39,229 bases of DNA, from assembly GCA_013388965.1 (NCBI GenBank), contig JACAEG010000097.1:1-39229 (forward strand), written 5' to 3'. Positions 1 to 39,229 of the stretch are shown piece by piece. This stretch comes from Pseudorhodoplanes sp. Lineage in GTDB: Bacteria; Pseudomonadota; Alphaproteobacteria; Rhizobiales; Xanthobacteraceae. Numbering within the stretch: position 1 is the stretch's first letter; each line of letters starts with the position of its first letter. The notes beneath the pieces were generated by a model, which was given only the letters and a program-made list of their open reading frames with translations, was not told the DNA's origin and ran no database searches. The position numbers and the translations under genes are program-made.

Positions 1-516
1 CGCGATGCCGACGCGCGCGTGGCGCCGGCGCGCGCCCGCGCCAGCGCCGCGGCTATGGAAGCGGGCGACAAGGCCGGCTACGAGATGCCGCGCCTGTCCA
101 CCTTTTGCGGCCGGGAAATGCGCCATTCCGGCTGGTATCCCGATTATGTGCTGCGGCTGTTCCGCAGGAGCGCCGGCCGGTTCTCGAACGATGCCGTGCA
201 TGAGCGCGTGATTTGCGACGGCCCTGTCGGCCGGCTCACCGAACCCCTCGTTCATCATCCCGTTCACCGGCTGGAAGACGCGCTCTCGCGCATGGACCGC
301 TATTCCACAGCGGGCGCGGGCATGCTGGTGGCGAGCGGGCGCCGCGTCGGCTTCATGACCGGCATCCTGCGCGGCTTCTGGTCGTTCTTCCGCACCTATA
401 TCCTGCGCGCGGGATTTCTCGACGGGCGCGAGGGCTTTCTGCTCGCCGTGGCGAATGCGGAGGGCACCTATTACCGCTACATGAAGGCATGGCTCGCGGG
501 GCGCAAGCGTGGCTGA
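1..516 (+). CDS. Glycosyltransferase family 2, C-terminal part (LPS core GT, WaaE/KdtX-like), truncated at window start
   Basis: Open frame runs in from base 1; 'CGREMRHSGWYPDYVLRLFRRSAGRFSNDAVHERV...' is typical of the C-terminal half of LPS-core GT2 proteins. Confidence 0.8.
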   Translation, partial: RDADARVAPARARASAAAMEAGDKAGYEMPRLSTFCGREMRHSGWYPDYVLRLFRRSAGRFSNDAVHERVICDGPVGRLTEPLVHHPVHRLEDALSRMDRYSTAGAGMLVASGRRVGFMTGILRGFWSFFRTYILRAGFLDGREGFLLAVANAEGTYYRYMKAWLAGRKRG

Positions 517-1339
517 GACGGTTTCGGTGATCGTGACGACGCATGCGCGGGAAGACGCGCTCGATGCGGTCCTGCGCTCGCTCTCGCGCCAGAGCGATCG
601 GAATTTCGAGACGATCGTCGCCGATGACGGTTCGGGGCCGGCGACCGCCGCCCTCGTTGCCGCCTGGACGCCGCATTTCGGGCATCCGCTCAGGCATGTC
701 TGGCACGAACACAAGGGGTTCCGCGCGGGCGAAATCCGCAATCGCGCGGTGCTGGCGAGCACCGGCAGCTATCTGATCTTTCTCGACGGCGATTGCATCG
801 CGCGCCCCGATTTCGTGGCGACCCATCGCGCGCTGGCGGAGCGCGGGTGGTTCGTCACCGGCAACCGCATCCTGATGTCCGAAGACCTCACGCGACGAAT
901 CCTGAGCGAGCAGCGCGAGCCCGAGAGCTGGGGTCTCGGCGATTGGGTCCGGCAGTGGCGCCGGCGCGGCATCAACCGTCTGCCGCCCCTGCTGTCGCTG
1001 CCGCTCGGACCCCTGCGCAAATGGCGGCCGCATGCGTGGCGGGACGCGCGCTCCTGCAATCTCGCCATCTGGCGCCCGGACTTCGAAGCCGTCGACGGCT
1101 TCGATTGCGACTATAATGGCTGGGGGCGGGAGGATTCGGATTTGCTGGTGCGCCTGCTGCATTCCGGTGTCCGGCGCAAGGACGGGACATTCGCAACCGG
1201 CGTGCTGCATCTGTGGCACCCGGCGGCCGAGCGAAGCTTCCTCGCCGCCAACGACGAGAAGCTCGCGCGCGCGATCGGCGAGCGCAGGGTGAAGGCGCGG
1301 CAGGGGCTCTCGGTCCTAGCAAGTGCGGCGGGGACATGA
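509..1339 (+). CDS. Glycosyltransferase family 2
   Basis: N-terminal 'VSVIVTTHAREDALDAVLRSLSRQSDRNFETIVADDGS' and 'GSYLIFLDGDCIARPDF' (DxD-like); 'GWGREDSDLLVRL' acceptor motif; overlaps the previous gene. Confidence 0.9.
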   Translation: MAETVSVIVTTHAREDALDAVLRSLSRQSDRNFETIVADDGSGPATAALVAAWTPHFGHPLRHVWHEHKGFRAGEIRNRAVLASTGSYLIFLDGDCIARPDFVATHRALAERGWFVTGNRILMSEDLTRRILSEQREPESWGLGDWVRQWRRRGINRLPPLLSLPLGPLRKWRPHAWRDARSCNLAIWRPDFEAVDGFDCDYNGWGREDSDLLVRLLHSGVRRKDGTFATGVLHLWHPAAERSFLAANDEKLARAIGERRVKARQGLSVLASAAGT

Positions 1340-2613
1340 CGATGACCAAATCGGTCGCCGCCGCACGTATCGACCTGGTGCAATGGCGCCGCGCGGCGGA
1401 TTGGCTCGCGATGGCGCTCGCGGCATCGCTGCCCTGGTCGACGTCGGCGACGCTCGTCATTGCCGGGCTGTGGCTCGTCGCGCTCCTGCCGACGATCGAA
1501 AAGGATGACGTGCGGGCAATGCTGGCGTCGCCCGCCGCCTGGCTGGTGCTGGCGCTGATCGCATTCGGCGCAGTCGGCATGCTGTGGGCGGATGCGCCGT
1601 TCAAGGAGCGGTTTCGCGGCTTCGATTCCTATCTGAAGCTGCTCGCCCTGCCGTTGCTATTCATTCACTTTCGAAGGTCGGAGAATGCGGTCGGCGTGCT
1701 CTATGCGTTCGTCGCCTCCTGCGCCGTGCTGCTCGTGCTCGCATTCGTCTCGTTCGCCTCGTTCAGCTATGGCTGGTTCGAGATCGGCAAGAAGCCGGGC
1801 GTGCCGGTCAAGGACACGATCGCGCAGAGCGCCGAGTTCGCGCTCGCCGGCTCCTTCTGCCTGATCCTTGCAATCAGGCGATGGCGGGCGAATGCAAGGG
1901 CGCAAGCGACAGGACTTGCCCTGCTTGCCGTTGCGTTCTTTGCCGATATCGGCCTTCTCGTCGGCAGCCGGACGGGACTCGCGAGCGTGCCGGTGCTGCT
2001 CGTGGCCGTCGCCGTCAAATCCTTCGCCTTCAGGCGCGCTGCCGCAACGGCGGTTGCGGGACTGGTCGTTGTCGGAGCCGTCGGATTGTCGAGCGAGACC
2101 GTGCGCGACAAGATCGCCAGGGCCTGGAGCGAAGTCGAAACCTACCAGGAGACCAATGCCAACACCTCCGCGGGCGCGCGGCTGGAATTCTGGAGGAAGT
2201 CGGTCGGTTTCATCGCCGAGGCGCCCCTGATCGGGCATGGCACGGGCTCGATTCGAAGTCAGTTCGCGCGCGTTGCGACCGGCGAGGGCGCATCGGGGCT
2301 GATAGCGGACAACCCGCACAACCAGACGCTCGCGGTCGGCATCCAGCTCGGCTTCGCCGGCATGGCATTGCTGTGCGCAATGTGGATCGCCCACCTGATG
2401 CTGTTTCGAGGGCCGAGCCTCGCGGCCGCGATCGGCGCGCTGGTCGTGGTGCAAAACATTTTCGGGTCGCTGTTGAATTCGCATCTGTTCGACTTCACGC
2501 ATGGCTGGCTCTATGTGGTCGGCGTCGGTGTCGCCGGAGGCGTGATGCTGAAGGGCGTGGGCGCCTCCGAAGCGTCGGCGTCCTCGCAGGCTGCGGATGT
2601 GGCACGCCCGTGA
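1336..2613 (+). CDS. O-antigen ligase/polymerase-like multi-spanning membrane protein (WaaL/Wzy superfamily)
   Basis: Many hydrophobic segments; 'EFWRKSVGFIAEAPLIGHGTGSIRSQF...NPHNQTLAVGIQLGFAG' resembles the Wzy_C domain; ATGA overlap with upstream stop, so start taken at 1336, not 1213. Confidence 0.85.
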   Translation: MTMTKSVAAARIDLVQWRRAADWLAMALAASLPWSTSATLVIAGLWLVALLPTIEKDDVRAMLASPAAWLVLALIAFGAVGMLWADAPFKERFRGFDSYLKLLALPLLFIHFRRSENAVGVLYAFVASCAVLLVLAFVSFASFSYGWFEIGKKPGVPVKDTIAQSAEFALAGSFCLILAIRRWRANARAQATGLALLAVAFFADIGLLVGSRTGLASVPVLLVAVAVKSFAFRRAAATAVAGLVVVGAVGLSSETVRDKIARAWSEVETYQETNANTSAGARLEFWRKSVGFIAEAPLIGHGTGSIRSQFARVATGEGASGLIADNPHNQTLAVGIQLGFAGMALLCAMWIAHLMLFRGPSLAAAIGALVVVQNIFGSLLNSHLFDFTHGWLYVVGVGVAGGVMLKGVGASEASASSQAADVARP

Positions 2614-3674
2614 GCGAGCGGCTCGATCTGCCGGAAGACCCGAAAATTCTCGTCGTCGCGTTGCGCCGGCTCGGCGACGTGTTGCTGACGACGCCGCTGA
2701 TCCGCAGCCTGCGGCGCGCCCGGCCCCGTGCCGAGATCGACATGCTCGTGTTTTCGGACACGGCGGCGATCCTCGAGGGCAATCCCGATTTGTCGCGCGT
2801 GATCGAGGTCGCGGCATCTGCGAGCTTCGCCGATCAGATCGCGCTCCTTCGGCGCCTGTGGCAGCGCTACGACCTCGCGATCACTACCCAGGCCGGAGAC
2901 CGGCCGAGCTTTCTCGCGATCGCGGCGGGGCGCACGCGCTGCGGGATGGTCGAGGATCGGCTGATCGGGCGGATCAAGCGCGCATTTCTGAATCGTGCGG
3001 TGCCGATGGGCAGGGAGACGCATCGCGTCGAGGAAATTCTCTCGCTCGCGCGGGCGATCGGGATCGAGCCGGCTGCGGAGGTCGTCTGCCCGCGCGCGGT
3101 GCCGCGGCCCGACCTCTTTCCCGGCAAGCCCTATGCCGTGATCCACGCCGCGCCGCAATTCACCTACAAGCAATGGCATGCGCAGGGGTGGCGCGCGCTC
3201 GCGCAGCATCTCGCCGGACGGGGCCTCGCGGTGGTCGCAACCGGCGGACCGGGCGAGAGAGAGCGACTATACCTCGATACCGTCTGGGACGGCGCCGATG
3301 TGTTGCGGCTCGATGGCAGGCTGCGCTGGGGGGAACTCACCGCGCTGCTGCGGGGGGCCAAGGCCTATGCGGGGCCGGATACCTCCGTGACCCATCTCGC
3401 CTCAGCCTCGGGCTGTCCCACGCTGGCCCTGTACGGGCCGACCGACCCGCGCCTGTGGGGGCCGTGGCCGGCAGCCGGACTGAGCGCCCCCTGGAACACG
3501 GCCGAAGCCGTCCAGCGCCGCGGCAATGTCTGGCTCGTGCAGAACCCGCTGCCCTGCATGCCCTGCCAGCACGAAGGCTGCCTCCGGCGGCTGGACAGCT
3601 ACAGCCGCTGCCTTGACGAAATGCTGCCGGATCAAGTGGTTGCGGTTATGGACGAGGCCCTTGCCGCGGCCTGA
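2610..3674 (+). CDS. Glycosyltransferase family 9 (heptosyltransferase-like)
   Basis: GTG start overlapping upstream TGA; 'ILVVALRRLGDVLLTTPLIRSLRRARP', 'YAGPDTSVTHLASASGCPTLALYGPTDP' and Cys-rich C-terminus are GT9 hallmarks. Confidence 0.9.
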   Translation: MSERLDLPEDPKILVVALRRLGDVLLTTPLIRSLRRARPRAEIDMLVFSDTAAILEGNPDLSRVIEVAASASFADQIALLRRLWQRYDLAITTQAGDRPSFLAIAAGRTRCGMVEDRLIGRIKRAFLNRAVPMGRETHRVEEILSLARAIGIEPAAEVVCPRAVPRPDLFPGKPYAVIHAAPQFTYKQWHAQGWRALAQHLAGRGLAVVATGGPGERERLYLDTVWDGADVLRLDGRLRWGELTALLRGAKAYAGPDTSVTHLASASGCPTLALYGPTDPRLWGPWPAAGLSAPWNTAEAVQRRGNVWLVQNPLPCMPCQHEGCLRRLDSYSRCLDEMLPDQVVAVMDEALAAA

Positions 3675-3760
3675 GCCTTGCATGCCAGGCAGGGTGGCGC
3701 GCGGCGGCAAAGGCCGGTATTCACTGGGGACGGACCGGGACGGACGATGCGATTGCGGAC

Positions 3761-5656
3761 ATGACTTCGCGCAAGGCCTTGATTGTGGCGCACGATCTCG
3801 TTGCGACCGCAGCGGCGATCCTTGCCGCCTTCTACCTGCGTTTCGAGGGTGCGGACGGGCTCGCAGAGCGGCTGCCGATGCTTGCCTATCTGCTGCCGGG
3901 GATCGTCATCTATGCCGGGTTCGTCTATTCGTTCTTCCACCTCGACGACGCCAAGTGGCGGTTCGCGTCGCTGCCGGACCTCTACAACATCTTTCGGTCC
4001 GCCTCGGTGCTGGCGCTGTCGCTGCTGGTAATCGACTACATCCTGGTCGCCCCGAACATTTACGGCACCTTCTTCTTCGGCAAGGCGACCATCATCATCT
4101 ACTGGTTCCTGCAGATGGCCTTCCTCGGCGGGCCGCGCATGGCTTACCGCTATTTCCGCTATTCGCGGACGCAGCAGCATGTGCGGGCCGCCGACGCCGC
4201 GCCGACCCTGATTCTCGGCCGCACGGCGGACGCCGATGTGCTCCTGCGCGCGATCGAGAGCGGCGCCGTCAAGAAAATCCTGCCTGCCGGCATTCTCTCT
4301 CCGTCGCGCGCCGATCAGGGCCAGTCGATCCGCGGCATTGCCGTGCTCGGCGGCTTCGACGATCTGGAAGCGGCTGTCGCGCGGGTGAATGCGCGCGGCA
4401 TCACGGTTGCCCGCGTGATCCTGACCCCGTCGGCTTTCGAGCCGTCCGCCAAGCCCGAAACGCTGCTGATGCAGGCGCGCCGGCTCGGGCTCGCGACCAG
4501 CCGCATGCCGTCGCTCGATGCCGGGCCCGATGCGCTGCAGCTCGCGCCCGTGCAGGTGGAGGATTTGCTGTTGCGGCCCAGCGTGAAGATCGACTACGGC
4601 CGGCTGGAGAATTTCGTGAAGGGCCGCTCGATCGTGGTGACCGGCGGCGGCGGGTCGATCGGCGCCGAAATCTGCGACCGCATCGTCACCTTCGGCGCCG
4701 CGCGCGTGCTGGTGATCGAGAATTCCGAACCGGCCCTGCATGCGGTGCTGGAAAGTCTTTCCGCGCGCCAGAGCGCCGCACAGATCACCGGCCGGCTTGC
4801 CGATATCCGCGACCGCGACCGCATTTTCCGCCTGATCGCCGAATTCCGGCCCGACATCGTGTTTCATGCCGCCGCGCTGAAGCATGTCCCGCTGCTGGAG
4901 CGGGACTGGGGCGAGGGCGTGAAGACAAATGTCTTCGGCTCGGTCAATGTCGCGGATGCCGCCGTTGCGGCCGGCGCGTCGGCGATGGTGATGATCTCCA
5001 CCGACAAGGCGATCGAGCCGGTGTCGGTGCTCGGCGCCACCAAGCGCTTCGCCGAAATGTATTGCCAGGCGCTCGACGCGCATTTCGCGAGCCGCGCCGG
5101 CGGCGATCGCCCGATGCGCCTGATCGCTGTGCGGTTCGGCAACGTGCTGGCCTCGAACGGCTCGGTGGTGCCGAAATTCAAGGCGCAGATCGAGGCGGGC
5201 GGTCCCGTGACCGTGACCCATCCCGACATGGTGCGCTATTTCATGACGATCCGCGAAGCCTGCGATCTCGTGGTCACCGCCGGGAGCCACGCGCAATCGG
5301 CGCAGCGCAGCGATGTCGCGGTCTACGTTCTGAACATGGGTCAGCCGGTCAAGATCGTCGAGCTTGCCGAGCGCATCATCCGCCTGTCCGGCCTCGAGCC
5401 CGGCCGCGATATCGACATCACCTTCACCGGCATCAGGCCCGGCGAGCGCCTGCACGAGATTCTGTTTGCGCGCGAGGAGCCGACGGCGGAGATCGGCATT
5501 CCGGGCATCGTAGCGGCGCGGCCGGTCAGTCCCTCGATCGACGCCATGCGGGCCTGGCTCGCCACACTTGAGCAGGGGCTCGCGCGCGACGACCGCACCG
5601 CGATCTATCGCGTGCTGCGCGATGCCGTGCCCGATTTTCGCGGCGAGGCGGCCTGA
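3761..5656 (+). CDS. Membrane-anchored nucleoside-diphosphate-sugar 4,6-dehydratase (FlaA1/CapD/WbpM/PglF-like)
   Basis: N-terminal TM segments followed by 'IVVTGGGGSIGAEICDRIV', 'HAAALKHVPLLE', 'STDKAIEPVSVLGATKRFAEM', 'NVLASNGSVVPKFKAQI'. Confidence 0.92.
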   Translation: MTSRKALIVAHDLVATAAAILAAFYLRFEGADGLAERLPMLAYLLPGIVIYAGFVYSFFHLDDAKWRFASLPDLYNIFRSASVLALSLLVIDYILVAPNIYGTFFFGKATIIIYWFLQMAFLGGPRMAYRYFRYSRTQQHVRAADAAPTLILGRTADADVLLRAIESGAVKKILPAGILSPSRADQGQSIRGIAVLGGFDDLEAAVARVNARGITVARVILTPSAFEPSAKPETLLMQARRLGLATSRMPSLDAGPDALQLAPVQVEDLLLRPSVKIDYGRLENFVKGRSIVVTGGGGSIGAEICDRIVTFGAARVLVIENSEPALHAVLESLSARQSAAQITGRLADIRDRDRIFRLIAEFRPDIVFHAAALKHVPLLERDWGEGVKTNVFGSVNVADAAVAAGASAMVMISTDKAIEPVSVLGATKRFAEMYCQALDAHFASRAGGDRPMRLIAVRFGNVLASNGSVVPKFKAQIEAGGPVTVTHPDMVRYFMTIREACDLVVTAGSHAQSAQRSDVAVYVLNMGQPVKIVELAERIIRLSGLEPGRDIDITFTGIRPGERLHEILFAREEPTAEIGIPGIVAARPVSPSIDAMRAWLATLEQGLARDDRTAIYRVLRDAVPDFRGEAA

Positions 5657-6564
5657 GCCATCGCGGCAAGCCCGGCCAGCGTGTCCACCTGCGGCCGCCA
5701 GCCGGCGCGGCGCAGCTTCGTGGCATCCGCGATCTGCGTGCCCCCCAGCCGATCCCACAGCGCGCCGCATCCCGATACTCTGAGCGCGAGTTCGAACCAG
5801 GCCGGTGACACGGAAAAGAGCTCCGGGGGCCGCCCCAGGCCCTTGCGCAGGGCGCCGACGATGTCGGCGAAGGTGACGGGCGCGACGTCCGCGACGACAT
5901 AGGTCTCGCCCGCCGTCGTCGGCTCGACCGCAACGAAACGGATCGCCGCGATCAGATTGTCGATCGCGAGCAGCGACCGCAGGTTATCGAACTTGCGAAA
6001 CGGCAGCGGCACGGGCAGCGCCGCGATCCGCAGCAGGCTTGCGAGATTGCCCTTCAGGCCGGGCCCGTAGATCACGACCGGGCGCAGGATCGTGAACGGT
6101 ACGCCGGAGAGACGAACGGCCTCCTCCGCTGCAAGCTTGGAGCGGCCATAGGCATCCGTCGGCCTCGGCGCGGCGTCCTCGCGCAGAACATCGGGTGACG
6201 AAGCGCCGGCCTGCGCGCGGATCGACGACATGAAGATCAGGCGGGAAATCCCGGACGCCGCCGCAGCCTGCGCCAGTTCCGCGGTGGCCTGATGATTGAC
6301 GCGATCGTAGCGCTCCAGCGCGGTCGCGCGATCCGCATGTGCGATGCCGGCGAGATGGACGACAATGTCCACGCCGGCGAGCAGCGGCTTCCAGTCGAAC
6401 GGCGTTGCGAGATCGGGAAGCCGGACCGGCTCGATGCCCGGCGCATGCGGCACTTGTGCGGTGTCGCGTGCGGCCGCACGCACCTGACCCCCGGCTTCCG
6501 CCAGCGCCAGCGCCAGCGAGCGGCCGACGAAGCCCGTCGCGCCGGTGACGAGGATGCGGGTCAT
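5605..6564 (-). CDS. NAD-dependent epimerase/dehydratase (extended SDR, WbpV-like UDP-sugar 4-epimerase)
   Basis: 'MTRILVTGATGFVGRSLALAL', 'VVHLAGIAH', 'YGRSKLAAEE' (YxxxK); ATG at 6564 follows directly on the upstream gene, so the ORF-track start at 7176 is over-extended. Confidence 0.88.
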   Translation of the reverse strand: MTRILVTGATGFVGRSLALALAEAGGQVRAAARDTAQVPHAPGIEPVRLPDLATPFDWKPLLAGVDIVVHLAGIAHADRATALERYDRVNHQATAELAQAAAASGISRLIFMSSIRAQAGASSPDVLREDAAPRPTDAYGRSKLAAEEAVRLSGVPFTILRPVVIYGPGLKGNLASLLRIAALPVPLPFRKFDNLRSLLAIDNLIAAIRFVAVEPTTAGETYVVADVAPVTFADIVGALRKGLGRPPELFSVSPAWFELALRVSGCGALWDRLGGTQIADATKLRRAGWRPQVDTLAGLAAMAQAASPRKSGTASRSTR

Positions 6565-7586
6565 GGGCGCGGGCGGCTGAAGGCGACGAGCAGCCAGGTC
6601 ACGCTCAGCACGCCGAGGGCGAGCGCGGCGAAGGCGGCAAAGCGCGTCTGGATCAGGGTAGCGGCGAGCGCGAGCGCGACCAGCGCGACGTTGACCACAA
6701 GGACGCGCGTCACGATCTCCATGACGCTGTAGCCGTTGTCGGTCGCGCGCTGATAAAAATGCGTGCGGTGCGCCTGCCAGAATTGTTCGCGCCGCGCGAT
6801 CCTGCGGATCAGCGTCGCGGTGGCGTCCGCGAGATAATAGAGCGGCAGCAGGATGGCGGCGGCGAGATGGCCGCTGCCCGCGAGCATGAGCAACAGCCAG
6901 CCGAGCAGCAGGCCGATCGGCAGGCTGCCGACATCGCCGAGGAAAAGCCGCGCCACCGGCCGGTTGAACGGGGCGAAGCCGAGCGTTGCGCCGAGCAAAG
7001 CCAGAGCGACGACTGTGCTCTGGGCGGGCAGGGCGCCGAACAGGCCGAGCAGAACCAGACCGCCGGTCACGGGAACGACCTCCGCGACGGTCATCCAGTC
7101 GAGCCCGTCCATTAAATTCACCAGGTTGACGAACCAGAGCCCGCCGATCAGGAGCAGGGCGCGCTCCAGCCACCACGGCAATTCCGCAACGATTCTAAGG
7201 TCTTGCGGCAGGAAGGCGATCACGATGGCGACGGCCGCGGCCTGCAGCAGCAGCCGCGGGATGACGGCAATGGCCCGGATGTCGTCCGCGGCCCCGAGGA
7301 TCGCCATCAGGACTGCCGCCGTCAGCACAATGCCGAGATTGTAGGGCGCGAAAAACGCCGATATGGCGGCCGCAGCGAAGAGGCTGACGACGATCGTCGC
7401 TGCAACGACCGCCGCACCGCCGCCTTGAGGCGTCGGCTCCGTGTGCGAGGAGCGCGCATTGGGCCGCGCGAGCGCATAGCGCACCATCCAGGGGCGCAGA
7501 ACGATAATCAGCGCGGCGGACAGAGCCGCCGCGCCGCAGACGGCCAGCACGCCCAGGATCAAACTTGTCGATTGCACATTCACCAC
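6561..7586 (-). CDS. Polyprenyl-phosphate sugar-1-phosphate transferase (MraY/WecA/WbpL-like)
   Basis: Polytopic; 'RPNARSSHTEPTPQGGGAAVV', 'LGAADD', 'NLVNLMDGLDWM', 'RLFLGDVGSLPIGLLLG', 'HFYQRATDNG'. Confidence 0.92.
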   Translation of the reverse strand: MVNVQSTSLILGVLAVCGAAALSAALIIVLRPWMVRYALARPNARSSHTEPTPQGGGAAVVAATIVVSLFAAAAISAFFAPYNLGIVLTAAVLMAILGAADDIRAIAVIPRLLLQAAAVAIVIAFLPQDLRIVAELPWWLERALLLIGGLWFVNLVNLMDGLDWMTVAEVVPVTGGLVLLGLFGALPAQSTVVALALLGATLGFAPFNRPVARLFLGDVGSLPIGLLLGWLLLMLAGSGHLAAAILLPLYYLADATATLIRRIARREQFWQAHRTHFYQRATDNGYSVMEIVTRVLVVNVALVALALAATLIQTRFAAFAALALGVLSVTWLLVAFSRPRP

Positions 7587-7642
7587 CCGGCGGCGCCGTT
7601 CTTCATGCGGCTATCGCAGCAAGGACCCGATCGCCATGCGCG

Positions 7643-8674
7643 CTAGATCGCGCCGACCCGAAGCAGATCGTGCAGATGCACGACGCCGACCGGCTGCGTG
7701 CCCTCGACAACGAACATTGCCGTGATCTTGTGCGAATTCAGCGCTTCGATGATTTCGCTCACAAGCTGGTCCGGCCGGCATTGCTTGGGCGCGCGCGTCA
7801 TCACGTCGCCGACCGGCGTCTCCATCAGGGTCGGCTTCATGTGCCGCCGCACGTCGCCGTCGGTGACGATGCCGATCAGCTTTCCGCCATCGTCGACGAT
7901 CCCGACGCAGCCGAGCCCCTTGGCCGACATTTCGATGATCGCCTCCGACATGAGCTGGCGGGAAGAGCACAGCGGCATCGCTTCGCCCGTCCGCATCACA
8001 TCGCGCACGAATTTCAGCATCGCGCCGAGCCGGCCGCCCGGATGCAGAATATGGAAGTCACGTTCGCTGAAGCCGCGGCTTTCGAGCAGGGAGATCGCAA
8101 GCGCATCGCCCAGCGCAAGCTGCATCAGGGACGACGTCGTCGGCGCAAGATTGTGCGGGCAGGCTTCGCGCGCTTGCGGAAGCACGAGCGCGATGTCGGC
8201 GGCCTTGCCGAGCGTGCTCTCCGCATGGGCCGTGATCGCGATCAGCTTGATGCGAAACCGCTTGGCGTAGTCGATCAGGTTCTTCAGCTCCGCGGTTTCG
8301 CCGGACCAGGAAAGAGCGAGCACGACATCCTCGGGCGTGATCATGCCGAGGTCGCCGTGGCTTGCCTCGCTCGGATGGACGAAGAAGGCCGGCGTGCCGG
8401 TCGACGCGAATGTCGCAGCCATCTTGCGCGCGATATGGCCCGACTTGCCGAGGCCGGTGACAATGAGCCGGCCTTGCGATCCGCCGATCGCCTCAATGGC
8501 GGCGATCAGCGCCCCGCCGAGCCGGTCGCGCAACGCCGCTGAAAGTGCGGCGATGCCGCCGGCTTCGGTCTCGAGCGTCCGTATGGCCGAGTCGACAAGG
8601 GTCGCTCGTCGCGCGGTCTCGCGGTCTGCTTCTTCCTGAGCGCGTCCCAAAAGGTTCTCCAATCGCCCGGCCAT
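7643..8674 (-). CDS. kdsD: KpsF/GutQ-type sugar-phosphate isomerase (probable D-arabinose-5-phosphate isomerase) with tandem CBS domains
   Basis: SIS domain 'GRLIVTGLGKSGHIARKMAATFASTGTPAFFVHPSEASHGDLGMI', 'APTTSSLMQLALGDALA', and CBS pair 'KLIGIVTDGDVRRHM'. Confidence 0.9.
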   Translation of the reverse strand: MAGRLENLLGRAQEEADRETARRATLVDSAIRTLETEAGGIAALSAALRDRLGGALIAAIEAIGGSQGRLIVTGLGKSGHIARKMAATFASTGTPAFFVHPSEASHGDLGMITPEDVVLALSWSGETAELKNLIDYAKRFRIKLIAITAHAESTLGKAADIALVLPQAREACPHNLAPTTSSLMQLALGDALAISLLESRGFSERDFHILHPGGRLGAMLKFVRDVMRTGEAMPLCSSRQLMSEAIIEMSAKGLGCVGIVDDGGKLIGIVTDGDVRRHMKPTLMETPVGDVMTRAPKQCRPDQLVSEIIEALNSHKITAMFVVEGTQPVGVVHLHDLLRVGAI

Positions 8675-8780
8675 CACGGCCGCTACTAGACCTTAAACGT
8701 GGCGTCTTCCAGCTTTTTCCCGGGGGCGGCATGCCCCATATTCCAGATCGCATCTGGGTAGCAAATCGTGAGCGCTCCTC

Positions 8781-8820
8781 CAAGAAATCGCACGTTTGGC
8801 CGCGCCCGGGACATTTCTTG
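8781..8820. promoter_or_regulatory. Inverted repeat CAAGAAAT-N24-ATTTCTTG in the divergent kdsD/asnB intergenic region (candidate operator)
   Basis: Perfect 8-bp arms at 8781-8788 and 8813-8820, read directly. Confidence 0.35.
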
Positions 8821-8907
8821 CATGGGGGACAAAGGCGCGTGCTATGAGGTCGGCGCGGGCGGTGCCAGCGGCCCGAACGGCCGCTTTCAGGAGATACCCG
8901 AAATCAG

Positions 8908-10875
8908 ATGTGCGGGATTGCGGGATTTGTCGATTTCCGGCGCCGTAGCACGGCCGACGATTTGCGGGCCGTCGCGGCCTGCATGACGCGGCAGCTGCAT
9001 CATCGCGGGCCGGACGACTCAGGTTCCTGGATCGATGCCGAGGCCGGGCTCTTTCTTGCCCATACGCGCCTTGCGATCGTGGACCTCAGCCCGGCCGGAG
9101 CGCAGCCGATGCCGTCGAGCTGCGGGCGCTTTGTGCTGTCCTACAATGGCGAGATCTATAATGCGCAGGAACTGCGATCCGAGCTTGAGGCTGCGGGCCG
9201 GCAGTTTCGCGGGCATTCCGATACCGAGGTGCTGGCGGAAGGCTGCGCAGTGTGGGGCGTCGAGCGCACCGTCCGGCGTCTGATCGGCATGTTCGCCTTT
9301 GCGGCCTGGGATCGAAAAGACCGCACGCTCTCTCTCGTGCGCGACCGGCTCGGCATCAAGCCGGTCTATTGGGGTCGTTGCGACGGGCGCCTGGTCTTCG
9401 GGTCCGAACTGAAGGCGTTGCAATGCATTCCCGGCTGGCGCGGCGAACTCGACATCGAGTCGCTCGCCGCCTATCTGCGCTTCAGCTATGTCCCGGCGCC
9501 CCACAGCATCTTCCGCAACATCAACAAGCTGAAGCCAGGCACCGTTCTGGAGGTTCTGCCTGACGGCGAGCTTCGCCAGAAAGTCTATTGGTCGCTGGCG
9601 GATGTCGCGGCCCGCGGCGAGAGCGAGAGTCGCCGCTTCAACGACGAGGAGGCGATCGAAGCGCTCGATTCCATTCTCGGCGACGCCGTCGCACGTCGCC
9701 TCGTGGCGGACGTCCCGCTCGGCGCGTTCCTCTCAGGCGGCGTCGATTCCTCTGCAGTCGTCGCGCTCATGCAGAAGGCGAGTGACCGCCCGGTCAAGAC
9801 CTTCTCGATCGGGTTTCGCGAAGCTGAGCACGACGAGTCCGCCCATGCGGCTGCCGTGGCGCGCCGGCTCGGGACCGAGCATACGGAATTCGTCGTCACG
9901 CCGGAGGATGCGCGCGGCGTCATTGAGAGGCTGCCGAGGATTTTTGACGAGCCCTTTGCCGACTCCTCGCAGATCCCGACTTTTCTCGTGTCCGAACTGA
10001 CGAGGCGGTATGTCACGGTCGCGCTGTCCGGAGACGGCGGCGATGAATTGTTCGGCGGCTATAATCGGTATGGGATCGGCTACCGGGTCTTTTCTGCCCT
10101 GCATCGCCTCCCGGGCCCGCTGCGGGGTTCGCTGGGGCGCGCAATGTCGGGGATATCTCCGGCGCAATGGGACGGCGCGCTGTCCTGGATGCCGGCGTCG
10201 CTGCGTCCGCGCCATGTCGGTGAGAAATTGCACAAGCTGGCCGCCGTGCTGCCCGAGGACATGCAGGGCTACTACGAACGATTGGCGTCGCCGGGCGGGG
10301 ACATTTGGCGCGCGTTGCCGGGTGCTGCCGAGCCGACGCTCGGTCCGCTGGCGCTCGAAAGTCGCCAGGCGATTCCCGAGGCCCGCGCCTGGATGCAGTT
10401 CATGGATGCGGCGACCTATCTGCCCGACGATATCCTGACCAAGGTCGACCGGGCCAGCATGGCGGTCGCCTTGGAGGCGCGCGTTCCCATTCTCGACCAC
10501 AGGGTTGTCGAATTCGCCTGGTCGCTGCCGAGCCGCTTCAAGTTTCGGAATGGCCAGACCAAATGGCTGCTCCGGCAGCTCCTGCATCGTTACGTCCCGC
10601 AAGCCTTGATCGATCGCCCCAAGACTGGTTTCGGGGTACCGATCGGGGCCTGGTTGCGAGGGCCGCTGCGCGGCTGGGCTGAGGATTTGCTCGATTCCGG
10701 CGCCGGCAAGGACGGGCTGTTCGATCCCGCGCCGATCAAACAGGCCTGGGCCGAGCATCAATCCGGATCGCGCGACTGGCAGCACGCGCTGTGGAATGTG
10801 CTGATGTTCGAGGCGTGGAGGCGCGAATATTCGCAGACTTGTCTGAATGAGACGCACACAGTAACAACGTGTTGA
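8908..10875 (+). CDS. asnB: Asparagine synthetase (glutamine-hydrolysing)-like amidotransferase
   Basis: N-terminal nucleophile 'MCGIAGFVDF', 'HHRGPDDSG', 'LSYNGEIYN'; synthetase domain 'GAFLSGGVDSSAVVALM', 'ALSGDGGDELFGGYNRY'. Confidence 0.95.
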   Translation: MCGIAGFVDFRRRSTADDLRAVAACMTRQLHHRGPDDSGSWIDAEAGLFLAHTRLAIVDLSPAGAQPMPSSCGRFVLSYNGEIYNAQELRSELEAAGRQFRGHSDTEVLAEGCAVWGVERTVRRLIGMFAFAAWDRKDRTLSLVRDRLGIKPVYWGRCDGRLVFGSELKALQCIPGWRGELDIESLAAYLRFSYVPAPHSIFRNINKLKPGTVLEVLPDGELRQKVYWSLADVAARGESESRRFNDEEAIEALDSILGDAVARRLVADVPLGAFLSGGVDSSAVVALMQKASDRPVKTFSIGFREAEHDESAHAAAVARRLGTEHTEFVVTPEDARGVIERLPRIFDEPFADSSQIPTFLVSELTRRYVTVALSGDGGDELFGGYNRYGIGYRVFSALHRLPGPLRGSLGRAMSGISPAQWDGALSWMPASLRPRHVGEKLHKLAAVLPEDMQGYYERLASPGGDIWRALPGAAEPTLGPLALESRQAIPEARAWMQFMDAATYLPDDILTKVDRASMAVALEARVPILDHRVVEFAWSLPSRFKFRNGQTKWLLRQLLHRYVPQALIDRPKTGFGVPIGAWLRGPLRGWAEDLLDSGAGKDGLFDPAPIKQAWAEHQSGSRDWQHALWNVLMFEAWRREYSQTCLNETHTVTTC

Positions 10876-10903
10876 GAGCGATATTTTGCGTCACTAGCGG
10901 TGA

Positions 10904-11998
10904 ATGATGAGCTTGGTCCGACATGTTACACAGCAGGTATTCCGTCTGTTGCCGCAGGGTCTGTGGCGGCCGTTGAAAGTTCAGGTCAATGATCGCTACC
11001 GATATCGTCGGTATTTCGCGGCCGTCAAGGGACGTGCGGCCAATGTCGAAGCGCTGCTGAAGAGAGTAGCGAGCAGCTATCGCAAGATCGATCTGCCGCT
11101 TGTGATGATTTCGCAGGTCGAGCGATCGGGTGGCTCGATGATGGCGCAGCTCTTCGATGGGCATCCGCAAATCCTGGCGCATCCGCACGAACTCAAAATC
11201 GGCTATCCCGATAAGAGGATTTGGCCTCCAACGGATATCGCAAACATCGATGAGCAGTTTCGTGTCCTGTTCGAGCTCAACACCATCAATTTCTTCGAAG
11301 AGGGCTATTTCAAGGGTAAACACAACCCGCAGCGGATTAATTTCTTTCTGATGCCGCAGCTTCAGCGCGCGATTTTCGAGGCGGAGCTGGCCGGCAGGGA
11401 AAAGCGGACCGGCCGCGATGTGCTGGATGCGTATTTCACGTCCTACTTCAATGCCTGGCTCAACCTGCGCAATCGCATCGAGGACGCAAAGCTCATCACC
11501 GGCTTCGTCCCGATGATGGCGGCGGACGAGTCGAACATGGACCAGTTCTGGTCCGTCTATCCGGACGGTTATCTGATCTCCGTGATCCGTTCGCCGCTCA
11601 GCTGGTATCCGTCCTTCGTCAAGCTCAAGGGCGGAACCGTGGAGACCGTCGCTGCGCGCTGGAATTCGTCGACCGAGGGGACGATCCGCGAGCGCGCGCG
11701 CCGCAAGGATCGAACGATCGTGCTCCGCTTCGATGACGTGGTGAAGAATACCGAAGCGGCGATGCGCCTCGTCTGCCGCCGCATCGGCCTCGATTTTCAT
11801 CCGTCGCTGGTCAGCCCGACATTCAACCAGGAGCCGATCGGGTCGAATTCCGTGTTCGGGCAGACGGAACCGGGAGTCGTGACGGCCGCTCCGGCGCAGC
11901 GCGAATCCCTCCTCAGCGACGCGGAGCGCGACTATCTGAACGCGCATTGCATGCCGCTTTACAAGCGCGCGCTTGACGAAATCGTCGAAACGGTCTGA
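10904..11998 (+). CDS. Sulfotransferase family protein (type A)
   Basis: 'VMISQVERSGGSMMAQLFDGHPQILAHPHELK' resembles the 5'-PSB loop; 'GYLISVIRSPLSWYPSF' resembles the 3'-PB motif. Confidence 0.75.
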   Translation: MMSLVRHVTQQVFRLLPQGLWRPLKVQVNDRYRYRRYFAAVKGRAANVEALLKRVASSYRKIDLPLVMISQVERSGGSMMAQLFDGHPQILAHPHELKIGYPDKRIWPPTDIANIDEQFRVLFELNTINFFEEGYFKGKHNPQRINFFLMPQLQRAIFEAELAGREKRTGRDVLDAYFTSYFNAWLNLRNRIEDAKLITGFVPMMAADESNMDQFWSVYPDGYLISVIRSPLSWYPSFVKLKGGTVETVAARWNSSTEGTIRERARRKDRTIVLRFDDVVKNTEAAMRLVCRRIGLDFHPSLVSPTFNQEPIGSNSVFGQTEPGVVTAAPAQRESLLSDAERDYLNAHCMPLYKRALDEIVETV

Positions 11999-12009
11999 CA
12001 GCGGACGAC

Positions 12010-12882
12010 GTGAAGGACAGCACAGACGCACTGGGCGAACGGCCGGCACCGGCAAGACGAGGCTTGCCCGACTTCGCGCGCGATTTTTCCTCGATCGACG
12101 CCTTTCTTGCCTGGTGGCTCGAGAACGACGTGCTCGACGAACCTCATGCCTCGGTATTCAACGGCTATTATGCCGGATATCGCTCGAAATTCGGCCCCTA
12201 TCTTCGCCATCATTACCGCGGTCAGACCGAGGAGATCGGCCGCCTGATCGCGGAAAGGAGCAAGCCGTCGCTGCTCGAGGTTGGCGGAGGATGCGGCACC
12301 GAGGCCTTGTGGTTTGCCTTGCGGGGGGCGCGTGTGCTTGCGGTCGATGTCAACAACGAGCGGCTGGCGGTCGCCCGCGCACGGCAGAGAATCGTGGAGC
12401 GGGGCATCGGACGGCCGCTGGATCTCGAATTCCGGTTCTGCTCGCTGTTCGATCTCCCGCCGGAGCCGTCATTCGACCTGGTTTGGATGGAGCAGGCCTT
12501 CCATCACGTCGAGCCGCGCGCGCAGGTTTACGGCACGATTGCCGGGCTTCTGAAGCGCGAGGGCCATGTCGTCATCTCCGAAGCCAATGCCTGGAACCCG
12601 CTCCTGCAGCTCGTGCTGTTCCGGCGGCGAGGCTTTCGGACCATCGTCGAGCGGACGACCGAGCAGGGTGAGCACATCTTGTACGGCAATGAGCGGATCA
12701 CGATCCCGGCCGTTCTGGCGCGCGGTTTCGCCGACGCGGGGATCGAGCAGCAATCCGTCCGCTATTTTCGCGTGCTGCCGAATGTGAGGGCCGCCGATGC
12801 ATTTCTCCCGCTGGAGAAATGGGTGCCGCGGCGGGCGGCCCCGCTGTTCAGCCACTACAACTATGTGGGCCGCAAGCCTTAG
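12010..12882 (+). CDS. Class I SAM-dependent methyltransferase
   Basis: GTG start; 'SLLEVGGGCGTEALWFALRGARVLAVDVNNERLAVARAR' motif I and 'FDLVWMEQAFHHVEPR'. Confidence 0.88.
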   Translation: MKDSTDALGERPAPARRGLPDFARDFSSIDAFLAWWLENDVLDEPHASVFNGYYAGYRSKFGPYLRHHYRGQTEEIGRLIAERSKPSLLEVGGGCGTEALWFALRGARVLAVDVNNERLAVARARQRIVERGIGRPLDLEFRFCSLFDLPPEPSFDLVWMEQAFHHVEPRAQVYGTIAGLLKREGHVVISEANAWNPLLQLVLFRRRGFRTIVERTTEQGEHILYGNERITIPAVLARGFADAGIEQQSVRYFRVLPNVRAADAFLPLEKWVPRRAAPLFSHYNYVGRKP

Positions 12883-14129
12883 GCTTCGGCTCGGCTGAGG
12901 GTCACGCGGAGGCCCTCGATCTCCCCGGGCAGCTTGTGATCCATGAGCCCCCGGTACAGCCGGTCGTAACGATCGACACAGCTTTCGATCGAGAAGCGGC
13001 GAACGGCGTCCTCGCGCGCCGCGCGCCCCATGCTCCGTCGTCGGTCCGGCTCCGCCGCGAGCGCGAGGATCGCCCGTCCCAGCGCCGCCGGATCGCGGGG
13101 AGGAACGACAAGCCCCGTCTCGCCGTCCGCGACCGCCTCTGCATTGCCGCCGACGTCGGTCACGACCATCGGTAGTCCGGCCGCGAGGCCTTCGATCACC
13201 GCATTCGAAAAGCCTTCCTGATGCGAGCAGAGGATGCCGATGTCCGCGGTCCTGAGGAGCCGGGGGACATCGCTGCGCTCGCCCAGGAAATGCACATTCG
13301 CGCCGATGCCAAGCTGCCCGGCCTGCTCGATGAGCTGCTGGCCGCAGCCTTCGTCCCGGCCGGCACAGAGGAGCCGCCAGCCTTGCGGCAATTGCGATGC
13401 GATGCCGCCGAGCGCCGTCAGCAGGTCCGCGTGACCCTTGTAGGGAATGAGGTTGGCGACGATGATCAGGGTGAGCGACGGCGCGGCCTTGCTTTCGCCC
13501 GGGCCATCCGCCGGCGCGACAGCGCTCACAGCGGAAAGATCGGTTCCGTTATAGATCAGCCCGACCTTGTCGGGCGGACAGCCTTCGCTGTCGATCAGAT
13601 CGCGCGCGACGCGCCTTGAATTCGCAACGACTGCATTCATGCGCGCGTGCAGCCAGCATTCGACGCGATGAACCGCCGATTGCCCTCCCTGATAGATGTT
13701 GAGGCTCCTGCGGCTCATGACCTTCACCGGCACCCGCAACAGGATCGCGAGCGGCGCGCCAAGCATGTAGGCGAGGGGCAGGAAGAAATGCATGATCTGG
13801 GGCTTGCGCCGGGCGACGAGGCGCGCCAGCCGCAGCCAGGCCCGAGCGAGATGCAGGCCGTCACGCTTCCAGTCCCGCGCGGCGCGATCGGGTGCGTCGC
13901 GGCCGATCACCTCAATTCCCGCCTGTTCCAGCACGGCTGCGAACGCCCCGCGGCGCCAGAGGCAATACACAATCGGAGTCCAGCCGTGGTCGCGCAGGCG
14001 GGGGACGACAAGCGAAAGATGCTTTTCCGTCCCTCCGGTATCGAGGGACATTGTGACATAGACGATCGTCCGCCTCCCCGGAGGCAGGAGCGAGGTATCG
14101 TTGATCTGGCTGGGGCCGGTTTGGCGCAT
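12879..14129 (-). CDS. Glycosyltransferase family 4 (GT-B)
   Basis: 'TIVYVTMSLDTGGTEKHLSLVVPRL', 'VANSRRVARDLI', 'ILCSHQEGFSNAVIEGLAAGLPMVVTDVGGNAEAV'; alternative TTG start at 14168. Confidence 0.92.
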   Translation of the reverse strand: MRQTGPSQINDTSLLPPGRRTIVYVTMSLDTGGTEKHLSLVVPRLRDHGWTPIVYCLWRRGAFAAVLEQAGIEVIGRDAPDRAARDWKRDGLHLARAWLRLARLVARRKPQIMHFFLPLAYMLGAPLAILLRVPVKVMSRRSLNIYQGGQSAVHRVECWLHARMNAVVANSRRVARDLIDSEGCPPDKVGLIYNGTDLSAVSAVAPADGPGESKAAPSLTLIIVANLIPYKGHADLLTALGGIASQLPQGWRLLCAGRDEGCGQQLIEQAGQLGIGANVHFLGERSDVPRLLRTADIGILCSHQEGFSNAVIEGLAAGLPMVVTDVGGNAEAVADGETGLVVPPRDPAALGRAILALAAEPDRRRSMGRAAREDAVRRFSIESCVDRYDRLYRGLMDHKLPGEIEGLRVTLSRAEA

Positions 14130-14200
14130 GGGAAGATCACGGTGACGGCCGAAAGGCCGGCGGGGCAAACCTTGCCATGCCGGCGCCGGCTCGGCTCAGC

Positions 14201-15088
14201 CTATTTTCCGCGAACCGCCTTGCTGAACCGCTGCAACGTCGGATAGCCGTAGACCGGTCGGCGGTTCGGCTCCTTCAGCCAGGCGAAAAAATAGCTTGCG
14301 GCAAGAATGCGGTCGTCCCCCGGAAAGCCTGGCGGTGTCAGCGGGTATCCGAGCTGACGGGCGGCCGGGGCGATTGTCTGAAGGATGCGATCGCGCACCG
14401 GCGACCGCCGCAGGAGATAGCGGGCGAGCCGGAAGTCTTCCTTGCGGCGCTCGGGAACCGCGGAGGCATCGTCGTTGATCTGGATGGAAAGATGCCGGGT
14501 GATGCGCGCGATTTCCGCGCGCGGATTGGCGACGAGGTCCTCGTAGCGCGTGACGAGATCGGCGGGCTGCATCAGCTCGTTCATCATGGCGACCGAATAG
14601 GCCCAGCTTGCCGCCGCGCGCAGGACCGGATCCTCGTGCCGGAGGATTTCTCGCGCTCCGAGGAACATCGGGTTCTTTTTGCCGGCCTCGTTGCCACCCA
14701 TCATGGACTGGATCACGGCCCATGGGTTGCGCACCAGCCAGAGGAATGGAGCGTCCGGGAAAGCGCGGCGGATTTCGCGCGCGCGCACGATGTTGTTCGG
14801 ATTCTTGATGACCAGCCGCTTGTCGCCGGCATCGGCGCTCCAAAGTGCGTTCAGCCGCGCGAAGGCGCTGGCATCGAAATCGATCTCCTCGACCGGAAGT
14901 TTGGGAAGGCCGAAGGTCTGGAGCCAGAATTCTCGATCCGGAATCTGGTTGCGCTCCTCGGGGATATAGACGCTTTTCTTCTTGTGCTCGGTGATGAGGT
15001 AGGTGTCGGGCGAACGTCCGAGCGCGCGCGTCAGCATTCGGGTGCCCGAGCGCGGCGGCGACATGATGAAGACGTGGTCGGTTCGCAT
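14201..15088 (-). CDS. Sulfotransferase family protein (type B)
   Basis: 'HVFIMSPPRSGTRMLTRALGRSPDTYLITEHK' (PRSGT loop), 'APFLWLVRNPWAVIQSMMGG' (3'-PB), 'YEDLVANPRAEIARI'. Confidence 0.88.
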   Translation of the reverse strand: MRTDHVFIMSPPRSGTRMLTRALGRSPDTYLITEHKKKSVYIPEERNQIPDREFWLQTFGLPKLPVEEIDFDASAFARLNALWSADAGDKRLVIKNPNNIVRAREIRRAFPDAPFLWLVRNPWAVIQSMMGGNEAGKKNPMFLGAREILRHEDPVLRAAASWAYSVAMMNELMQPADLVTRYEDLVANPRAEIARITRHLSIQINDDASAVPERRKEDFRLARYLLRRSPVRDRILQTIAPAARQLGYPLTPPGFPGDDRILAASYFFAWLKEPNRRPVYGYPTLQRFSKAVRGK

Positions 15089-15135
15089 CGGGTGAAGGTT
15101 CTAATGCGCGCGGGGAACCGGCCGGCACCCTGCGC

Positions 15136-15165
15136 TTGATAGACCGGTTTGTTATTTGATACCTT
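15136..15165 (+). promoter_or_regulatory. Weak candidate promoter in the divergent gap (TTGATA - 18 bp - TACCTT)
   Basis: Locally AT-rich stretch 'ttgatagaccggtttgttatttgatacctt' in a GC-rich locus, upstream of the preferred GTG at 15200. Confidence 0.25.
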
Positions 15166-15199
15166 CATTCAATGCAAATGTGGGGCAGGGGCGCCGGTT

Positions 15200-16039
15200 G
15201 TGAACGAAAAGCAGCTCATCAAGAAGGCGTTGGATTACGGCATTCCGAGCAGCACCGTCGCGCAGGCCTTGCGTTTCCGGCGGATTCTGGGTGAGCCGAC
15301 CGAATTCCTGAAGCGTCGTTCGGAGGCGCAGAGGATTGCGGCGACCTCGCCCTATGCCAATGTCATCGACAAGACGAAGGGTTACGGCCGCTTCGGGCCG
15401 AACGATTTTCCGGGCATCATGGATGCGGTCGCGGCGGCAAACCGCATCCGGGAGTCGAAGACGCTGGACGGGAAATTCAAGAAGCCCTTCTTCGTCAATC
15501 TGCTCGAACCGGCCGATCTCGACAACAATCCGGAATTGCTCGCCCTGGCGAGGAGCCGGCCTGTACTGGAGGCGGCTGCGGCCTATCTCGGAACCGTCCC
15601 CGAACTCAGCGGCATCGGCGTATTCCTCAGCCCGGCCAACCAGAGCCTGGAGAAGAGCCAGCAATATCACACCGACGACGTCGACACGACGCAGGTGAAG
15701 TGCTTCGTCAATTGCAACGACATCGGTCCGAACAACGGCCCGTTCACCTTCATCACCGCCGACGCGAGCGACGCCCTGCGCCGAAAGCTGAAGCACGGGT
15801 GGCGGGGGCCTCGGCTTTCCGACGAGGACGTCACGAAAAACTGCAGCCCCGAGGATGTCGTCTCGATCACGGGCGGACCCGGTCACGGTGTGCTGGTAGA
15901 TTCGTCGCGCTGCCTGCATTTCGGCAGCCGCTGCCGCGAGGGCTATCGCCTCGTCATCATGTTCCAGCTTACGCGGCGCCCCAGCCTCGCGATCGAATCC
16001 GACAATCCGCGCGGACGCACGCTCATCATCGATCATTGA
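15200..16039 (+). CDS. Fe(II)/2-oxoglutarate dioxygenase-like protein (phytanoyl-CoA dioxygenase-like)
   Basis: HxD in 'QQYHTDDVDTTQVK', distal His/Arg in 'SSRCLHFGSRCREGYRLVIMFQ'; GTG start preferred over ATG 15149, which lies in the likely promoter region. Confidence 0.6.
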   Translation: MNEKQLIKKALDYGIPSSTVAQALRFRRILGEPTEFLKRRSEAQRIAATSPYANVIDKTKGYGRFGPNDFPGIMDAVAAANRIRESKTLDGKFKKPFFVNLLEPADLDNNPELLALARSRPVLEAAAAYLGTVPELSGIGVFLSPANQSLEKSQQYHTDDVDTTQVKCFVNCNDIGPNNGPFTFITADASDALRRKLKHGWRGPRLSDEDVTKNCSPEDVVSITGGPGHGVLVDSSRCLHFGSRCREGYRLVIMFQLTRRPSLAIESDNPRGRTLIIDH

Positions 16040-16084
16040 CCGCGCAACCTTGCGCGATCCGAAGCGGAGCCTGGCCGGACGAGG

Positions 16085-18016
16085 ATGAAATATCGCGCCG
16101 ATATCGACGGGCTGCTCGCGGTCGCGGTCATGCCCGTTGTGCTTTATCATGTCGGGGCGGGACCATTCACCGGCGGTTTTGTCGGCGTCGACGTCTTCTT
16201 CGTGATCTCCGGCTTCCTCATCACGTCGCTGATCGTCGAGGACATCCGGAACGATCGCTTTTCGCTGCTCGATTTCTATGAGCGCCGCGCTCGCCGCATT
16301 CTTCCTCCTCTGTTTGCGGTCATGGCGGCCTCGGCGGTTGCTGCCTATCTGCTGTTTCTGCCCCCTCCGTTGCTCGGCTTTTCCGAGAGTCTGATCGCCA
16401 CGTCCTTCTTCGGTTCAAACTTCTATTTCTGGTGGCAGGTCGATTATTTCGATGCGCCCGCAGAGCTGAAACCGCTCCTGCATACGTGGTCGCTGGCCGT
16501 GGAGGAGCAGTTCTATCTGCTCTACCCGCTGCTGCTGTTGCTTGTGGTCCGCCGCTGGAAGAACGCCTGGCCGGTAGTGATCATGATGCTGATGGTCGTC
16601 AGTTACTTGGCGAGCATATGGGCCGTGCGCCGGATGCCGGCGGCGGCCTTCTATCTTCTTCCCTATCGTGCCTGGGAGCTTTTGCTCGGTGCCATGCTCG
16701 CGAGCGGCTTCGCCCCCAAAGTGGGCGGGAGACGGCTTGCGGAGGTGCTCTCGCTCGCCGGCGTCGCCCTGATCGCCTACGCCGTCTTTACCTATCGGAC
16801 TTCGATGGTATTTCCCGGACGCGCGGCCGTTTATCCATGCCTTGGCGCCGCCTTGCTGATTTATGCCGGGGGCCTCAGTACCGAAACACTGGTCGGGCGG
16901 GCGATGACCTGGCGGCCGGTCGTCTTTATCGGGCTTATTTCCTATTCGCTCTATCTCTGGCACTGGCCGATTGTCGTGTTTGGCAAATACTGGCTCGTCA
17001 TGCCGCCGACGCCAACGATTCTGGCGGGGATGGTGCTGGCATCCGTCGTCCTGTCGTATCTGTCCTGGAAGTGGCTCGAAGGGCCGATCCGCGCGAAGCT
17101 GCGCTTGCCCACGCGCCGGGAGCTGGCTGCTGGCATCGGCGCTTGTGTCGCCGCCTTCCTGGTCTTCGGCATGTGGGGGATCGCGGCGCAAGGTTGGCCT
17201 CACCGGATCAGCCCGGTCGTGCTCGCGCTCGCCGACGAAAAGCAGTTCATGCATGATCGCCGAGACTGCAACGGTGTCTCAAACAAGCAATTGTCCGACC
17301 TCTGCATCCGCGGAGCTTCAGGCGTCGCACCGGATTTCATTCTGGTCGGCGACAGCCACGCCGACGCCCTCAGCCCGGGCCTGTTTGCGGCGGCGGCGGC
17401 AGCGGGCCGCGCCGGCTACCAGTTCACGGAGGGCGGATATCGTCCAGCCTACGGTTTCGATCGCGTCGGCGATGAGATGCGCATCAGAAAACTCGACGCG
17501 AATCTGCGGGAACTGATCGAGAGAAGCGGCATTCGGGACATATTCATCATGGCCTACTGGTCGTCCGCGATGAAGAATGAATATCTCGACGCCAACGGCC
17601 ACCGCCGGTCGGCCGCGCTTGTCCTGGCACACAGCCTGACGACGCTCGCCCGTTCCGATCCGAATATTCGTCTGTTCGTCATCGAGGACAACCCGAGTGC
17701 CCCGCAGCTTTCTCCGGGCACGGCGGCCCGGGCCATTCATTTCGGAAAGCAGCCGTCGGTCGGCATCGCGCGGCAGGAATACCAGGAGCAACTCGATGCC
17801 TTCCGTCCGGTTCTCAGAGAAATCGAGAAGCTTCCGAACGTCAAGGTAATCGCACTTGGCGATCTCCTGTGCGACAAGAGCTTCTGCGGCAGCACTTCGG
17901 CCGACCAGCCGCTCTATCGCGATGACAATCACCTCTCGATCGTGGGGGCGTCGCGCCTCCAGGGAATGTTGACGGACATCCTCGCCCGCCCGAGCGCCGC
18001 AGCAAGCAATCACTGA
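16085..18016 (+). CDS. Acyltransferase 3 family (OafA/YrhL-like O-acetyltransferase) with C-terminal SGNH domain
   Basis: 'YRADIDGLLAVAVMPVVLYHVG', 'GGFVGVDVFFVISGFLIT', 'HTWSLAVEEQFYLLYP'; SGNH 'ILVGDSHADAL' and 'DDNHLSIVGA'. Confidence 0.95.
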   Translation: MKYRADIDGLLAVAVMPVVLYHVGAGPFTGGFVGVDVFFVISGFLITSLIVEDIRNDRFSLLDFYERRARRILPPLFAVMAASAVAAYLLFLPPPLLGFSESLIATSFFGSNFYFWWQVDYFDAPAELKPLLHTWSLAVEEQFYLLYPLLLLLVVRRWKNAWPVVIMMLMVVSYLASIWAVRRMPAAAFYLLPYRAWELLLGAMLASGFAPKVGGRRLAEVLSLAGVALIAYAVFTYRTSMVFPGRAAVYPCLGAALLIYAGGLSTETLVGRAMTWRPVVFIGLISYSLYLWHWPIVVFGKYWLVMPPTPTILAGMVLASVVLSYLSWKWLEGPIRAKLRLPTRRELAAGIGACVAAFLVFGMWGIAAQGWPHRISPVVLALADEKQFMHDRRDCNGVSNKQLSDLCIRGASGVAPDFILVGDSHADALSPGLFAAAAAAGRAGYQFTEGGYRPAYGFDRVGDEMRIRKLDANLRELIERSGIRDIFIMAYWSSAMKNEYLDANGHRRSAALVLAHSLTTLARSDPNIRLFVIEDNPSAPQLSPGTAARAIHFGKQPSVGIARQEYQEQLDAFRPVLREIEKLPNVKVIALGDLLCDKSFCGSTSADQPLYRDDNHLSIVGASRLQGMLTDILARPSAAASNH

Positions 18017-18034
18017 CACGGACCGCGCCGTGCT

Positions 18035-19426
18035 TCAGGCCGCGATGCCGGTGGTCGCCGCCTTGCCGTGACGGGTGCGCAGAATTTCGTCGCGAACGGC
18101 CTCGCGGACGCGCTGGCCCGCCATTCCATCGTCGTTGCCGACCCAGAAGGTGAGCGCCTCCGCGGCTGCGGGACGAAGGTCGGACGCGCGGGGCGAGGGC
18201 GCATTCAGATGGGCGCTTGCGCGCTCGACGATTTCATCCGGCGAACGCGCCCGTTCCACCGCGTCCCCGACGTCGATCACCAGGGGGCGCATGCGGGGAT
18301 CGTCGGCCTCGCCGAATTGCGGCACGATCACGGGCTTGCCGGCCGCGAGCGCTTCCAAAAGCGCAGTGGTATTGAAACCGATGACGACGCTGCTCGCGAC
18401 GATCAACGGGAAGGGATCGCCGCCGGAAACAACGGACAGGTTGGGTGGCAGCTCTCCGGCGAACTGACGCAGGAGATTCAGGCTGTCGTCCACGCGCCTC
18501 GATTGAGCCTTGGTCTTGACCACGACCCGCGCCTGCGGATTGCGTCTCGCCAGTTCGATAATCGCCTTGTGGGTCCCTTCGCAGAGTTCCGTCCAGGAGA
18601 GGTTGGCCCATTCGCCATCGGTGACGTCGATGCGGACCCGTGCGTCGGTCACGCGCTCCATGTCGGTCAGCTTCTCCTTGCGCCAGAAGGAAAAGAAAAG
18701 GACCTGTGGGGCGTTCCCGGACTGGTCGGCGGCATGGTTCTTTCGCCACCTGTGAATGCGATCCATCCGCGGCATGCCCGTGACGGCGATCTGCTCGCGA
18801 GCGGCCACGCCGGTTTCTGCCTGCAACTCCTTCTCGGTATCGCTGTAGACGAGGATCTTGCTGCCTTCGAAGGCGCCCCTGGTCCGGTAGATCGCGCGCC
18901 AGTATTCGACGCGCTCGGGACTCTTGACGTTTTCCTTGTGCAGAACCACGAGCGGTGTTCCCGCCTGCTTCAATGCGGCGCCGAACTCGCGCTGCGCGAA
19001 GTAGCCGAAATTGGCCGTGACCACGGCATCGATCGGCCGCAATTCGCGGAAGCGCTGCCAAAGCGCAAGCAGAAACTCGCGAAATTGCAGCTTGCTCGCC
19101 TCCACGGCGGGATCGTCGCTGGCATAGCGCCGGTTGCTGAGCTGTGGGGCGAGGATCGCCGATGCCATCGCCTTCAGCGCGTAATTCGGCCAGCTCACGA
19201 CCTCGAACGCGGAATCGGCAAGCAGGCTCTCCTCGATATCGCCCGGGAAGCCCGGCTTGTTCAGATTGAGCACGAGCACGCGGTAGCTCGCCGGTTCGCC
19301 GCGCCTCGATGGAAGGTGCTCCGGAAACGGTCTCACGCTCAAGGCCAGCACGCGTGCCGCAATTCGCGGCAGGCGCAGCCGCGCGAGCAGGCTCAGCGCC
19401 GGATAGAGGATGAATTTAAGGCGCAT
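18035..19426 (-). CDS. GT-B-like surface polysaccharide protein, tandem paralog 4 (last in transcription order)
   Basis: 'VTGMPRMDRIHRWRKNHA', 'VVIGFNTTALLEALAAGKPVIVPQFGEADDP', 'FWVGNDDGMAGQRVREAVRDEI', all shared with the three upstream genes. Confidence 0.85.
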   Translation of the reverse strand: MRLKFILYPALSLLARLRLPRIAARVLALSVRPFPEHLPSRRGEPASYRVLVLNLNKPGFPGDIEESLLADSAFEVVSWPNYALKAMASAILAPQLSNRRYASDDPAVEASKLQFREFLLALWQRFRELRPIDAVVTANFGYFAQREFGAALKQAGTPLVVLHKENVKSPERVEYWRAIYRTRGAFEGSKILVYSDTEKELQAETGVAAREQIAVTGMPRMDRIHRWRKNHAADQSGNAPQVLFFSFWRKEKLTDMERVTDARVRIDVTDGEWANLSWTELCEGTHKAIIELARRNPQARVVVKTKAQSRRVDDSLNLLRQFAGELPPNLSVVSGGDPFPLIVASSVVIGFNTTALLEALAAGKPVIVPQFGEADDPRMRPLVIDVGDAVERARSPDEIVERASAHLNAPSPRASDLRPAAAEALTFWVGNDDGMAGQRVREAVRDEILRTRHGKAATTGIAA

Positions 19427-19444
19427 GGTCCCCGCCGGACGACA

Positions 19445-20863
19445 TCACGCAGGCTTTATTTCCCTGCAGATTGCCTCATAGGCGCGGCGCCCGGCAAGGC
19501 CGTCCTCGTTGCCCAGCCAATATTGCAGGATCTTCTTCACCCTTTCCGGCAGCTCCAGCGGGGTATTGAGGGGCTGGATCGCACGAGCCAGAACGAGCTC
19601 CCGAAGCTGGGCGGGAGAGTCGGCGTAATCCGCGGCATCACCTACATCGATCACGAACTTGCGCAGGACGGGATCGACCGCCTCGCCGAAACGGGGAACG
19701 ATGACCGGCTTGCCGAGCGCGAGCGCTTCCAGGACGCCGGTCGTGTTGAATCCGACGACGACCCGGCTCTCGGCCATCAATTCAAAGGCGTCGCCCCCCG
19801 AGGTGATATGGAAATTGGCGGGCGGAGCTTCCTCGCCCGCGTTGACGATGGCGAGCAATTCCTCGTCCTGTCGAGTCAGGCCTTTGGTCTTGGCGTAAAC
19901 ATGAATGTCCGGCCTTGCGCGCGCCAGGTCGACCATCGCGCGGTGGGTATCCGTGCAGAAGCCGCCCCATCCATTCGACAATCCTGCCTCGACCGGGATC
20001 TTGTCCGAGCGAGAGAACGAGAAAAACGTCACCTTCGCGGCGCGGCCGGCGGGCGCCGGCCCCGCATGCTCGCGCCGCCAGCGATGGAAGCGGTCGAGCC
20101 GAGCCATGCCGACTACCTCCACTTGCGATGGCGTAACGATGCCGCTCGACAACTCGAGGTCACATTCCATCTGGTTGTAGACTAGAATTTTGCGACCGCC
20201 GAACTTGCCGCGTCTCTCCCGATAGATCCCGCGCCAGAATTCGCGGCGATGCTCTGTTGCGGCGTTGAGATTTTCCTTCTGGAGCACCACGAAGGGCGTC
20301 CCGTATTGCTCAAGCGCGAAGGCAAGTTCGCGCTGTACGCGATAGCCGAAATTCGGGGAGATGACGGCCGCGAATGGCTGGATGCGCTGCAGATGTCGCC
20401 ACATCGCAAGGGCAAATCGCCGGTATCGGGGCTTGGTCGCCTCGACCTCCGGATTGTTGGTGACATAGGTGTCGTGCCGTAGGCCGGGATAGAGAATGGT
20501 ATCGGCGATGGCGGGCAGAGCATATTGCGGCCACTGCACCAGTTCGAACCGGTCGTCGCCGCTGAAGACCTCGAGAATATCTCTGAGAAACTCGTCCTTT
20601 CCGGAATTCAGGACGAGAATCCGACTTGGCCCGGTCTTGGGTGTGCCATCGTCCTTGACGATGGGTTGAGAAAGGGTCGCAAGCATGCGCGCCGCTACCC
20701 ACGGCAAATTCCACCGCGCCGCGAACGACAGGATCTTTCGCCGGGTGTCTTTGTGCACCAGGATGGCGTGAGCCTTGTTCCGGTAGTCGTCAAGGCGCTG
20801 AATCATCGAGCTGCTCGTGCAATTCGTGCCATCGGGCCGCTCCAGGCCGTTCAGTTCTGGCAT
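19445..20863 (-). CDS. GT-B-like surface polysaccharide protein, tandem paralog 3 (divergent copy)
   Basis: 'VVGMARLDRFHRWRREHA', 'VVVGFNTTGVLEALALGKPVIVPRFGEAVDP', 'YWLGNEDGLAGRRAYEAICREI'; internal Met at 20806 is an alternative start avoiding the upstream overlap. Confidence 0.85.
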   Translation of the reverse strand: MPELNGLERPDGTNCTSSSMIQRLDDYRNKAHAILVHKDTRRKILSFAARWNLPWVAARMLATLSQPIVKDDGTPKTGPSRILVLNSGKDEFLRDILEVFSGDDRFELVQWPQYALPAIADTILYPGLRHDTYVTNNPEVEATKPRYRRFALAMWRHLQRIQPFAAVISPNFGYRVQRELAFALEQYGTPFVVLQKENLNAATEHRREFWRGIYRERRGKFGGRKILVYNQMECDLELSSGIVTPSQVEVVGMARLDRFHRWRREHAGPAPAGRAAKVTFFSFSRSDKIPVEAGLSNGWGGFCTDTHRAMVDLARARPDIHVYAKTKGLTRQDEELLAIVNAGEEAPPANFHITSGGDAFELMAESRVVVGFNTTGVLEALALGKPVIVPRFGEAVDPVLRKFVIDVGDAADYADSPAQLRELVLARAIQPLNTPLELPERVKKILQYWLGNEDGLAGRRAYEAICREIKPA

Positions 20864-22275
20864 GCGGGGACAGAGAAGAGGGCCGGCGCCTTCCGGCGCG
20901 GCTTCGCCGCGGTCCGGCGATCCCGGGTCCGCCCGATCTCGCGCCTGACGCTATCCAGCACCCGCCGGCCGGCGCCGCCGTCGTCGTTGCCGACCCATTC
21001 CCGCAAGGTCCTTGCCGCCGTGGGGTCGAGCTGTTCGGGAACGGTGGCGGGGCTGTCGAGCTCGAGGCAGACGAGGCGCTTCAGATCGTCCGGTGAATGC
21101 GCCTTCTGCACCGCATCGCCGAGATCGATGACAAGCTCGCTCATGGCGGGATCGCGCGCTTCGCCGAAATCCGGGACGATGACCGTCTTCCCGGCGGCCA
21201 GCGCCTCCAGGAGGGCCGTGCTGTTGAAGCCGATCACGACCTTGCTCTCGGCGATCAGCTCGACCGGATCGCCACCCTTCACGATGCTGAAATTCGGCGG
21301 CAGCTCGCCACCATATTCGCCGAGGCTCCTGAGCACCTCGTCGAGCCTTATGGATTGCGGCTTCGTCTTCAGCACGACCCGGATATCGGGACGGGCGCGC
21401 GCCAGTTCGATGACGGCGCGGTAGGTGCCCTCGCACAGGACATTCCAGTTGCGCCTGCTCCATTCCTCGTTGCTGTCGACGCGCAGGCGGGCATCGGTCA
21501 CGCGCTCGTAGGCGGTCAGCTTTTCTCGCGCCCAGAATGCAAAGAACAGGACCTGCCGCGGATTGGCAGCCGCCGTTCCGCCATGCTCCCGCCGCCACCG
21601 GTGCACGCGATCCAGCCGCGGCATGCCGGTGACCACGATCGCATTCGCGTCGGCGACGCCCCCCGCGATCTGCAGCGCGCGTTCGGTCTCGCTATAGACG
21701 AGAATCTTGCTGCCCTCGAAACGGCCGCGCGCACGATAGATCGGCTCCCAGTATTTCAGCCGCCCCGGGCTCTTCACGTTTTCCTTGTGCAGGGCGATGA
21801 AAGGCGTGCCCGCTTCCTGCAACGCCGCGGCGAATTCCCGCTGATTGTAATAGCCGTAATTGGCGGTGAGGACGGCGTCGATCGGGCAGGACCGGGTGAG
21901 CGCCTGCCAGACCTCAAGGAGAAACCGGCGGTAGCGCTGTTTCGTGGCCTCGATCGCGGGATCGTCGGTGGCATATCGCTTGTTGCTGAGTTCGGGAGCG
22001 AGCAGGGCGGCCGAGAACGATGTCAGGGCATAGGTGGGCCAGCTCACGAGCGCGACATCATGCGCGTCGCCGAAGCTCGCCGCCACATCCGCCGGGAATC
22101 CGGGCTTGTTCAGGTTGAGGACCATGATTCGGCAGGCGGGGGAAGCGGGAGCGGGAAGGCCAGGCAGCGGCGACAGGTTGCGCGCCAGCAGCCATGCCGC
22201 CAGGCGCGGCATGTTCAATCGCGCCGCAATTCGCAGGATCCATTTGAGCCAGGTCTTGGGCCGGAGATAGGTCAT
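20851..22275 (-). CDS. GT-B-like surface polysaccharide protein, tandem paralog 2
   Basis: 'VTGMPRLDRVHRWRREHG', 'VVIGFNSTALLEALAAGKTVIVPDFGEARDP', 'EWVGNDDGGAGRRVLDSVRREI'. Confidence 0.85.
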   Translation of the reverse strand: MTYLRPKTWLKWILRIAARLNMPRLAAWLLARNLSPLPGLPAPASPACRIMVLNLNKPGFPADVAASFGDAHDVALVSWPTYALTSFSAALLAPELSNKRYATDDPAIEATKQRYRRFLLEVWQALTRSCPIDAVLTANYGYYNQREFAAALQEAGTPFIALHKENVKSPGRLKYWEPIYRARGRFEGSKILVYSETERALQIAGGVADANAIVVTGMPRLDRVHRWRREHGGTAAANPRQVLFFAFWAREKLTAYERVTDARLRVDSNEEWSRRNWNVLCEGTYRAVIELARARPDIRVVLKTKPQSIRLDEVLRSLGEYGGELPPNFSIVKGGDPVELIAESKVVIGFNSTALLEALAAGKTVIVPDFGEARDPAMSELVIDLGDAVQKAHSPDDLKRLVCLELDSPATVPEQLDPTAARTLREWVGNDDGGAGRRVLDSVRREIGRTRDRRTAAKPRRKAPALFSVPACQN

Positions 22276-22278
22276 CGG

Positions 22279-23649
22279 CTAGACGGCGCGAGCGAGGTTC
22301 GGCGCAACCGCATCCCTGATCGCGTTGTGAACGCGCTGGCCGGCGGCGCAATCGTCGTTGCCGACCCAGTATCGCAATACCCGCGACACCGACCCGGTGA
22401 GTTCGCTCGGAACGTCGCGCGGGTTGTCGACAAGATCGGTGACGAGCCGGATGAGCTCCTCCTCCGACTGCGCGTAGGTCACTGCATCTCCGAGATCGAT
22501 AATATGACCGCGCATGGCGCTGTCCTGCGCCTCGCCGAACCAGGGGACGATCACCGGCTTGCCGGCCGCGATCGCCTCGAGCAGCCCGGTCGTGTTGAAG
22601 CCAATCACAGCCCGGCTCTGGGTCATCAGCGGGAAGGGATCCCCACCGGCGACCACCTTGACGTTTTCCGGCAGCGTTTCCGCCGCCGATTTCAGCATCA
22701 GCAGGATATCGTCCTTCTTGCGGTGCTGACCCTTGGTCTTGATCACGACGGTGATGTCCGGCCGGCGGCGCGCGAGTTCGACCATGGCGCGATGCGAGCC
22801 TTGCCCGAGATCGTTCCAGCCGAGCTTGCCCCAGTCGCCGTCCATCGCCTCCATATTGCCTTCGATTCCGGCATAGGCCTTGCGCTGGATGCCGGTCAGT
22901 TTCTCGTGGCGCGCAAAGGCGAAGAACAGGACCTGGGGCGAGGTTCGCTCGCGCGAGGGGCCCGCATGCTGCCGGCGCCAGCGATGCACGCGATCGAGCC
23001 GCGGCATGCCGGTGATCACGATTCGCTCCGGTTCCGCGACGACGCTCTCGATCTGCAGGTTGCGCTCGATATCGTTGTAGACGAGCACGGTCCTGCCGGT
23101 GAAGGGGCCGCGGCGTTCCTTGTAGAGACGATGCCAATAGCCGACCCGGTTCGGCGGCCGGACATTCTCCTTGTGAATGGCGACGAAGGGTGTGCCCGCC
23201 GCCTCAAGAACGGCCGCGAATTCGCGTTCCGCGCAATAGCTGAAATTGCCGGTCAGCACGATGTCGATCGGCATCAACCGCGACAGATGGGTCCAGACCT
23301 GCGCCAGAAAATCCCGATACGCGCGTTTGGTGGCCTCGATCTTCGGGTCGGACGTCAGATAGAAATTGTGATCGAGCGACGGCGACAGGATGGCGGACGA
23401 GAAGGCCTTCAGCGCAAAGCTCGGCCAAACGACAACCTCGAAATCCTCCGCCTCGCGAAAACTCTCCTCGATGTCCTCGAAGAATCCGGCGCGCGACATG
23501 ACGAGCGCCCGGTAGCGCGCCTTGCGGGTTTGCGCGGCCCCGACCGGCAGCCTTCGGGAGATCAGGTAGAGCAGCCAGGCGGCCAGCCGCGGCTGCCGCC
23601 ACCGGGCGAATTGCCGGAAAAGAAAATACAGGATCGAATGTACAAACAT
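22279..23649 (-). CDS. GT-B-like surface polysaccharide protein, tandem paralog 1 (first in transcription order)
   Basis: 'ITGMPRLDRVHRWRRQHA', 'AVIGFNTTGLLEAIAAGKPVIVPWFGEAQDS', 'YWVGNDDCAAGQRVHNAIRDAV'. Confidence 0.85.
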   Translation of the reverse strand: MFVHSILYFLFRQFARWRQPRLAAWLLYLISRRLPVGAAQTRKARYRALVMSRAGFFEDIEESFREAEDFEVVVWPSFALKAFSSAILSPSLDHNFYLTSDPKIEATKRAYRDFLAQVWTHLSRLMPIDIVLTGNFSYCAEREFAAVLEAAGTPFVAIHKENVRPPNRVGYWHRLYKERRGPFTGRTVLVYNDIERNLQIESVVAEPERIVITGMPRLDRVHRWRRQHAGPSRERTSPQVLFFAFARHEKLTGIQRKAYAGIEGNMEAMDGDWGKLGWNDLGQGSHRAMVELARRRPDITVVIKTKGQHRKKDDILLMLKSAAETLPENVKVVAGGDPFPLMTQSRAVIGFNTTGLLEAIAAGKPVIVPWFGEAQDSAMRGHIIDLGDAVTYAQSEEELIRLVTDLVDNPRDVPSELTGSVSRVLRYWVGNDDCAAGQRVHNAIRDAVAPNLARAV

Positions 23650-23796
23650 GGGTGTCTCATCGTGCCCGGACAGAGGCTCCGCGGTCCGAGCGTCTGAATT
23701 CCCCGGCTGTGCTTAGGCGAAGGCGACATGGAGCGCAACCGCGCGCCCGGACGGATGACGCGGCGGTTCGATGGCCGCCGATCACCCTGTACGGGG

Positions 23797-23826
23797 TTGA
23801 CTTTTCGCGCCCCCAAAGCCTAATTC
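23797..23826 (+). promoter_or_regulatory. Candidate sigma70-type promoter (TTGACT - 18 bp - TAATTC) upstream of the ABC transporter/nonulosonate operon
   Basis: 'ttgacttttcgcgcccccaaagcctaattc' read on + strand in the divergent intergenic region. Confidence 0.35.
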
Positions 23827-23893
23827 TGGCGCTCGATGGCTGGGTTCGGGTGCCGCCAGCTTTGGTGGTCCTGACCGGGGCGATGCTCTGTTC

Positions 23894-23923
23894 CCCGCTG
23901 CAAGCCTTCCCGCTGCAAGCCTT
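23894..23923 (+). repeat. Perfect 15-bp tandem duplication CCCGCTGCAAGCCTT x2
   Basis: Copies at 23894-23908 and 23909-23923, immediately before the ABC transporter start codons. Confidence 0.9.
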
Positions 23924-23961
23924 GGCGAATGCGCCGCATTCTCCGAACCTGCGGATCCACT

Positions 23962-25731
23962 GTGAAGCACGCTGCCCCGAAAGACGTCGACAAGCTTGCC
24001 ACTTTTTTTGCGATCTACCGGACGCTGATTCATCAGCGCCCGCGTCTCCTTGTGGCGGTTGTCGCCCTCAGCTTCGCGGCGGCGCTCTCCGAAGGCGTCG
24101 GGCTCGCGATCATCTATCCGATGCTCGACAGCGTGGTCGGCAGCGGAAAGCTGCAAGGCGGCGTGTGGGACTGGCTGCGCAATATCGCGGTCTCGATTTC
24201 CGGCACGTCCCCGACCGAGGGGCTGCTCTATCTCGCGATTATTGTCTTCGGCCTGAAGGCCGTCCTGCTGGCCATGAACGTCGTCGCCACCTCCTTGTGG
24301 ATCAACCGGCTGCAGGAGGACTGGCGTCTCGCGGCGCTGAGCCATTATCTGTACGGGCCCTACCGGGAGATCGTGGGCGAACGTCGCGGCAAGATCATTC
24401 AGAATATTCTCGGCGAAACGGGCACCGCTTCGAAGGGGGTGGAACAGCTTCTGATCCTTGTAACCAAGAGCGTGTTCGCGGTCGTGCTGATCGGCACGTT
24501 GTTCGTGCTGAACTGGAAGATGACCGCCGCCTTGCTGCTTGTGGTCGCGCTGGTCGTCCTGATCATTCGCTCGCGGGCTCTCGGCTTCATGCAGCGGCTT
24601 GGCCGCAAGCGCCTGACCTCGAAACAGGCGATGATGGCGGTCACGGCGGAGCCTATCTTTGCAGCCAGCACCATCAAGCTGCTCGGCGTCGAGAACGACG
24701 TGCTGGAAAGCCTGAAGCGGCCGCAACGCAAGCAGACGAGGGTCAATGTCTTGATGGCGCTTTTCACGAAGGCGCCGGATTTCTTTGTCGAGTTCATCGT
24801 CGTCGCCGTCGTGGCGATCATCTTCATCGTGATGGCGCGCGGGTTTGGAGTTCCCTACCAGGATACGGCGCCGCTCATCGGCGCCTTCGCGATCGTCTGC
24901 TCGCGTTTGCTCAATGTGTTGAGCAGCCTCTTCAACATGCGGCTCAATCTGGCCACCATCGCGCCGACATTGCCGCTTGTCGAACGGCTCGTTCGCAGCG
25001 ACGAGAACGCCGATGTCGTCAAGCGCGGAGAAACGCTGGGCAGCATTCAGGGCGATATCGAATTCCGCAATGTCAGTTTTTCCTACACCCCCGACAAGGA
25101 GGTGCTGACGAATCTGTCGCTCACCTTCCCGAAGGGCAAGATGATCGGCATCGTGGGCGAGACGGGCGTGGGTAAGTCGACCATCGGCTATCTGATCGGC
25201 CGGCTCTACGACCCGCGAAGCGGCGCGATCTTCGTCAACGGCCGCGACATCCGCGATTTCTCGATTCAGTCGCTGCGCCGCCGCCTTGGCTATGTCGAGC
25301 AGAACCCCGCCATATTCAACGGCACGGTCGCCGAGAATATCGCGCTCGGCGCGCCCGGCGCATCGCGCGAGGATGTCGAGAGGGCGGCAAAGGCCGCCGA
25401 GCTTCACGATTTCATCCTGTCGCTTCCGAACGGCTATGACACCCCCGTACACGATCAGGGCTCGACCCTGTCCGGCGGCGAGCGGCAGCGACTGGCCATT
25501 GCGCGCGCGATCGTGCGGAAGCCGGATGTTTTCGTGTTCGACGAGGGGACCAGTGCGCTCGACCAGAAGACCGAGGCGGCCGTGCAGAGATCAATTCAGA
25601 CGCTCGCGGGCGATGCGACCGTCATTGTGATCGCGCACCGGATCGCCACATTGAAGCATGCCGATCTGATTTACGAGCTTCTGCCCGGCGGAAAAGTGGT
25701 CACCCGCCGCTTCGAAGAGATCGCGGCGTAA
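23962..25731 (+). CDS. ABC transporter, fused permease/ATPase (MsbA/PglK-like lipid-linked glycan exporter)
   Basis: N-terminal TMD; NBD with Walker A 'GETGVGKSTIG', signature 'LSGGERQRLAIARAI', Walker B 'VFVFDEGTSALD'; alternative ATG at 23929. Confidence 0.92.
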   Translation: MKHAAPKDVDKLATFFAIYRTLIHQRPRLLVAVVALSFAAALSEGVGLAIIYPMLDSVVGSGKLQGGVWDWLRNIAVSISGTSPTEGLLYLAIIVFGLKAVLLAMNVVATSLWINRLQEDWRLAALSHYLYGPYREIVGERRGKIIQNILGETGTASKGVEQLLILVTKSVFAVVLIGTLFVLNWKMTAALLLVVALVVLIIRSRALGFMQRLGRKRLTSKQAMMAVTAEPIFAASTIKLLGVENDVLESLKRPQRKQTRVNVLMALFTKAPDFFVEFIVVAVVAIIFIVMARGFGVPYQDTAPLIGAFAIVCSRLLNVLSSLFNMRLNLATIAPTLPLVERLVRSDENADVVKRGETLGSIQGDIEFRNVSFSYTPDKEVLTNLSLTFPKGKMIGIVGETGVGKSTIGYLIGRLYDPRSGAIFVNGRDIRDFSIQSLRRRLGYVEQNPAIFNGTVAENIALGAPGASREDVERAAKAAELHDFILSLPNGYDTPVHDQGSTLSGGERQRLAIARAIVRKPDVFVFDEGTSALDQKTEAAVQRSIQTLAGDATVIVIAHRIATLKHADLIYELLPGGKVVTRRFEEIAA

Positions 25732-25732
25732 G

Positions 25733-26833
25733 ATGGCAAAGTCTGTCGCGTCGGCTTCCCCGGACGTGCCTGCGAGCGCAGGCACCTTTGCGATCGAGGG
25801 ACGGCTGGTGGGCCCGGGCCAGCCTGCCTATCTGATTGCCGAAGTGGCGCAGGCGCATGACGGCTCGCTCGGCTTTGCCCACGCCTTCATCGATGCCGCC
25901 GCCGAGGCGCGCGCCGATGCCATCAAGTTCCAGACCCATTTTGCGGACGAGGAATCGACGCGCGACGAGCAGTTCCGCATCAAGTTCTCCAGGCAGGACG
26001 CCTCTCGCTTCGATTACTGGAAGCGGATGGAATTCACCGACGAACAATGGGCCGGGCTTGCCGATCACGCGCGCGAGAAAAAACTGCATTTCATCAGCTC
26101 CGCCTTCTCGGCGCGGGCGGTCGAGCTTCTGGAACGGCTCGGCATGCCGACCTGGAAGGTGGCCTCCGGCGAGGTGCTCTCGCCCGGCTTCCTTCAGCGC
26201 CTCGCGAAAACCGGCAAGCCGGTGCTGCTGAGCACGGGCATGAGCCCCTATGCCGAGATCGAGACTGCGTTCAGGTCGCTGCGGGATGCGGGCGCCCCCG
26301 TGGCGATCCTGCAATGCACCAGCCGCTATCCGACGCCGTTGCAGGAAGTCGGCCTCAACGTCATCGATGAACTGCGCCGCCGCTTCGGATGCCCGGTCGG
26401 CCTGTCCGATCATTCGGGGCAGGTTTACCCGGCGCTGATCGCGATGGCGCGGGGCGCCAGCATCATCGAGGCGCACATCACGCTCGATCGGCGCATGTTC
26501 GGGCCGGATACGTCGTCGTCGCTGACGGTGGAGGAGTTTGCGCTGCTTGGGCGGACCCGGGACGCCATCGCGGAGATCGACGCCCATCCGGTCGACAAGG
26601 ACCGCATGGCCGAGGCCATGACGGGCATGCGCGACCTGTTTCAGAAGTCGGTGGCCCCGAAACGTGCGCTTTCCGCCGGAACCCTATTGACGCGCGACAT
26701 GCTAACGACAAAAAAGCCCGCCACCGGCATCCCGGCGGGGGAGCTCGAGCGCGTCGTCGGCCGCAGGCTGTCTCGCGACGTCCTTCCCGACCGGGTTCTG
26801 AACTGGAGCGATCTTGATGAGCAAGGCGAGTAG
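25733..26833 (+). CDS. neuB: NeuB-family nonulosonic acid synthase with C-terminal SAF domain
   Basis: 'AYLIAEVAQAHDGSLGFAHAFIDAAAEARADAIKFQTH', 'WKVASGEV', 'VLLSTGMS', 'VGLSDHSG', C-terminal 'KKPATGIPAGELERVVGRRL'. Confidence 0.92.
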   Translation: MAKSVASASPDVPASAGTFAIEGRLVGPGQPAYLIAEVAQAHDGSLGFAHAFIDAAAEARADAIKFQTHFADEESTRDEQFRIKFSRQDASRFDYWKRMEFTDEQWAGLADHAREKKLHFISSAFSARAVELLERLGMPTWKVASGEVLSPGFLQRLAKTGKPVLLSTGMSPYAEIETAFRSLRDAGAPVAILQCTSRYPTPLQEVGLNVIDELRRRFGCPVGLSDHSGQVYPALIAMARGASIIEAHITLDRRMFGPDTSSSLTVEEFALLGRTRDAIAEIDAHPVDKDRMAEAMTGMRDLFQKSVAPKRALSAGTLLTRDMLTTKKPATGIPAGELERVVGRRLSRDVLPDRVLNWSDLDEQGE

Positions 26834-27983
26834 CCGTCGGAAGGTTTGCGTGGCCGTCAACAGCCGCGCGAACTATGGACGGATCAAGTCGGTATTGCTG
26901 GCCATCCGCGAGAACCCGAAGCTCGAGCTGCAGCTGATTGTCGGCGCCTCCGGCCTGCTGCAGCGCTTCGGCAGCGTCGTCGACGTGATGCGCAAGGACG
27001 GGTTCGAGCCGAATGCAACCGTCTACAGCATCGTCGAAGGCGAGACGCCGACCACGATGGCCAAGTCGACCGGCCTCGCCATCATGGAACTGGCGACCCA
27101 GTTCGAGAATCTGAAGCCGGATGTCGTGATCACGGTCGCCGATCGGTTCGAGACCATCGCAACCGCGATCGCTGCGGGCTACATGAATATCGCCGTCGCC
27201 CATACGCAGGGCGGCGAGGTGACCGGCTCGATCGACGAAAGCGTGCGCCATGCCGTGACCAAGCTGTCGCATCTGCACTTTCCGGCGACGAAGCTTGCGT
27301 GTGAATATGTCATCAGGATGGGAGAGGATCCGAGCACGGTTCACTTCACGGGCTGTCCGTCGATCGACGCAATCGCCTCGCTCGACCTGTCCTCGCCGGG
27401 CGATATCTTCAAGCGCTATCGCGGCGTCGGTGCCGAGCTCAATCCGGACGAGCCGTATATCGTCGTGCTGCAGCATCCGGTGACCACCGAATACGGGCAG
27501 GGATTGCAGCAGATCGAAGAGACGCTGAATGCCGTGCACCGCATCGGCATGCAGACGGCGTGGCTGTGGCCGAACGTCGATGCCGGCTCCGACGACGTGT
27601 CGAAGGGCATCCGCCGCTTCCGCGAGCTGCATCAGCCGAAGAAGATTCATTTCTACATCAACTTCGCGGTTGAGGATTATGCGCGGCTGATCAACAACGC
27701 GAAATGTCTCGTCGGAAATTCAAGCTCGGCCCTGCGCGAGGGTGCGTTCCTGGGCGTGCCGGCGGTCAATATCGGCACGCGACAGCAGGGCCGCGAGCAC
27801 GGCCCCAATGTCGTGCACGCGCCCTACGACCGGGTTGCGATCGAAGCCGCGATCCGCAAGCAGATCGCGCATGGGCGCTACGAGCGCTCGGAGATGTTCG
27901 GCGACGGCAAGGCGGGCGAACGCATCGCCAAAATCCTGGGCGAAGCCGAGCTTCGAATTCAGAAGCGACTGCATTATCAATAA
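26817..27983 (+). CDS. neuC: UDP-N-acetylglucosamine 2-epimerase, hydrolysing (NeuC/LegG-like)
   Basis: 'VAVNSRANYGRIKSVL', 'VITVADRFETIATAIAAGYMNIAVAHTQGGEVTGSIDESVRHAVTKLSHLHFPAT', 'VGNSSSALREGAFLGVPAVNIGTRQQGRE'. Confidence 0.94.
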   Translation: MSKASSRRKVCVAVNSRANYGRIKSVLLAIRENPKLELQLIVGASGLLQRFGSVVDVMRKDGFEPNATVYSIVEGETPTTMAKSTGLAIMELATQFENLKPDVVITVADRFETIATAIAAGYMNIAVAHTQGGEVTGSIDESVRHAVTKLSHLHFPATKLACEYVIRMGEDPSTVHFTGCPSIDAIASLDLSSPGDIFKRYRGVGAELNPDEPYIVVLQHPVTTEYGQGLQQIEETLNAVHRIGMQTAWLWPNVDAGSDDVSKGIRRFRELHQPKKIHFYINFAVEDYARLINNAKCLVGNSSSALREGAFLGVPAVNIGTRQQGREHGPNVVHAPYDRVAIEAAIRKQIAHGRYERSEMFGDGKAGERIAKILGEAELRIQKRLHYQ

Positions 27984-28055
27984 ACCCGGTGTGAACTGCG
28001 CCGGGCGGCAAGGTTGAAGACCGGCGCCCGTGAACGGTGCCTGTGAGGGTTGGGT

Positions 28056-29015
28056 ATGGCGTCGGGGCGTTTTTCGGTTGTCTATCTGGGCGCTCCCGAA
28101 GGCGCCGAGGCCGCGCGCGGCGTTCTGGCGGACGGTTTCGAGGTCCGGCATCCCGAGCATACGCCAGGCGCCGTGGCGGATGCCTTGCGGGGCGCCGATG
28201 CGCTCCTCGATGCCTCGATGAAAGTGCCGATCGACGACCGGATGATTTCCGAATCACCGAAGTTGCGTATCATCAGCTGCGCGACGACCGGTTCGGATCA
28301 CATTGCGCGCGACGTGCTGTCCGGCCGCGGCATCCCTGTGCGCACGCTGCGCGAGGATGGCGAGCTGTTGCGCAACATCACGCCGGCGGCCGAATTGACA
28401 TTCGCTCTCCTGCTGGCCTGCGCGAGGCGGCTGCCGGCGGCGCTGAACGCCGTCAAGCGCGGCGAATGGGTGCGCGAGGATTTCCCGGGCCTGATGCTCA
28501 ACGGGCGGCGGCTGGGGGTCATCGGCTGCGGCCGCATCGGCGGCTGGATGGCGCGCTACGCCCGCGCCTTCGGCATGGACGTGGTCGGCTACGATCCGTT
28601 CCTGACGGCCTTCCCCCCGGACATCGCGCCGGTAGAACTGGAGGAACTCGTCGAGACTTCGGACGCCGTGACCGTGCATGTGCATCTGAGCGACAAGACG
28701 CGGGGCCTGGTCTCGGCCGATCTGTTCAAGCGCATCAAGCCTGGCGCGATCTTTCTGAATACGTCGCGCGGCGCCGTGGCGGACGAGGCGGCGCTGCTCG
28801 CCGCCCTGGAATCCGGCCGTGTCTCCGCGGCGGGCCTCGACGTGCTCGAGGGCGAGCCGGATGTGGCGAGGCATCCGCTGCGGCTCTATGCCGAGCGTCA
28901 TGACAATCTGCTGATCACGCCGCATTGCGGCGGCTTCAGCCCGGACGCGGTGCGGGTCGTGTGCCGGCGCGCCGCCGAAAAAATCCGCGATCATCTGCAG
29001 GGCGCGGCATCATGA
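28056..29015 (+). CDS. D-isomer-specific 2-hydroxyacid dehydrogenase family protein
   Basis: 'GRRLGVIGCGRIGGWMARYARAFGMDVVGYDPF', 'AIFLNTSRGAVADEAALLAALESGRVSAAGLDVLEGEP', 'LLITPHCGG'. Confidence 0.92.
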   Translation: MASGRFSVVYLGAPEGAEAARGVLADGFEVRHPEHTPGAVADALRGADALLDASMKVPIDDRMISESPKLRIISCATTGSDHIARDVLSGRGIPVRTLREDGELLRNITPAAELTFALLLACARRLPAALNAVKRGEWVREDFPGLMLNGRRLGVIGCGRIGGWMARYARAFGMDVVGYDPFLTAFPPDIAPVELEELVETSDAVTVHVHLSDKTRGLVSADLFKRIKPGAIFLNTSRGAVADEAALLAALESGRVSAAGLDVLEGEPDVARHPLRLYAERHDNLLITPHCGGFSPDAVRVVCRRAAEKIRDHLQGAAS

Positions 29016-30562
29016 GCCAGTTTGCGCGGCTGGCGGGCGAGATCGCGGAAATCAACGAGGGGCCGGTCTTCGGCGTGCCCGGCAGCGGCGCGACGCTCTC
29101 GCTGATCGACGAGCTGGAGCGCAAGGGCCGCGATTTCGTGCTTGCGCAATTCGAGGGCGCGGCCGCCATGATGGCCGGCACCGTCGGCCGGCTGAGCGGG
29201 AAGGCGGGGCTGTGCCTGTCGATCAAGGGTCCGGGCGTCACCAACATGATGCCGGGGCTGGCGGTTGCGTCCTTCGAGGCATTTCCGCTGGTGGCGATCT
29301 CTGAGGCCTATGGTGCCGGCACGCCGGCCGCGCGCGCGCACAAGCGGATCGACCAGAGCGCGCTGACCTCGACCGTCTCCAAGGGCATCACGCAATGGAC
29401 CAAGGCCTCGTCCGGCTTTGCCGAGGTGGCGGCGCTGGCGCAGGCCGAGACGCCCGGTCCGGTCGTGCTCGAGCTCGCGCAGCCCGAGCCGGCACAGCCG
29501 GCGCCGCTTCCCCAGCTGCCCGCGAGCAAGCCCGGCCACCCGCGTGCCGTTCTCGATCTCGTCCGAAAATCGTCGCGTCCGCTGGTCATCGCCGGCACGC
29601 TCGCCATCCGGCAGGGCCTGTCGCGGCGGCTCGCTGCGCTCGCGATTCCGGTCTTCAGCACGGCGGCGGCGAAGGGGGTCATGGACGAGACGCAGCCGAT
29701 GTCGGCGGGCGTCTTCACCGGCGTCGGCCTCGAGCTCAGCCCGGAGCAGCATCTCATCAAGGACGCCGATCTCGTCGTGTGCTTCGGCATGCGGCCGAAC
29801 GAGATGCTGGCGACCAGGCCGTTCGGGCCGCCGGCCGTCAACATCGCTGCGGTGTCCGAGCCCGGCGCCGAGGCCTTCGCCTTCGCCGCGGTCGCGGGGG
29901 CGGACAGCGCCGGCGAGGTTCTGGACGAACTCGCCGGCAAGGACTGGGGCGCCGATCTCGTCGCAAAGGCGCAGGACGGAATCCGCCGTGCCATGCTCTC
30001 CAACCATTTCCTGCCGGCGCATGTGTTCGAGGCCGCGCAGGCGCATTTTGCCGGCACGGTCCGCGGCGTGTTCGATACCGGCTATTTCTGCACCATTGCC
30101 GAACATGCCTGGCGCCCGCGCGACGCCGCGCTGTGCCTGATGTCGGGGCAGGGCCGCTACATGGGCACCGGCATTCCGATGGCGCTCGGCGCAGCCATCC
30201 ACGATCAATCCGTGCCGACGGTCGCCTTTCTCGGCGACGGCGGCATCGGCCCCTTCGTCGGCGAGGCGCGGCTCGCCGTCGAACGGAAGCTGCCGCTGCT
30301 GTTCTGCCTGCTGAGCGACGGCTATCTCTCGTCCATCCGAACCCGCGCGCTGAACGACAAGCTGACACAGAAGCCGGTGACCATCGGCCAGCCGTCCTGG
30401 GCGCGCGTGTTCGAGGCGTTCGGCATGCCCGCCGCGAATGTCGACAGCGAAGATGCCTTCGCCAGGGCCCTGGGCGCGTGGCGGCCGAAGGACGGGCCGG
30501 CCTTCATCGAGGTCGCGTTCGATCCCGATCCCTACGAGGCGATGGTCAAGGGCATACGCTGA
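29012..30562 (+). CDS. Thiamine pyrophosphate-dependent enzyme (acetolactate synthase/decarboxylase superfamily)
   Basis: ATGA overlap with upstream gene; 'GPVFGVPGSGATLSLIDELE', 'VLAQFEGAAAMMAG', 'SIKGPGVTNMMPGLAVASFEAFPLVAISE', 'FLGDGGIGPFVGEARLAVERKLPLLFCLLSDG'. Confidence 0.88.
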   Translation: MSQFARLAGEIAEINEGPVFGVPGSGATLSLIDELERKGRDFVLAQFEGAAAMMAGTVGRLSGKAGLCLSIKGPGVTNMMPGLAVASFEAFPLVAISEAYGAGTPAARAHKRIDQSALTSTVSKGITQWTKASSGFAEVAALAQAETPGPVVLELAQPEPAQPAPLPQLPASKPGHPRAVLDLVRKSSRPLVIAGTLAIRQGLSRRLAALAIPVFSTAAAKGVMDETQPMSAGVFTGVGLELSPEQHLIKDADLVVCFGMRPNEMLATRPFGPPAVNIAAVSEPGAEAFAFAAVAGADSAGEVLDELAGKDWGADLVAKAQDGIRRAMLSNHFLPAHVFEAAQAHFAGTVRGVFDTGYFCTIAEHAWRPRDAALCLMSGQGRYMGTGIPMALGAAIHDQSVPTVAFLGDGGIGPFVGEARLAVERKLPLLFCLLSDGYLSSIRTRALNDKLTQKPVTIGQPSWARVFEAFGMPAANVDSEDAFARALGAWRPKDGPAFIEVAFDPDPYEAMVKGIR

Positions 30563-30571
30563 GGCACGCAG

Positions 30572-31573
30572 ATGGACGGCAAACACATCCTCATCGTCGG
30601 CAGCGGCAGCGTCGGCAAGCGCCACGCCCGCAACCTGGCCGCGCTCGGCTGCCGCATTTCCGGCATGGACCCGCGCGCGGATCGCCGCGAGGAGATGGCG
30701 TCGGAAGTGAAGCTCGTCGCCGCCTTCGCGAGCGAGCAGGAGGCCTATGCGGCCGCGAAATACGATGGGGTCGTGATTGCCTCGCCGCCGCATGTGCATG
30801 TGCGCCAGACCGTCCAGGCGCTCGAGGCGGGCTGTCCCGTGCTGCTGGAAAAGCCGGTCTGCCCCGACCTGAAAGGCGCACGCGCGCTGCAGGAGGCTGC
30901 GAAGCGCACCAAGGCCCCGCTGCTGATGGGCTATACGTGGCGCTGGTGGCCGCCGCTGGCCGACGTGCGCCGCCTGCTCGATGAAAAGGCCGTGGGTGCG
31001 ATCCACCACGTCCAGTTTCACATGTCGGCCCATCTCGCCGACTGGCATCCCTGGGAGCGCTACCAGGATTTCTTCATGGCGCAGCGCGAACAGGGCGGTG
31101 GCGCGCTGCTCGACGAAAGCCACTGGATCGACCTGATGCTGTGGCTGTTCGGCATGCCGAAGGAGGTGAGCGGCAAGATCGACAAGATCAGCACGCTCGA
31201 GATCACGAGCGACGACAATGTCGACCTGCTATTCACCTACGAGGATGGCCCGCGCGTGACCATGCATCTCGATCTCTACGGCCGTCCGCACGAGAAGTTC
31301 ATCCGCTTCGTCGGCGCCGACGGCACGATCTTCTGGTCGGCGGATCCGAACCAGCTGTCGGTCGGCCGCACGGCTGCGGCGGAGTGGGACAAGACGGCCT
31401 ATCGATGCGAGCGCAACGACATGTTCGTCGCGGTCGCGAAGGAGTTTCTGGCCGCGATCGATGGCGCGCCGGTGAAGACCTGCAATCTCGACGACGGCGT
31501 GAACGTGCTCAGGGTGATCGAGGCCGCGCGCGCCGCCAGCAGCGAGAATCGCGCGGCGGCGATCGGGGACTAG
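30572..31573 (+). CDS. Gfo/Idh/MocA family oxidoreductase
   Basis: 'HILIVGSGSVGKRHARNLAALGCRISGMDP', 'GVVIASPPHVHVRQTVQALEAGCPVLLEKPV', 'GALLDESHWIDLMLWLFG'. Confidence 0.93.
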   Translation: MDGKHILIVGSGSVGKRHARNLAALGCRISGMDPRADRREEMASEVKLVAAFASEQEAYAAAKYDGVVIASPPHVHVRQTVQALEAGCPVLLEKPVCPDLKGARALQEAAKRTKAPLLMGYTWRWWPPLADVRRLLDEKAVGAIHHVQFHMSAHLADWHPWERYQDFFMAQREQGGGALLDESHWIDLMLWLFGMPKEVSGKIDKISTLEITSDDNVDLLFTYEDGPRVTMHLDLYGRPHEKFIRFVGADGTIFWSADPNQLSVGRTAAAEWDKTAYRCERNDMFVAVAKEFLAAIDGAPVKTCNLDDGVNVLRVIEAARAASSENRAAAIGD

Positions 31574-31576
31574 CGA

Positions 31577-32299
31577 ATGGCGCTGCAGGGACAGACCGTT
31601 CTCGCCGTCGTTCCCGCCCGCGGGGGCTCGAAAGCCATTCCGCGCAAGAATCTGTGTCAGGTCGGCGGCATCTCGCTGGTCGGACGGGCGGGCGAGGTCG
31701 CGCGCGCGCTGCCCTGGATCGACGCGCGTGTCCTCTCCACCGACGACAGGGAAATCGCCGACGAGGGCCGGGCGCACGGGCTCTATGTCCCGTTCATGCG
31801 GCCCGACGAATTGTCCGGCGACCTCGCCAATTCGATCGACATGTGGCGGCATGCCTGGCTGGAATCGGAAAAGCACTATGGCAAGCGCTTCGACGTGTCC
31901 GTGCTGCTGGAGCCGACGAGCCCGCTGCGGCGCGCCGAGGACGTCACCGGGACCGTGGAATTGCTCCTGAGCGGCGACTACAAGGCGGCCGCAACCGTCA
32001 GCCCGGCGCCGGCGCATTTCACGCCGCACAAATGCCTGACGGTGAACGATGGGCTCATCGGCTTCTATCATCAGGCCGGCGCCCAGCACAGCATCCGGCA
32101 GACCATCCCGACCTATTATTTCCGCAACGGCATCTGCTATGCAGTCCGCCGCAAGACTCTGGTCGAGGACAGGGTGATTCTCGGCGACCGTTGCGCGGCC
32201 AACGTGATCGACCGCCATATCGTCAACATCGACGACATGTTCGATCTGGAACTGGCCGAGTTTCTGCTCCAGCGCGAAGCGCGCGCCGGGTCGCATTGA
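31577..32299 (+). CDS. neuA: Acylneuraminate cytidylyltransferase-like (CMP-nonulosonate synthetase)
   Basis: 'VLAVVPARGGSKAIPRKNLCQVGGISLVGRAGEVAR', 'VLLEPTSPLRRAEDV', 'RNGICYAVRR', 'DIDD'-like 'NIDDMFDLELAE'. Confidence 0.88.
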   Translation: MALQGQTVLAVVPARGGSKAIPRKNLCQVGGISLVGRAGEVARALPWIDARVLSTDDREIADEGRAHGLYVPFMRPDELSGDLANSIDMWRHAWLESEKHYGKRFDVSVLLEPTSPLRRAEDVTGTVELLLSGDYKAAATVSPAPAHFTPHKCLTVNDGLIGFYHQAGAQHSIRQTIPTYYFRNGICYAVRRKTLVEDRVILGDRCAANVIDRHIVNIDDMFDLELAEFLLQREARAGSH

Positions 32300-32312
32300 G
32301 GCGACGCGGGCG

Positions 32313-33275
32313 ATGACCGACGCCAATCCTTCGCGGCTCCTGTTCGTCAACTATCACTATATCCGCGATCCGAGCGCCTATGCCTTCCCCGGCATTCATT
32401 CGCTGTCGATGGGCGATTTCCGCGCGCAGGTGGAATGGCTCGGCGCGCGGTTTCACTTCGCCACGCCGGAAGAGGTCGAGGGCTTCGCGCTCGATGGCAA
32501 GCCGCTCGCCCGCCCGAGCGTGTTCATCACCTTTGACGACGGTCTCGTGGATCATTGGGAGGCGACGCGCGAGGTGCTCGATCCGCTCGGCATCCGCGCG
32601 GGCTTCTTCGTCTGCTCGCGTCCCGGGGTGGAGGGGCGGATCCTCTCGGTTCACAAGGTGCATTGGCTTCGGTCGCATACCGAGCCGAAAGCCTTCGCCG
32701 CGGAATTCTTCTCCCATGTGCCCGATGACCTGCGTCCGCGCGCCGACGCGCCGTGGCTGCAAAGGGCGCGGGGAGCCTATGTCTACGATACCGAAGAGGT
32801 TGCTCAGCTCAAATACGCGCTCAACTTCGTGCTGCCGAGCGCGCTCGTGGACGACATCACTTCGGCGATGATGGCGGCGCGCGGCATCGACGAGCGCGAC
32901 TTCTGCCGCATGACCTATATGGGCGAGGGCGCCTTGCGCGGCCTCGTGGATCGCGGCCATGTGCTGGGCGTGCATGGCCACACGCATGAGCCGTTCTCGC
33001 GGCTCGGCGATGAACTCTTTCGGGAGGTGCGCATCAATCACGACTTTCTGGCGCAGGCGAGCGGCCGGCCTCCGCGCTGGGTGTCGTACCCTTACGGCCG
33101 CAAGGATGCGATCCCGTCGGACGACGCGCTGGATCGGCTGTTTTCGGAATTCGGCTTCCGGCTCGGCCTCACCCTGCTCGGGACATGGAACGACGGCACG
33201 CAGGACCGTCGGCGGCTCTGCCGGGTCAACACCAACGACGCCGAGGCTGCGAGCGCTGCGGTCGAGACGCGCTGA
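32313..33275 (+). CDS. Polysaccharide deacetylase (NodB homology, CE4-type)
   Basis: 'VFITFDDGLVDHWEATREVLDPLGIRAGFFV' (TFDDG) and 'LGVHGHTHEPFSRLGDEL' (HxxxH); no evident signal peptide. Confidence 0.85.
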   Translation: MTDANPSRLLFVNYHYIRDPSAYAFPGIHSLSMGDFRAQVEWLGARFHFATPEEVEGFALDGKPLARPSVFITFDDGLVDHWEATREVLDPLGIRAGFFVCSRPGVEGRILSVHKVHWLRSHTEPKAFAAEFFSHVPDDLRPRADAPWLQRARGAYVYDTEEVAQLKYALNFVLPSALVDDITSAMMAARGIDERDFCRMTYMGEGALRGLVDRGHVLGVHGHTHEPFSRLGDELFREVRINHDFLAQASGRPPRWVSYPYGRKDAIPSDDALDRLFSEFGFRLGLTLLGTWNDGTQDRRRLCRVNTNDAEAASAAVETR

Positions 33276-33277
33276 GG

Positions 33278-34696
33278 TCAGGCAGCGGCCGAAGCCGCTC
33301 CTTCCGCGCGCGCGTCGCGCGCACGGATCACAAAGCAGGATGCCAGCCGCGGATGCGCGGACACCTCGGGCGCCGGACCCCGGCCGCGAACATTTGCAAT
33401 CCGCTGGAGGACGGACCTCATCTCGTCAAGCGTCAGCTCCGGAAACTTCTGGTCCATATAGGCGTGCAGCGCCGCGTTCCGGCGCAGCATTCTTCGCGCG
33501 CGCGCGGCTTTCAGCCGGGCCATCGCAAACGCCCGCGCATAGGTCTCCTGCCAGACGCTCGGCCGCCCGGTGCGGCTTCGCTGCAATTCTGCGATCGTGC
33601 GGACGATCCGCTCCGCCGCCAGTTCGCCGGACGCATTCGCCACGTGACGGGCGACCTCGTCCTTCTTCGCGGCGATATCGGGATCGAACGGCTGCTGTTG
33701 CGAGAGCGCCCGCCGCACCAGCGCGATCAGCGCGTTCATATCGGTCGCAATCGCGCTGATGGCGTTCGGAAAATAGCTCAGCCGGTTGAAGATCGGGTGC
33801 TGCACCGGGACATAGGCGATGGTCGGCCGCTCCAGCATGAACGACTCCACGCCGGTCGTGCAGGCATTGTGGATCACGGCCTGCGCGCCCATCATCCAGG
33901 GGATCGCATTGCCCTCGGGATGGACCTCGACATTGGGCAGGCCCGCGACCTCCTGGCGCCAGCGGTCGTGATTTTCGGAGGGGTGCGGCCGGACGACGAT
34001 CCTGATATCGGGGAAGGCGGCTGCGAGCTGCGCGATGGCCGCCGAGAACGCCCCGAACACCTGCCCGAGATGTTCGACCGAATTCCGGTAATGATCCTCC
34101 CGATCGCTCGATGTGAGGATATTGCGCTTCCGCAGAACGTCGACGACGTCGTCGCGTCCCTCGAAACGGTTGTAGCGGGAGAAGTTGGTGTTCACGAGAA
34201 TATAGGGACCGTGGGCCGACCCGATCTCCCGCGCATCGTCGTTGAAAACCGCGCGCATCGAGGGCCCCAGAAAGTCGAAGCGCGGATTTCCGTGGATGTG
34301 GATCTTGTCCGCCGCCTCGGGAACGACTTCGAGGACATCGCGGCTTTGCGAATGGCCCCAGGCGAAGAACGCCGAGGTCTCTTTCATCGAATCCGGAAAT
34401 ATTCGCTCGAACTGGTAGGCGGCCTTGTCGCGGTAGGTCAGGCCTTCCTCGCACCAGGCGGCAATCTGAAATCCCATCCGGCGCAGACTCTGGAAATGCG
34501 CGGTCTTGGTCCGCGACACGCTCTTGTCGATATAGACGCCGCTGGGCACCTGATGCAGCGATTGGGCGATCACGCGCTGATCGCCGAGGATCACCTGCAT
34601 GCCGGCATCCGCCGCGCAGGCGGCCAGCAGAGACTTGCCGTAAAGCTCCCGGACCTTCGTTTCGACCGGGATGATCAGCCAGTTCGGGGTCGTCAT
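33278..34696 (-). CDS. Surface carbohydrate biosynthesis protein (GT-B-like, of the type found beside neuB genes)
   Basis: 'WLIIPVETKVRELYGKSLLAACAADAGMQVILGD', 'ILVNTNFSRYN', 'VVRPHPSENHDRW', 'AVIHNACTTGVESFMLERPTIAYVPV'. Confidence 0.8.
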   Translation of the reverse strand: MTTPNWLIIPVETKVRELYGKSLLAACAADAGMQVILGDQRVIAQSLHQVPSGVYIDKSVSRTKTAHFQSLRRMGFQIAAWCEEGLTYRDKAAYQFERIFPDSMKETSAFFAWGHSQSRDVLEVVPEAADKIHIHGNPRFDFLGPSMRAVFNDDAREIGSAHGPYILVNTNFSRYNRFEGRDDVVDVLRKRNILTSSDREDHYRNSVEHLGQVFGAFSAAIAQLAAAFPDIRIVVRPHPSENHDRWRQEVAGLPNVEVHPEGNAIPWMMGAQAVIHNACTTGVESFMLERPTIAYVPVQHPIFNRLSYFPNAISAIATDMNALIALVRRALSQQQPFDPDIAAKKDEVARHVANASGELAAERIVRTIAELQRSRTGRPSVWQETYARAFAMARLKAARARRMLRRNAALHAYMDQKFPELTLDEMRSVLQRIANVRGRGPAPEVSAHPRLASCFVIRARDARAEGAASAAA

Positions 34697-34883
34697 GGAC
34701 TCGCTGGGCCGGTATGCCGAGAGCACCCATCGGCGCCATGTTCCGGCGGTTGGCTAGGATGGGGTGCCGTGATATTAGCGCGCTTGTAGGAAGATCAAGG
34801 CCCCAAGAAAAGAGCGCAAGGCCAGATTCCGCGCAGCCGGCGAGTTCAGGGGGCATGCGGCGAAAGCGACGAAGGAGCGGGGG

Positions 34884-35948
34884 TTGCTAGTTCCGCGGCC
34901 GGACGGCCACACATCTCCGGCGGGTCAGACCGGGCCTGTTTTTGTGCCCGAGATCCGCCCGAGGCGGCAGGGGATCACGATCGATTGCGATCTGAAGGAC
35001 GGCAAGACCTGGCAGGCGCCGGTCGCCGTCAAGGGCCGTGACGTCTGGGAGCTCTGGCGGCTGTTTGTCGTGCAGGGCGCGATCGGCTGGACCATGCCCC
35101 CCAGGGTCTGGCCGGCGATCGCGTCGCGCTGGGGCTCGCTCGAAGCGGCGCTGCATCCGAAGCGCACGGCCGAGCATGTGGCGCGTCTTGAAAAGCTATT
35201 GGCCGGCGCATCGGGACTTCCCGGCGCGCGGGAGATCGAGCAGGGAATCCTGGCGGGCCAGATCGAGGAGCGGCTCGAATATCTGCGCGCGCACCGGCCG
35301 GGCGGATGGGAGCCCGAGATTCGGGTCTATGGCGCGGAGCATGTCGAGGCGGCAAAGTCCGCGCATCGCGGGATATTGTTCTGGGGAAGCTCGTTCGCAT
35401 TCAACGACCTGATCGCGAAGATCGCGCTGCACCGTCTTGGCTTCGACGTCTATCATTATACCCGCCCGGTGCATGGCCTCTCGAACACGCGGTTCGGCAT
35501 TCGCGTGCTCAACCCCGTGCGCACCTCGATCGAGTGCAGGTACCTGGCGGCGCGCGTGAGCGGCGAGGAGAACATTTCCGGTGCGATGGACGTGCTCAAG
35601 CAGCACATCGCGGCGGGCGGCTCGGTGTCCATCAAGACCGGCAATCGCGGCAAGAAGCGCGCCTGCGCGCCGCTCTTCGGCGCGCAGCTCGAACTGGCTA
35701 CCGGCGTGGTCGCGCTCGCCAAGCGCTGGGATGTGCCGCTGGTGCCGACCTATACCTTGCGCCGCGAGGATGGCAGCTTCGATTTCATTCTCGGCAGGCC
35801 TCTGGAAAGCTCCGCGAACGAGGACGGCGAGAGAGCGTCCGAAATCGTGCGCCTTTACACCGAGCAGCTTGAACCGCTCGTCGTCGCCGAGCCGCTGCAA
35901 TGGCGGGGCTGGCGATTCATGATCCCGGCCGAGCCGGTTGCCCGCTAG
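34884..35948 (+). CDS. LpxL/HtrB-like lysophospholipid acyltransferase superfamily protein with non-canonical catalytic motif
   Basis: TTG start behind 'gaaggagcgggg'; 'AHRGILFWGSSFAFNDLIAKIALHRLGFDVYHYTRPVHG...GSVSIKTGNRGKKRACAPLFGAQLELATGVVALAKRWDVPLVPTYTLR' fits the overall family layout. Confidence 0.6.
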   Translation: MLVPRPDGHTSPAGQTGPVFVPEIRPRRQGITIDCDLKDGKTWQAPVAVKGRDVWELWRLFVVQGAIGWTMPPRVWPAIASRWGSLEAALHPKRTAEHVARLEKLLAGASGLPGAREIEQGILAGQIEERLEYLRAHRPGGWEPEIRVYGAEHVEAAKSAHRGILFWGSSFAFNDLIAKIALHRLGFDVYHYTRPVHGLSNTRFGIRVLNPVRTSIECRYLAARVSGEENISGAMDVLKQHIAAGGSVSIKTGNRGKKRACAPLFGAQLELATGVVALAKRWDVPLVPTYTLRREDGSFDFILGRPLESSANEDGERASEIVRLYTEQLEPLVVAEPLQWRGWRFMIPAEPVAR

Positions 35949-35975
35949 AGCGCGCTGCGAACCGAGGGTGTTCCC

Positions 35976-37193
35976 GTGTCCGGTGGCGTAGCCGATTCCG
36001 TGCGAGGCAAGGCCGCCGACAGAGCCGGCCGGACCATCGTCTATCTGGTCTCCGAGGACTGGTATTTTCTCTCCCACCGGCTTCCGATGGCGTTCGCGGC
36101 GCGCGATGCCGGCTATCGGGTGCATGTGGCGACGCGGGTCACGTCGGGCGCGGCCGAGATCGAGCGGCACGGCTTCGTGCTGCATCCGGTGCATTGGCAG
36201 CGTGGCAGCACCAATCCCGTCGATACAATCGCCGTCATCCGCGAGGTGCGGGCGCTTTACCGCAGCCTCAGGCCCGATATCGCGCATCATGTGGCGCTAC
36301 AGCCGTCGATCGTCGGCTCGCTCGCCGCGCTCGGCCTGCCGATGGCGCGGCTCAATGCGCTGACCGGACTCGGCTTCGCATTCACCTCGGGCGGCATCCG
36401 GGCCCGCATGCTGCGCGCCGTGCTTTCGACCTTGCTCTCGGTCCTGCTCAGGCGACCCGGCGCCATCGCGCTGGTGCAAAACCCCGACGATCGCGACGCG
36501 CTGCGTTCCATCGGTGTGCCGGCGGCGCGGATCGAGCTCATTCCAGGCTCCGGTGTCGACACGGATGAATTGTCGCCGTTGCCGGAACCGGAGGGACCGG
36601 TGACCGCCGCCTTTGTCGGACGGCTTTTGGCCGACAAGGGAATTCGCAGCCTCATCGCCGCGCACAAGCAGGTCACCGGCCGCGGCGTCCCGCTCCGGCT
36701 GCTCGTCGCCGGGAGCGACGACCCGGCCAATCCCGCATCGATCCCGCCCGCCGAAATCGAAAGCTGGAAGGCGCTGCCGGATGTCGAAATCCTCGGGCAT
36801 GTGAAGGATATCCGCGCCCTCTGGGCGCGCGCGCACATCGCCGTGCTGCCGTCGCGCCGGGAAGGGCTGCCAAAGAGCCTGCTGGAGGCGGCGGCCTTCG
36901 GCCGCCCGATTGTTGCGACCGACGTGCCGGGCTGCCGGGAAATCGCGAGACAGAACGTCAACGCGCTGCTGGTGCCGCCGGATGACACGGATGCCCTCGC
37001 CGACGCCCTGGGAGCCCTTGCACAGGATGCGCCTTTGCGGCACAGGCTAGGCGCCGCGGGCCGCAGGCTGGTGGAGGACGAGCTTTCGAGCGAGCGAATC
37101 GGTCGCCAGATCGTCGCGCTTTACGACCGTCTTCTGATGAACAGCCGGCACCTGCCGGCCGCCACGGTATCGAGTGAGAGAACGTCCCGCTGA
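35976..37193 (+). CDS. Glycosyltransferase family 4
   Basis: GTG start; 'SEDWYFLSHRLPMAFAARDAGYRVHVATR', 'FVGRLLADKGIRSLIAA', 'VLPSRREGLPKSLLEAAAFGRPIVATDVPGCREI'. Confidence 0.93.
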   Translation: MSGGVADSVRGKAADRAGRTIVYLVSEDWYFLSHRLPMAFAARDAGYRVHVATRVTSGAAEIERHGFVLHPVHWQRGSTNPVDTIAVIREVRALYRSLRPDIAHHVALQPSIVGSLAALGLPMARLNALTGLGFAFTSGGIRARMLRAVLSTLLSVLLRRPGAIALVQNPDDRDALRSIGVPAARIELIPGSGVDTDELSPLPEPEGPVTAAFVGRLLADKGIRSLIAAHKQVTGRGVPLRLLVAGSDDPANPASIPPAEIESWKALPDVEILGHVKDIRALWARAHIAVLPSRREGLPKSLLEAAAFGRPIVATDVPGCREIARQNVNALLVPPDDTDALADALGALAQDAPLRHRLGAAGRRLVEDELSSERIGRQIVALYDRLLMNSRHLPAATVSSERTSR

Positions 37194-38491
37194 TGAACAC
37201 GCCCGCCGCTTCGCATCATCGAAAAATCGCCGTGATCGGACTTGGCTATGTCGGCCTGCCGGTGGCCGTCGCCTTCGCGCGCGCCGGCACGCCGGTCGTC
37301 GGCTTCGACATCGACGAGCGCCGGATCGCGCAATTGCGCGCAGGCGACGACCGCACGCGCGAAGTGGAGCCGCACGAGCTTGCCGCGAAGGAGCTGAACT
37401 TCGTCAGTGACCCGGCGCATCTGGTGGGCTGTGACTTCTTCATCGTCACCGTGCCGACGCCGATCGACAGCGCCAATCGCCCCGATCTGTCGGCCCTGTT
37501 CGGGGCGTCGCAGACGGTCGCCAGGGCGATGAAGAAGGGCGCCATCGTCGTCTATGAATCGACGGTTTATCCCGGTTGCATCGAGGAGGATTGCGTGCCA
37601 GTGCTGGAGCGCGCCTCGGGATTGAAGGCGGGGCGCGATTTCACGGTCGGCTATTCGCCCGAGCGCATCAATCCGGGCGACAAGATGCACCGCTTCGAGA
37701 CCATCACCAAGGTCGTGTCGGGCCAGGATCAGGCGACGCTCGACATCGTCGCCGACGTCTACGGATCGGTGGTGACGGCGGGCATCCACCGCGCACCATC
37801 GATCAAGGTCGCGGAGGCCGCCAAGGTGATCGAGAACACCCAGCGCGACATCAACATCGCCTTCATGAACGAATTGTCGGCGATCTGCCACCGCCTCGGC
37901 ATCGATACTGGCGATGTGCTGACCGCCGCCGGCACGAAATGGAATTTCCAGCGTTTCTATCCGGGCCTTGTCGGCGGCCACTGCATCGGGGTCGATCCCT
38001 ATTACCTGACGCATCGCGCCGAGCGCGCCGGCTACCACCCGGAAGTCATCCTGGCCGGGCGGCGGATCAACGACAATGTCGGCCAGCGGGTCGCGCTCGC
38101 CTGCATCCGCAACCTGTTCCGCCGCAAGCGGCACGATGCGGTGGTCACCGTGCTCGGCATCACCTTCAAGGAGAACGTGCCCGACACCCGCAATTCGAAG
38201 GTCGCCGATATCGTGCGCGAACTCGAATCGGCGGGCGTCGAGGTGCAGGTGCACGATCCGCTCGCCTCGGCGGAGGGCGCCATGCACGAATACGGCATCA
38301 CGCTGCGCAGCCGCAGCGAACTGAAGCCGAGCGATGCGGTCATCCTCGCCGTGTCGCACGACGAATTTGTCGCGGGCGGCTGGCCGCTGATCCAGGACTT
38401 GCTGCGCGATCGAGTCGGCGCGGTGTTCGACGTCAAGTCCGTGCTGAAACGGGAGGCCATGCCCGCCGGCATCGAATTGTGGCGCCTGTGA
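37193..38491 (+). CDS. tviB: Nucleotide sugar dehydrogenase (UDP-N-acetylhexosamine 6-dehydrogenase, TviB/WbpO-like)
   Basis: 'IAVIGLGYVGLPVAVAFARAGTPVVGFDIDERRI', 'YESTVYPGCIEEDCVPVLE', 'YSPERINPGDK', 'GGHCIGVDPYYLTHRAERAGYHPEVILAGRRIND', 'ITFKENVPDTRNSKV'. Confidence 0.94.
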   Translation: MNTPAASHHRKIAVIGLGYVGLPVAVAFARAGTPVVGFDIDERRIAQLRAGDDRTREVEPHELAAKELNFVSDPAHLVGCDFFIVTVPTPIDSANRPDLSALFGASQTVARAMKKGAIVVYESTVYPGCIEEDCVPVLERASGLKAGRDFTVGYSPERINPGDKMHRFETITKVVSGQDQATLDIVADVYGSVVTAGIHRAPSIKVAEAAKVIENTQRDINIAFMNELSAICHRLGIDTGDVLTAAGTKWNFQRFYPGLVGGHCIGVDPYYLTHRAERAGYHPEVILAGRRINDNVGQRVALACIRNLFRRKRHDAVVTVLGITFKENVPDTRNSKVADIVRELESAGVEVQVHDPLASAEGAMHEYGITLRSRSELKPSDAVILAVSHDEFVAGGWPLIQDLLRDRVGAVFDVKSVLKREAMPAGIELWRL

Positions 38492-38525
38492 CAAGCCTGC
38501 CGGCGGTGATAGCGTTCGGACATTC

Positions 38526-39229
38526 ATGACCCAGCCGACGCCCTCCGAACTCATTGTGCCTCTGATCATGTGCGGAGGAGCCGGCACGCGCCTCTGGCCG
38601 GCATCGCGGGAGGGGCGTCCGAAGCAGTTTCTGCCGCTTCTGGGCAGCCGCTCGACCTTCCAGCAGACCATGCTGCGCGTGTCCGGTCCCGCGACCTTCG
38701 CGCGGCCGATCGTCATCACCAACAAGCAATATCGCTTCATCGTCCAGGAGCAGCTCGCCGAGATCGGCGTCGAGGCCGACATCCTGCTGGAGCCGATGCG
38801 GCGCGATTCCGGCCCCGCCATTGCCGCGGGCGCCGTCTTTGCCGCCCGGCGCGACGCAGACCCGGTCGTGGCGGCGCTCGCCGCCGATCATGTCGTGGGC
38901 GACGACCGCGCCTTTGTGGATGCCTGCCGCCAGGCCGCGCGCGCGGCGCGCCGCGGCCGCATCGTGACCTTCGGGGTGAGGCCGGACCGGCCGGCCACCG
39001 AATACGGCTATATCTGCCCGGGCGAGGACCTGGGCGAGGGCGTGTTCGCGGTCGAGCGCTTCGTCGAGAAGCCGGACGAGGAGACGGCGCGCGGCTATGT
39101 CGACGAGGGCTATCTCTGGAATTCCGGCAACTTCACCTTCGCGGCGGGCGATCTCCTGGCCGAATACGCCGCGCATGATGCCGATACCGTGAAGGCTGCG
39201 ACCGCCGCGATAGCGGCGGCCCGCCGCGA
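38526..39229 (+). CDS. manC: Mannose-1-phosphate guanylyltransferase (ManC/CpsB-like), truncated at window end
   Basis: Open to window end, hence missing from the ORF track; 'LIVPLIMCGGAGTRLWPASREGRPKQFLPLLGSRSTFQQTMLR' and 'FVEKPDEETARGYVDEGYLWNSGNFTF'. Confidence 0.93.
   Translation, partial: MTQPTPSELIVPLIMCGGAGTRLWPASREGRPKQFLPLLGSRSTFQQTMLRVSGPATFARPIVITNKQYRFIVQEQLAEIGVEADILLEPMRRDSGPAIAAGAVFAARRDADPVVAALAADHVVGDDRAFVDACRQAARAARRGRIVTFGVRPDRPATEYGYICPGEDLGEGVFAVERFVEKPDEETARGYVDEGYLWNSGNFTFAAGDLLAEYAAHDADTVKAATAAIAAARR

Follow-up and report, generated by a model that had tools for sequence, protein, structure and literature searches.

Nonulosonic acids (NulOs) are known to us to vary in configuration, N- and O-substituents, and deoxygenation, with the nine-carbon chain fixed. 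To our knowledge, the sialic acid route has no need of a 2-hydroxyacid dehydrogenase, a ThDP-dependent enzyme, or an oxidoreductase of the Gfo/Idh/MocA family. That a Gfo enzyme can use a NulO as substrate has a precedent in RgNanOx, which carries out a ring oxidation of a sialic acid derivative. For ThDP enzymes, the established precedent is the C-branching of surface sugars by YerE-like enzymes (PMC12247030).

The cassette described here lies in a 39,229-nucleotide stretch of DNA from Pseudorhodoplanes sp., hereafter the window (Table 1). An ORF check bore out the tightly packed series of seven genes at 25733–33275 given in the preliminary description—NeuB, NeuC, a D-2-hydroxyacid dehydrogenase (DH), a ThDP enzyme, a Gfo/Idh/MocA oxidoreductase (Gfo), NeuA, and a CE4 deacetylase—together with its ATGA overlap, and Pfam and NCBIfam profile searches upheld the family assignments. 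The same description had the operon "interrupted" by the trio of DH, ThDP enzyme, and Gfo, which is misleading: the trio is integral to the operon. Gaps of 9 nt and 3 nt separate the ThDP enzyme from Gfo and Gfo from NeuA, and the 4-nt DH/ThDP overlap is also present in 11 of 23 related loci. No RNA element was matched in an Rfam search of the window, and promoter and terminator scans gave results near chance.

Table 1. Cassette genes and other features of the window
Feature	Position	Strand	Remarks
CapD-like dehydratase	3761-5656		
Four tandem BFO_1060/TIGR04396-like putative glycosyltransferases	18035-19426, 19445-20863, 20851-22275, 22279-23649	-	
ABC exporter, MsbA-like	23929..25731	+	1 nt gap to NeuB downstream
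NeuB-type nonulosonate synthase with SAF domain	25733..26833	+	PF03102, 227 bits
NeuC, hydrolysing UDP-GlcNAc 2-epimerase	26814..27983	+	NeuC_NnaA (TIGR03568), 380.7 bits
D-2-hydroxyacid dehydrogenase (DH)	28056 (ATG)..29015	+	2-Hacid_dh; alternative TTG start at 28050
ATGA stop/start overlap, DH/ThDP enzyme	29012..29015	+	
ThDP-dependent enzyme, acetolactate-synthase fold	29012..30562	+	TPP_enzyme N, M, C
Gfo/Idh/MocA oxidoreductase (Gfo)	30572..31573	+	GFO_IDH_MocA
CMP-nonulosonate cytidylyltransferase, NeuA/PseF-like	31577..32299	+	CTP_transf_3, PF02348
CE4 polysaccharide-deacetylase family protein	32313..33275	+	Polysacc_deac_1

A scan of approximately 85,000 species genomes located 23 further loci with this ThDP family, at 44%–55% identity. 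The carriers are all MAGs, mostly of Alphaproteobacteria, plus two lineages labelled Deltaproteobacteria. DH, ThDP enzyme, Gfo, NeuB, and NeuC occur together in all 24 genomes and NeuA in 23, contrary to the possibility, raised beforehand, that the trio occurs mostly without neuB and neuA homologues. A contiguous NeuB-NeuC-(methyltransferase)-DH-ThDP-Gfo-NeuA order is found in 14 of the 24 genomes; the conservation that had been looked for is thus seen in 13 other complete loci and in one truncated by a contig end. Because this order recurs in loci whose cassette proteins are only around 45%–75% identical, chance is far from explaining the arrangement. An ordinary Neu5Ac operon carrying passenger metabolic genes would fit the fact that every protein, taken singly, comes from a large common superfamily; this reading is very improbable, however, and is already disfavoured by the comparative data, in which three orthologues recur with NulO genes in distant genera with conserved order and invariant residues.

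Among order-level neighbours, the ThDP enzyme was absent from all 398 genomes except its own, and in a class sample (n = 384), eight genomes have a NeuC match of at least 69%, all four other ThDP-enzyme carriers being among them. No family member was found in the phages and viral contigs searched, and the best of the plasmid matches listed were only around 27%–30% identical. One match of the genome scan (L044, 29%) was dropped as an unrelated ThDP enzyme. The ThDP enzymes beside second NulO operons (L138–L141) were left out as probably belonging to the neighbouring chromosome; the two examined by scan score 752 and 759 bits against PRK08266 (cut-off 571), a common family distinct from that of the trio, and there is no such enzyme at the corresponding place in L117 or L030.

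In nine genomes, the parts of the cassette lie at separate places, with all parts retained. UBA2966, for example, has DH-ThDP-NeuA at one site and NeuB-NeuC-Gfo around 16 kb away, with nothing lost. The divergence of the six proteins is correlated (r 0.80–0.96), and a single shared pathway for the six genes is well supported. It is common for surface-sugar loci to combine the pathways of several sugars, and in the window there are also genes for a CapD-like dehydratase, a nucleotide-sugar dehydrogenase, and KpsF; hence, the trio might supply the same polysaccharide with another branched sugar, distinct from the NulO, and be merely co-located with the NulO genes, a separate NDP-sugar being the normal substrate of YerE-like enzymes (PMC12247030). 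This is nonetheless rather unlikely, since NeuB, NeuC, and NeuA are conserved with the trio and the other sugar genes of the window are not (CapD in 1 of 23 loci, SDR in none, KpsF in none, UGD in 1). Moreover, where NeuB-NeuC has been relocated, NeuA remains next to the trio in most such genomes, and the Gfo of UBA2966 goes with NeuB-NeuC.

NeuB aligns with its closest solved relative, meningococcal NeuB/SiaC, with E37, K65, Q67, K142, E147, H227, H248, and D259 conserved, and these catalytic and metal residues mark it as a NeuB-type PEP-condensing synthase. It scores 290.5 bits against NeuB_NnaB (TIGR03569) and 219 against PseI, below both cut-offs, and so fails the N-acetylneuraminate equivalog test (cut-off 399.65). 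The enzyme gives no hint of an altered acceptor, as its active-site letters do not differ between relatives with the trio and the nearest relatives without it. A lysine at the place of meningococcal Arg314 was considered as a substrate switch and rejected, being present also in the trio-less loci L108, L109, L112, and L113. NeuC, at 380.7 bits, exceeds the TIGR03568 cut-off (235.9), placing it among hydrolysing UDP-GlcNAc 2-epimerases, although this model may cover Leg-type epimerases too; the human GNE epimerase scores higher (254 bits) than the diacetylbacillosamine hydrolysing epimerase (186 bits). NeuA is a cytidylyltransferase of NeuA/PseF type: the nearest PDB entries are CMP-Neu5Ac synthetases, and the best NCBIfam score is to PseF (106 bits; cut-off 206). 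Inside the cassette, there is neither a 4,6-dehydratase nor an aminotransferase, which applies to the cassette and may differ elsewhere in the genomes, and the CapD-like gene, found in a single related locus, shows that a 4,6-dehydratase is not kept with it. The nearness of NeuC to the UDP-GlcNAc type and the lack of a conserved 4,6-dehydratase together point to a Neu5Ac-type backbone.

The ThDP enzyme is full-length and of acetolactate-synthase type, with a decarboxylase-superfamily fold and intact, conserved cofactor residues (E48, GDG at 408–410, and D436), of which E48, D409, and D436 are invariant in 24 family members. Catabolic acetolactate synthase is its closest fold (TM 0.83–0.85), and AlsS is also the closest solved relative by sequence profile, at 20%–24% identity; His110-Lys111 replaces the His-Gln of AlsS. 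The acetolactate synthase equivalog test failed (best 152 bits; cut-off 509). This full length and these intact residues make the previously proposed YerE analogy plausible, in the sense of a shared superfamily fold, cofactor residues, and locus type as distinct from direct sequence comparison. Most likely, the enzyme would take a carbon unit from a 2-keto acid and add it to a ketone. It could, however, decarboxylate or form a small acid rather than ligate to a sugar. As a decarboxylase or lyase, it would shorten or open a keto acid or uronate, with the dehydrogenases adjusting the oxidation state: the fold is common to simple decarboxylases, and NulOs are 2-keto acids, the kind of compound on which ThDP enzymes and 2-hydroxyacid dehydrogenases act. 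Such a role is improbable, given that the closest structures are carboligases and that decarboxylation of a NulO would cost the carboxylate and the keto group activated by a NeuA-type enzyme.

DH is closest to phosphoglycerate, glyoxylate, and glycerate dehydrogenases but fails the curated phosphoglycerate dehydrogenase equivalog (201.9 bits versus 454); its catalytic Arg-Glu-His and NAD motif are conserved in 24 members. Related dehydrogenases (36%–42%) occur in other NulO operons, ordered NeuB-(NeuC)-DH-NeuA, without the ThDP enzyme of the trio, and hence DH may serve a distinct function. Gfo has an EKP motif (93–95) and an invariant His184 and shares its fold with RgNanOx and YjhC (TM around 0.86, 15%–18% identity), which rank among many other sugar dehydrogenases in the comparison.

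MsbA-like exporter homologues occupy the same position in most contiguous loci. A deacetylase homologue lies 3′ of NeuA in most of them, often after a sulfotransferase; though frequent, it is missing from some of the related loci (present in 13 of 23). Of the unusual keto-sugar acid pathway first proposed, the association of the trio with NeuB, NeuC, and NeuA holds, and the deacetylase does so in part. Ten of the 23 related loci have BFO_1060/TIGR04396-like homologues close to the cassette, and the four paralogues of the window, 44%–56% identical to the first of them, are candidate users of the cassette product.

Deacetylase, methyltransferases, and sulfotransferases cluster near the cassette, two M20 amidohydrolases flank NeuB-NeuC in L115, and unassigned ORFs comparable in size and position occur in other split genomes. 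These neighbours, the relatives of DH, and the proximity of the ThDP enzyme to acetolactate synthase, a hydroxyacid producer, would suit a trio producing a small acid, such as a D-2-hydroxy or dihydroxy acid formed via an acetolactate-like intermediate, for the amino or hydroxyl groups of an otherwise ordinary NulO, in parallel with the di-O-methylglyceroyl or hydroxybutyryl groups known on pseudaminic acids. We regard this as unlikely: an acyltransferase or an acyl-CoA or acyl-AMP ligase would be needed, none was identified among the gene clusters common to at least five loci, and a sugar-type Gfo would be superfluous.

Our preferred reading, held tentatively and at somewhat less than an even chance, is that the cassette makes one CMP-activated NulO with a carbon-level modification. 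It draws on the trio accompanying NeuB and NeuC in every carrier and NeuA in all but one, even in split loci; on correlated divergence, tight spacing, and overlaps; on the AlsS fold and invariant cofactor residues of the ThDP enzyme; and on YerE-like C-branching of surface sugars (PMC12247030). Beside the observed gene identities, catalytic-residue conservation, and strict co-occurrence, we infer the reactions of the trio and their order. NeuC would convert UDP-GlcNAc to ManNAc, and NeuB would condense this with PEP, yielding a Neu5Ac-type 2-keto acid. Gfo would oxidise a sugar hydroxyl to a ketone, and DH would oxidise a D-2-hydroxyacid to a 2-keto acid (e.g., D-glycerate to hydroxypyruvate), feeding the translationally coupled ThDP enzyme, which would decarboxylate it and transfer a two-carbon carbanion onto the ketone, giving a C-branched sugar; with an aldehyde instead, the chain would be lengthened. 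Alternatively, one of the dehydrogenases may reduce the adduct. NeuA would activate the product with CMP, and a sulfotransferase, methyltransferase, or deacetylase and the ABC exporter would handle the glycan. Against this scheme, known YerE-type routes act on dehydratase-made NDP-4-keto-deoxy sugars and the cassette is without a dehydratase, and the DH homologues in operons without the ThDP enzyme argue against DH serving as donor supply only.

Carriers probably bear an undescribed, possibly carbon-branched, relative of sialic acid on their surface, as the gene content suggests. That its skeleton is branched or lengthened by ThDP-dependent carboligation, which would set it apart from the Neu, Kdn, Leg, Pse, and Fus series, is possible though doubtful. 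If true, nature would also vary the NulO skeleton, through a ThDP enzyme conserved in the operon, and the cassette would be a source of enzymes for making carbon-branched sialic acids; the comparative data render the model testable, as the six genes are compact and recurrent.

A published pathway for this gene set was sought in the open-access literature and, in keeping with the earlier supposition, none was found. NeuB-NeuC-NeuA sialic acid operons share the three core activities; DH, ThDP enzyme, and Gfo are extra in the cassette, and its NeuB does not reach the equivalog cut-off. Legionaminic and pseudaminic operons likewise share NeuB-, NeuC-, and NeuA-type proteins but are distinguished by a 4,6-dehydratase and an aminotransferase, which the cassette lacks. 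RgNanOx and YjhC are sialic-acid-acting Gfo/Idh/MocA proteins of the same fold as Gfo, but in a catabolic context. AlsS, the nearest solved relative of the ThDP enzyme, differs in having Gln in place of the invariant Lys111 and in lacking the linkage to sugar genes. Yersiniose, erwiniose, and caryophyllose loci also combine a decarboxylase-superfamily ThDP enzyme with redox partners in a surface-sugar setting (PMC12247030); however, YerE-like enzymes act on NDP-deoxy-keto sugars made with a 4,6-dehydratase, of which no conserved counterpart accompanies the cassette, whereas the ThDP enzyme here is partnered with CMP-NulO genes.

The preliminary description had claimed seven open reading frames (ORFs) for the cassette; all are present where it placed them, and its gene families were borne out for each by Pfam and NCBIfam: NeuB (PF03102 and a SAF domain), NeuC (TIGR03568, scoring 380.7 bits where the cut-off is 235.9), a D-2-hydroxyacid dehydrogenase (DH), a ThDP enzyme with three domains, a Gfo/Idh/MocA oxidoreductase (Gfo), a CTP_transf_3 cytidylyltransferase (NeuA), and a CE4-type deacetylase. 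The ATGA common to the DH and ThDP genes was likewise seen (29012-29015), and the following intergenic gaps span 9 and 3 nt. The start codon of DH is probably ATG 28056, and an MsbA-like ABC exporter gene ends 1 nt upstream of NeuB.

Few genomes encode this ThDP enzyme. Its own genome aside, no genome among 398 of the order contained a relative at E below 1e-60, and close relatives (45-56% identity) occurred in four others among 385 class genomes, with the next matches dropping to about 30%; in all four, DH and Gfo lie on either side in unchanged order. A scan with alignment A1 against one genome per species (about 85,000 species) recovered 23 family members (loci L021-L043), all in metagenome-assembled genomes (MAGs) and including those of the class sample (L021 = G474, L027 = G758, L031 = G676, and L043 = G730). 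Two are labelled Deltaproteobacteria and 21 are Alphaproteobacteria, some labelled Rhizobium, Bradyrhizobiaceae, Rhodospirillaceae, or Rhodospirillales; because several MAGs are closely related, the loci are not all independent.

Comparison across these genomes settles the six genes from NeuB to NeuA as one pathway unit. Conservation of gene order, proposed earlier as a check, extends to 14 loci, window included, with the contiguous arrangement NeuB-NeuC-(methyltransferase)-DH-ThDP-Gfo-NeuA, most having an ABC exporter upstream and a sulfotransferase and/or deacetylase downstream. In nine genomes the NeuB-NeuC pair lies away from the trio. DH-ThDP-Gfo stay together in eight loci (L031, L033, L034, L036-L039, and L042), with NeuA adjoining in six, about 11 kb off in L031, and not found when the genome of L042 was searched. 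L023 retains DH-ThDP followed by NeuA, its Gfo (59%) being found directly behind NeuB-NeuC of the same genome (L117). L028 is cut by a contig end, and a partial Gfo and NeuA lie on another contig of its genome. NeuB (56-63%; two fragments in the genome of L042) and NeuC (69-74%) were found in 10/10 split or cut genomes, elsewhere or, for L028, in place. Thus, far from occurring mostly without neuB/neuA—the outcome said beforehand to count against a shared pathway—the trio is accompanied by NeuB and NeuC in 24/24 genomes and by NeuA in 23. Among the six proteins, pairwise distances show correlations of r 0.80-0.96 without species-tree control, ThDP-Gfo being the top pair.

Besides the window's, eight class-sample genomes carry NeuC at 69% or more, including all four ThDP-positive ones (chance about 8e-8 for 4/4 within 8 of 384, by our own arithmetic without regard to kinship). 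The reverse does not always hold: four genomes with such a NeuC lack the trio, and Gfo of the trio family was found in 0/6 trio-less genomes tested; NeuB/NeuC therefore mark a wider nonulosonic acid (NulO) clade, to which the trio is an add-on module. In three of the four trio-less NeuC genomes (L108, L110, and L111), a Maf flagellin glycosyltransferase (assigned by Pfam in L108 and L110), or an ORF of equal size and place, adjoins the NulO genes, and L108 and L110 probably represent flagellin NulO glycosylation without the trio.

A second operon type, NeuC-DH-NeuA, occurs in L117 and L138-L141, with NeuB annotated adjoining in L117 and L141 and located just upstream in L138-L140 by genome searches; L030 has NeuB-DH-NeuA without NeuC, and in L113 a DH homologue (38%) follows NeuB-NeuC and an asparagine-synthase-like gene. 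The trio's ThDP enzyme is absent between NeuC and NeuA from all seven loci, so a 2-hydroxyacid dehydrogenase turns up repeatedly in NulO operons independently of that enzyme. To our knowledge, this simpler NeuB-NeuC-DH-NeuA variant has not been described.

Features of the window and of related loci in other genomes
Locus	Coordinates	Feature
L110	6672-8660	Maf-type flagellin glycosyltransferase beside NeuC of same clade
L108	9951-11966	As L110
L117	6307-7287	DH of second NulO operon type, 36-42% identical to window DH
L138	6919-7884	As L117
L139	5271-6236	As L117
L140	6765-7730	As L117
L141	6528-7496	As L117
L030	479-1441	As L117
L113	6554-8347	Asparagine-synthase-like amidotransferase between NeuC and DH homologue, trio-less NulO operon
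L115	6634-8082; 10294-11592	M20-family amidohydrolases on both sides of NeuB-NeuC, split genome
L023	11521-14005	MBOAT-like and SGNH/AlgX-like genes (by sequence appearance) between ThDP enzyme and NeuA
L043	1299-2369; 13861-15399; 17532-18251	Further distant NeuB/NeuA homologues (27-31%) around cassette
Window	18035-23649 (-)	Tandem array of four paralogues, each about 460 aa, 44-56% identical to first
Window	3761-8677	CapD/PglF-like 4,6-dehydratase, SDR, WecA-like transferase, KpsF isomerase; not conserved with cassette

NeuC resembles human GNE epimerase more than it does the legionaminic (Leg)-type hydrolase. With NeuC falling closest to the UDP-GlcNAc type, and with neither a 4,6-dehydratase nor an aminotransferase conserved with the cassette across related loci, the backbone is inferred to be Neu5Ac-like. 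NeuB active-site letters are identical in trio-positive and nearest trio-negative relatives; its acceptor is thus probably unchanged, and the trio would act after condensation or on positions not contacted by NeuB. DH retains the family Arg, Glu, and His and the NAD motif, and Gfo retains EKP and His184. The Gfo model (pLDDT 93) matches many sugar dehydrogenases/reductases, among them RgNanOx and YjhC (15-18% identity, with no special rank among structural matches), whose substrates are sialic acid derivatives.

The ThDP enzyme falls under every NCBIfam cut-off (152 bits versus 509), and its AlphaFold model (pLDDT 89) best matches catabolic acetolactate synthases (TM 0.83-0.85, 20-24% identity). 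Cofactor-activating Glu48, the GDG motif, and Asp436 are kept across 24 members, as is an invariant His110-Lys111 in place of the AlsS His-Gln, which suggests an altered substrate. ThDP enzymes with this fold take 2-keto acids as substrates, many forming carbon-carbon bonds; a rival reading makes this one a decarboxylase. In Yersinia, Pectobacterium, and others, YerE-like relatives introduce branches into surface sugars (PMC12247030). Given this chemistry and precedent, the favoured reading, by analogy, is that a carbon unit would be joined to a NulO ketone: Gfo would make the ketone, the ThDP enzyme would add the unit, and DH would make the donor, or else DH or Gfo would reduce the adduct. 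Translational coupling of DH and ThDP, whose 4-nt overlap is shared by the window and 11 other loci, agrees with keto-acid supply by DH; the operons that lack the ThDP enzyme speak against this being its sole role. Alternatively, a small acid could be joined to the sugar, but no acyl-transfer gene was identified among conserved neighbours; or the trio could make a second sugar, but the adjacent sugar genes are not conserved with the cassette. The window genes at one such site (3761-8677) probably provide an initiating sugar and a Kdo-related function for the same surface glycan.

The four window paralogues, candidate NulO- or repeat-specific transferases, weakly match BFO_1060/TIGR04396 glycosyltransferase models, reach no Pfam cut-off, and have relatives near the cassette in 10/23 loci. 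The MBOAT-like and SGNH/AlgX-like pair suggests an O-acetylation step in the L023 genome, and L043 perhaps holds a second NulO-like pathway. ORFs close in size to the L115 amidohydrolases occur in L116 and L118-L120; winged-helix and NusG-like genes lie upstream in L115 and of several contiguous operons.

The open-access literature yielded no publication that connects NulO genes to a ThDP enzyme, an assignment in subscription journals being possible. Compared with Neu5Ac operons, the window NeuB falls short at equivalog level; the cassette lacks the dehydratase that defines Leg and pseudaminic acid operons and the NDP-keto-sugar genes that define YerE loci. These differences do not weaken the mechanistic likeness.
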